Position numbers and translations under genes: made by a program
The notes under the pieces: model-generated
Databases searched by the model: none
The model's input: only the letters and a program-made list of their open reading frames with translations
Told to the model about the DNA's origin: nothing
In this document: positions 1-64,000 of the stretch, piece by piece
How positions within the stretch are numbered: position 1 is the first letter of the stretch
Layout: every line of letters begins with the position of its first letter
Assembly (NCBI GenBank): GCA_950295325.1
Contig: OX485804.1
Coordinates: forward strand, 1,860,001 to 1,924,000
DNA from: Polytrichum commune
Taxonomy: Eukaryota; Streptophyta; Polytrichopsida; Polytrichales; Polytrichaceae
Length of the DNA stretch: 64,000 nucleotides
Reading direction: 5' to 3'

Positions 1-33
1 AGATTCAAGAAAGGTTTAAAATCTTTGGTAGTT
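1..33 (-). pseudogene. Continuation of copia pol interrupted by element A
   Basis: Read on the minus strand these bases continue, in frame, the copia integrase/RT reading frame that stops at 16109. Joining 16109 to 33 gives YAHV followed by TTKDFKPFLN, which is the expected run after the copia INT-RT linker. Element A (34-16108) therefore split one copia gene, and the rest of that element lies outside the window to the left. The assignment rests on frame continuity and linker similarity only. Confidence 0.7.
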
Positions 34-76
34 AACACTATATTCGTTAATCGGAGACTTTTGAAAGTCTCAAAAT
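34..76 (+). repeat. Left terminal inverted repeat of element A
   Basis: AACACTATATTCG is followed by a small hairpin made of GAGACTTT and AAAGTCTC. The same arrangement is found at 16081-16108, 39961-40005 and 57726-57764. Confidence 0.9.
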
Positions 77-438
77 AAAATATGCCCATAGTTTGGGATG
101 CCAATATTGTGGGCATATGGAATGTTGGGAACATCAAGAACATGACAATTTAAAAATTCGCACGTAAAGAATATTCCTAATACTAAAAATAGAAAATTGC
201 AATTATAATGAAAACGTGAACTCCATGTGGAAAATAACAAGCGAATATAAAAAACAAATGGTTTATGTCATTATAGAGTTTGGGGTGCGCATCCCATAAG
301 TAAGGTTCTTATGGTTTTGGATGGCACATCCCAAACGTATACCACAATGGAGTGTGACAAGTCTACTAAGTCTATTAAAAACCAAGACTACTAAGTACTA
401 ATGTTTTTTCCCGCCGTTAACTTTCACCTATGTTATGT
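77..438. other. Left subterminal region of element A
   Basis: This is noncoding DNA between the left TIR and the stop codon of the DUF7869-like gene. It holds degenerate repeats of a TTTGGGATGC-like motif in both orientations (near 95, 270 and 315), a possible subterminal binding repeat. No gene is seen. Confidence 0.5.
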
Positions 439-3400
439 TTACCCATCTCCATCTTCCGCTTCATATCCATTCTCGGCGTCATTTTCCGCAGCTGCAATAC
501 GTGCCAAGTTGTCTTTGGCAAAATCTATATGTTTTTGGGGGATGGTCATTGCTTCTGTGTTGGAACCTTTGCGCGGCTTCCAAGCACAAAGTATAGTATC
601 CGTGTTTATCCAAACCGGTGTGTACGCTGAGTCCACTGTCCACTTAAAATTCTTTTTGGTGTCCCAACCTAAATAAGTGCGGAGCACGTTGTGGTCTTTA
701 GTGCTTGGACGACAATATTCCACCTCAATTTGACGAAAGTTGGGGTTAGTTCGAACAAAATTGGGTGAAGACAATGCTTTTACCAACCAAATTGGCTTGG
801 GATGCTCCTCATCCCCAGCTCGTACGAGGACCAAATACCCTTCATGGCAATCAACACCTACACGAAACGACGGTGCCGGTCGATTGCGGGCAGGGCCAAC
901 GTAATGCTCGTCCATTGCGAACTCTTCACGAACGTCTCCATTGCTGAAAAACATAGTATCGGACTCGACAACCGTCAAACGACTTTGTGGCCAAAATCCT
1001 TGTGTCAAAGTCGTACGGGTGTCGCCACCAAGTGTTATCAAGGCTGAGCGAATGCGATCCCAATACGCGATCAACGGTTCATGGGTATCTCTAACACGTC
1101 TTGTGATGTCCTCCTCGCACAACTCTTTCCAATATTCAATGAATCCGGATATGCCTTTGATGATTTCCGGCCCATTCCTCATGGGTTCGGGTTTGCAAGG
1201 CTTTGGTTCCCCATCCGGGACCAAACATTTCCCATCATTGTCTTGACGCCATACGAGTATACCATCATCCGGGCCCCAATTAGGAGATGTGCACAAAAGC
1301 TTGAATTGCATGGCCGGGAGACCATCGTCCCTCATATAAAATCGGAATTGTTGTGCTTTGGTATGCCCCACCAAACGGTCCCCTCCCTTCAACATGTATG
1401 GCTTGATGAAGGCCTTGAAATTTGGTACTTCCTCAATCAAGTGCGGAATTACTGGCATATGGTCCAAATCCATATACGATTTCATAAGAAGAGGTATGGT
1501 TGGAAAATCTTCTTCATGCAACTTCATGCTCCACCGTCCGAATGATGCATCAATGTCGTCGTGTGTATGTCCCACCATCAAGAAAGACACAAACACCTCC
1601 TTGAAGATTCCTTTCGCCACGAGCAATGACCAAAAACAAAATACGTATCGACATTTGTTGTCCTTCGCACAATTATCAAGTTGAACGTGGAGAGTTGGAG
1701 GCAATGGTTTTGCACAAATGGGCTCTCCGGGTGGTTCTGGCAATGACGACATACAAACCTCCTTCCCCAAAAGCACTGCCTCATAAAGGGATGTGGTTCC
1801 ACAACCATCAAAAAGTGCACGGGAAGAATGTACCGGTGGCTTCTCAAGATCGCGCAACAGTTTTGCAAATGAACCCACCGTGTGGTTAGCATCCCCAGGG
1901 TAAAAATCCAAACCATAATGGGCATACTTTACGTCCCCATGGCCGTGGGCAATCATACCTGGAAAAAACAAACGATGCGTGACCAAAATAATCAAATAAC
2001 CACTAAACGGATGTATGGAGTTGGACATTTGCCAAACACACCCAAGAAAATTGGATAGACTTTAAACACGTAGTTGTGATTTCATACAAACCTGTGACAG
2101 CTACGGGCAACTTGAAGAGACCATCCGTGGCCTTTATTTTGCGTGCATAACAAGGGCATGCGGTCTTGGCGTGGTCCATTTTATCATGGATGACTGTTAG
2201 AACCTCTGTGGGCCTCATTATGGATAGAGCACGATTCTTATAGTAATCTTGACGGTGTGCCTCTTGATTGTTGACATGTTCAATATATTTTTTCTGGTGT
2301 CTGGAATGAGATTCAGTGCCTATGGGGTGGGCGTCTCGAAGACCTTTGTATTTTTCACACGTCGTACATCTAGCGAACTTGTCCCCGGGTCTTTTCAGAA
2401 TGTATTCCGCAAACTGCTGGTTTTTAATCACACTCAACTTGGACAAAGAAATGGGCCCACATCCCGCTATGCGACCCACTTCATTGATGTCCGTTAAGAT
2501 GTTCTTCCATTTTGTGCCCGTGGGCAACACCATTTGAACAACCTTCTCCCCTGACGACAATGTCCTCGTCTTGTGGGGCATTGCATCGGCCAATGGCACT
2601 ATGATGGTGGATAGTGTCGCGGACGCTTGCAGTGTAGCCTCCCTAGGTTTCTTTGTGCCCGAGTTGCCATGAAATCGAGAGCGGCGACCCAACGATGAAT
2701 ATTTTCGAAACCTATAAAAGTCAGCCTTGGAGACGGCGTGGATGGTATACCACGCTGTACAACACACATCAACATTCTCAAGTGTCACCACCTTATGCCC
2801 ATGGGTATCAAGGTGCAAATTTCTGTGGACCTCGAGTTTCTTAGCCGACCTCATACGAAAATCCGCAAGCCACATCTCTTGACGCAGAGATCTAATTTTC
2901 TCCCGCGGGAAAAATTGGCAACATTTCCTCGCGCAACAATCCTTGCCGGACACTAGACGGATAGATTCGTCCCCCAAAAGCCGATCCCGTCGACGCTCCT
3001 TATCTCCGCGAGGCACACGGTTTGAATCATATCTACGGAGGCCTTTGCGAGGACGTGTTGTGGCCAACAAAGCTAATTGTGTTTGCTTATGCCGCCGCTC
3101 ATGATCCCACAAACTCACTTCCTCATGTAGAACTCGACGAAGCGGCCATCGACGCAAGGAAAATCTCCATGTCACCGGGAACTCTACCGGAAGCAAAGAG
3201 TTCAAGATGCACACGCCAACATCATCGAGACCTAGGGCGTTGGCATCGACACAATCACGGGGATTGGAGTTTCTACATATACCATCTGCCACCGGGACAC
3301 CAACCTCGTTGAGTAGAACGACATCAAGGCCAACCCATTGCTCCCTCCCGAAACCGGCACACAACGGAATGTCATCGTGGTCATCTCCGGAATGCAGAGA

Positions 3401-3568
3401 TTGTTCGTGGACTTCCAAAGATTCATGGGAGGATGTATCCACAAACACCCCCCTCACGTTTGGCACACCATTGCTATCTGCCGACGGGGAAGACAGTTCA
3501 CATTCAGCATCGGATGACGATGCATACGTCGACAACTCCAATGAACTATCACCCACATGCAACGCCAT
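439..3568 (-). CDS. DUF7869-like protein, transposase candidate (element A)
   Basis: There are two coding exons, 3568-2092 and 1958-439. The intron has a GT donor at 2091 and an AG acceptor at 1960-1959, and splits the Gly of VTG|M. The product is about 998 aa. The start at 3568 is the first Met after an acceptor-like TCTAG and aligns with the element B start. Visible features are an acidic N-terminus, CC-x3-CC at about 211-217, CxxC at about 401-404, HDKMDH at about 461, QLDNCAKDN at about 584-593 and GHTHDDID at about 622-629. The last three blocks are typical of DUF7869 proteins found in plant and animal repetitive ORFs. I infer an RNase H-like DDE-type nuclease with acidic residues in those blocks, which would move the element. 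The homologue in B (54179-57236) is colinear. Function is inferred from family resemblance and TIR context. Confidence 0.8.
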
Positions 3569-3572
3569 ACAG

Positions 3573-5205
3573 CCTAGACCAACCACCAGGACATGATCAA
3601 CCCAACCACCACCGCAATGCATACAAGAGAGGATAGAATATATGTGGAGATAAATGGCCCAAAATTGACAAACAAATTTTGGTGCACCATTGGAGAACCT
3701 CACGCACAAAGACGAACGCGCGTCCCAAAAAAACGTTTTAAGCATACGTCTAGGTTGTTCACTAATGTAAACAATACATGGACAAAGAGGAGAACACTCG
3801 TTAGTCGTCCAGGAGGGCCCTGCTGTTCGGACCAGCGCCTGTCCACATACAACCGACGACGAAATCAGAAATCCGAGAACGCCACATGCATTTACGAACG
3901 CGCGTTCGTGACCTCAGTAACTTCTCCATGTACATCCGGCGGCCTTCGAGATCCCTCAAATGAGAGCACCCTGAGGAATATCGGTTTTGTAGGTCAAAGT
4001 ACCATGTTGACTTAGGAACCTGCGCGATATACTATCACAAGAGAACACTTGTCCATACGCACAAAATTAGCAAATCTGCAGATGATGCCTGAATCAACTC
4101 CAACAATATTTTGAACACTGAGCACCTCCATATTGTGAATTTGATTATGTTGACTTTTGCGTACCTACCCATTTACGAACGGACGTTCGTAAATGGGTGC
4201 GACCCCGTGTTCACATCCTTCACGGACGAGCGATGAGCATATTTTTCTTGCTATTCTGTGTTCGTAAATTACTGCCATACTGATGTGCATGAATGAAGAT
4301 GTGTTGCTGGATGCGTAGACAATAATGACATGTATTTACGAACGAACGTTCGTAAATTCCCGACCATCAGGTAACAATAGATACGGGTCAAATAAGTATG
4401 TATGATCCTCGAAGGCATATTTACGAACGCACGTTCGTAAATGACTGTCATGGATTAAGTGCATGTGACTAACCATATGAGTACCTCAATCCAGAACATG
4501 CTCTCATGTGGGATTTACGAACGCACGTTCGTAAATTACCGACCAACAGGTACCAATAGACAAGGGTCAAATATGTATGTATGAAACTCGAAGGCATATT
4601 TACGAACGCACGTTCGTAAATAAATGCCATGGATGATGTGCATGTGACTATCCATGAGTAGCTCAATCCAAAACATGATCTCCTGTGGGATTTACGAACG
4701 CACGTTCGTAAATTACCGACCATCAGGTACCAATAGATAAGGGTCAAATATGTCTGCATGGTCCTCGAAGGCATATTTACGAACGCACGTTCGTAAATAA
4801 CTGAGATGGATTACGTGCATGTGACTATCCATATGAGTAGCCCAATCCAGAACATGCTCTCATGTGGAATTTACGAACGCGCGTTCGTAAATCCTTGCCA
4901 TGTCCAGGTCCGAATCGTTTGTCTAAACCTGAAGCTCTTCATCTTTACGAACGTGCGTTCGTAAAGTTCCGGTATTTACGGCGGTATATGCGGTAGGTAC
5001 AGCCTGTACTGTACCTGGGTGGTGTAGGGTTGGCGCACACGAAATGGCTTGAGCGCGTTCGGTGAGGTCTGTAGAGCGCACACTTGCATGTGCCGCTGAA
5101 AAGAGCTTTGTTGTGGGGGGAAGAGCTTTAAGTACTTCACCCCGCTGGTTCAAAATCCCTTGGATGCTTTTTAAAAAGCAGATTCCCGCCGCCTTCTTTG
5201 ACCTA
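3573..5205 (-). promoter_or_regulatory. 5' leader and leader intron of DUF7869-like gene (A)
   Basis: Reading minus: a TATA-like box (5234-5240), a leader exon of about 190 nt ending CCACCCAG with a GTAC donor at about 5014, an intron to an AG acceptor at 3575-3574, then the ATG at 3568. All ten left-hand palindromes fall inside this predicted intron. Element B has the same layout. The splice sites are read by eye. Confidence 0.5.
3891..4965. repeat. Palindrome array A-1, ten sites
   Basis: Ten copies of half-site TTTACGAACG, two variable bases and the inverted half-site begin at 3891, 4172, 4335, 4420, 4514, 4599, 4691, 4776, 4870 and 4944. From 4335 to 4870 the spacing alternates 85 and 92-94 bp, because the array is a tandem repeat of about 178 bp carrying two sites per unit. 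The first copy has a decayed right arm. A lone half-site lies near 4260. Confidence 0.95.
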
Positions 5206-5233
5206 ACAATCTCCCATTCCATCCATGCGGAAT

Positions 5234-5240
5234 TATATAA
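5234..5240 (-). promoter_or_regulatory. TATA-like box of the minus-strand arm (A)
   Basis: A TTATATAA run is placed about 30 bp upstream of the leader exon that precedes array A-1. Position fits a core promoter; no other support. Confidence 0.4.
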
Positions 5241-5249
5241 ATAGCATTG

Positions 5250-5355
5250 TCATGTATGGAACATGCCTTGCATGCACGCCAACATATTGAAAATATATAA
5301 ATCGGTTGCACACCTTAGTTGTGACCAAGGTCTCATCGAAATATATGTATATACG

Positions 5356-5389
<34 letters not shown>

Positions 5390-5504
5390 ATGTCTAAATA
5401 TGGAGATGGTTAACATTGAATATTTAATGATTTGCGACTAAGGTATGAAGTCCAAGTTAATTGACAATTGATGCCTAATAAAGTTATGAATGTCGAAGTC
5501 ATAG

Positions 5505-5545
<41 letters not shown>

Positions 5546-7130
5546 CAATGAGGTCAGAGTGGCTAAGAAACATGTTGCGGACGCCCCTAAAATTATAGGT
5601 ATCATATGTTTCACATCAAAAAATGACCGTAATATGGTCACCAAGTGCATGAATACAACTAAAAAATCGGGTTAATCCATAATGGCTTGCACTAGGGTAG
5701 ATTGAGGACACTATGAACTAATTATACCTAATAATATATGTAAGTTAGGTCTTCTTTCAAATGGTATCTAGGTGTGAAAATAAGGAATTAAAATGGCATG
5801 AGTAGGAAGGATTAATCAATTTGTAATGCTGCATAGTATGATAGCGTAATGATCATTGAGACTTGAAACCATACTAGCTACCGTAACGTTGAATCATAGT
5901 TACAATTATTATGTGTTTGACGTCCTATTGGAAATTGAATTTTCGTCCACTTGTTGTAAGGGTACGGATACACATTGGTTAAATGTTTATTAGATCATTG
6001 GTGATATTTATAGTTGAATGCATTGTTCGATTGTTAGTTTAAGTTGACACATGATTAAATGAGTTGAGGTCCTATTGGAAATAGACTTTTAGGGTTTGGG
6101 GAAATGCACTATTAATTTGGAATGGTGCATACAATAGTATGTACTTACAATTAATATATGTTTTGCATCCTATGAGAAGGATGTGCATCATCATAGCTTA
6201 AAGTGTTGATATAAATTGAAGTCTTAAGACATGCATGTTATTATAATAAGATCGTGGATTGTGTGATGAAATTTCACTCAGAACTATTAAGGTGAAAGTG
6301 GGAATATTTGAAATTTCACTTATCACTTAAACCAAAGTTTTATCTCAAATCTATTAATTTGGAATGTGAAATTGACAATTGCCATCATTATCAATTATTA
6401 TAGTTGTTATGAACGGAATTAAGCATTCTCCATCCAACCAACATTGGTAGACCAATTTGACCTGCCCTCAGAAAACAACATGGCCACATATAAGAAAGGT
6501 TGGTAAGATAAAAAGATGCAGGGATGTAGGGTTTAGGGTTTGCGGTTAGGGTTTAGGGTAAGGGTTTGGGGGTAGGGTTTAGGGGTTTAGGGTTTGTGAA
6601 AGTTGTGTATGTGGTATTTGGGTTTAGGTTTTAGATTGTTACTAGGATACATTACACACACAAACAATATTGACTCCTCAAAAACCCTTGTAATTGCATT
6701 AACTTCATTCATCGCAAGCTCGTAGTTGATGCTAGCAAAATAGTTGACCACTCCAGAAATGCATTAGTTCAAGCTAACACCTAATATTAGAACTTGAATT
6801 GACATCCTATCGTATAGCAACTCTGCGCAATCTCATATTATTATGAATTCTTTTTTGCATGTAATATTTATTTGAGGAACCATCGAATTAATTGAAAGAT
6901 ATCTAGCTCTTACATAAACTATATTTTAAAACACCATATATATATCTTTGGGGGTGGATTCTACATTGACAACCTAGGGAGTGACATGCATTGTTTATTA
7001 CGAATTAACTGAGCATATTTTCCTAAAATATGTTTACAAGGAATCCAAATGTAGAGGTACTAAGGAAATAAAACGAGTAAAATTCATGTATTTGAACTAA
7101 GCTTGTCAAGTTAATGCCTTAAACGCGTCC
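5250..7130. other. Gene-poor centre of element A
   Basis: AT-rich DNA without a convincing ORF, lying between the two divergent promoters. It contains TA/CA microsatellites (about 5343-5388 and 5504-5547) and a degenerate TTTAGGG-like run at about 6525-6600. Confidence 0.6.
6525..6600 (+). repeat. Interstitial telomere-like run
   Basis: Several imperfect GGGTTTA units occur in one orientation. The centre of element B has a shorter run on the other strand (51404-51429). It is embedded in unique sequence, so it is not a chromosome end. Confidence 0.7.
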
Positions 7131-7136
7131 ATTACA

Positions 7137-7144
7137 TATAAATA
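7137..7144 (+). promoter_or_regulatory. TATA box of the ORF1 arm (A)
   Basis: TATAAATA lies about 40 bp before a pyrimidine-rich leader (CCCATC repeats from 7188) typical of plant 5' UTRs. This fits the transcription unit that splices to the ORF1 start at 8902. Confidence 0.5.
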
Positions 7145-7164
7145 TGTCAAAGCATGAGAATAAC

Positions 7165-8154
7165 ATGAAGGGTTCCAATATACAACCATCTCCCATCTCC
7201 CATCGCATCCCATCCCATCCCATCTCTCTCCCAACCCTAGCCAGTGGAGTTGTGCCACGTGGCAGGTGCTGGGAAACCCTAGCGGCGCACCTACCTCCCC
7301 GCGCCCCTTCCTCTTCTCCTCATTTGTCATTTCGAGGAGAGGAGGAGCGGAGCGTTTAGAGAGCGAAGCTCTTGCTTTTTTTAGTCTTGAAGTTTTAAAT
7401 TAGTTTTGTTGCAAGTTTTGAGAGATTTCAGATTGAGAGCTTGTGTGAAAGCTTTTGAGTTTGTGAAAGCTTTCATTGTGAAAGCTTGTGAGTTTGTGAA
7501 AGCTTTCAGTGTGAGAGTTTGTGAGTTTCAAAAGCTTGAGAGCTTGAGTAGGAAAGCTTCAGAGTTTCGGATTGAGAGCTTGAGGGTGATCTTTAGAAGC
7601 TTGAGAGTTTAAGGAAGCTTCAGAGTTGAAGCTTGAGAGTTTAAGGAAGCTTCAGAAGTGAAGCTTGAGAGTTTAGGGAAGCTTCAGAAGTGAAGCTTGA
7701 GAGTTTAGGGAAGCTTGAGAGTTTAGGGTTTGCTTAAGAGTTCAGAAGCTTGAGAGCTACAAGGTTGTGAGTTTTGTGTACATAGGAGTATACTAGGGTT
7801 TGTATATAAGCTGTGAAGGCTTGAGGTCTGCATTAGAGAGTTATCTGAGTGTGCATTTGAAAGGCAATTGAGTGTGCAGTTGTGAGGATTTCTGGGATTT
7901 TCAGAAAGAGAAGAAGCAGGGATTGCAGTGTGCAGCATTTCAATGTAATTTGTTATCCTTTCCAACTCCTCTCACATTCTGAAAATGTTGCTTCTTGAAT
8001 TCAATTTCTTTTGTTACATGCAATGTGAACTATCACTCTTTTCTTCATGTTTCATTCTGCATCTCATTCTGCATCTCAATTGCTTTATGATTGAAGAATT
8101 GCATCATTCTGACCAAAATTTTGCAGGCACGGCTGCAAGCAGAGTAACTAATAA
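7165..8154 (+). other. Predicted 5' leader exons of ORF1 (A)
   Basis: A C/T-rich start is followed by a purine-rich repeat tract. A small exon of about 28 nt is bounded by TTTGCAG (8126) and a GTGAGT donor at 8155. The intron that follows (8155-8901) contains array A-2 and ends GCAG directly before the ATG. Confidence 0.45.
7420..7765 (+). repeat. Tandem repeat of GAAGCTTGAGAGTTT type
   Basis: Imperfect units built on GAAGCTTGAGAGTTT, with or without an extra TTCAGAAGT, repeat through the predicted leader exon. Unit length varies (about 20-45 bp). No stable protein reading is implied. Confidence 0.75.
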
Positions 8155-8241
8155 GTGAGTTATATACATATACATATATATACGTATTCGTATATACACG
8201 AATACATATATGTACGGACAGGGGATCCCAAAACCATCACA

Positions 8242-8873
8242 TATACGAACGCTCGTTCGTAAATGGACATACACTGCATACCCACCTCCATTTACGAACG
8301 CTCGTTCGTAAATGGACATACACTGCATACCGAACCTCCATTTACGAACGTGCGTTCGTAAATACGCACTCCACGTTCTTTGAGATGATCTATATTTACG
8401 AACGCACGTTCGTAAATATACTCAAAATATCACTCAGAAAGAACCTTAACTTAAATATGAACCTCTATGAATATCTAAAGAACAAATACAATTTTGCGAA
8501 CACCAATAAGACAAATCACATGTACTTACGAAAGATAAATCAACCAAATATCCGAAAAGATAGACCAAATGGACATACTTACGAACGCACGTTCGTAAAT
8601 GAATCCAAACCTATAAAACCTATATCTTTTACGAACGATCGTTCGTAAAAATAACCAAATATATTACAAACACATTCATGACGAGTAGTCTCTTTGATCT
8701 TCATATCTTTTACGAACGCTCGTTCGTAAACTCAATACTAAAAATTTATATGATCTTGCAACCCCTCATTTACGAGCGAACGTTCGTAAATATAATTACA
8801 TCAATTGCAAAGACGCATTAACACTGCGTAGTCTGTGGGATATGCATGTCACTTACGAACGTTCGTTCGTAAA
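8242..8873. repeat. Palindrome array A-2, nine sites
   Basis: Sites begin at 8242, 8291, 8341, 8395, 8578, 8628, 8709, 8769 and 8852, with the TTTACGAACG half-site and free central dinucleotides (CT, TG, CA, TC, AA, TT). They lie inside the predicted leader intron of ORF1. Spacing is irregular, unlike array A-1. Confidence 0.95.
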
Positions 8874-8901
8874 GTCACTAATTGTTTATATTTTGTTGCA
8901 G

Positions 8902-11900
8902 ATGGCAAGATCAAGCAGAAGCGCCATTGAGATGTTCGCGGTGAAGGTCGATGGCCTCCCAGAGTCGGTGTTAGACGATAACGGCAACGACAACTATGTC
9001 CCCAAGGAAGACTTCATGGGGGAGTGGACGGCACTGCCAGAGAAGATCGGGGACGGCCTCTTCTGCATGCGCTTCACCTACGAGCTGGAGACAAGACCGG
9101 ACCAGCCCGAACAGTGGGTTCAAATGAAGACGTGGGAGATAGAGTCCATAGAGGCCCAGGGGGAGTATGTAATTCTGGACATGAAGGACAAGAAGGATCA
9201 TATCAACCTCTTGTTACATTTTCAGAAAAATACCTTCTCCTACCAATACGCCACCAATAACGTAGCGGAAGATGCCAAGCACTTCGACCTGGACGGCCTC
9301 TTCTCCAAATATGCGTTGAGCCCATACTGGACTGCAAGGAAATTGAACGCCCTGGCATTGAACATCTCTAAATACAACAGTGTGGTCACTGAGGCAAACA
9401 AGAAGAAGAAGAGCCCCAGGAAACCATCCACATCAGGGGCAGGAGGATCTAGAAGTGCACCCAGGCCTGTGCCTTCCGCTAGCAGGGCGACGGAGGGCCC
9501 CAGTAGACACTCCACGCCATCGAAGAGGACAAGGGAGGAGATGGAGAAATCGGGAGTAACGGAGACCGCAGAGGTGACCTCGCCTGTCGTAATGCCCACC
9601 CCCTTGAAAAAGGGTGAGAACCCTGACGCTGTGAAGGCCACGAGGATCCTTCGAGACTTCAACAACTACTCGAAGGATTGCTGGCCCATGGGACGCCACT
9701 TCACATTCAACGTGGACTGCTTCAAGTGCGAGATGTCCCCCAACAAATGGGTGGTTCGCTCTCGCGAAAGCGGTGGTGTGAAGTGGCAGATAAATAATCT
9801 AATGAACAACGTCAAGTGGGACAGGCAGACCGTCTGCGTCATGCCGAAGGGGCTGACATCCCGTCCGACGGAGAAGGACTGGCCACGGATCCAGAATGGA
9901 GAGTTCTGGATCATAGACGGCCAACACAGCTTGGAGGCGTCCCAAATAATTCTCAAGGACGACAACTTCCAGCATGAGCTGAAGGAGGACTTGCGCTACT
10001 GGAAGGCGTTCTTGGTGTGGTCGGACGATTGGGACAAGCTGCGGAAGATATCCACCTTCCTCAACTCCGGCAACAAAATCAAGGCCTTCGAGGCGTCGTG
10101 GGCAGCCAACATAGTGGCTGCAAGGGACGTCTGGGTCGCCCACGGGTGCCCCCCTAAAGAAAGGGAGAACGCGAAGACGCCGTCTCCACAATGGAAGGTG
10201 AGTTTACGAACGAACGTTCGTAAATATCTTTGACATTCAAATTTTCAAGTTCTTTGACATTCAAACTTACGAACGTGCGTTCGTATTTTGTGCGTTACTG
10301 ATGTTTTTCTTGCTGCAGGCATTCTGCGACGCGATGGTGGACAAGTTCTCCTCCATCGACATGAAGTCTACAACAACCAAGTCTGTCCTGGAGCTCAAGG
10401 GTGAGCTCCGCCTCATCTGTTGCAACAGGGACACTTGGGAGTTGTGGACACAATTTTTTGATGCGCACAGCTCGGGCGATCTGGTCAACCCCGACACCGA
10501 GGAGAAGTACAGCGCGGAGAAGACCGGGGAGGCCCCTCCACTACTGAGGGAGTTCTTCAGGTCCCTTCAAGGGTTAACAGAGTCCGAGTTGCAGAGGTGC
10601 GCGGTGCATCTTCTTGGGAACACTGTGGGAAGAACCATCCCATACCTGAAGATATTTTTGAAGAGGCCAAGACACAAGCCCGGCACGTATTCCATCAAGG
10701 AATGGTGCGAACACCGCAAGCTGAAGACTGCTGCAATGAGGGAGTTGAGCGCCCTAATACCAGAGTACGCACTCATCCTAGCCGACGGGGACATTAATTG
10801 GGCCAGCTGGAAGATGTTCAAGGTCGACTACAACATCTCCGGACCCTCAATGCGTTGTCTTGTCAAGGAGCACGCCTCCATTTTGAAGCAGAAGGGGAAC
10901 AAGAGGACAAAGAAAACCGAGACGGATCCCCAGGAGGTGGAGCAATACAGAAGCTTTTTGACGCGGAAGAGGTTGGCCACATTCGAAGGAGTGGCCAGAT
11001 TTTGTCTGTTGACAAAAGGAGTGGAGAGGGTGACATTTTCCAAGTGGGACCGGACCATGAGCAGGGCCGAGGTGAGGGAGGATCGACGGGGGTGCCCATT
11101 TGCCCTGATCGATTTCAGGGGGATCCCCGGTGCGTCGAGGCAGGGGGGGAAGGACATACCTTTCTACGACCCCTTCATGGCCAAGTTCAAGGAGCACAAG
11201 TCTCCGGACATGAGGGAGCCTCACGTTTGGCTGTGGATAGTCGAGCAGGAGAAGCTCTCTGCTGTAGTCGACCTGTACGAGAAGTCGATCAAATTTGAGT
11301 ACAGCATCTTCCACAGCACTTACGTGCCCGCCAAGACGGAAGGGATCGTGGCCATCAACGAGGCCAGGGGGAACAAACAGGTGGGGGCGGTCAGCCTCGT
11401 CTTCTTGACGTACAACGCGCTGCGGAATGGGCGAGCCCCTGTCAAGGCGAACACTACGTTCAAGAAGATCTACAGCATCCCCCATCCCCCTCCCAAGGAT
11501 CTGCTGCAGGAGACCTTGTACACTGTCTTCCCGGCGATGGAACTCAGGTTGGAGTTCTACGTCTCCGTTTTGCAGAGCGTGGCAATAAGCGGAGAGACCG
11601 TGTACAACGTTTGTGGCGGCAGCAAGTTCATGTACGCTGCGATGGTAAGCTCTCCAACTAATATTTACGAACGCTCGTTCGTAAAGTTCACCTCAACTTG
11701 TCTTGGGTTTGATGACATTGTTTCTCGTCGTTGATGTTTACGAACGCACGTTCGTATTTTCTAACGTATTTGCTTGAATCTCAGATGCTGGGGCTGGTCG
11801 TCAACAGCTTCATTGAAGCCATCGACGAGGAGGACTTCCACGTGCACAGGGCGAAGGCCTCCACGATGGACCTGGAGGACATGTCCCTCCCGAGGACGGA

Positions 11901-12768
11901 CATCAACATGCCCGTCGACGAAGGCATGCCCGCCATGGAGACGGACGACGACGAGCCCGCGCCCTCCTACAACGTCGAGGCGATCCTCCGATCCTTGGAC
12001 GTCACTCCTCTCCGCATTTTGGCGCCGTCGGGAAATCCATCCGACGTGCAAGGGACTCCGGGTGGATACACGGGGTCGTCGGCGGGGACAACCCAAGATG
12101 TCCTCCCCGCGAGAACGTCTGGAGCGGAGGCATTCGGCACTCCCGGGGGATGCTCGACATCCGTGTCGCCCAGGCCGATCGTGGTTCCCAAGATGGAGAA
12201 CCTCGACCTTCTGGACCAACGGTCCCGACCGACGTTGGACCAGTACCGCAACACGAGGCGGAGGATGAAGAAGACCCCCTACGTGGAGCTGCCTCCGGGG
12301 GCAATCATCGAGGTCTCCGATGAGGACGAGGGCGACATGGAGATCATGGTCGAGCTGGGGGTAGACTTCGACAAGAACAAGCGGGTCAAGGAGGAGGCGT
12401 TGTCCGTCGCCGAGCTTAACGCCAAGCTCGAGCAAAAGATGAAGGAGGACATGGCGAAGGCGGCAGAGGAGAATGCCAAGAAAATGTTCGCAATTCAGGA
12501 GGAGCTGAGGCAGTCCAACGAGAAGACGGACGCCATCCTCGCCATGCTCCAGCGTATGCAGAGCTTCTCGGCGCCCCCCCAGCCGGCCTACCCCTTCCCT
12601 GGAGGATACCCCTCCCAATCCCCTCCACCGGGCATGTTCACCGGAGGGCCTTCCCGCCAGCAGGCGCCCCACCCCACGCCTGTTGGCACTCCTCCGCCAC
12701 CAGAGGTTCCCTCGACCACCTCCCACGATGCTGTGGCGGCGGCCATCCAGGAGGACGAGGATTTATGA
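8902..12768 (+). CDS. ORF1 (A): large ParB/DGQHR-like protein
   Basis: Three coding exons, 8902-10197, 10319-11644 and 11785-12768, all join in phase 0 and give about 1201 aa. The start is the ATG directly after a GCAG acceptor, as in element B. Around residue 339 is FWIIDGQHSLEAS, which resembles the (V/I)DGxHRxxA signature of ParB/Srx-like and DGQHR domains; the usual Arg is Ser here. The middle is a conserved domain of unknown function, with VWLWIVE and FYDPF shared with B. The last exon is acidic and proline-rich, holds IIEVSDEDE (SUMO-interaction-like) and a coiled coil of about 60 residues, then a P/G/S-rich tail. Each intron carries two palindromes. A DNA-binding role at those palindromes is my inference. 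The stop TGA lies inside a palindrome, and the frame stays open beyond it. Confidence 0.82.
10203..10287. repeat. Palindromes A-3 in ORF1 intron 1
   Basis: Two sites, at 10203 and 10266, flank the 121-bp intron (10198-10318). The first overlaps the GTGAGT donor by one base. Confidence 0.93.
11664..11758. repeat. Palindromes A-4 in ORF1 intron 2
   Basis: Two sites, at 11664 and 11737, lie near the donor and acceptor of the 140-bp intron (11645-11784). Confidence 0.93.
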
Positions 12769-12783
12769 ACGCGCGTTCGTGAA
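12762..12783. repeat. Palindrome containing the ORF1 stop codon
   Basis: The left arm reads TTTATGAACG instead of TTTACGAACG. The C-to-T change at a CpG makes the in-frame TGA that ends ORF1. With the consensus base the frame would run on into the spacer without a stop. Confidence 0.85.
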
Positions 12784-14604
12784 TCTTCAGGTCCTCCAGT
12801 CCTCACCCCTCCCCCTTCAAGGGTAGGACTGCCCTCATACACCGATGCATCGTCTTTCACCGTCGTCCCCAGGGTAGTAGACAGACATGGCGATGACTCT
12901 GCGCGACACACTGACATGGTCATTGTGGAGGACACGCAGGGGAGCCCCAATGACGCACCAGGGGTGCATGGGATGGACGTGGAAGAAACCCATGCGGCGT
13001 GGATGGAGGATGTCAGGATGGACGCGCTCGACCTGGGCGCCGAGGAAGAAGACGCGCTGCGCATCCAGGCGACACAGGCCTCTCAACCGGAGCGTGAGGC
13101 AGAGGCCATGGAGACAGAGGCGGCTGCAGCTGTGGAGGTTACGAACGCGCGTTCGTTAATCGTTGAGGAGGGACCTGCTGCTCGGTCCAGCGCCGCTACC
13201 CCTCCCCCCGATGACGAGGTAACTCTCCTCTGAGAATACCATTTTTTAACGAACGCGCGTTCGTAACCTCTCTAACATCGCGATGTTTTTCTCTTCATCG
13301 ACATCCAGTGGCCTTGCGAGAGCCCTCTTCAGCGGTCCCCCTTAGGGCCGAACAGTTTTGTAGGACACGGCATCATTTTGCCTTAGGAAAATGTGATAGA
13401 CTATCACGTGAGAAATGTAAATATTCAACGGATTAATATATGAGCCTATGTTATCTGCATCGCGTTGCTTCAAATTCTCTGCCCTCGACCCCTTCTCGTA
13501 TGTTGTATATGTTGATGAGATTATGTTGATTCTTGCATACCCACCTCATTCGCGAACGCTCGTTCGTGAAAGGCTGCGACCCACTGTCCACCTCATTCGC
13601 GAACGACCGCTCGTAAATGTACGTGTAGCCGCGCTCACGAACGAGCGCTCGTAAATGATGCGCACCGCCCCCGCAGCCTTCATTCACGAACGCTCGTTCG
13701 CAAGTGTGCCCTTGAGCACATTTTCCTTGCACTCTCCTCACTTCCTCGTCTTTCCCCATAATGCACCGTCTTCATTTTCTACGCAAAATTTCATTATTGG
13801 ATCATAGAATTAAACTAGTCGCGTTGTTCATCACAGGACCCCCCGGAGATTGGTCGCAACCCCTCTACCAGTGGACCTCCCACCCGGAACAAACCTTTCA
13901 TCGTTTTTGACCTCAACGGGGTGTTGTGTCACACCCAACACATCCCAAGGGTCCCCACGCGTCCCTTCCGTCACCCCGACGAAAGGGACTACGACGGCGA
14001 GCTCGACACCCTCATTAACCGCAAGGCTGTCCGCGCCCGTCCCGGCTTGCGTGACTTCCTTCGCGAGGTGGTCGAGTTCGCTCACGTCATTGTGTGGAGC
14101 TCCATGGTCATGGAGAACACCGAGCCCATCGTGCACTTCTTGTTCCGCGATCTCCCGAGCCCTTGCCTCGTCCTCGGCCAAGAGGACTGCGACGAGCTGC
14201 TCGACGAGAAAGGTCAACCGGTGCCCAAGTTTGGCGGTCGGGGCGGAGGACAACAGTTCCTCAAGGTCCTCCGCTCGAGACTCTGGCGAGGCGTCCCCCG
14301 TCTGCAAGGGACGCCGCACGGGTGGTGGCCGACTCCAGAGAACACCGTCCTCATCGACGACAGCCCCACCAAGAGCGTCTTGAACCCCCCGGGCAACGTC
14401 ATCTTCCCGGACACTTGGACCGGCGATAGGCAAGACACATTTTTGGTCGATAGGCTAGCCCCCTACCTTAGAAGGCTCGTGCTCCACGCCGGTAGCATCC
14501 CATTTTTTGTTAGGTCCAACCCCTTCGGCAATGCGGCGCTAAGCCCCCGCGATAATGTATTCAAGAGCATCATGAGGCTCGCCAAACTCAATAAATTGAT
14601 TTGA
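12769..14604 (+). CDS. ORF2 (A): spacer plus FCP1/HAD-like phosphatase
   Basis: Exon 12769-13218 is open in the same frame as ORF1 from the codon after its TGA; the first Met is at 12916. It ends DDE|GTAACT. Exon 13837-14604 follows in phase 0 after a TCACAG acceptor. The catalytic-type block IVFDLNGVL, then VIVWSSM and TVLIDDSPTKS, place it with FCP1/SCP (NLI-interacting factor) HAD phosphatases. The second Asp of the usual DxD is Asn, a variant also seen in plant FCP-like proteins, so activity is uncertain. A phospho-Ser/Thr substrate such as an RNA polymerase tail would be a family-based guess. Translation could use the Met at 12916, stop readthrough from ORF1, or a separate transcript. 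It ends NKLI-TGA, as in element B. Confidence 0.75.
13138..13159. repeat. Palindrome in coding spacer exon (A)
   Basis: A slightly diverged copy (GTTACGAACG, CG, CGTTCGTTAA) is read in frame as VTNARSLI within the spacer exon. Confidence 0.85.
13246..13704. repeat. Palindromes A-5 in the spacer intron
   Basis: Five copies start at 13246, 13549, 13595, 13634 and 13683 in intron 13219-13836. Several arms show CGCGAACG or CACGAACG variants, so this group is more diverged than arrays A-1 and A-2. Confidence 0.88.
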
Positions 14605-14715
14605 AATGCCTCCATGTCTTTGCTTGTATCATGTGGTTCACATTTACTAATGCTTGCTTCGTTTTTGGATGTCTTTTGTTGTTGTGATTGTTGTTGTTGT
14701 TGTTCTTGCCCATAG

Positions 14716-15716
14716 TCTGCCCCCATATGCGACGCCCCTGTGGTCGACGGCCCTTCCCGTCCCCTCTCGCCCCCTGCCTCCCCTTCCCGCGACGTCACGG
14801 GCTTCCAAATGCCATCCCTCTACCAGTTCTCGGCGGTCGACGCGGCCTCGGCCGTGGATTACTCCCGCGACGTCGGCATCGACGACGGCGTCGTCAACAG
14901 CCCGCCCCCACCACTTGTCGCCCGCGCCTACGCCCCGTCGCCCTCCCCCCTCTCCAAGGAGAAACGGACGCTCGTTCGTTTGGGACACCTCTTGCCCTCG
15001 AGGGACGACGCCGTCGCTCGTCGCGGGCCGAGCCGGCGTCTCCGCATGGAAGGCCCCCGTTGCCACACCTCCCCCGCCGACTCCGTTCCTCCCCCCGCAA
15101 CGTCCTCCGCGATCGTGGGCCCTCCACGCCTCGACTCCCCCCCGCCATCCAACATAATTGCAATAGTTCCATCGGCTCCGGATGCTCCCGTCGACGCCCC
15201 CCTCGTTCCCACCGTTCCCCGCATGGACGTCCCCAAAGCCAAGGTGCCCTCCTCAACCCTGAACCCCTTTCTCGCTTTTGCTTTCCTTGTCTTCCGTTTG
15301 CGTGCCGTTCTCTTTACGAGCGCCCATCCCAAACCGCCCTCATTATTTTCCCCACTCCATTCCTATTCTTATCTTCCTATGACGTTGTTTCGCAGGTGGT
15401 TACCCGCTCGCTTGGTGCCCGGCCCTCCTCCACGTCCTCCTTGGATAGGCACGCCCTCAAGGCCGCATCTTCCGAGTCCGATCGTTGTCTGGCCCTCCGG
15501 AGAAGCGCAAGACGTTCCCTTTCGCAAACACCCTCGCATTCTACTTATAATACCACCTCTTACAATTTGGGAGCGCGTCCTAAAACATGCAAGAACGACA
15601 CATATTCCTGTCCAGGCAACACACAAGGATACAGTCGTGGGCCTGAGATTTTTAGAGCCATGGAGGCCGCCAAAAAAAAGGGCTTAGCCGCAAAAAAAAA
15701 TAATGGGTCGGACTAG
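14716..15716 (+). CDS. ORF3 (A): small Ser/Pro-rich basic-tailed protein
   Basis: Exons 14716-15243 and 15396-15716 join in phase 0 (donor AAG|GTGCCC, acceptor CGCAG). The first exon starts at an ATAG acceptor; the first in-frame Met is at 14809. Conserved with B are AAS-xDYS, GVV-SPPP, the RRLRM block, and the end with a Gly-rich turn, a GPEIFRAMEA-like helix and a Lys-rich tail. No known domain is recognised. B lacks the Met at the aligned position, so this exon is probably spliced from an upstream exon of the same unit rather than being a free gene. The C-terminal Lys run could be a nuclear signal (inference). Confidence 0.55.
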
Positions 15717-16080
15717 TGTGACGTCTAGAAGCGTACTAGTGGGACGGACTCCCTAAATGGGCTTAGGTGTAGAACATATTTAAGTGCTTACTTTCTATGC
15801 TATTCCAAGTTACTCAAGACATTGATGGTATTTCCATTATAATTGTATTTCAATCCCAATTAATTCATTCAACTTCCATTCATTCTTCGCACCTTCCCTT
15901 CCATTCATAACGAGTTGTGATTTCATACGCAACTATTTTCATGTATGCCTCACATTTTTGTTCACTTCCATGCCTTTATGTATAATAATAGTAGCATACC
16001 ATTATACATATGGAATTTTTAGTCGTCATTACTGGTCCAATTTTGAAAGGTGCATCCTTATATAGTCTCATAATCAACAA
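15717..16080. other. Right subterminal region of element A
   Basis: Noncoding DNA between ORF3 and the right TIR. Nothing else is recognised. Confidence 0.5.
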
Positions 16081-16108
16081 AAAGTCTCCAAATACCGAAT
16101 ATAGTGTT
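16081..16108 (-). repeat. Right terminal inverted repeat of element A
   Basis: The reverse complement starts AACACTATATTCG and reaches GAGACTTT, pairing with position 34. Confidence 0.9.
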
Positions 16109-18300
16109 ACATGAGCATAGCAAATACTGCCAAACTCTTTGAAATGACTCACATCTGGCTTGTAGCCATACCACTTAGTGAATGGAGTTTCACCCTTAAG
16201 AGTACGACTAGCCACGCGGTTAAGAACATAGACGGCTGTGTTAACAGCTTCCCCCCAGAATTCAAGAGGAAGAGATTTGTGATAAATCATGCTCCTGACA
16301 CACTCGACTACTGTTCGATTATCTCTTTCGACCACAAAATTCTGCTCTGGAGAGTAAGGAGCCGTGAGTTCATGACGAATGCCCTTCTGCTTAATGAAAT
16401 CCTGAAATTCTCCGGAGAGAAATTCCTTCGCGTTATCTGTGCGAAGTTTGACCATAGAGCGACCTGTTTCTTTCTTGGAGAGTTTATAGAGACTCTTGAA
16501 GACAGACAGAACACCTTTACGATCTGGCAGGAGAAAGACAAACCGAAAGCTACTGTGATCGTCTTTAAAAGTCATAAAATAGGAATGACCTCCGAGGGAA
16601 GGGACTTGAAGCGGACCAACTAGATCCGTGTGGAAGAAAAGACCTGGAAGAGCAACACGCTTCCGCTCAGGATTGACAGGGAAAGGACGACGATGAATCT
16701 TGCCGTAAACGCAACCAGGACAAACAAGAGAAGTTGCCTTACTGAAAGAGGGAAGGCCAAAAACAGTTTCCCGGCTACTCATATCTCGTATCGTCCGGAA
16801 ACTCGCATGGCCAAGGCGAGTGTGCCACCGATGCAGACTGAGTGTAGATCGAGAAGACTGTCCCGGAGAAGAATTTTCCGAAGAAACAAGATTAGCTATG
16901 CTGGAGGGAGTGACCGCAACGATATCAAGCTTCCAGAGGCCATCAGCCTTGGAGCCACTCATGAGTAGTCGACCAGCACCGTCGTTAGTTAGCATCTTGC
17001 ACTCATTGCGGATATGGATTATGGCAACGTGCTTTTCGGTAAGCCGACTGACAGAGATCAGATTGCGTCGAAGATGAGGCACATACAACACATTCTGAAG
17101 TTTGAAAGGCCTGACTACTCCGTTGATAGTAGCATGCACAATAATATCACCAACACCGCGCACGTACAGAAGATGATTATCGGCAATAGAGACACTCCAA
17201 CACTTGTCATGAACCGGATGAAAATTAGTGAACCATTGCCGCTTGTCAGACATATGTTCAGTGGCGCCAGAATCAGCTATCCAGGAAAAATCATCGCCAC
17301 TAGAAGAAGCTGGTGTACGTGATTGTACACAATATGCCTCACTGGAGACATATTCAGAGGAATCTGAATACGTAGACACAGCACTGGCAGTAACATGAGC
17401 GTGACTACGCTTCCCCTTGGAGGTGAATTTCCAAAAAGAACGGTGAGAATCCCCCTTATGTGCCTTGTTTCGCTTTGGTGAATCGACAGATGTGGAGGAA
17501 TCACTGTCTTGTGAACACTCCTTGCCGAAATGGCCACGCCGGCCACACTTGTAACACCGAGAGCACCGCTTCTGTCGGGCTAATCGCTCTGCACGCTCGT
17601 GCTTTTGCTCAACAGTTTGAGTGGAAGAAGGTTTCGATACTGCCGGTAAGGAACCTTGAGCGAAAAATACCTGCTCTAACGGAGATTCAGGTAACACCGC
17701 TCGATCACGAAGTTTATGTTGAAACTTGACGAGGCGTGCTTGAAAGGAGAGAAGAGTCTGCTCGGCAACAGGAACACTGTCCCAAGCGAGAAGAAGTGGA
17801 TCATATGCCGAGGGCAGACCGCACTTGATTTTACTGATTAATTGCTGATCAGAAATTGGTTGGCCAAGATCGGTCAACTGCTTCGCCAATTTCTTCAACG
17901 AACTAACGAAAGCGGCGATAGATTCATCAGCACCGAGCTTACTCCCGTAGTACTTCTCCTGGAGCGCAATGATGCACTCATCGGAGTGTTGGTCATGATA
18001 CGCTTGAAGCTGCGTCCACATTTCATGCGAAGTGGTGCAGTTGATGACCTCCGCCCGGTGATGCGAATCCAGGGTGGCCAGAATAGCCACAATGGCTTGC
18101 TTATCTTTTTTCTCCCATATCTGTTTGTCAGCAGCAGAACTAAGAGCAGCTTTCTTGAAAGTTCCATTGACGATGGGAAAAAGATCACGGGATTGAAAGA
18201 TGAAACTCAAATGCATCTTCCACAAGTGAAAGTTGCTGCCATTGTACCTATCAACTGAGCTAGACTCCCTGATGTCTGACATGGCACTAGTGTCCGCCAT
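16109..18300 (-). pseudogene. copia Gag-protease-integrase, truncated by insertion
   Basis: An open frame of 730 codons runs from ATG 18300 to the element A junction. In order: a DUF4219/UBN2 gag domain (YNGSNFHLWKMHL and the EMWTQL region), a CCHC knuckle (CYKCGRRGHFGKEC, about residue 250), protease WIADSGATEHMS (about 340), the pre-integrase LHRWHTRLGHAS region, and the integrase core with HTDLVGP (about 556), RTDNAKEF (about 621) and the PEQNFVVERDNRT block carrying the Glu. This frame was intact when A inserted, so the insertion is probably recent. Reading past the junction adds about 44 meaningless residues from element A. Confidence 0.88.
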
Positions 18301-18727
18301 TGAAAGTAACGATTATCCTCTTGATCTTATCGAAAAACAAAACTCAAAGACCTCTGATAATTCAAGAATTGCCTCTAAACTAAGGAACAATTTTCTGGAC
18401 TTACTTTATCCACACTGTGCACAGCAGATCGTAACTAACGCCCATAACCTATTGTAACAGTGGAACCAGACAAATCACCATAGTTCACACAAGCAGTGTA
18501 TCAACTCTTCTTTACTTCACTTTACACCTTACATGTCTCAGATGGTCATCGTTACAATACCACTAACTACGAAGAGGATTGATACCTATGCACACAGAAA
18601 TGGTAACTACTTCAACAACTAACTAGTAACCTACCAACGAAGCTCCTAGAAGATTCCTCCTTCTACCTGCTTCTACCAGCTTCTACGTTCTGGGCAATGC
18701 AAACCCTAACTACGCTAAATCGTAACA
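18301..18727 (-). repeat. Probable 5' LTR and leader of copia-1
   Basis: No ORF. A similar stretch, including CATAACCTATTGT, recurs upstream of the decayed copia-2 gag at about 20090-20350, as expected for related LTRs. Confidence 0.5.
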
Positions 18728-18734
18728 ATAATTA

Positions 18735-20075
18735 AGACGCCATAGCCCGCCACATTTTGGTCTAGTCATAATAACATTACCCTCATCATAATTGTTGATC
18801 ATCTTGCACATGTTGCGAATATGAATGATGACAACTCGGCGTTCGGTAAGACGTTCTGTCGAGATGAGGTTCCTACAAAGCTTAAGCACATATAAAACAT
18901 TCTTGAGTTTGATAGTAGATACGGCTCCATTCACAAGAGCATTAACATATATATCACCAATGCCACGAACGTATAGAAGATGGTTGTTTGCAATAGTGAC
19001 ACTCCAGCATTGATCATCAATTACTTGAAAATTAGTGAACTAGCGGAGTTTATCTGTCATATGCTCTGTGGCCCCTGAGTCAGCAAACCATGCAGCATCA
19101 TCTTCAGCAGTAAGGTCGGATTGTACACAGTAGGCCTCGCTAGAAGCTAAAGAGCAGGAATCAGAAGAGTCGTGAGTGGGTACACTAGCAGTGATGTGCG
19201 TATAGCTATGTTTGCCTTTGTGGTGATGGTGTTTATGATGCCTCGGCCCTTTGTGTGCAGTATTGATACGTTTCTGAGAGGTAGATGTCGAACTATCAGA
19301 TCCGTTAGGATAGTTTTTTCCAAAGTGACCTCGGTGACCGCACTAATAGCATCGAGCATGTTTCTTATTTCTCACATGGTGATCATCTCTTTCTTTTCTT
19401 TTGATTGACTGAGGGAGATGGTTTCGCATGAGCTAATGTGGTGTTTATGAAGTAAGCTTTGTCGTTAGGGCCATCAACTAGTGCATCACGTTCACGAAGC
19501 TCTCCTTAAAATTTGATAAGCCTTGTCTGAAATGAAATGAGGGTTTGCTCTGCGAGAGGTACATTGTCCCATGCAAGTAGAAGAGGGTCAAAAAAAGAAG
19601 GTAATCCACACTTAATCTTGCTAATGAGTTGTTGTTTAATGATGTTCTGGTGCAGATCAGTAAGTTGTTTAGCCAATTTTTGCAATGTGCTAATATATGT
19701 AGCAATTGACTCACCATCTCCTTGCTTACAGCTATAGTATTTCTCTTGTAAGGCAACAATACACTGATCAGAGTGTTGATCATGATATGCTTGGAGTTTG
19801 ACTCCACATTTCATGTGAGGTAGAATAATTAATAACCTCCTCCTTGTGGAAAGAATCAATGGTTGCAAGAATCGCAACAATTGCTTGCTTATCATGTTTC
19901 TCCCATAGGAGTTTCTCTGCAGCATTGGTTAGATCCAATTTCTTGAGAGAACCGTTGACAATAGAGAAAAGGTCCCTGGACTGAAAAATGAATTTCATGT
20001 GCATCTTCCATAGTTGGAAGTTAGTGCCATTGTAAGAGTCCACAAAGCTTGCTTCGCGGATTTCTCACATGGTGT
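18735..20075 (-). pseudogene. Decayed copia gag-protease (copia-2)
   Basis: Minus-strand fragments in several frames match copia-1 in order: a gag start with YNGTNFQLWKMHMKF, UBN2 region, zinc-knuckle remnants, a protease region with ADSGA-like residues, and the start of the pre-integrase region ending GLWRLN. Its start reads ATG followed directly by TGA, and frameshifts are frequent. It is cut off at about 18730, where copia-1 begins, so copia-1 probably inserted into it. Confidence 0.75.
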
Positions 20076-20450
20076 TGGTCTCGACTGACGAAAATTCCTC
20101 TTAGATAGACATACGAATCCTCAGGAAATTTTTATCCTATTGCTTGTTGGGCTAAGTTTACCTCTAAATAATTATTCTACATAGCATGAGTATAGACGGC
20201 GTACATAACCTATTGTTTCATCGAACCAAACAAGCTCATATACATTTACACCATGGACCCTAAACTCTACTCTTACACTTTATTATCAAGTAAACAGCAA
20301 CTTACAGATACAAAAATACTACAGACAGAAGTATAGTAGTAAATTAACCACAAGGGTTGTATCTTCGGGAGCGACGACTCTTTGAGTACGTTCATCCACT
20401 GAGTGAACATTCATCCTTGTAACGAACCTTCCAGATAGTTCTACTCTACA
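20076..20450 (-). repeat. LTR-like leader of copia-2
   Basis: No coding capacity. Short blocks are shared with the copia-1 LTR region, such as CATAACCTATTGT near 20206 and 18443. Limits are not defined. Confidence 0.4.
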
Positions 20451-20452
20451 AA

Positions 20453-20755
20453 CTACACAAAATATGATATTTAGTGTTAGATACACTAAATACGAACACT
20501 ACACGAAATATCACTAACCCTATCAAAGTAAGTAACATTAAATGTAAACTCAAACACTAAATATCATCTATGGTAATATGTGAAAGTTACATGCACGAAT
20601 TTAGTGTTTAGTAGGAAAGAGGTGGCAACAAGGAAGGTGACGGCGGCACATTTATGTCTAACACTAATTATATAAGAATTGAAAATTAGTGTTGAGCAGA
20701 GTAGGGTGGTAAAACACTAAATCTAATCAAACACTAAATATCATATTTTGTGTAG
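20453..20755. mobile_element. Stowaway-like MITE, copy 1
   Basis: The ends are inverted copies of CTACACAAAATATGATATT, continuing to AGTGTT, and TA sits inside each end as a possible target duplication. It is about 303 bp and noncoding. A decayed relative lies at about 52325-52620. Confidence 0.75.
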
Positions 20756-21018
20756 CTTCTAAGTTCTTCTAGACTCCTTGAGTACGTTCATCTACTGAAT
20801 GAACATTTATCCTTGCAACGAACCTTCTAGATATAAAGTAGCTTCTAATTTCTTCCACAATGCTAATCATCTAAACTAAACAATAAATTTCAACACCCAA
20901 ACCTCTCTTTACTTCCATCTATCTTTAATATCATAATTAGCTCCCGTACACCAAAGTGAACAATTGTCAGTGCTCCGGATTGCCATTACTTTCCGACATT
21001 ACTGTCCAAAGACTTTTG
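20756..21018. other. 3' flank of the AP2 gene
   Basis: Between the MITE and the AP2/ERF stop codon no gene is seen. The region includes a partial copy of the sequence at 20380-20450 (ACGTTCATC, TGAATGAACATT, ATCCTTG). Confidence 0.4.
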
Positions 21019-21978
21019 CTAACCACTGTAATCAGATTCCTCACCGGGCTCGATGTAGTCGAATAAAATCAAGTTGTCGTGGCTGTAGATTAAATCTTCT
21101 TCGATCGGGTAAGCGCTCTCGGAGCACTCTCGGAGTTTTGCAGGCACGTAGACGCCTGGATGTGTCACCAGCGGTGTCTGATCATGCAGATAACCTGACT
21201 GTGATCTTCCGTTTGACGGTCTTGCTACTTGACTCAAACTTCTTGTCTCCTCAGGTCTCGTGTCGACCATGGGGAGGGATTTATGACTGTCACCATGAGC
21301 TGCCGGGATACTCGACGGTATCGCAGCATATGCAGCTGCCTTAGCGATGGATTTGACGTCTTCTTCACCGGGCTCGATGTAGTCGAATAAAATCAAGTCG
21401 TCGTGGTTATAGATTAAGTCTTCTTCGATAGGGTAACCAGGTCGTCCTATTGAGCACTCTTGGAGTTTTGCAGGCACGTGGACGTCTGGATGTGTCACTA
21501 GCGGTGTCTGATCATGCGTATAACCTGAATGTGATCTTCCGTGTGACAGTCTTCCTACTTGACTTGAACTTCTTGTCTCTTCAAATATCGTGTCTACCAT
21601 GAGGGATTTATGAGTGGCAGGATGAGATGCCGAGAGACTCGATGGCATTGCAGCATATGCAGCTGCCTTAGCGATGTCTTTGATGTATTTGTGATTAGTG
21701 CAGGGCCAAACCTGATCAGGAAAAATTAGGGCATCCGGGAAGTTGAGCATCGGGTGGTTCGGCCCTTTCAAGCACACCACAGCCGCATCGTAAGCTCTCG
21801 CGGCCATCTCGGCAGTACGGTAAGATCCTAACCAGATCCGTTTCTTGGTGATCGGGTCCCAAGTTTCCGTCACCCATACCCTCCAATCGGGCCGCATGCG
21901 CACGCCATTGAACCTCGGTGCTGCAGGACTGGTGCAAGGAATTACTTCAATTGGTACGTGACCTCCAATCCTTCCCAT
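21019..21978 (-). CDS. AP2/ERF transcription factor with duplicated tail
   Basis: A 319-aa protein starts at the first real ATG (21978); the frame is open further upstream but only from a GTG. The AP2/ERF DNA-binding domain is at about residues 22-81: RFNGVRMRP, a Trp-rich WRVWVTE strand, WLGSYRTAEMAARAYDAA and LNFP. This family binds GCC-box or DRE-type promoter elements in the nucleus. After the domain a block of about 105 residues occurs twice (about 102-206 and 211-315). Each copy starts IAKAAAYAA and ends EEDLIY-H-LILFDYIEPGEE, an acidic-hydrophobic stretch like an activation domain. No intron is needed. Subfamily and targets cannot be given. Confidence 0.85.
   Translation of the reverse strand: MGRIGGHVPIEVIPCTSPAAPRFNGVRMRPDWRVWVTETWDPITKKRIWLGSYRTAEMAARAYDAAVVCLKGPNHPMLNFPDALIFPDQVWPCTNHKYIKDIAKAAAYAAMPSSLSASHPATHKSLMVDTIFEETRSSSQVGRLSHGRSHSGYTHDQTPLVTHPDVHVPAKLQECSIGRPGYPIEEDLIYNHDDLILFDYIEPGEEDVKSIAKAAAYAAIPSSIPAAHGDSHKSLPMVDTRPEETRSLSQVARPSNGRSQSGYLHDQTPLVTHPGVYVPAKLRECSESAYPIEEDLIYSHDNLILFDYIEPGEESDYSG
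21034..21675 (-). repeat. Tandem duplication inside the AP2 gene
   Basis: Units 21361-21675 and 21034-21348 (about 315 bp each) are clearly similar and keep the frame. Confidence 0.88.
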
Positions 21979-22516
21979 TGCAGAACAATATGTGGGTTCG
22001 TCGGCTCTGGGCACTAAATACGACTCGCAGCAGTCAGGCCACCACTTTGAGGCACTTACATTCACAGGTACCTGACACTTGGCGCTTCAATCCTCCTCGG
22101 TACTATTGCAACAGATTGCTTTAACTTGCAACGCCAACAGACAGACACCTCCTAATGCAACCTGTGTAGAAGAACTTAGAAGAACTTAGAAGCTACAGTA
22201 GTTTATAACATCTGGAACTATGTGGAACTACAGTATCTGGAACTATGTGGAACTATCTGAAACTATGTGGAACTTTGACTGGGAAAAATCCTCACTCACA
22301 GGATGAAATTAGTCAAGGAGTCGTCTCTCCCGATGACGTTGACGTCTTAACGTCGCATATAGTTGTTAGGGTGAGCCACAAGGAAACTGTCATTTCCCTT
22401 CGGTCGATAAGCAGACGGGTTTCTGCTGACTCATTGCTGATTTTAAAATAAATTCTTTAGTTTGACCTCATTTGCCTTGACGTTCAGTTTTGAGCAACAA
22501 GCCATGGTCATTGCTT
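21979..22516. other. 5' flank of the AP2 gene
   Basis: There is a short tandem repeat of TGGAACTATG at about 22210-22275 and a GTAAGT-like donor at about 22051. A leader intron is possible. No other gene is seen. Confidence 0.4.
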
Positions 22517-22878
22517 CTACACTAAATATGATATTAGTGTTCCCAATTCGACTTGTCTTGCTCAGTACTCATTGTGAACCGCAGTATATTAGTTAACTCA
22601 ACATTATTTGTCATTCCTTGTAAATTTTTTGGAAGATTGTAGAATTACAGTGTTGCAAGTTCTGTCACTTACCAAGTAATTTTTCATCCAAATTTCAATC
22701 ATCCATGACAATATTTCATCACCAGTTGTTGACAAGAGAAGGTAGGGTTTTGGCCAATGGATGAACTCATCCATCATCCATGACATTATTTGTAAACTAA
22801 TTCATAAGAGGTGTCATTTGAAAAGTTACCATAGTGACATTAAATACCATATGACACTAAGTATCATATTTAGTGTAG
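22517..22878. mobile_element. Stowaway-like MITE, copy 2
   Basis: The left end CTACACTAAATATGATATTA is matched inverted at 22854-22878. Same terminal family as 20453-20755. About 362 bp, noncoding. Confidence 0.7.
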
Positions 22879-24018
22879 TAAACGTAAAGCTAGGGTTTGA
22901 GGATGATACAAACTATCTGAGACAAACGTTACTTTGTAGTAACATAAATATTGGCGTAAGAGTCTTAAATGACTAAATTAGACTAAAGCTCTGATGATAC
23001 TTGTATGACGTGTTTTTCATTGCAAGATGAGGGGGTTGATTGTTCAACTGGTTGTATGAGAGCATTTGTGTGGGATTTTGAAGGGTCCCAGAGGGTTCCC
23101 ATAGTTTCCAATGGAGTTCCCTAGACTTTGAAAATTTCCATGCTAGATTCATAAGTGAATGAAGGTGGAGGTTTCATCCAACGTGAAGTCTTTCAAGCTC
23201 TACCCGAGGGGAAGAGAAACCAGAACCTAGGGCAGCATAAGGACCTTCAACGGCCGAGGTCTTTCTAGCGCGCTACCACACGGGAGGCGTTCACAACAAT
23301 GCTTTGGTAGCTATAAGGGGACAGGACTGTTAGACAAAATAAAAGACAACATTTTACGGACAAAATACAAGACTTGCTTATGTAAAAAGACTCCCCATCA
23401 CACACTTTTTGATCTCTTGATAGTGGGGAATCATCATGGGACAAACCAAAGTGAGATGCATCAAATATGAGAATTTGTTTCATCTTACAATTATCCCTCT
23501 CAATCAAAGGGACAATTTCAACTTTTTGGTAATGGGAATACAATAATTTTAATTCAAAACATGATGGCCCCTCCACACTTGACTCTATCTTTGCTAGTTT
23601 AGGGTTTTATTTTGACAATGAATAACGTATCATTAAGTATCAAAAAAGTGACTACAACATCGATTTGGATTTGCTAATCATCTCATACTAATTGCATGTT
23701 TATTATTGAATGTCCATGAAAAAATGTTTTATCTTTGTTTCATTTTAGAGATCTTGTAGAGATCTTGTCTAGATCTAGATGTGAGTCACCTTCGTAAGTA
23801 ATTACCAATGTGAGAGAGAGAGAGAGACAGAGTTACCAACTACAAGTGTTTTTCATTCATCCAACAAGAAGCCTTGAAATAGTAAACAAGACACAACCTA
23901 CTATTTTTAGTCATTTAGATACCAGATTTAGGTTCAAAGACCCCATAGTCTAGTCCAAATTATTTGAGATGAGTCCGTCATAAATCTATAAGGGACAAGT
24001 TTTTATGTTGGATGGAGG
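22879..24018. other. Gene-free AT-rich stretch
   Basis: Only short chance ORFs. A GA microsatellite lies at about 23814-23826. Confidence 0.5.
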
Positions 24019-24490
24019 CCCGGGTACGCAAATCCCGTATTATATGGTCCTGATTATAATCACTTATAATGCGTTTTAGTCCAATATTGAGTGATACAAT
24101 TTGTTTTAATGTAGGAAACCCTTGTAGCCTTCTAACAAGGAATCCAAAAATGTAATTATATATAGGAAATGAATATATTTTGAAGCATATAATTGCATTA
24201 AATTCCTAATTATGTGATTTTTTTAATACATGTACCATAGGTCAAACTACCCAACTTTTTGGACTTTTTAATAAAATTTTAACATTGTGAATGAATTATA
24301 ATTTTAATGAGAGGCTTAATAAATATGCAACCCAACTTTTTTTTCATCTCATTTTATTTAATTTGGTCTTCACCCAAATTTTTGATCATTTTAATTTGAT
24401 ATAATTTGATATAATTTTTACAAAAGCCGTCCTCTAAGCCGTTTTAAGTACGATGCCCCCTGTGTATAATATGGAAGTTGCGTACCCGGG
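24019..24490. mobile_element. hAT-like MITE with 8-bp target duplication
   Basis: The inverted ends CCCGGGTACGCAA extend imperfectly to about 26 bp. The direct repeat GATGGAGG flanks them at 24011-24018 and 24491-24498. 472 bp, AT-rich inside, no ORF. The 8-bp duplication fits hAT-type movement. Confidence 0.8.
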
Positions 24491-24599
24491 GATGGAGGAG
24501 AGGTGTTTTAATTTAATTTCTACATTCTTACATTTTAAGGTAAATGCCGGCTTTACATATAAAGTGCTTAAAAGCTCTCTCACTATATGTGTAATGTGC

Positions 24600-24745
24600 A
24601 ATGAGTTGGTGGCTAAGGTATTGGAGTAGGGTTGTGGGGTATAAGGTTCAAATCCCCTCACTAACACCCCCATGCCTCATCCCGTAAGCGGGAGGTGCCT
24701 ACCTACAGGTTAGACCAAGTTTATGGAATGTATATAATTTTTTTA
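24600..24745 (+). repeat. tRNA-derived SINE-like sequence
   Basis: A-box-like TGGTGGCTAAGG (about 24608) is followed at tRNA-like spacing by B-box GGTTCAAATCC (24645-24655), and ends near a T-rich tail. It cannot fold as a tRNA. Confidence 0.5.
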
Positions 24746-27700
24746 TTTTCCCTTTGAAAATTTTCCCAAGTTACTGTAGCAAATTCCCATCATCCATACA
24801 AAATGTCCCATCTACATAATTTCCCATGTCCAACTGAACATCCCCATTATCAATCAAGGGATATGAGCAAAATTCCCACTCTTTCCACATTCCCTTCCAA
24901 GCCTTTATGAATCACGGGACATGAAAGGGAATTTTGGAAAATTTCCCCATTGGGACACAAGTGAAAGTTCCATCATGTGCATTTTTGCATGTAATTGCAG
25001 AGATCAGTCGTTTCCACATGATCTGGCAAGTCACTGAAGTTGGGAAATTCTATGGTAAGCAGAATCATCATTGAGCAATTTAAGATATCAGCGTTGAGTA
25101 ATTAATTTGAGCACCTCCTTCAACCAGTTTAAAACTTTATTGGTGAAGATTTTAGGACTCTGATAAAAACTTGAGACAAGCTGACCCTTTAACAGGTGGT
25201 GAAGGTTGATCATAAGGTGCTTCGACCTAATATATTCGATGATATTTAGATCCAAAAATGTACTGCTCTGGGACGCAAGTGAAAGATACTCGAAAAAGAG
25301 TACGAGCGATGGCTTGCAACTGATCGAAGCATCCCATTCCTCCCTCCCGAATATTCAGGGAAACAAAAGTCCATACCGCTTATTGGAAGAATTCAAACTA
25401 GGGAAATTCTACAGGTTGAACGCACCTCATGAAAATCTCAATTCCACGTTTCGTTGAATTAGCTTTGAATTTGAAAAATTACTAAGGTGCATGGCGGATT
25501 CTCAACATAACTTAGACATGAGCAGGAACAAGGAGGACTAGCTGGGCAATGGCGATGGCCTCGAGAACGTCAATGCTGTTCAATTCTACATCAGATAACA
25601 TTCATGTGATGACTGTACAGAAGTATTGAATGTTATCGTTACAGAAGTATTAAATCGTAACTGTAAAGTGTTTTGGCAATTTTAGTTATGCAGGTACCAT
25701 ATCAATACTGTATTATACCTCGACTAATCAAGCCACAGATTGAATGCATCCATGTTCTCTGTTTATTGCAATCCACAACGAATTTGTGTATTGAATTCCC
25801 TAATCGTTACGATTTATTGCAACGTCATCCTGTCAGAAACACATAAATTTCTGCGTTCTTATGCATAAGCACTGAGAAATGGGGTTCAATTCAAAGTGGA
25901 GTCCCTACATGAGCCTTTGAGATTCAGTAATTAATATGTTCGCCATTCTCAGTTTAGCTGAGCTCAGCACATGACGCCTGATTCAGGGTGATGACTGTCG
26001 CCATACAGGGCTAATGTGATGATGTGTACGAAGCATGTTCTTGAGATAATTTGAGTGCTTGAGGACCGAAACGTTTCCTCAATTTTGCTCGTTTGTAGGT
26101 CAGATTTGCTAGACATTCAGCAAAAATTACTCTTTTTCGCCATAATTTCTTGCACTTGGCATTGAAAGATATGTGAGCGATTCCAATGTCTGTCGTGTTT
26201 TGTTCACCATGGGTTTGAACCCTCTTCCTTGAATTTCAGTGCTATTGCTTCAACCAACAATAGCATCCAACTGGCAAGAGCTGCACGGTAGGCAGAACAC
26301 AAAATACTGTGAATACACTTGAGCAATTGAAGTGCCATAGCCCAGTAAACATGGCGCTTCCATTACGTATATTCAATCTTCCGTGAATCCGTGACCTATA
26401 GATGACTCCTATATGTGTGATCCCTAAGTTGCAGCTCGCTTTCGACAACCCCAAGAGACCACAGATAGGAAAATTTCTCAACAGTATCTTGACAAACATA
26501 CGTTCAGATGGCCTTACTAGCAGTCGAAATTCAGATTGTTACCATAATTTACCAACTGCACCGACCACCAGATATTGTTTCACATTGCAAGCCTTCCAGA
26601 GGTAAAGACGTCGACGAGACATGTCTCTCACCAACTTGCCTGCACATGGTCAAATTGCTGGCGCTGTATGAGTTGGCCGATTGTACTGTACCTTCAGTTG
26701 GGCTTTTTCTTCGGTAGTGACACAGATGGTATTGTTTGCAGGTATGATGATTGTCACAATGTGCACATGATCCATGCCTACAGTAACTGTCCTCTAAGCG
26801 ATTCTGCCATTAAATGAGCTCCGGCCGACACTTGTTCTTACATTTTCCAGCCGAAATTGGATATATCCCAAGCTGATGAATCAGATGAGAAATCCAAAGC
26901 CTTAAAGAGGTTAATTCCGCTGAAATATCCCACCCTTCATTTAATTCAGTCTCAAATCATGACTCATGGCATGGCACGTTTGAGCGAGACAGGGCAATGA
27001 CATAAAGGCTACCCAAGGTAAAGTGGGTCTGGAAATCGAACTTGTTATCGAGGCATTGCACCGTGTAGTTACTGAATGAGAACTCTTGAGAGAAAGTGCA
27101 AGATTATATTCGGATGGCAATGATTCTGCTCACACACCCAATCGAATCTTGGGGAGCAATAATTCATCAGAAAACAACAAGATAAGATGTGAAGCAGAAC
27201 TTGGCATGCTCTCCTTACACGAATCTAGTCACAATCACACTCCAACTGGAAAAACCCTAAAACCTGATCTTGCCAAGCACTAAGAATTCTTCATTCAGTT
27301 TTCAACCAACTGTAATTTCAGGCTACAGATTTTCCACCTGAGATTGAAAAGCAGATAATGAGACTTTTAACCCTAAGGCTGGTTTGTAGTTGAAACATTC
27401 CATTCGATCAGTTACTAAACTTAAGCCACGAATTCTGGCATGGCACGAAGCTCCATGTTCGGTGAAGGCAGGCCCGCCTAGTGCCGCAGGGAAAGCCCAA
27501 TCTTCAAGCAATGACTTGAATGCTAGTCGCGGTAAAGTGGCTACGGAATTCAAACTGTTATGGAGGCAGTCCACCATGTCGGAGTTCCTGACTCAGAATT
27601 GGTGACTTCTGAAGGGGCTGCAAACTTGCAAGAATTTGAGTACCTACTCTTCCATCAGTGGATTGCATGGTTGGAGGCAAAAATTCCTCATAAAACAACC

Positions 27701-30700
27701 GGATGAGATATATACCGTAGTACCTTCACCATTTTGGCTATTTATACGCGGATAATTATTAAAATTTCTAATTTTAGGTTCGGCAATCCCCGGATTTCAA
27801 GGGACAATCAAATTTCCCCATATTAATTTCTGAGATTTTTTTTAAATACAATGCCAAAATACCTTCACCGTTGTACTTATGCAACCATATACCCCTCTGC
27901 ATGTGTATATACCATGTGCATGTATGCCCATGTCCATGCTCATAAGCCCCTTATGACCCGTCATCATGCATGATCATCATTTTGGTTCCATGCCTGCCAT
28001 CAACTCCGAGTTCCTCTAGCACCATATTTACCCATCATTTGCACCTTTCCACATTTGTTCTTCTTTTTTCTTTTTTATGGTCACATGTTTGTCTTTCTTT
28101 GAAAACTTTAAGTTTTTTAGGTATAAATGGTGAGGGAACGGTGGGACAGCGGCCTCACCTCCACCACATTGTCTATTATAAATAAGTTTGGGGACTATAA
28201 ATGTAGGATAGTGGTACATAAAGTAGCAGGTGTTAATTCCAACCCCTTTCTAAAAGCATCCCCTATGCACACCTCCTAGTCTCGTAACTAGAGCGTATGA
28301 GCTTAAACCGTCCGAATGTCCCCAACACATAGTAGGGTCGGATTTAGGTGAAAAACAAGGAGGTTTTGGAAGAATACAAGGTTGGTTCTAGGCAAAGTGG
28401 GTATGGATTTGGGTAAGCATGGGAACGTAGCCGGGGTGGGTTACGTCTATGTTTTATTAAGATCCTGCAATATGCAAAAGTTAGAAGGACTCAAATTCTT
28501 TATTGGGTGGAGTGTTGGGCTGGTTTTGGGAGAAAATGGGGGCAATTTTGGACGAGTTGTCAAAACAGTTTCAGAAGTTGTTTGCAATTAAAATAGCGTG
28601 GATCTAGGGATGAAATCAAGAAACTAGGGTTAAGGGACTTCAAATATTTCAAGTGGATTCATATGATTTTTATTTTTTATTTTTTATTTTTTATTTTTTA
28701 CCATGTGGCAAACCCTATACTTATTGATTGCCCAAAAAATATGGGTGCAATCATGGTAAAGTGGACCAAAAGGTGCTCTGGTATACTAAAATCTTAATTT
28801 GTTTGGTTAAACGCTAAAAAGTAGGAGAAAAATGTTATTTAATTTGGAAAAAAAATCATGATGCCCTTTATTGCTGTGTAAGGTACTCTAATATAAGATA
28901 TGAAGATGAGATCTTCAAAAATTATAATTAAAAGTAATCCTCAAAAGCAAATGGCATTATGTGAATTTTGGATGTGAGTTTTATGTCCCTAAATATTTTG
29001 AGGTTGTAATTTTTTCAATTTTAAATTGCAATTCACTTTCACTTATCAATGATAGAGTTATTGAATATTTTCTCTATTTGTAGGATGGAGCTCATGGTAA
29101 TCTTATTCCATAACATATGTCCTTGAGCAATGGCAACAAGTTCAGCTAGAATTATCATGAATTAAGTTATGATGAATTAAGTTATGACTCATTTGACTTT
29201 TGATATCAACATAGTTCTATCTCCACGAGCAAAGAGTGAACCATTAGATCAATAGGTTCTCTATATTTGAGCCATCAATTACCAAATCTTAGCGCATTCA
29301 ATACATGGTTTCAATATGCCAAGTCTTTGACATTCTATAACTAAATGGCAACAATAGATGAAAATATACATTGGATAAAACCAACAATTCTAGTTTTCTC
29401 TTTGAACCTTAGGAACCCATTTTTAACACCTTCTTGAGTCTACTAAAATTTCTCAACAACATTTTTATTTGTAGACAATGTAGAAAAAGAAAAGAAAAAG
29501 AAAAAGAAAAAAACTCCCCCTTATATACACCATATACATTACTAAATGCCCTCACATACTACTCCTTTTTAGACCACCTACAAGCTTTTTAGACCACCTG
29601 CAAGGATTTTAGCAAACAACGGACATTATAAGGGTCAACTTTCATGTCACTCGCTAGTGACCATTTTACTATATGCTTGCAAATGCTCCCCTCCATGATG
29701 CACCCCCCTTCCAAAAAAAAATAATGGCTTGCAAGCTATCAAGGATTTTGTGAGGATTTTTTTATGCAAAGGGTGGGCATTTGTATAATGTACAGTTATT
29801 TTTTTTTTTTTTACATTCACATCATAGGGCCCATCACCTTTTCATTTGACCTATAATCTATTGTGTAGTGAAAACTTTTCATTTTGATATGGTTAAAGCC
29901 TAAAGGATGGCTAGGAAACTTTTAAGGCTTTGAGATAATAGATGTCCACTCTAGAGTCCATAGTAACTTGTTCTTAATCCTTAAGTGTTCAAGAGACCCT
30001 ATATGAACATCTCATTGCACAAACTCATACTCCCATGTTAGTTAATAATAACAACAATGCCCCTATATAAATGAATTCATGAACACTAAGTTTATCAACA
30101 AGGGTCTTCATTACTCATTAAATGTATTGCCTAGGTCAATATTAAGCATCACGTGTACACTTCATGTACACCTTAAGTTTAACATCCTTCAACCATGATG
30201 TACACTACAAGGTGCATAGTGCATTCCAATGAACCTTTAATTCAAATTTCCCAAATGACACTCTAATGAACTTGGAATTTTCATTCCAATCTTGATGTCA
30301 GTGACATTGAGTCCAATATCACCAATATTTTCTTTGACCGGACGCTTGTATGTGGAAGCCAACTCCATAGTGAGGATGGAAAAAAAATCTTCTTCAAATT
30401 AATTTTTTGTAATAATATACTAGCAAATCCAAATGACCATTGCAAAGTTGAAGTTCTCACATTGGGGCTACTCCTCAACAACAAGTTTAAAGTTTAAATT
30501 TTGGTTGATAGGCTCTTAGGATTTTTAGGACCTTGAATATAGAAATATTACAATTATAATTACAATTATAATAATTAAAAATTATAATCATAATCATAAT
30601 AATCTTCAATGGGACTCTTTTTTTGCACTGATGCAGTCATAAATTTGCACTTAAGCCATGTGATAAAGAAATACTAACTGATGGAGTCTTTAGTTTTGGA

Positions 30701-33700
30701 AGTTGTATTCAATCGTATACAAGGACCACGTCCAAAATACTATTTTAGTGGGGTGTGAATGGATGTCAATGGACCTTGCAATACCGGATATTAACGTGTG
30801 CAAGTCATTTTTAGTAGTTTAGGCTATTCATCATAGAATATGCATGATCCATGTTACTATGATTGCTACTGTAGAAGAAAACAATGTACATATATGATAG
30901 GATTCAAATTTAATAAAAATCAAATTTATGGTGATATACAACGTTATGGCCAGGATTGCAATCAATCCAATTTAAAATACACTTTCATGGTAATAAAAAA
31001 AGGCGGTAATAGAAAATATTACATAATCAATTTCATTTTATAACCACATTTTCAGATTATCAATTCATGTTTGCAGTACACACCCTCAAACCACGACAAA
31101 ATACCATCTTCCACCCCCATCCCCTAGTCCCTTGTGTAATTGTCTACATTGCTTTGTACCAGACTACTAAACAATGATGAGAAACATTAGAATATATACA
31201 TCCATGTACAATCATGATATTATTCAACTAGGTCTTTATGTTGGGTGGGGCGGGGAATAAGCTAGATTCTATTCAGAATTATACTTTATTTATTTTTTCA
31301 ACATAGCCTTGCATTGGCATTTTCAACTTAATAAACTCAAGTGAAGCATTTTCATTGGTATTATTAAAATGAAATGGTTAATAACAACTCAATAATATTT
31401 TGATACTCTATGAGAAGATGCATTTATTGAAGTTTTAATTCCTTATAAATTTTAATGTTGGCTACTTTTATTGTGGATAAAAATATGTATAATAGTTACA
31501 CAATTGTCATTGGGTAAATCTAGTCGTATGCTGGATAGGGTCCATCAAATGATCAAATCTAATGTAATTGCCTTAAAAAAAATTTAAGAAGAGATTGTGC
31601 GGCATATCAATGAATTTTTGCACCACCAAAATATTGTTTGACCAAAATTTGATATTTTTTGAATTAGATGCATGTGTTCCTTTGCATCTTTTACTTTAAA
31701 ATAATATGGGTGAACAACATCATTAAGGTTATTCATGTCTAATTAGTCATGTTTCATTCGGCGATAAGACAGGAACTCTTCCGTCCCTCCAAATGGGAGG
31801 GGGTATAAAAAACAATTCCTAGAGGGTAAACGATTGATGCAAGCTACATGCTACTTAATTTATTTATCGGTTTTGTTCTTTTAAAAGAAAAGAATATGTG
31901 ATCACTTTTGGTCTTTGATAATGTTAATGAAGAATGAATGTTATGAGTAAATGAAATCTTATGCTAAGTCATCATTATTAGAATCTGATGTACATAAATA
32001 ATTTTCCTAAGATTGAGGAGTTTATAGTGGAAGAAAAATCTAGAGCTAGTAAGCTTATTTAATTATAATGGCGTCAAATATGATGGGTTTTTTTTTCCTT
32101 TTCCACATATTTGCCTCTTGTTATAGTGCATGCATCTTTTGTCTTTGACGTCAACATATCATAAGGTCTTAATTTTGGATTCAATTTAACAAATTCATTA
32201 GCACCAAATTCAATAACTTCAGTATTTTTATGTGGTGTTGTAGTAGGATCTTTAATACTCCAATTCCTTTAAGAGCATCAAATCTTTAATCCTTCTCTAG
32301 ATTCTAAGTTTTTTCAGTCACCCTCCATAGTCATAAGATGCTCAGTCACTTAGGTTTCCCAATATGGCATCATCATCATCAATACCGTAGTACCATAGCT
32401 GGTTCGTTCAAAAATAATTCTAAAAATAAAAAACGTAAAAATTATGAAATTATGAAGACAGAAAAACGAAAATAAAATTAATTAATTTTTGCAATCTTTT
32501 GGTGTTTCTAAGCCATTTAAGGTCATTTTTACTGATTTTTTTGCTAAAAATGAAAATTGAGAAATTCAGTTTTTTGAGAGGCGAACCTTATTTTTTCAAA
32601 ATAAATAAATATTCGTTCGCCAGGGGACGAACCAGCTATTGTGTTACGGTATATCTCAACTCAATTGGCATTTATAAACCAATGTGGTTACAAGTCAAAA
32701 CTTTTAGTCATCATGGTAATTGATTAATAAGGTCATTGAACTTCTCAACTCTATCTAAATTTTTAGCATCATGTTTTCATTGCACCATATCTCAATATAT
32801 GAGAACTAATTGCATTATGTCGTAGTATCATGAAATTTGAAACTTGTTTATTTATTATTTTTTCGTTGAACAACCAATCGAAATTACTTGATTTAATTAG
32901 TCATCCTTCAAGTCAATTTAAATGTTCAAATTGTCCGCAGTTATTTAAATTTTTATTAAAAACAAAATTCTAAAAAAACAAAAGACAATAAAATTTTATT
33001 ATATTTTCCAGTCGACTTGGATTTTTAAGCTAACTAGTCAAAATATCCCGTGAACTATGCAAATAAACCTAAATTTTCAGGTCAATTGGTAAAGATGACG
33101 GTAAAGCTGACCAGTTTATAAAAAATCTTTAAAAATAAAATAAAATAATTCCTTCCAACAACTATAACATGTGAGGCGATTTTGTCAAATTAGACAAGAC
33201 AATCAATTGCAAAGTCGACTATCGCATTCGATAAGACAACTCTAGACATAATCTCTTTATCATAGAAAGTAAGTGATTAATAAAACCACATCTTCATCCT
33301 ATACTATGAATATATACAATACAAGTACTCTATTGGTATCATAAAAAATCATATTCATGCAACATTGGTAGATTCCAATATACTTATGTATTCATTATTG
33401 GATGTATTATAAACAATAATATATACAATGAATGCTCATTTTTATTATCATGATAAGTTGGAGAAAATCTTGACAAGCTTCTTAATCAAATGATTTAAGG
33501 CACTAATTTGGGCATGCGCTATCTTAGCATGTTACACCTATACATTTTATGATTTATTAAATGAGGTTATTCATGCATTGTATGCTCAATGCCAATGTGC
33601 CGTTGCCATCTATCATTTTAAAGTTACAATAATAAATATGATATAAACTCTCATAATAATCGATAGATATGATGCTTTATCTAAGAAAGATTGCTATACA

Positions 33701-36430
33701 TAACAATAATTTCTTTTTGTTCCAAAGTTTATAGAGAGCACGCCAAGTATTGTATTTTAATGTCATATGATAGTTTATGTCATTGTAATAACTTCTCTAA
33801 TAACACTTCTTTTCGATAAGTAAACAAATATTATTGTGATTGATGAATGAGTTCATCCACTGGCAAAAATCCAACTTGCTTTTATCATCTACTCTTCTTT
33901 GGGTTGCGCCTCTACCCTAGATCCTTATGTGTTTGAGAATCTGTTTGACATGAAAATAATGAGATTGAAGATTGAGATTTTCAATAATGAGTGGGTGTGG
34001 TGTTTTCAAGACCTTTATTATTATTTGTAAGTATGGTATAATACGTGAAATTCATGCCAAATATGGAATCAAAGTTTGATATTAAAGTTTCATCTTAACA
34101 AATCTATGATTGGATATTGTTATAAATTATTGTAATTTTAACAAAAAAAAATTAATGACGATATTTGCAACATTGTAAATATTTACATAATATTATTTAA
34201 CACCCCTAGATTAACCTTCTCAAAATAGCATCAAACTGGCGTACATCAAACCGGTTTGATGCTCTTTTGAGAACTAAGATAACACTATATTAAAATTTTT
34301 ACTTAGCCTATTTTAAAATTTAAGTAGTAATTATTATTACTTAAAATTTATTGGAAGTGTTTTAAAGATAAAACCAACAATAAAAGGAAAAAAATGTTTT
34401 TACCTAGATTAGATTAAAAAAATTTAAAATCTGAAAAGAAATAAAATAACAATTCTTTTAATGCAAGTCAACAAACTTATTTTGTTTTTCAAAAAATATT
34501 CTAACATTAATTTAATTTGGGTGTTAGTTTAAAATTGCAAACAACTTTTTATTAATTGATTGCCCATTGTATAAGACACTAAATTTATGCATTTAAACTT
34601 TTCTTAGCCTAGTTTATACTTACATTAAGGAGTAATTTTTTTCACTTTATGTATATTCATCTTGTATTTGCTCATAGATTCAAAGGTACCCCGATAGCAT
34701 TGCTACATAATGTTCTTATAGTATCCAAAAAAAATTCCAATGAATGACAAATATTGTTAGGTTGACATTTAGTTATGGTTACATCAGACTGGATTTACAA
34801 TCAGTATTGAGTAAGATAACTAGAATTGCTGACATTAAATATAAAATTCGGCGTGGTTACTAGAATTAGAGTGTTAATATGATGTAAACATGAAAAAAAA
34901 TTAAATAAATATTTCTATTATTTTTTACTTTTACTAATACATTCTTTAATTTTTCATTACGCTCAATTTTTTTAGCTTATAAAAAGAGCTAAAGGCTATT
35001 TCCGTCCCGTCCATCATATCAACTTGTTTTGCCTTATTATAAACTGTCATGGATTGATAGGGAGGGGGGTAGAATAAAATTCCCTTAAGTATAGAAATTG
35101 ATCAATCATATCACTCTACATATGTAAACCGGTCACCTCAATAGTCAATTGGTTGGTCATAAAAAACAAAAACAAAAAAACAAAAAGTTTAGGCATTACC
35201 ACATGTCAATCGTACCTAATTAGAGTGGTCAACTATCAAGTCAACTTGAATGTTAAGGTTGGCTGGTTAAATTTGTAGACCATGTCAGTTCTAGTGGTCA
35301 AAATCTTAGTCACAAAAAAAAAAAAAAAAAAAAATACCCATTGACTGATCCACTTGATTTGAATTTTCAAGTCCAATGGAGTGATCCTCACTCGTAGAAA
35401 ACTATGCCCAAAAAACCCGCACCCAAAATCGGCTACGGTTGTTTTGACCTAGCATTGCAAGAAATTGCTTTCAAGAAGAGATGAAAGCTTATGAGTGGAT
35501 TGTGGATGACCTCCAAAAGCAATTGTCTGATGCACTTGCAGAGGAGGAAGGAGAGGGTTGTCCATGAGGTTGGAGAATGGAAGAGGAAGTTTAATGACTT
35601 GAGAAGAAGGACACACATCTTTGAAGAATTGAGACTTCTCAAAATCTTGCCTTAAGGTTGGCACGAACGAGTGGGAGCATCTTGGTCAAACTCTTTATAT
35701 GTGATGCAGTCGTGCTCAATTTCACCGGTAGCAATTTATTTGTCCTTGAGGTCAACATGAGGGGTTTATAATTACCCCCTCATTCTAACCCCAACATAAC
35801 ATAATTCAGATTCAAAACAGTATTATGTGGGACTAATAATATTCCATGAAATATTCTTAGATATTTTCCACATTCAAACTGAATATTGTTAGTTCTACAT
35901 AATATTTTTATGAATATGAAATAATATTATGATAGATATTACTACAAGTGGATTTTTTTATTTTTTTATTTTTTCTTCAGATTACCTATCTTGGCAATGC
36001 ACATTGGATTTATCCCTTAGACATGTACATTTGGTTTTGTTGGTTTGGCATATTGGACTTGTTGAACACTGTGAACATGAGAGTACCCCGATTACCCAAG
36101 CCAATAGCATCTTATGGGCATCTTATGAACATGTAAATGGATCGCCATTTTTGGGCCTAGAAATGAAAACACATGCTCAATACAATGATTATCCACATGC
36201 TCAATGAAGGTTTGCTAATTGTAAAGGTGAAACTCTCTACAAATATATAGTGCAAGATATGACTTTCTTGAAGTGTGTGGTAAACAAGCATGTATTCATG
36301 AATTTGGTATCCTGTAGTGAAAATTTTAACCCTCACTAATTTCGAGATTTAGCAAAATAGTGTGATCACCCTCCAAATAATTTGATCCATGGATTTAAGC
36401 TATTAATTTTATCTATTAAATACATTGGTT
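24746..36430. other. Long gene-poor AT-rich region
   Basis: No ORF over about 90 codons and no recognised domain. It holds short repeats of TTTTTATTTTT and GAAAAA types (28664-28700, 29481-29512), T and A runs (29798, 35318) and a hairpin at 34217-34275. About 26.9-27.6 kb contains two weakly similar blocks sharing GGTAAAGTGG and GAGGCA. It reads as old, decayed intergenic DNA. Confidence 0.5.
34217..34275. repeat. Short inverted repeat (hairpin)
   Basis: TTCTCAAAA-TAGCATCAAAC pairs with GGTTTGATGCT-CTTTTGAGAA across about 16 bases. It may be a tiny foldback or the footprint of a deleted element. Confidence 0.6.
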
Positions 36431-37130
36431 AAGCGAGAGCATGAGTTAACACATTTTTGCCAATATTTGTTTACATACTTGTTACCTTCGATATCCTCGA
36501 AGTACTTGGGTTCGATTCCTCCTACATCCATGTTGTGAGTTGGAGAATTGTCATGGTGTTCACATATTTTGCAACTAGGAACCCCATGACATTACTCCCA
36601 ACTCTCAACATAGTCGTAGATTTTGGCTCTCAATAGTTTTACCTTGCTCACTTCCATAACATTGATTAACCTGCTATTAGTCATTGTATTTTAATAATGA
36701 CCATTGATATAATATACCTTATGAAAGCATTGTCAATTATTCAATTGACACACTATCAATGAACAATATTAAAATGGAACGGCTAAGAGCAGTTGAATAA
36801 TGTTATGGAATTGAGCCAGGGTAAAATCAATGAAAGCCCAAATCATTACATATTGTACATGTTAAGTCCTCATTCATAAAAGTTATAACTTTCTTTATCC
36901 ATGCATATAACAACTGCTACAAGTCCACAGAGGTTACTATGGGCATCATTGTCATCATCAATGATCTCATGTTCAATTCCTCTTGCAAGCATGATGTAAG
37001 CTTTGAGTATTGTCATGGTGTTCACAATGAGGTTCACACATGAGAACCCCATGACATTACTCCAAATTCTCAACAAAATTGTAGATTGTTTTGTGCATGG
37101 GTACACTTTATGGATACCTTGATTTAAAAA
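36431..37130. repeat. Two copies of a SINE-like repeat
   Basis: Blocks at about 36508-36625 and 36970-37085 share GTTCRATTCCTC (B-box-like), ATTGTCATGGTGTTCACA and GAACCCCATGACATTACTCC in the same order. They are diverged and lack clear ends. Confidence 0.5.
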
Positions 37131-37815
37131 TTTAGTGGCTTCTCTTTTTCCATGTATGTACAATTGTGTAGTAATAAACGCACCAGGGAGGGGGGGGGGG
37201 GGGAGAACTCCTTAGTGAGGGTTGTATATCACATGCAACCAAGGAGTATTATTGTAGAGGCCCGTATTTTGATGGCCATAACTAATTAAATGAACTATTC
37301 AATTGCCTAATGATTTACTTCATGGTGTTTTAAAGGTCCATATGATTCTTTACAAATTATGAAGGGGAGTTATTTTTCAGCCCCTTAATTTATTATAACA
37401 CATTGAAGTAAATTAGAAAAGTGAAATCCAAAGATTGAAGACAAAGATCTCTCTAACAATTTGAGTGCCAAAACTAAGATTAATTTATTAAGGAATGGAA
37501 CTAGCAAACACCAAGTTCCAAATAGCTGTTTCTTTTGTATTGACAATGAATTTTGCACTTTGATAACTTAGGTTTCAAATATGTTCACATTACACACTCA
37601 ATGGCACAAACAACACACAAATTTATCAGCATGAAGATAATTTATCCCACATGGTAGATTATATTTAAAATAAATGCATCGGATATGTTATATAGACCTT
37701 ATATTCATTATAACCCAATATGAAATATTTTATCCATCATATATTACTTCTAAGAACTTTCAAAATTTCAGTAATAACTACACTAGTATATCTTTGGTCG
37801 CACAATTCGAGCCTC
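37131..37815. other. Gene-free stretch left of element C
   Basis: A G16 run lies at about 37187. No gene or repeat family is recognised. Confidence 0.4.
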
Positions 37816-38154
37816 GGGGGGGGGGGTAGTCATTGGTTGGAGTAGCAATATACTTGCGAACAAATGATAGGGTATTTTAAAAACATGGGGGCAAAAAATT
37901 ATAATTGGACTTAAGAGTAATATAGGGTATCAAAAATGACACTGGACATCTTTAAAGTACTATAGGGTATGGAATAGTAGGTAATTTGGAATTATAAGTA
38001 ATGCAAGCCATTTTTCTATTAACCCAAAGTAGAAAATTACATAATGATAGCATGTGAAAAAAAGAAGAGAATTGAAAGTAATACCCCCTTATAAAATAGT
38101 GGTTGTTCGCACCTAGATCCTTAATTTTTTAACACACTGCCCCCCCCCCCCTAT

Positions 38155-39677
38155 GAGCCCAAAATGGTTGCTCATATTTGTTTTATGTTTAGAATTTATT
38201 TAGAATTGCATTTGGAGTGTTATTGAAACAATCAAAAGTATAAAAAGAGTGAGGCTTGGTGTGGTTTATGTTTTAGGCCTTAAGCCTATTTTGTGTGGTG
38301 AAGTAGAACCTTAGTGACATTAGGGAGTGTTTTGGTTAAGTGAGTAGTGTTTGAGGAAGCAAGGGGAAGGGCCTTGGAATTAAATGTTTGAATTAGAACA
38401 TGTTCTTGTTGGTTTATGGGATGAGGGTTTAGTGGATAGGATAAGGTCCTACTAAGTAGGAGAAGGTTAAGGGGTTTGTGGTCTTGGATGCCCTCTCCTC
38501 CTTCTTCCTCCCTTTTTTTTTTCTTCTCCTTTTTTTCTCTTCCTCTCCCCCTTCTATAGGATTTGGAGCTCTTAGAACTAGAAGAATAGTGGAATTAAGT
38601 AGGAATTAAGTAAGAGCTTAGTGGAATTAGTGGGCTTGGCTAGGGTAATTAGGTAGGGGCTTGATAGAATTAGGAATATAGTGTTTTTGGTTGAAATACT
38701 GGGGCAGGTCTGGTTCAATACGAGGAAAGTTTCTGGTTGAAATACTAAGGCATGTCTGGTTCAATACGAAGAGAGTTTCTGGTTGAAATACTGGGGCAGG
38801 TTCTGGTTCGAATGCGAGGAGAGTTTCTGGTGAAATACTGGGGCAGAGTCTGGTGCAATACGAGGAGAGTATCTGGTGAAATATTGGGGTAGAGTCTGGT
38901 GCAATACGAGGAGAGTTTCTGGTTGAAATACTGGGGCAGGTCCTGGTTCGAATACGAGGAGAGTTTCTGGTGATATACTGGGGCAGGTCCTGGTTCGAAT
39001 ACGAGGAAAGTTTCTGGTTGAAATACTGGGGCAGGTTTGGTTCAATACGAAGAGAGTTTCTGGTGAAATACTGGGGCAGAGTCTGGTTGAATATGAGGAG
39101 AGTTTCTGGTTGAAATACTGGGGCAGAGTCTGGTTGAATATGAGGAGAGTTTCTGGTTGAAATACTGGGGCAGGTGCTGGTTCGAATACCGGGGCAGCTG
39201 GTTGTTAGTTGGAAGGGCCGGTCGCGAGCTCGAGTAGACGTGGCAAGGTCAAAGGGCCACGGGCTTACGACGCTAGGGGAATTTAGTTCCCCATGAATAA
39301 GGAAGGGCATTAGGGACTATGTCTTAGTAGGGATTGGATTGTGGGGTTGTAAGTTAGTGTAGAAGTGAAGGGATAAATGGGAAAAAGCATTTTTCAATGC
39401 TTGTACTCGTATTATGGAATAAATTGGTGTGTAAGATTTGATGGGAAATGTAATGGATTCTCACGAATTTGGTAAGATGGAGTTATGGAAACATGAATGT
39501 GATATCCATTCCCTCACCCGGACTAGGACGCTTAAGGGTGGGTGGTTTGGCCTCACACCCCCCCCCCAAGATTCCAGCTTCCTTCTTTAAATTCCCCCCA
39601 AGGGATGCCAATGACATGCAAAATGTTCATCATGCAATAGTATTACAATAAAAAGTAGACTAGACTCATGGCCAAGT
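38155..39677. other. Interior of element C
   Basis: About 1.5 kb between the long inverted repeats. Apart from the minisatellite it has a CT-rich tract (38494-38550) and no convincing gene. Confidence 0.5.
38690..39195. repeat. Minisatellite of about 46-48 bp units
   Basis: About eleven imperfect copies are built on GAAATACTGGGGCAG, a TCTGGTT-like block and GAGGAGAGTTTCTGG. The minus strand is open for about 680 nt, but changing unit lengths and the lack of other support argue against a gene. Confidence 0.85.
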
Positions 39678-39960
39678 TGGGGGGGGGGGGGGGCAGTATG
39701 TTAAAAAGTTAAGGATATAGGTGCGAACAACCACTATTTTATAAGGGGGTATTACTTTCAATTTTTTTTTCCACATGCTATCATTATAAAATTTTCTATT
39801 TTGGGTTAATAGAAAAATGACTTGCATTACTTATAATTCCAAATTACCTATTATTCCATACCCTATAGTACTTTAAAAATGTCCAGTGTCATTTTTGATA
39901 CCCTATATTACTCTTAAGTCCATTTATAATTTTTTGTCCCCATGTTTTTAAAATACCCTA

Positions 39961-40580
39961 AACACTATATTCGTTAAATTGAGACTTTTTGGGCATTTTG
40001 AGACATTCACATAAATAAGAACAAGGATAAATGGAACACATATTGGAGAAAGTTGTAAGATGCGAACACTTTGAAGCAGGTGTTTAGACCAAGAACCCCA
40101 TAAATAACTCATATTTGTGATGGTTTAGGGTGGGCAATCCAAATCTTAGACCACATTTAAGGGAAAACCTTAAAACATTCATATTATTGCACACAAAATA
40201 TTAGAGCTTGTATGAATATGGTTTAGGTAGGGCAATCCAAACCATAGATCTTATTGAAGGGTTAATATGTTAACCAATATAATATTGCATACAAAATATT
40301 CCAAACTCATATTTGTGATGGTTTAGGTAGGGCAATCCAAACCTTAGACCATATGGAAGGGGAAATCATGTCTAACTTGTATTATTGCAAAAAAAAACAT
40401 ACAAAGTGTGGCATGTAAAATGCATATCATGCTAACACCACACATGCATTGGATAGTGCGACCCAAAATGTTCTTGCCTATGGCCCAAAACCCTACGCCT
40501 ACTATGGCCTATCTAGCCTCGGATACTACCTCTTTTTCTTTTGCTTCATTTTCTTTTGCTTTTTTTTCTTTTGCCTCTTT
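39961..40580. other. Left end and subterminal repeats of element B
   Basis: The TIR (39961-40005) is followed by three copies, about 100 bp apart (near 40118, 40218, 40316), of GGTTTAGG, a TAGGGCAAT-like core and CCAAACC. Each copy is itself imperfectly palindromic. Confidence 0.65.
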
Positions 40581-41316
40581 TTATTTTGCGGCAGCTTCTT
40601 TTGCTCGCATTGCTTCAACATTCCTGAAAATCTCCGCCCCGCAACTATAGCCATTCTTGGGGTGAACGCCATCAATAACACATTTTGTATTCCGTCGGCC
40701 GCCCGAATTATACGACGAAGAATTCGAATACGATGAAGTGGACTGTCTTGCATTTTTGGTCATGGAGTAGAAACGCTCCAACTCGATGGACGCACTAGAC
40801 CGCATAGGTTTACGGGTGGGAGCAACCTGCAACGCGTCAACGCAAGAACACATGTGTTAGTTTAGGGAGGAAGACCCAAACGTGTCACACGTTCATTTTT
40901 TAAGTGCAAAATGATTGTAATGCGCGGATAACCATGTTTTTTTTTGGGGGGGGGGGGTTCACCTTGTCACCGGGGGCATTCCCGTCGGAGTTGGCGAGGA
41001 GGGGCAAGGCATCCCGCAAAGGAATAGGAAGGGTTCCACTCTTCGTAGGCCGAGCGTCCATCCGCAACCGCCGTTGAGGTGTACTACTGCCGCCGGGCCG
41101 AGAGGGGGATGTCCGGACGCATTTGCGATTTATGCCTTTGAGCGGTGACGGGGACGCAGATCGCCGGAAGATTTGCTTGGGTGGGGGGCTATCGACGACG
41201 CCGGCGTCAAGAGGCTCCTTGGAGTAGTCGATGGTTGACGCGGCGTCGTAAACGGTCTCGTAGAAGAAGCTCCCCAAGTCTGACTCGCTGACGATGTCAA
41301 TCGAGGGCTCCAAACG
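40581..41316 (-). CDS. ORF3 (B): small Ser/basic protein
   Basis: Exons 41316-40963 and 40826-40581 join in phase 0 (donor ACAAG|GTGAAC, acceptor TTGCAG), about 199 codons. It matches ORF3 of element A in YDAASTIDYSKE, GVVDSPPP, RRLRMDA and the tail GAEIFRNVEA followed by a basic stretch. It has no Met before the conserved part, so it is expected to be spliced from an upstream exon of the ORF1-phosphatase unit. Function unknown. Confidence 0.55.
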
Positions 41317-41445
41317 CTGGAGCCAAAATTGGAACAAAACAAAACCCAAGGAAAAGGGGGGAGATAGAGCGCGTGAAAATCAAGATACATATGAAGCGTA
41401 AATTACACAAAATGGGCGGGCGCATACACACACACACATACAAAC

Positions 41446-42418
41446 TGTCGCAACCCTTGCTAGGTCCCTTAACAATCTTGCCAATTTTCGTTTCTAGCAA
41501 AGGTTACGAGCGCTAACCATTCGCATTCCGCCATGCTAATGGTTAGCTCCTCTTACCCCGGACCAATAGTTCATAGGAGGGAACCAACCCTCCTACTTTG
41601 CTTTCGGGACTCACCCCTTAATTGGTAACCCATTTCCCCAATGTGGACTTCCATCCATGGAAGTCCAATCCTATGTTGATCATCGCATTGCCGGAGCAAC
41701 ACTACAACAACCCGAAGCATACTAGGCAACTATGGCCTCACAATAGGCCAAAGCCCATGGAGGCCTTGCCGTTCGGCCTCGGGTGGGTGAGGCCACACCA
41801 CCTCACCCATATAAGCCTCTAGGACTCTACACGGAGCCCCTACCCCACCGCCAACCAACCTCTTGTCTCTCTACCAAGAGTTGGGGCCAAGTGGACATTT
41901 TCCCTTAGCTGCTGGGCCTAGAACCCCCCCAGCAGCTTCAGACCATCATAACTTCCTTGTATGATGTCTGATCATAACAACCAACCACTCCATCCTCATC
42001 TACGCTTCACGTAGATGCCGATGGACTCCTCACTTGCCCCATTCGGGCAAGTCTTGAGGAAGTTATGCGTGTTTGAACCTTGGCAGTCCCGGGAATCACT
42101 CCCAGGCACTGCTGTACCAGGGCGCTGTCCCGGGACAGCGCCCCACTCAAATGGCCATAACTCCTAGCTCACACCTCCGATTGAGGTGTTCTTGAGCTTT
42201 CTAGAATCACCACACCATGAGCTACGCATAGCTCATGGCCTTACCCTTGTGCCTCCTAGTCTTCGTGGGTGGGAGGCGTTCCCAACGCCCGGGGCCCTCA
42301 CCCACACTAGGATCACTTGGGCCCTCTCACCAACGGCGCCACAAGTCCCGGGTGTCACTCCGGGGTCCCCCTTGTGCCCATGGTGTTTCGGGCACTCCTC
42401 ATGGAGAGGTGCGCGACA
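41446..42418. mobile_element. Solo LTR with 5-bp target duplication
   Basis: 973 bp bounded by TGTCGC and GCGACA and flanked by the direct repeat CAAAC (41441-41445, 42419-42423). No internal retrotransposon region remains. Without it the gap between phosphatase stop and ORF3 exon shrinks to about 141 bp, close to the 111 bp of element A. Confidence 0.85.
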
Positions 42419-42435
42419 CAAACACACGTACTGTC

Positions 42436-43268
42436 TCAAATGAGCTTGTTAAATTTCGCGTGAGATAACAACTCTCTGTACAAATGGTCTCGTGGATCCA
42501 AGTATCTCTCGCCTATGGGATTATTCCTAACAAAATTGTTTACGGGTAGTCCGCTTCCCCAGAGCGCCTGGAGGTATTTACCAAGGTCTAACAAAAATCG
42601 GTCCCGGACCTTCTCGACCGTCCACGTAGGGCACACTATGAAGTTGGCCGTCGGGTTCAACATGTTCTTTGCGGCGCTGTCGTCCACCATGAGCGTGTTC
42701 TCGCGGGTGGGGCGGACGTCGTAGGGGACGCCTATCAAGGACGGTCGCTGGTCCCAAAAAATGGGTTTCAAGACCTTGAGGTATTGGGGGGAAGCGGGGT
42801 TGTTTGGTTTTTGACGACTTTGCCGTCCTGTGTGTACAATATTCTACATGCTTCCTGTGCTAGGACCATGCAAGGGGGCTCGATGCCCTTGAAGATGAAC
42901 TCCACGACGGCATTGGTGTTCTCGGCCGTCATGGAGCTCCACATGACCACCCACCATCGTTGTTGGGCCATCTGGAGGAAGGTCCGAAGCCACGGGCGGA
43001 GGTGAACTAGCTTGCTCTTTATGAACGTGGGCGGCCCGTCGTAATTAGCGTCCTCGGGCTTGCAAAAGGGCACTGTGGGGGCCCTAGGGCAATGAACGCA
43101 CTGCACGAGGACACCGTTCAGGTCTAACACCAGGAATCGTTTCTTCGGCAGCGGGGGCAGGGCGGGTAAAACCGGGGGGGCTGCCGTGCTGCCCTCTGCG
43201 CTCCTTGGAGAAGAACGTCGGGCCCTGTGGATACGATCGAGAGGAAACGGTGGGCGACTTATGTCATG
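42436..43268 (-). pseudogene. FCP1/HAD-like phosphatase exon (B), one frameshift
   Basis: Homologue of the element A phosphatase: LVLDLNGVLV, VVMWSSM and TLMVDDSAAKN, ending NKLI-TGA. The frame changes in a C6 run at about 42789-42794 (plus-strand G6), where one base appears to be missing relative to A. Restoring the frame count makes the exon a multiple of three from a CATAG acceptor at 43268. Another acceptor (CCACAG, 43224) exists, but its phase does not fit. The break could be real decay or a homopolymer sequencing error. Same Asp-to-Asn change in the DxD motif as in A. Confidence 0.7.
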
Positions 43269-43689
43269 CTATGTCCAAACGAAGCATTAAGGAAACGAGT
43301 GTTCTTGGTGCAAACACAAAACCAATTGATTCATTTTGGAGGGGGGTGCAACAAGGGATACAAGAGAGACAAGAGCATACAAAATACATTCAAACACAAT
43401 ATACAAGTATATAGGAGTCAAAAATGGTGATTGTATTGTATACAATGCTCTATGTACATTTTGATTGGGGGGAGCCGCGTTGAACGATGCGTTCAAACTA
43501 GCCTACTTCTAAATCTAGAAAAATTTGAAGAGACGGGCTGCCGTGATGAAGACTTCGTCGCAAGCCGGGGTAGGTGGACGAACGAATGGTCGCTGGGGGT
43601 GACGAAGGGCACGAGTGCCGGGGGGGGGGGCGCGTAAGTTCGTCCTAGCTAGGGGACACGACCAAGGCAAGAAGTCAAAGACCCATGGA

Positions 43690-44084
43690 GTTTGGGTCGA
43701 CCGACCCAAACTGAGTGGGGTCAGTGCATTACCTCGCCTTGGTCGTGCCTTGACGACGTTGATGCCGGCATCGCGTGCGCTGCCCCACCTCTGTCACTGC
43801 CGCCTCCGACGACGACGTCAGCCGCAACCTGCTCCTGCAAAGGCTGACTGTCAGGCCTTTGTCCCAACCCAACCTCCGCATGCGCATCATGCATTGGTTC
43901 ATCGACTGGGTTAGGAGTAGAGGTATCACCAGGCCCTTGCGGGCCTTCAACGTCTAACATGGGCTCGTCCACCGGGGTCTGGTCGGGGACGGGGTTTGGG
44001 TCGGCCGACCCAAACCCTGCTGCTTGGCGAGCATCGCTCTGGGACGCTGCAACGTCGGCACTGTTTGGGTCGGACGACCCAAAC
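43690..44084. repeat. Palindromes B-1 (spacer intron and exon)
   Basis: Sites are at 43690, 43994 and 44063. The first is in the intron, near its donor. The other two are in the spacer exon and are read in frame as FGSADPN and FGSSDPN. Confidence 0.93.
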
Positions 44085-44200
44085 ATGTGGGGGTCGTCCC
44101 GCTGGTGGTGTGGGGGCGAGAGGATGGGAGGCCGGAGCGGCGGGGGCGCCAACGAGCTGGACGCTCCGGGGACGCGCCAAAGGTTGGGGTCGTCCACCTG
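43733..44200 (-). CDS. Spacer exon (B) open after the ORF1 stop
   Basis: 156 codons remain open in the ORF1 frame directly after its TAG and end GGCGAG|GTAATG, matching the DDE|GTAACT end in element A. It is Pro/Asp-rich and low in complexity, with no ATG close to its start. It is expected to be expressed only by readthrough, by an alternative splice, or not at all. Confidence 0.5.
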
Positions 44201-45282
44201 CTAGACGGGCGCGTAAGGACGGGCGTGCGGCTGCAGCAACTGTGCGAAGCTGAAGGAATGCTGCAGCGTGGGCCGCGGGGCAATATCCTGTGGCGGGAAG
44301 CCTGCGGGCAAGTGCGGGAATGAACTCGGGGGAGCCATCACCAATCCCTGCGCCAGCATGCCCTGGATCACTTGCGTGATGAGCTCCGCTTGGGACGGAG
44401 TTTGGGCCATCGCCCTTTGCCGCTCCTGCTCCAACAGGAGAGCCCTCAACTCCGCGACTTCGTTGCGGACCGAGGGTTCCTCGGCGGCAGCCCTCTGCAG
44501 TCGCACACACTGCTCCTCGTCTCGGAGCATTTTTGCGTTCGCCTCCTCCACGGTGAGGACCTCCGGTTTCACCCTCACATTCCCGGTGAACGCTCTGGGG
44601 GAGGCAGGATCAGACCTCGGCCTCATGGTGAGTTCCATGTCGTCCTCGTCCTCGGAGCTTATTGCGATCGTCTCCTCCACCGCATAGTCCCCGTACAGCT
44701 TCTTCCCCTTCATCCTTCTCCGCTCCCTGAAGGTGGCCGTCGCGTCCCTCGAGTACATGTCCTTCGCGTCGTCCACCGTCAACGCGGGCACCAGCCTGCT
44801 TTGCGGCGTGGCAGCCCGCATGGCCTTCTTCCGCTGAGGGGCCTCGGATTCTTGAGTGAATCCTGTTGCCCCTTCCTCCACCTCCCCCTCCACTTTCTCT
44901 GCTTCCTCCTCCTCCTCCTCCCCCTCCTCCCCAACCTCGCCACCTGCTCCCATCGACGGATTGCCCGGATGCAACCCGATGAGCGGCTCTGGCAATTGAA
45001 CGGGGGCACGCATGGCGAATTCACCCGGGTTGATTCGCCTCACCATATCCAAAGGATTCTCGCCCCCCTCGACGATCTCTTCAACGTAGGATCCGGGTAT
45101 CCAATCAAGGATGTCCATTTTCTTGGCCAGTGCCTTCTGGGTCCTGTAAAATTGAACATCGGCATCCTCCACATAGGAGTAGATGTTCAACCCAGACATC
45201 TGCACAATCCAAATCAATAGTATTAGTATAAACTAATGAAGAGTAAGGAAAAATGACATCCAAAATAAAATAAGAATAGTTA

Positions 45283-45410
45283 GTTTGGGTCGAGCGACCC
45301 AAACTAGGGCATACCCAGTTTGGGTCGCTCGACCCAAACTATGGGCATACCCAGTTTGGGTCGCTCGACCCAAACTAGGGCATGCACAGTTTGGGTCGAG
45401 CGACCCAAAC
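45283..45410. repeat. Palindromes B-2 in ORF1 intron 2
   Basis: Four sites (45283, 45318, 45354, 45389) lie about 35 bp apart in intron 45200-45444. Confidence 0.95.
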
Positions 45411-46837
45411 CGTCCGTATAGGGCTTTCAGGGTTCTTTGCTTACCATTGCTGCAAAAATCGGTTTGGATCCCCCGAAAACGTTGAAGATGCAGTCCCCTC
45501 TCTTGGTGAGGGTCCTCATCATCTGCAGGTAGAACTCCATGCGCAGCTCATCCGCGGGGTAGTTGGCGTACTTCGCCTCGTCATACAAGCTCCTGCTGGT
45601 ACCCAACCCTTCTTGGACTTGGAAGAGCTTTTCCATCCTGGCTATAGGATGGTTGGGCACCTTAAATAGATCAGCTTTGTACACGAAGTACAAGCACAAC
45701 ATGTTGACGATCTTTGTCTTCTTGTCTTTCAACGTGCTGTACGCCCCCTCCGTCGGTGCAGCAACGTAGTGAGATTTCGAGACGGCATACTCCGGCTGCA
45801 ATTTGCGCACGATCTCGTAAACCTGCTCTGCCCTCCTGTCCTCGACAATCCAGAGCCAGACGTCGACCTCCCTGAATTTGGGGCTGGCGTAGTCCACGAA
45901 CTTCGACAAGAAAGGATCGTAAAAAAGGGTGCTCATAGTCCCCTCGAATGAGGCTCCAGGGATATTCCTGAAGTCTATCATTCCGAAGGGGAAGCGGTCC
46001 CCGGCTTTAGTCCTGATCGCCTTCTTGGACTCAGAGCCCGGCCAACCTTGGATCCTGAGAGGCTCGACGGTGACCATGTTGAATTGCGCATCGCCTTCGA
46101 AACTGACGATCTTCTTCTCCTTTATGAAGTTGGAGAAGGCCCGCGCTGAGTGTTCGGGAAGCACTCGGTTCCTCCCCCCTTCACGAGCTTGGATCTGAGG
46201 AAGTCGTCTCCCGCCTCCCTCATGAGTGCCGCCATGGACGCACTGGTGAACTTATATTCGGCTTTGAAGGCCCTCCAGTGCGCCTCGTCGACCTCTCCGT
46301 CCACGATGAGCTTCTTCTCGGGCACCAGCTTGTGCAGCTCTTGGACGATGGTCGTCTTCTTCTTCCTGTTCTCCGTCCATTCCTTCATGGTGTAGCATGA
46401 AGGGACAAAGATCTTGGGTTTGGTGAAGACGATCTTAGGGTGGACCCAGCATCTCTTCGCCGTCGTCTCCACGTGTAGGATGTGGGACGCTGCTTTTCCC
46501 ATCTCTGTCTCGGAAAGACCTTGAAGCGCTCTGAAGAACTCCCTCACCAGAGGCTTCATTTGCTTGAAGCACGTAGTCTGGTTGAAGAGCATGCCGGTGT
46601 CGGGGTCCATAAGGTCTCCCGTCTCGTGTTTTTCAAAAACACTCCTCCATTTTCCCCACACGGAGTCGGACGCGGTGATCAAATATATTTCTCCTCGCAA
46701 CTTGTTATACTTTTTTTGCTTGTGGCTAGCATTGTCTATCGAGGAGAATTTATTGATCATCTGATATTTGAAGTCCTGCACACGTAGCCAACAATTCATG
46801 TTAGACAACATCTCATGGAATAACAAATGTAACAGTA

Positions 46838-47030
46838 GTTTGGGTCGATCGACCCAAACTATAAACCTGGTAAAGACAACAAAGCCATGCAAGAGTTTGG
46901 GTCGATCGACCCAAACTATAAACCTGGTAAAGACAACAAAGCCATGCAAGAGTTTGGGTCGATCGACCCAAACTATAAACCTGGTAAAGACACTAAAACA
47001 ATGAAAGAGTTTGGGTCGGTCGACCCAAAC
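46838..47030. repeat. Palindromes B-3 in ORF1 intron 1
   Basis: Four sites (46838, 46894, 46952, 47009) lie about 57 bp apart in intron 46776-47038. The one at 47009 sits just inside the GTGAGT donor. Confidence 0.95.
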
Positions 47031-47220
47031 ATACTCACCTCCCATTTGGGGTTCTTATCTTTAGCATTCTCCCTTTCCCTGGGAGGCCTGCCATAAAACT
47101 CCCACACCTCCCTCGAGGCCATGATATTTCTGATCCACGATGCCTGATAGGCCCTCTTTTTGTTCCCCATGTTGAAGAACTTGGAGATGTCGCTGAGGAC
47201 CGTCTCGTTGTCCGACCAAA

Positions 47221-47244
47221 CCACCAAACCACCAAACCACCAAA
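47221..47244. repeat. Triplicated 8-mer causing a frameshift
   Basis: Three CCACCAAA units stand where element A and the conserved protein frame (KALVVWSD) need one. Confidence 0.85.
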
Positions 47245-48407
47245 GCCTTCCAAACTTTTAGTTTCTCCTTCTGGTTGTTCGGGTCGTTCCACTCGGTCAT
47301 TAGCTGGATTTTTTTTGATGCCTCCACACTGTGTTGCCCGTCAATCAACCAGAAATCTCCTTTGGAGATTGTCGGCCACATATCAGGCGTTGGCATTCTC
47401 TTCAGCCCTTGTGGCATGACAACAATCGTCTGCCTGTCGTCCTTAAACTGCCCGCCCAAGATTTGAGCGACCATCCAGTCGACGTAGGCGTCCTCCTTGG
47501 CTCGGACACATTTCTCGGGTGGCGCAAGGTGACACTGCGCAATGTTGACCTCGAACTTGAAGTCCCTGCCCATGAAGAAGCAGTGCAGGCATTTTGTTTC
47601 GAAGTTGGTGTTTATTTTTTGTATTTCGCCTGCATCCACCTCCTGGCCAGGCTTCGGCATCCGGAGCTCCGGGGAAACAGGCTCGTCAGTCATCACCGAT
47701 GACTCTCTTCCCCTTTTGGAAGGGGTCGTTTGACGGCTTGTTGATGGCGTTGGCGTCTCGCTGTCAGCCGGCGTTGTTGTAGTACTTGTCCGTCTCGACT
47801 CCACAGGGACCGCCTGCGGTTTCCTCACAGTTTGTGGTCTTGAGGACCCTGCGCCTTCTTCCGTCGTTGCCTTCCGCCTCACAGGCTGTTGTATCTTGGG
47901 TTTGCTTTGCAGCGCCTTGTTTAGAACCGTGATGGCTTGTTTTAACTTCGTGAACCTGCTCGCAACCTTCGTGTTGGTTACACTGCCATCTATGAATATG
48001 GCCTCCGGTTGTATGGTTTCAGGGTCGACGCAGGTCTCCTTGGCGTACAGGGGGTCAAAGGGCTCGGAGAACTGGTGCATGAACATGTGGACGTTCTGCA
48101 CGGCGGAGTTCTCTAGTATGACGTCTACATAGTCCCCGAGAGACTGGACAGACGCAACCTCCCATCCCGTCAGCGTTGCCCAGGTGTGCTGCTCGTGGGT
48201 CCCCACCTTCACCATGAATAGCAGCTTGAACATGGATGCCTTCACCACCTGAACGGACCATGCCAGAACGACGCCATCTTTTGGGACGTAAGAATCGTCC
48301 TGTGGAGTTTCATACTCCTGCCAAAGGTGGTCTGGCGCGAGCATGAACCACCTTTCACCTGGTCTCTTTTTAGGGGCCATCTGCAATCCAAGAAATCGAA
48401 ACTGTGA

Positions 48408-49922
48408 GTTTCGGTCGATCGACCCAAAGTATTGCAATGTGCATTTAACATTTGGAGGATTGACCCAAACATTACTCAATTTTCAAAGTCGTTTTAAAAG
48501 ATCTTTTAGATTTTAAATTGTGATTCAGGTGGTCACCCTGCAATGTTTGGGTCGAGCGACCCAAACATAATGAGGCTGCAAATTTAGATAGTTTAACCCA
48601 TTCATTTCAGACTGCAATGTTTGGGTCGAACGATCCAAACAATTACTTAATTTTCAAAGTTCTTTTATATTTTACAATGTGCTTTAGTTCTTCTTCGTGT
48701 AATGTTTGGGTCGACCGACCGAAACATATTAGGCTGTAAATTTAGGTAGCTCAACCCAATCATTTCAGACTGCAATGTTTGGGTCGAACGACCCAAACAT
48801 TTACTTAATTTTCAAAGTTCTTTAATATTTTACAATTTGGTTTGCACGGGGAGGTCACTTCATTGTCAAGTTGACACCACGTGCGGACAAAATTTGCTAC
48901 CCCTATATTACATGCCATATATAATTTTAAAATTTATGATATTTTTTCTACATATACATAACCATTGATAGTATCTTTTGTATATTTTTTTGAAATTTTT
49001 AGTCATCTTTATTTTTTTTTAGTAATTGTTTTAGTTCAATTCTGTATCATTCTAGTTAGAAATGGTATGTTTTATGAAAAAAAAAAATCATCAAATTTAG
49101 TTACCACTTTTGGCTATGTCATAGGTACTGTGTATATCTACTCATGAAAAAAATTTGATAAAATTTTGACCCATTTTGGTGGTGCAACTTACCAAAAGAA
49201 GATTTTTTTTGGTCGCACGTGGTGTTCAACTTGACAATGGAGTGATCTACCCGTGTTGGTTTGTTCTTCTCCCTGTAATGTTTGGGTCGAGCGACCCAAA
49301 CATGATGAGGCTGCAAATTTAGATAGTTTAACCCATTCATTTCAGACTGCAATGTTTGGGTCGAACGATCCAAACATTTACTTAATTTTCAAAGTTCTTT
49401 TATATTTTACAATGTGCTTTAGTTCTTCTCCGTGTAATGTTTGGGTCGACCGACCGAAACATATCAGGCTGTAAATTTAGGTAGCTCAACCCAATCATTT
49501 CAGACTGCAATGTTTGGGTCGAACAACCCAAACAATTACTTAATTTTCAAAGTTCTTTAATATTTTACAATTTGGTTTGTTCTTCTCCCTGTAATGTTTG
49601 GGTCGAGCGACCCAAACATGATGAGGCTGCAAATTTAGGTAGCTCAACCCATTCATTTCAGACTGCAATGTTTGGATCGAACGACCCAAACATTTACTTA
49701 ATTTTCAAAGTTCTTTTATATTTTACAATGTGGTTTAGTTCTTCTCCCTGTAATGTTTGGGTCGAGCGACCCAAACATAATGAGGCTCCAATGTTTGGGT
49801 CGCTCGACCCAAACAAGAGGCTGCAATGTTTGGGTCGAACGACCCAAACATTTAGTTCATTTTAGGCTGCAATTCAAATATTTATTATATTTTAATATGA
49901 GTTTGGGTCGTCTCCCCAAACT
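48408..49922. repeat. Palindrome array B-4 in ORF1 leader intron
   Basis: Sites are at 48408, 48545, 48619, 48704, 48777, 49280, 49354, 49439, 49512, 49596, 49670, 49755, 49793 and 49828, plus a decayed copy at 49902. Spacing alternates about 74 and 85 bp, from a repeat of about 158 bp with two sites per unit. A MITE splits the array. The region lies in a predicted leader intron (48381-50023). Confidence 0.95.
48845..49255. mobile_element. hAT-like MITE inside array B-4
   Basis: The ends CACGGGGAGGTCACTTC and its inverted partner extend about 45 bp (through ATTGTCAAGTTGA and CCACGTGCG). The direct repeat TTGGTTTG flanks it at 48837-48844 and 49256-49263. The empty site is visible in the neighbouring unit at about 49571. 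411 bp, noncoding. Confidence 0.88.
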
Positions 49923-50023
49923 ACTGTGTTTCCATATGCATGTTTAATGCTTGGGCAACATATACAATGCTTATGCATTGTATATGTAACAGGAACCTAA
50001 AGGGAATGATGCAAATTGCTTAC

Positions 50024-50650
50024 CTTGTCTTTCAAACTCTTGAAAGCTGCTCTCACAATCTGCTTCTTACAACCAGACTCAGAAACTCTGTTGTGGCACT
50101 AAAGAACAACTCTCACAAAGACCTCAGAAACACAATGAATCTCTCAAGCACCCTAAAACTTTCTCACAAACCCCCTGATTCTTGCAAACTCAGGCCTAAT
50201 TTGAAAGACCTCTACCTTTCTATCACACTCGACCGTGCTCACTTCTACTCAACCTAAAATCACTCCATGCATGAAATTTACAAAACAAGTAAGGAGTTCA
50301 ACACAATAAACCGCTCCGAACTCACTCAAAGCTAACACTCTGGACCAAGAAGAGAGAATAACAAGAGGAAGACAATAACAAGAGGAATAGAATGAGAGAA
50401 GAGGAGGAGAAGCATCAGAGAGGAGGACAGGAATGAAGGAGAAAGAAGAATGAAAGGAAGCGGCGCGACCAAGACAAAAGCAAGCGGTGCGAAAGGAGGC
50501 GCTTGGCGTGGCGCTATGGAAAGCGGCGGCGGCGTTTCCAAGAGCGGCGCTTGGCGCGGAGGAAGAGAGGAAGAAAAAGAGAGAAAGAAAAAAGAGGAGG
50601 GGAGAGAAGGAGAGAGCGGAAGGGGTCACCCTAAACCCTCGAATCCAGGC
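50024..50650 (-). other. Predicted 5' leader exon of ORF1 (B)
   Basis: On the minus strand a pyrimidine-rich start (about 50640-50350) is followed by a purine-rich part that ends AGACAAG with a GTAAGC donor at 50023. It is comparable to 7165-8154 in element A. Confidence 0.45.
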
Positions 50651-52780
50651 CATTAGATTGCGCCGGGCCCATCAACGGCTCAGAAGCCTCGCGGGCCAAC
50701 ACCCTGCCAGGTGTCGACACCTCCTTGGTTAAGGTGGTTGCCCGCGAGGCTTGTGGTGTTGACACCTGCCACCCTAGGCAGATTGCCTTCCTGGTTGTCC
50801 TTGCCCCTAGGTGCGGGACATAGGAGGGCCGGCGCCTCTCTTGGCCGCCCGACCCCGGCCTTCTAACCCGCTATTCATTAGCGGCAATTCAATATCACTC
50901 AAAAACCTACGTGGACTAAGGTATTCAACAAAATTAACACCATCGCCAACTCATATTTTAATGGTGTTCAATTGAATGATCACCCGTTGGAATTGATAAC
51001 ATCGTAGAATGTAGCCATTATCGTTTTGGTGTATGAATAATGTAATTTATGGAATCATATGAGAGTGTTACAAAGTCTAAGAGGAGTAAGTCATAATTAT
51101 ATTGCAATCCACAAAGGCAATTACACGGTGCAATAATATAAATATGGTAACCATTCACATGGTTAACAGTTTAGGATTATGTATTGTAATTTATATGATG
51201 GTTGTTGGTAGAGGACAATGCTCTAGTCTATAATGGATACCCTAACAAGTAGCATTAGAGTGAACATTAATATATGTACTTAGAAGTTCACATTTGAAGT
51301 ACATGGGAGAAACAAATGATTACAAATGTATCTACTGCAACCCCATGGAGTTCACATATCATATGAAGTCATTTAAACATTCAATTTGATGTTTGATGAT
51401 GCCTAAACCCTAAACCCTAAACCCTAAACAACACAAACCATAACTGGATGGCACATAGGTCAAATGACATGGGCCTTGGTGCTTGTAGTTTCCAATACAA
51501 ATGTATAATGTCATCACAACATCCTAATTCACAAACGTGAAAGATGGATGTGTGGTTTTTCACAAATGAACGCACTAAAGGAAATAAATGATATTGTGCT
51601 CACAAGTAGGTGATACAATATTAACCTATAACCTTGTCACCTGGTAAGAAGAGCATAAGAACTAGATTATAATAGATAGGATGTTGTTCATGTTAACATG
51701 TTATTTGGAATAGTGAAATATTATATATTAATTTAAGGTAGATTTCATGTTGTGAATGATATGAGGACATAGGGTTTGAACTTTGCATGTTTTGCTCACA
51801 CACATTGCTAGAGTTCAAGGGACTTCACGATAGGTTCAAACATCCTTGAAAGATTGAACGTGCCAAATGTCATTTGTGGTTTATGGTTCCATTAATGACT
51901 TCCACATAGGTACTAGGTTATTGTCACACTTGGAGCCTTGAGGATGAAGCAATATTGGGTGTACACATTACAACACAACAGATGTTCTTTTAACTAGCGG
52001 AAATTGAAAGTTGGCCAAATTATTCAAGTTTGTCATGGCATTAATTATTTGTTTTCAAAATATAAGTCCTCATGTGAGAGTGTAAGTAATTGCATTAACT
52101 ATTATATTTAGTGACTTTTAGTGACTTTTAGTATATGAAGTTTTGTAATACATGCACATCTTTTGTCAATATATTGTTTGAAATATACCATAATGTTTGA
52201 CTACAAGTAGAGTAAAACCCCTTAATAGATATAATCTTACATATTGTCATAGGGTTATTGGTATTCAGTGTATGCGTTCATATGTAGTGTATCAAAATCT
52301 TTATATCCTTTTTAGTTATATGATAGTTAGTGTTTGATACACTTAAAACGAACGCATACACTTCCTATTACTAACCCTATGAGAGTAAGTAACATTAAAT
52401 GTAAACTCAAACACTAAATATCCACTGTGGTGATATATGGAAGTTACATATAGGAATTTAGTATTAGTAAGGATGTGAGAAAAAAATACAACAATGATAA
52501 AAGGAGAAAGGAGATGGCAATAGGGAAGGTGGTGGTGTATTCATGTATAAAACTAATTATGAAAGAGTTGAAGAATAGTGTTGACCAAGTTAGGGTGGTA
52601 ACAACTTTAAATATATGTTGAATTATTCATTTGATGGTTGGGGCAACGAAGAGCCAAGCTAAATATACATTGTCTATTATTGACAAGAAGCGGGAAATTG
52701 AGTCAGAAGGTTTGAATTAACGTCCAAAGGAGACCAGGCGGGAAAGGCATCCAAAGAGGATGCCCAAAGCGGAGGCGGGT
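50651..52780. other. Gene-poor centre of element B
   Basis: No convincing ORF. It holds a CCCTAAA run (51404-51429), AT-rich DNA and an old MITE copy (52325-52620). It separates the two divergent arms, as 5.2-7.1 kb does in element A. Confidence 0.6.
52325..52620. mobile_element. Decayed stowaway-like MITE, copy 3
   Basis: Colinear with 20453-20755: TTAGTGTT, GATACACT, ACTAACCCTAT, GTAAGTAACATTAAATG and a GGAAGGTG block in the same order. The terminal repeats are eroded. Confidence 0.65.
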
Positions 52781-52782
52781 AG

Positions 52783-52788
52783 TATAAA
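52783..52788 (+). promoter_or_regulatory. TATA box of DUF7869-like gene (B)
   Basis: TATAAA after a G/C-rich GGAGGCGGG stretch, about 200 bp before array B-5. The likely leader exon ends before about 52950 and splices to GTGTAG at 54173. Confidence 0.5.
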
Positions 52789-53003
52789 GAGCCCAACCCC
52801 CCCAAATGCTGGTTCTTTCTTTCATGTCCCAATCCTGAGATTGCTGCAAGCTCTCTAAGTTGGAGCTGTAATACACGGTTTGTGTACGCTTCCATTCATG
52901 AGCAGCTAATTACAACAAATATCTACGAGTTCAGTTGTTCCAAATAGGTTATATATAGATTAATAGAGAATCACCCGAATAAATAGGCGGATTTTGCGGA
53001 ATT

Positions 53004-53965
53004 GTTTGGGTCGGTCGACCCAAACCCAGCCCTACAGTGTGGGTGCTCACTGTTGTGAGCCTGAACCCATCCTGCCTCAAGGTTTGGGTCGATCGACCCA
53101 AACCCAGCCCTACAGTGTGGGTGCTCACTGTTGTGAGCCTGAACCCATCCTGCCTCAAGGTTTGGGTCGATCGACCCAAACCCAGCCCTACAGTGTGGGT
53201 GCTCACTGTTGTGAGCCTGAACCCATCCTGCCAAAAGGTTTGGGTCGGTCGACCCAAACCCAGCCCCAAAGTGTGGATGTTGTGTGTAGTGAGCCTGAAC
53301 TCATCCTGCCTCGAGGTTTGGGTCGCTCGACCCAAACCCAGCCCTCTAAGTGTGGGTGCTCTCTGGAGTGACCCTAAACCCATCCTGCCAAAAGGTTTGG
53401 GTCGCTCGACCCAAACCCAACCCTCTAAGTGTGGGTGCTGTCTTTAGTGAGCCTGAACCTATCCTGCCAGAAGGTTTGGTCGATCGACCCAAACTCAACC
53501 CTACAGTGTGGGTGCTCACTGTTGTGAACCTGAACCCATCCTGCCAAAAGGTTTGGGTCGCTCGACCCAAACCCAACCCTCTAAGTGTGGGTGCTCTCTG
53601 GAGTGACTCTAAACCCATCCTGCCAAAAGGTTTGGGTCGCTCGACCCAAACCCAGCCCCCTAAGTATGGGTGCTCCTTGTCGTGACCTTAAACCCATCCT
53701 CCCAAAAGGTTTGGTTCGCTCGACCCAAACCCAGCCCTCTAAGTGTGGGTGCTCTCTGGAGTGACCCTAAACCCATCCTGCCAAAAGGTTTGGGTCGCTC
53801 GACCCAAACCCAGCCCCCTAAGTATGGGTGCTCCTTGTCGTGACCTTAAACCCATCCTCCCAAAAGGTTTGGGTCGCTCGACCCAAACCCAGCGCCTAAG
53901 TGTGGGTGCTCTCTGTATTGAGCCTGAACCCTCCTCCCAAAAGGTTTGGGTCGCTCGACCCAAAC
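53004..53965. repeat. Palindrome array B-5, thirteen sites
   Basis: Sites begin at 53004, 53082, 53160, 53238, 53317, 53395, 53474, 53551, 53630, 53709, 53788, 53867 and 53944, a 77-79 bp tandem repeat. One copy lost a G (53474) and one has TTCG for GTCG (53709). It lies in the predicted leader intron upstream of 54174. Open frames through it (VWVDRPKP-type repeats) are artefacts of the repeat. Confidence 0.96.
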
Positions 53966-54178
53966 CCAGCCTCTAAGTCTGGATGGGATCTGGATGACAG
54001 TGTGGCCACTGGCCATCCGAAACCTTTACGAACCCAATGGCATATCAGTCATATGAACTTGTATGAGCACTGAGTATTTGCAATTTTGTTTATATATGAT
54101 GGTTTTTGTGTTCTTCGATTTGAACCTACAATTTTTGTGATTTTTTGACAATGTTCAATGTTCATGTGTGTAGGCAGA

Positions 54179-57100
54179 ATGGATGGGTTTAGTGAAATAG
54201 GGGATTGGTCATCTGATGACATGGCCACTTGGCCATCTGCATCTGATGATGACTTAGACATTGTCGGGGAGGCTACTATGGCTGACAATGCGGATGAAGA
54301 TCATTTGGATTTACCTTCGTCTTCCGTACCGCAGTGTCCCATTGTTGAATGTACGGGACTTTCAAGGGCTTCGTGGGTGAATTTGGAGGTGATACTTCTT
54401 AACGATAGTGGAGTTGTTGTGGCGGAGGGGATTTGCCGTAACACCCATCCGCAAGATTGCATTGATGAAAACCCGCTTGGCACCGATGACGTTGGGGTTG
54501 TCATATTGGAGTCGGTCGTTCATTCCGAGGTGGATCCCACTCATAGGTTCTCCCTCCGCAGGTGGCCATTGAGGAATGTCACAATTGATGGAGTTAGCTT
54601 GCGTGAACATGAGCAACGACACATGCAAATCGAAAAGGAGGTGCAAGCAAACATGCGGCCGCGCAAGGGTCAAAGAAAGTACGATACATTGGCACGTCCT
54701 GCTCCGTCTGCAACTGATTGTAAACGTCAAAGGTTGCTCGGGGAGGAGTCCATTAGAGAAGTTGCCACAAAGGATTGTTGTGTGCATCGTTGTTGCCAAT
54801 TGTTTCCAAGGGATAAATTGAAGGCCATCTGCGAAGAAATGTGGCTTGGAGATTTCCGTCTAAGATCCACAAGAAAACTTGATGTCCATAGGGCGATACA
54901 TGTGAATGGGATGGGTCGCAAGGTCATCACCATTGAAAGCATAGACGTGTGTTGTAAGGCATGGTACACCATTCACGGTGTGTCGAAAGCAGACTTTTAT
55001 CGACAAGCTGCTTATGCCAAGGAAGGCCGCCGGTCCCGTCACCATGGTAATGTGGGTTTAAAGAAGCCTAGGGAAGCAACAAGGCAAGCAATGGCCACTC
55101 TAGCAACCATCATTGTCCCCCTTGCCGATGCAATGCCGCACAAAATACGCACACTCACAACCGGTGAAAAGGTTGTGGAGAAAGTTCTTCCCACAGGCAC
55201 AAAATGGAAAGACATATTGTTGGACGTGAATGCAGTTGGCGAGAAAATTGGGTTGGAGCCAATTTCATTGTCAAAATTGAGTGCAATCAAGAAACAAAAC
55301 TTTAGCGAATACATTACAAAAAGACGAGGGGACAAATTTGCCAGGTGCTCTAATTGCGAGAAGTTGAAGCGCCTCCGGGATGCACACACGATGGGTACCG
55401 AGTCATATGCAGCGCATCAATTGAACTATTTCAAGCACGTAAACATGCAAGAGGCACACCGTAATGATTACTACACAAATAGAGCTTTGTCCATCTCCAG
55501 GCCCTTGGAGGTTCTTACGGTCATCCATGACAAAATGGACCATGCCAAAACAGCCTCCCCATGTTTTGCAAATCGAATCAAGGCCACGGATGGGTTTTTT
55601 AAGTTGCATGTATCAGTTACAGGTGAACTTCGAAACAATGTCATGACATACCCTAAATGTTGTGGTTTTTTATTCCGTGATGTACTTGAGAACATGGATT
55701 CACTCAAAATGGTTTAATTATATCTAATCACGTTGGGTTGGCATTGCAGGAATGATTGCACATGGACACGGTGATGTCAAGTTTGCTCATTATGCTCTTG
55801 ATTTGTATCCAGCGGATTCAAACCACACGATAGGGTCATTTGCAAGGCTTTTACGTGATTTAGAGAAACCGCCAGCCTATTCTTCAGGATTGTTATTTGA
55901 AAACACGGGTTCAACACCTCTATATGAAGCGTTGTTGGATGGAAAAGATGTATGCTTTCATTCGTTGCCAGAGCCACCCAGTGATCCCGTGATTGCCAAA
56001 AAGTTGCCTCCCACTTTGCGTGTCCAATTGGACAATTGTGCCAAGGACAATAAAAGTAGATATGTTTTTGCATATTGGTCGTTGTTGGTTGCGAAAGGCA
56101 TTTTCAAGGAGGTTTTTGTGTCCTTCCTATTGGTAGGCCACACGCACGATGATATTGATGCATCTTTTGGGCGGTGGAGCATGAAGTTGCGGGAGGAGGA
56201 TTTTCCTACAATCCCGTTATTGATGAAGTCGTACATGGATTTGGATAACGTTCCGGTCATCCCCCATATGATTGAGGAGGTGCCAGACTTCAAGGCATTT
56301 ATAGAACCTTATATTCGAAGTGGAGCTCACCGATTGATCGGGCATACGAAGGCACAACAATTCCGCTTCTATATGCGTGACGATGGTGTCCCGGCCATGC
56401 AATACAAGTTGTTGTGCACGACACAAGACTGGAGCCCACCGGAGGGTCTTCTTGTGTGGCGCGTGGATGCGGATGGAAAGACCATGTTACCGGATGGGGA
56501 GCCTAGGCCTTGCAAGCCAATAGCCATGAAGAATTTGGAGGATATTTTGAAAGGTATATCAGGCTTCATACAATATTGGAAGAGTTTGAAAATAGCGGAT
56601 GTTGGCGGATCATGTTGGCATCGTTATGGGAGTTGGATACATTATTGGACACGTGTTCGTGCCGCCTTGGCAGACCTCCACCAAGATAGCCCTCATACTT
56701 TGAGGCATGGATTTTGGCCACAAACACGAGTCGATGTACAAGCTTCGGAGCCTAGTCTTTTGGGAAATGGAGAGGTTCGAGAGGAGTTTGATGTGGACGA
56801 CCATTACGTGGGGCCGGCTAGTAGTCGTCCCCCACCATCTTTCCGCATTGCAGTGGATTGTCATGAAGGATATATGCTCATTTTGCGTCCTGGAGACGAG
56901 ACATATGTAAAGCCAGTGTGGGTGGCAAGAGCTTTGTCCAAACCCAATTTTGTAACTTCCAGCCCTCATTTTCGACAAATACAAGTGGAGTACTATCGAC
57001 CGACAGCAAGGAATGAAGATGTGATTCGGCATTATACAGGCTGGGATACAAGCCCTAACTTTCGGTGGAAGGTGGATTCTGAGCACGGTCCATCTTGGGT

Positions 57101-57236
57101 AGATACAGATTCCATATTCATAGCATGGAAACCACGGAAAAACCATAGTGGATCAGTGTCCATCCCTCAAAAGTACATAACTTTTGCAAAAGACAACCTT
57201 GCTCGGATTGCACAAGAAGCAACCCACGTTGAATGA
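54179..57236 (+). CDS. DUF7869-like protein, transposase candidate (element B)
   Basis: Exons 54179-55622 and 55750-57236 (intron with GTGAAC donor and GCAG acceptor, splitting the Gly of VTG|M) give about 976 aa. The start is the ATG a few bases after the GTGTAG acceptor and matches element A. Conserved features are KDCC-x3-CC, a CSNCEK zinc-type pair, HDKMDHAKT, QLDNCAKDN and GHTHDDIDASFGRWSMKL. The frame is fully open, unlike ORF1 of this element, so B could still supply this protein. A role as an RNase H-like transposase acting on the shared TIR is inferred from context and family; I cannot confirm a catalytic triad. Confidence 0.8.
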
Positions 57237-57725
57237 GAAGTTGGTAGGATTGTGTTAGCATGATTATAGTTTAATATGTAATTATAGCAATATAAATTAC
57301 ACATATGTGTGCTCTTCAAAATTGGGGCAGAGTTTGGGTAGAACTTACGAATACTATATTGTTTGGAGTTGGATGAATATCCATTTACTATATTTCAAAA
57401 AAAATGAAGTTCATCTTATTATTATGTTTGGGACTATATTGTCGAATGAAGAAATATGCATTTATTACATGCACTTTGTATGTTGCAATGTCTATATTCT
57501 ATTGCGCATGCTAATAATAGAAATCATTTTATATGTTTTTTGGGTGAAACTTGTTTGGAGTGCTCTACCCAATGTGTTTTTGTTGATGAAGTTGGTGTCG
57601 AGTGCTCTACCATATGTGCTTATGTCCGCACATCATAGATTTGGGATATTAGAACATATAATATAATTGAGATTGTTGACAATATAGTTTCGGGCCTCTT
57701 CAAGTTCTTTGATCCATATATTAAT
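57237..57725. other. Right subterminal region of element B
   Basis: Noncoding. It has a direct repeat of GGTGTCGAGTGCTCTACC type (near 57557 and 57590). Confidence 0.5.
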
Positions 57726-57764
57726 TTGAGACTAGAGAAAGTCTCAATTTAACGAATATAGTGT
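57726..57764 (-). repeat. Right terminal inverted repeat of element B
   Basis: The reverse complement starts AACACTATATTCG and then matches the left end through GAGACTTT. Confidence 0.92.
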
Positions 57765-57817
57765 TCCTATCATTTGTTCGCACGTATATTGCTACTCCAA
57801 CCAATGACTACCCCCCC

Positions 57818-60480
57818 TCGAGTGGCCAAGACCTCATCGATTATTGACCGTGTTTTCGTTTTTGGCACCGAATTACAAAAACGTGTGTATGTTACAATGA
57901 ACAACCTTAATTTAGCTCACTGTGATTATGAGCTGGTGATACTACAAACTCCTTGTAACTTTCTCTTTCAAAATTTAGGCAAAATTTATAGTTTCAGAAT
58001 ATTGACACAGATGATTTTTGTAAGTTTATGTAAGAAAGCCAATTACTGAGAATCTTCTAGAATATGCTCAAAAAGAAAACATCAGGCTTAGTTCAGATTC
58101 ATTGAGGGAGGACGATTTCAGATAATCTTTACCTAATTATTGATTGTTTGTATGTACTTCTGAATCTCCCGTTGAGATATGAAGTGATGCATTATTGACA
58201 CATGTAAGTTACAACCAGTTATGAACTAAGGACTAGATTTCACCTGAGCATTAGGTTGCATACTAAGTAGATTTTAGAGGTAACTTGTAAACTACTTTGC
58301 ACTTCCTTAGCATGGAGGGAGGGAGTTGTCGTATACGAGCATACCTCTCATCCATCCAACCAAAAATTATCATATACTTGCCGATTTATTTCAAATGTCA
58401 ACTTCAAGTAGACTAATTGAGGGGTAATGTCAAATCAACTTTAAAATGTAATCTTCGGACTGCATATTATTTCATAGCTTTTATGTTGGATGTCATTGAA
58501 TAAGAGGTACACTCGTATATGATATTCCCTATCTCCCTTTGCACCGTTCATCACAATGTTACAATTGTGTGCCTCTATTAATTATTCAACAAAATTAAGA
58601 TAAGGACATTCTTCTGATTTTTGAAATTCAAATCTACACCACACAACGTGAACAAATTATGAAGTTTGAACTCAATCGCATTGATCTCCTTTCAAGTTTA
58701 CTAATAGGAGCAAAGATGAAAATATGATTCACTACTGTCTAAGTAAACCAAGTATATTTATCTTTATCTCAGTGCAAATCTTTGGGATTTGTACATATAC
58801 TCTTTGGTCACACACATCATAATATATACACAAGGGTTGGTCCACATAAGATCTGAATTAGTCTAGCTCATAGTAAATCTATTGAATAATTAATTTTATT
58901 AGTTCTCCTAAGAGGTCTGACACCAAGGAGGTTTGAAGGGATGAAATACCTGCATAGAGCCCTACATGGCATGAAATGGATAATGTTTATGGTTTACAAA
59001 AAAATTCATGAAGCCACATGATCCTAAAGAAGTGGATCTGGTATAAGACCAACACAAAACCAAGAGAAAACGATAGCTCAAAATCTCATAACACGATAAA
59101 TTAATTACTTATTGTGTGGATGGGTCTAGACTCCGCATGAGAACTGGAAGGTAATATAATAGCATTTGGTCAATGAGACTCACTCAGTCTTCACATATAT
59201 TTTAGACTGCAAATAAACTCCCCTGATTGCACAAAATGCAACGATTCCAAGTTTCGGACATGGTATGGTCCTTTGGATGATTTCAAAGGCCCTCACAGTT
59301 TCGTGGACACGGTCATAATGGTGGGTTTACATCAGGGTCCAAGGCCAAAGAAGTTTTAATATCAACCAATCTTATTGGTTAGCAACAAAATATTGGACCC
59401 AAGGATTTTCATATAGTAGGGTCCAACTCCAAAGTATGAATATAAACGAAGTGATTGAGTCTAATGTTGCATCATTTTCCTGCCTCAAGAGAATAGTATA
59501 TCCAATTAACAAACTAAACACCAAATTTGGGTCCAATCCTGAGTCCAGAAGTAAGGTTAATGAAGGGGGGGAGGTTTGGCCCCCAAGTATCCTGGACCCA
59601 AACCCTAGTAATATAAACGGGAATAAACACACATGAATCTACTTATTTGTCCAATCACAACCAACTATCAATCCAAAAATCCTAATCATACATACTTTGA
59701 GTGCACATCGACCCAATAAGGGATAACATCTTAAAACCCACACCCTCAAATCTTGCACTATAAGTACAAATTGTTTATGAGAATGTCCACCACCTTAATA
59801 GATGGTTTAGATCATCAGATTACGATCACCTTACTTCTCAACATTTGTATGATTAGGATTATTGTCATATTTTTTGGATCCTTTTTCCCAAATTGTAATG
59901 TTCTACGTAATGTGCATGTCTTGATGATGCAAAAAATACCTCAAATGCATTCTTATTTCTAAACAAGTCTTTTGTCCATGTTAACTTAATCCTAGTTATC
60001 TACTCATAAAACTTTGAACCCTCATAACTATTGCATACAAACTTCAAACAAGACATAATTTGGTGCGTTGGAACCCCCCCCCCCCCCCCCCCAATTTCTA
60101 ACCACAATCGTGTGACACGTTCTCTATCTAATAAAAGAAATTCCAAGTCGGAATTGAAACCGGTTGGTCTAGCACCATCTACGGACTTTAAACCCATCCT
60201 AAATTAATTCTCCACTCACAACCCACTAGCCTAGTATTAATTTGACATAGCGATGTAAGATGCTGTTTTAACGACGCTTTCAACCATGCACATCCAGCAT
60301 GGTAATTCCAAAAGTCTTCAGGGATGCGACCCGGTCCATGTGACCTGATCGACAAAACACTTGGGCTCACGAGCTCTCCGCAAGATTCCTCCCAAAGTCG
60401 TTACCGACCTTGCATGCAAAGGCGTTCACGAGCTAACTGTCAAACTCTCGCCTAGCCTAGGGGCGGTCAGGGCAGGGCTC
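57818..60480. other. Gene-poor stretch right of element C
   Basis: Short ORFs only. A MITE-like sequence lies at 58316-58540 and a C18 run near 60076. Confidence 0.45.
58316..58540. mobile_element. Possible short MITE
   Basis: The ends GTCGTATACGAGCATACCTCT and, inverted, ATCATATACGAGTGTACCTCT are about 160 bp apart, each next to GGGAG-type sequence. The target duplication is not clear. Confidence 0.5.
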
Positions 60481-60689
60481 ACATGAACAAAGTTGTGATG
60501 CACGGTGACTCGAATCTTCAAAGAGCTAAACGATGGGGCCCTGGCCGTGCAGGTTCATGGATAATGTTCATGTTCGACATGATCTCAGACATGGTTGAGG
60601 CACATTATTCAAGCCTGGCCCATGCATTTCAACTTCCATTGGACGCTGTCATTCTCGACCCCTCTGACGCCCTGGGTCCACATTTGGGC

Positions 60690-60960
60690 TACTTAATCTT
60701 GCTCTTGGGCAGTCGGTGGCATCATTCTCAAGTGCACCGGATCCCTCCCTCTGTTCCTTCCAGCCTCCTCTCCCTCTCTCTCTGTCTCTGCTCTTCTCTG
60801 TCTCTGCATGAGATTCCTTCCGGAGCTCTGATCTTGCTTTTTGCAGCTTTTCGTTAACCTGCACATTCCCTTCTACCTTGAGGCGGAACGAGTGCGTACT
60901 CTTCCAGATCTCTTGGAAGAATTGGCACATCTTGATGCTAAGCTTGGAGTTGGAGAAGGT
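60690..60960 (+). other. Possible 5' leader of the 61810 gene
   Basis: CTCTCT-rich DNA (60735-60806) looks like a plant 5' UTR and ends GGAGAAG before a GTGTGT donor. It could splice to the gene at 61810; there is no other evidence. Confidence 0.3.
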
Positions 60961-61809
60961 GTGTGTGTGCGCGTGCATGTGCGTTGCGGTAGTCATGAGT
61001 TCTTAATTGTTGTGGGAGGTAAGTAGAGGATTTATTTTGTTTTATTTTTCTTTGATGTCTAGTTGTTAGACTTACTTTTGGGGGACATTAATATTTTTGG
61101 TCACTATTTGGTGGTGTTGGTTTTTGTGAGGAGTAAGATATGTCTGTCTTGTCCTTAAGGCCAAATTTATCATCTGTGACATATGTGCGACAAATATGTC
61201 ATTTAAATATGTGAGTGGTGATACCTTTACTTTTCTGCACTTGCCTGCATGCTGGGATCACATGTAAGTATAGTGAGGTAATTTTTTGAAAGATTCATTG
61301 AGTTAATTATCTTCTTGTATATATGTCACTAAGTCCATCCCATGGTCTTGATTGGTCACGATATATGTTTCTGATCGCTGTCTTTGTGTGTGAGGTTGTG
61401 TAGCCTCTGTGTTTTATAAAATAAAATAAAATAAAAATTATTAGACAGATGGAAAGAGTTTATTTCATTGCTAAAAACTTACAAAGCTACTGGGAATTTG
61501 CAAGAAAATAAAGCGGGAGAAATTTCCATTTAGTGAGTTGGCCGGACTAACTAAACCTCATGCGGCCACAAAAACAGAGATTTTCTCTTGAGGAACGTCC
61601 CAGACTTCCAGAGTGTGCAGAACTAGAATGTTTTTCTCTGCACTAGCTGAAACAAATCAGTGGAATGATCAACCTAGAGTAGTCAACATTATCGTGTTTC
61701 CCTGGTTCTTGGCAAGCTTTGATGATAGCCAAACATTGACACTCATACATCATCATGAGTTGCTAAAACCTAGGCATGGCTGCATGCATACAGGGAGATC
61801 TGTGAAACA

Positions 61810-62748
61810 ATGGACAGGAACGATGCAGGCCGCGAGGGTGATGGCGCCACCCGCATTGTGCATGGTGGCACCGGAGAGGGGCACTCAGCTGCCTCGAGGC
61901 TGATGAACCCTGAGGGCCAGGCCAGGAGCAGCAGCACCGTTAATACTCCGGATAGGATCAGCAATGTTAATGTTCCTGAAGGGAGCAACAACATCACGGT
62001 TCTTTCTGATCAAAATGCGGTACAGTTGCATACGTCAGTCAGGTTTTTGTCCCCTTCAATTCTCACAAGTCGTGATTCAATGATTCACTGGGTGATAGCA
62101 GCCCACGTCAGCCCAGAGGATCATGCCCGTAAAACGACTGCACTCAAGAATCCTCTTGATCCTTGGCGCAAAGGCATGGCAGAGTTATATTGTGTTCGGA
62201 ACAGAAGCTCAATCTGCGTCATCTCTTAGCCAGGGCTGATTTATGATGTCTGACAATATTTTCCTACTTCATGCTTGAATCTTGCAGGTCAAGGAGAATG
62301 CCGAAGCGCCTATCGAGGCCGTCCATGTCGATGGCGACCGTTTGAAGGGAGGTAGGTAACATGCGTAAGTTTGGGACTTGTGATGAACTTCGTCAACTCA
62401 ATTCTATGCACATGATGGAGTTATTATTGAGTATCATCATAGAGTAAGAGCAGTATGCATGGATATAAAGAGGTGTGATCATCAACTTGAATTGGATATT
62501 AAGACATGTTCCAATTTTCACTTCCTTTTTTGACTAGTATTATACTGTTGGGATGGTGCACAGACCCGCCTGTGATATTAGGTCACCACTATCTATGTCA
62601 CAGCGATGACGGGGAGGAGAAATGGGTGGCCGATCTCATATCCTCGGGAATTCTTGAAGCAAGACAGAGGCGTCGTAAAATAAAACCTCGTTCAAAGGAT
62701 ATGGTGGTCCTAAACGAGGGCTCGGTGCGAAAGACGTCGACGGAGTAA
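61810..62748 (+). CDS. Three-exon gene of unknown function, 152 aa
   Basis: Exons 61810-62019, 62288-62351 and 62564-62748 have GT-AG introns (donors GCG|GTACAG and GGGAG|GTAGGT; acceptors CTTGCAG and GTGCACAG) in phases 0 and 1. They give one open 152-codon frame. The start ATG has an ACAATGG context. The N-terminus is Gly/Ser/Asn-rich. The C-terminus has DPPVILGHHYLCHSDDGEE and a basic run ARQRRRKIKPRSK that could be a nuclear signal. I recognise no domain. The clean splice phases support a real gene. Confidence 0.5.
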
Positions 62749-64000
62749 TTGTTTTACATTTCCAGAATGACTCAACAATCGACTGTATATTGTAGATGAC
62801 ATTGTAAAGTATGGTATCGTATATCCTACTTGCAGAGATTTGATGATCTCCAGTGCAACTTCTCTTTAGTATCTTAAGTATGTAGATTGTGCTAGAATCT
62901 ATATCCATAAGTTAGCACAATCTGCATACTTCATTATGCCTGACTGGAATGGCTCCGAATTACCTTAGTATTTTGATGTAGAGTAATACATTGTACATTC
63001 ATGTGAACTTCATTATCCTCTGGATTTAACAGTAAAGGTCACATACTTGTTGATCATTGATCACCGTTAATTGTTTGTGGTTGACAGTAGGTAGCTAACA
63101 TTGAATACCAAATGTTGAAGTAAATGTTTCGAAGCTGGGTGAATTTGAGAAATTATCAGTGAATCTAAAGCTGTGGCACATAACCCACCATATTGACGAA
63201 CTCTATACTCACCTTCGGCGACCATTTTGACATTTGTTGATTGGACTTAAGACTTATCAACTGTGTCGAATTTCAGAAATTATATACTGTCTATTTTATA
63301 TAGTCACAGAAACCGCCGGCTCTGCAAATGAATTGATATTAATCAGGAGGAAAGAAAAAACATTCTCCACATTCAGCAACATCTACAGAGAAAACCGTCC
63401 ACACCGGCCCCATACTTGTTCTGTCAACAGCCTGGGTATTCCGAAGGCACAAAGGGCAGGTGGATGCGTAGACATGAGTAAATTACCCGGGTCAATGTAC
63501 CTTGCACTCATCATCATTCGTGACACCATTTCACTCGTACTTACTTACGTCTTGCAGTTCACTCTCCTTTGCTTTGTATTTTAATTTACTTTCATCTCTG
63601 TTGCCTCATTGATTGGGTGTCTGCTTCGATCGAACTCTCTGGAATATTCTGCTACTCCGAACAAGAACTCCATAAAGCGGTAGCAGTTTTGAAGATCGAA
63701 GCAAAGTCTCCCTGTGATCGTTCCTTGCCCATAGGCCAGAAAATCATGCTTGGAAATGTCCAGCCTCAAGAAACCTCTTGATCTTTGGCGCTTGTTATTC
63801 TAGTCAGTCATATCCCTGTGAAGACCCCAGGTTGGCAGAGGGCATGGCAGGTTTGATTACTAGAACAGGGTTGGAACAGAAGCTCGATCAGTGCCCCCTT
63901 GCATTCTACTACAAGTCTTGCTCATGCATCTGATTGCGATGGTGAAGATGAGCCTGGGTACCTGGCATTGTGGCGTCCGGAATCTTGGATATTCGAGGGA
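62749..64000. other. 3' flank with a partial repeat of intron 1
   Basis: No firm gene. At 63763-63885 the blocks CCTCTTGATCTTTGGCGC, GGCATGGCAG and GGAACAGAAGCTCGATC repeat, in order, blocks in intron 1 of the preceding gene (62151-62215). Confidence 0.45.

Follow-up and report, generated by a model that had tools for sequence, protein, structure and literature searches.

At the level of titles and the opening lines of abstracts, the open-licence literature places four systems nearest to the elements analyzed here: the VANC proteins of VANDAL transposons, ParB-VirB, algal ParB-methyltransferase transposons and CACTA elements. VANDALs are Mutator-like, and the joint diversification of a protein and its motif is already known from VANDAL and CACTA elements. 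In VANDALs, VANC, a protein with variable regions, is paired with a short motif that is dense, often tandem and located in non-coding DNA, introns included, and the co-evolution of protein and motif has been stated (PMC5735166). The family described here is similar in combining an element-encoded variable protein with dense non-coding motif sets, but the VANC21 motif YAGTATTAY has nine bases in one orientation, whereas the sites here are palindromes of 20–22 bp with a 2-bp centre (PMC5735166). As in VANC systems, lineage-specific motif sets in non-coding parts were found in 26 of 34 elements, and the accessory protein, ORF1, is more variable than the transposase-like DUF7869 protein.

ParB-parS and VirB-virS likewise have palindromic loading sites, some of them more than 1 kb from promoters (PMC10770331), and ORF1 has a ParB/Srx-like motif. 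These systems are, however, bacterial, with a demonstrated CTP clamp (PMC10770331), whereas such a fold is here a suggestion. Certain algal transposons encode ParB-like and DNA methyltransferase proteins, which their authors suggest bind and modify the element itself; like the elements here, they are giant DNA transposons whose accessory gene and transposase lie on opposite strands (PMC12477816). The methyltransferase part of ORF1 is, by contrast, at most degenerate, and palindromes are unmentioned in the main text of PMC12477816. For CACTA elements, which have TNPA-like proteins and share the letters CACTA in the TIR, parallel diversity of motifs and binding proteins between subfamilies within one plant species has been suggested (PMC2613891); the elements here differ in their internal sites, a TA rather than a 3-bp duplication, and a DUF7869 transposase-like protein (PMC2613891). 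We assign the family to neither ParB, VANC nor CACTA.

Two colinear elements and their palindrome sets

The window, meaning the whole stretch of 64,000 nucleotides that was analyzed, contains two colinear elements lying in opposite orientation, which are best explained as members of a large family of DNA transposons of 16–18 kb. Element A (35–16107) is bounded by TIRs beginning ACACTATATTCGTTAA, at 35–50 on the plus strand and 16092–16107 on the minus strand (2 mismatches in 15), and is inserted in the ORF of a copia retrotransposon; when the flanks are joined, the copia ORF is again in frame, and the target duplication that fits is TA. Element B (39963–57763) has the same TIR. Inverted copies of a single 52-bp sequence border it, and nested in the left flank is a 2-kb element whose TIRs measure about 280 bp (37820–39960 and 57766–57817). 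Between A and B, the minus strand has an AP2-domain ORF (21019–22086) that contains internal repeats about 330 bp long. This ORF and the copia element suggest that the host is a land plant.

Exons and introns in A and B were inferred from GT/AG sites and from the alignment of A and B proteins. Both elements carry a gene for a DUF7869 (PF25273) protein, the probable transposase, located in A at 439–3568 on the minus strand (exons 3568–2092 and 1958–439; Pfam E 4e-40) and in B at 54179–57236 on the plus strand (exons 54179–55622 and 55750–57236; Pfam E 2e-42). ORF1 is encoded divergently from it, at 8902–12768 on the plus strand in A (exons 8902–10197, 10319–11644 and 11785–12768, with IIDGQHSLEAS in exon 1) and at 44201–48380 on the minus strand in B (exon 1 from 48380, exon 2 at about 46762–45442, exon 3 to 44201; WLIDGQHSVEAS). 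In B, the frame is interrupted within the first two exons, where the tblastn pieces change frame, and an 8-bp tandem repeat lies at the frame change in exon 1 (47215–47244). An exon for a NIF/FCP1-like phosphatase domain follows in A at 13837–14604 on the plus strand (Pfam NIF E 3e-16), in the same phase as the spacer exon, and its counterpart in B, at 42439–43145 on the minus strand, was recovered as two tblastn pieces with the A protein as query. NIF/FCP1 phosphatases usually have the motif DxDx(T/V), which is replaced by DLNGVL in the domains of both A (13837–14604) and B (43145–42439). Identity between A and B is 62% for DUF7869, 44–46% for the NIF-like domain and 35% for ORF1, with one more ORF weakly similar (36%, E 3e-9).

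The TIR begins CACTA, with an A in front if the duplication is taken as TA, and an assignment to CACTA was rejected on the TA rather than 3-bp duplication and on the internal sites. Pfam (E ≤0.01) gave DUF7869 only (ORFs 439–2061, 2003–3913, 54149–55717 and 55728–57236), with none of the CACTA transposase domains Tnp2 and Transposase_21. No 3-bp target site duplication of the CACTA type was found at A, where TA fits, and the palindromes of A and B do not form CACTA-like subterminal repeats but are internal, the nearest to the TIRs of A lying 3.8 kb from the left one and 2.4 kb from the right one. Our scans of viral contigs found no relatives of ORF1 or DUF7869, PADLOC returned no match, and no mention of DUF7869 was found in the open-licence literature.

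A and B each have a palindrome of their own, built of 10-bp arms around two free central bases with a CG-NN-CG core. The A palindrome, TTTACGAACG-NN-CGTTCGTAAA, has 30 sites (≤3 mismatches) within 3891–13704, 16 of them with perfect arms, and the B palindrome, GTTTGGGTCG-NN-CGACCCAAAC, has 38 (≤3 mismatches) within 43690–53965, of which 29 have perfect arms; shuffled sequence gave 0 sites of either. The initial annotation had reported about 30 and about 39 copies over these two ranges, and had held that their positions match across the elements: the A count was reproduced, the B range was confirmed with one copy fewer, and A and B sites do occur at corresponding places, namely both leaders, ORF1 introns 1 and 2, and the 3' spacer. 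In A, the DUF7869 leader holds 10 sites (3891–4965, the stretch to which that annotation was attached), the ORF1 leader nine (8242–8873), intron 1 two (10203–10287) and intron 2 two (11664–11758). A further seven (12762–13704) are spread over the ORF1 end and the spacer exon (12769–13218), where they span 12762–13159, and the spacer intron, where they span 13246–13704. Read in the same gene order, B has 13 sites in the DUF7869 leader (53004–53965), 14 in the ORF1 leader (48408–49849), four in intron 1 (46838–47030), four in intron 2 (45283–45410) and three in the spacer (43690–44084). None of the 30 and 38 sites falls inside the DUF7869 exons of A and B. The ORF1 stop codon of A lies within the palindrome copy at 12762–12783, and the phase is kept across the spacer exon and on into that of the NIF-like domain.

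Such a layout, dense in both divergent leaders and in ORF1's own introns, could be that of operators that let ORF1 repress its element or set its timing, for autoregulation or copy-number control and not for anti-silencing. Nonetheless, 30–38 sites, including those in introns and the 3' spacer, exceed the need of a simple operator, and we consider this use of the sites unlikely.

Five palindrome kinds across the family

A PF25273 search found at least 150 DUF7869 matches in the 408-Mb host genome of 64 contigs (150 of 1491 candidates were scored, all above the cut-off). The elements compared were A, B and 32 of these 150, taken with their upstream DNA (20 including the top eight, then 12 for variety); the 34-element sample is non-random, as the 32 were chosen by eye. 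A search for repeated inverted arms, run without a prior motif, detected a palindrome set de novo in 26 of the 34, and the sets fall into five kinds, all with a 2-bp gap: A (TTTACGAACG, seven elements), A' (TTTACGGACG, seven), B (GTTTGGGTCG, five), C (CCCACGGGTG, three) and D (GGTGAGGCA, four, with 9-bp arms). The largest set with 8-bp arms and a 2-bp gap numbers 3–29 per element in these 26, compared with at most 1 in shuffles (20 each), and 0 to 2 in the eight elements where a palindrome set is absent (L019, L023, L024, L025, L029, L030, L053 and L062). L030 does have three weak C-type sites. L034 has six weak A-type sites besides its own set, and the piece of A-like ORF1 at its far end is presumably part of an adjoining element.

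On a tree of the DUF7869 domain (34 rows, 163 columns, midpoint root, 17 of 30 inner forks open), for which ORF1 was not the basis, each palindrome kind is confined to one part and none occurs in two separate clades. Kind A is found in a 95/95 clade of eight rows, A' in a group of seven rows (88/92, drawn open), and C and D each in a 100/100 clade, of six and eight rows respectively, while the B kind takes up all other rows, which form a grade when the tree is rooted at its midpoint. Of the set-less elements, L053 belongs to the A clade, three are among the six rows of the C clade and four among the eight of the D clade. It had been proposed from A and B that the whole set of sites was replaced while the genes stayed colinear, and the wider sample agrees: lineage-specific kinds follow the DUF7869 tree in 26 of 34 elements, with gene order kept.

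A and A' differ by one base per half-site, at arm position 7. Among 102 sites (≤2 other mismatches) in the seven A elements, 100 have A at this base in both arms, and among 76 in the seven A' elements, 64 have G in both; the remaining 12 A' sites have A in both arms (5), one of each (5) or other bases (2). These leftovers look like what is expected of a replaced set with relic sites. However, six of the 12 represent a single deviant site that recurs in the same spot next to the DUF7869 gene. This site, TATACG...CGTATA, lies at 9569 in both L033 and L035, 1321 in both L052 and L057, 1335 in L056 and 1317 in L059 (0-based, oriented as the DUF7869 gene).

Arm bases are mostly conserved at 0.88–1.00, compared with 0.54–0.74 for the adjacent outer base; lower values within arms were obtained for the outermost base in A (0.82) and for a single position in D (0.66), and some bases farther into the A', C and D flanks reach 0.78–0.88. 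The commonest central dinucleotide (strands folded) accounts for 64/110 sites in A, 51/115 in B, 95/155 in D, 65/80 in A' and 37/45 in C. The less free centres in A', C and D, the conserved flank bases and the weak D arm position are what array copying would be expected to produce. While the 10-bp arms, two free central bases and CG-NN-CG core given in the initial annotation are correct for A and B, the core does not extend to C and D, which have TG-NN-CA and CA-NN-TG instead; since the D consensus arms also lack CpG, methylation of CpG in the motif cannot be the common principle.

The same data bear on whether the palindromes are RNA hairpins of leaders and introns, or functionless micro-repeats multiplying within the element. 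Many sites stand in tandem arrays, so that array turnover would spread them, and in A' and C there is little variation at the centre and at some flank bases. However, in imperfect sites of the 21 of 26 elements with at least three perfect sites, 344 of 360 changed positions are one-sided, 10 have both arms changed and matching, and 6 have both changed and unmatched, a count biased upward by the 3-mismatch limit, under which a compensated change costs two. With departures so largely one-sided, base-pairing itself is apparently not conserved, and the RNA-hairpin reading was set low on this ground. In addition, A and B sites whose arms are identical differ in their central bases, which is not the pattern of plain copying, and sites recur at the same gene positions; hairpins and idle repeats are both very improbable. 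The palindrome would instead be a double-stranded DNA site for a symmetric dimer.

The partner might belong to the host. The sites were found without any protein data, and a host DNA-binding protein could read them, the lineages having switched between host factors. Five kinds along the element lineage and the one-base change from A to A' nevertheless better fit a co-inherited partner, which leaves a host factor a most unlikely reader.

ORF1 as the candidate binding protein

We favor the explanation that a dimeric protein encoded by the element, with ORF1 the likeliest candidate, would bind the palindromes as double-stranded DNA sites of two-fold symmetry. Between A and A', the DUF7869 protein retains 79–81% amino-acid identity (dN 0.13–0.15, five elements) and ORF1 48–49% (dN 0.46–0.47, two elements), with synonymous sites saturated in both genes (pS 0.70–0.79); ORF1 has diverged about three times as fast as DUF7869. 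Among copies with the same palindrome, ORF1 identity is 97% for L038, 76% in exon 1 for the more distant copy L063, and 77% for L064 over 53 aligned residues only. Between kinds, ORF1 of A is 35–37% identical to that of B-type elements (three elements) and 27.5% identical, over 120 residues, to that of a C-type element (one element). Comparing family members' palindromes with their ORF1, a check proposed in the initial annotation, thus found closer ORF1 identity going with closer palindromes among the sampled elements. Its claim of co-evolution with an element-encoded protein fits both this agreement and the faster change of ORF1, the probable binder.

The DUF7869 protein itself could bind the palindromes and so aid transposition, in the manner of proteins at CACTA subterminal repeats. 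The TIR beginning (A)CACTA would suit this, palindrome kind tracks the DUF7869 tree, and over the alignable N-terminal codons (68 in L033, 89 in L035) A and A' share just about 56% identity. The whole protein is, however, about threefold slower than ORF1, and the sites are not subterminal, given their 3.8-kb and 2.4-kb distances from the TIRs of A, which makes the transposase a rather unlikely binder. That ORF1 binds the palindromes is, in our judgment, probable; against it stand the pristine B sites beside a broken B ORF1 frame and the lack of a palindrome set in eight of 34 elements.

Under the ORF1 reading, a change in the specificity of ORF1 would be followed by replacement of all sites in leaders, introns and spacer through point change and repeat turnover, giving each lineage a private code. 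ORF1 would mark its own copies, and most likely load on the regulatory regions of its own element, keeping the genes expressed or countering silencing, and would act in cis and on sister copies, as VANC does. That its binding has a positive effect on expression, by whatever means, appears somewhat likely; anti-silencing in the strict sense we would put slightly below an even chance. Were the fold of ParB type, VirB and parS would be the mechanistic analogue.

A (D/N)GQH motif after a hydrophobic stretch is present in ORF1 of all five kinds (11 elements: two A, two A', three B, one C and three D). In the ParB/Srx, DGQHR and GmrS group, this position bears the signature motif, DGQHR or DGQQR (PMC4619093); the next residue in ORF1 is S, V or T, not the R of DGQHR. 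Sub-threshold matches to ORF1 were obtained with GmrSD_N (one of seven members, E 0.058) and PHROG 1033 'ParB-like partition protein' (two of seven, best E 0.058). At the motif, the phage ParB profile gave P 0.011 against the A/A'/B profile, vs 0.25 for a wrong profile, and P 0.046 with all kinds together, while the D and C profiles alone did not match it (P 0.30 and 0.35). Unrelated or unnamed families score near those of the ParB group (Vac_ImportDeg, E 0.13; phrog_10800, E 0.087), and searches of Pfam, NCBIfam, PHROG and PDB gave no significant ParB/Srx-group match to ORF1: NCBIfam returned nothing for five exon proteins, the PDB profile search with ORF1 no ParB chain, and PDB sequence searches nothing relevant. 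AlphaFold models of ORF1 exon 1 and the C-terminal part, made for two window sequences only, had mean pLDDT values of 34.6 and 33.9, too low to be of use. The motif and the sub-threshold matches strengthen the earlier comparison with ParB-parS, and descent of ORF1 from the ParB group is likely on this evidence.

For the C part of ORF1, comparison with motif I of N4C/N6A DNA methyltransferases gave P 0.045, vs 0.59 for a wrong profile, and by eye DFR/YFR stands where the DPPY of motif IV is expected. Pfam found no methyltransferase family in this part, its best match being the unrelated N-SET (E 0.067). Descent from a methyltransferase is, on these sequence features, an evenly balanced proposition. 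A weak HAUS-augmin3 match in exon 3 (E 0.001, under the family cut-off) is perhaps a mere coiled coil.

In a more specific and considerably more speculative version, which we think doubtful, ORF1 would derive from a ParB-methyltransferase fusion without catalysis, load at parS-like palindromes, spread and block silencing, and serial one-base recoding of all sites together with ORF1 would stop sister families from sharing the protein. The family appears to offer at least five candidate protein-site pairs in one genome, a natural series in which one sister pair differs by a single base per half-site. This series and the apparent relic sites would allow a direct view and test of how a DNA-binding specificity and about 30 scattered sites evolve together. 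If true, sequence-specific self-recognition by plant transposons would extend beyond VANDALs, possibly by means of a bacterial-type fold.

The A palindrome across the host genome

The exact A palindrome, the only kind counted genome-wide, has 2909 sites in 408 Mb, and its reversed control has 0. The initial annotation had named palindromes common outside the elements as a finding that would speak against its reading. Among the first plus-strand places listed for the A kind (86, all on C1), 84 are grouped into five clusters and two stand alone. Several of the five clusters have the two-leader layout seen in A. One A-palindrome cluster (G000:C1:640864-646099) has tight spacings of 33, 34 and 93 bp, unlike A, and consists of two blocks 3.0 kb apart.
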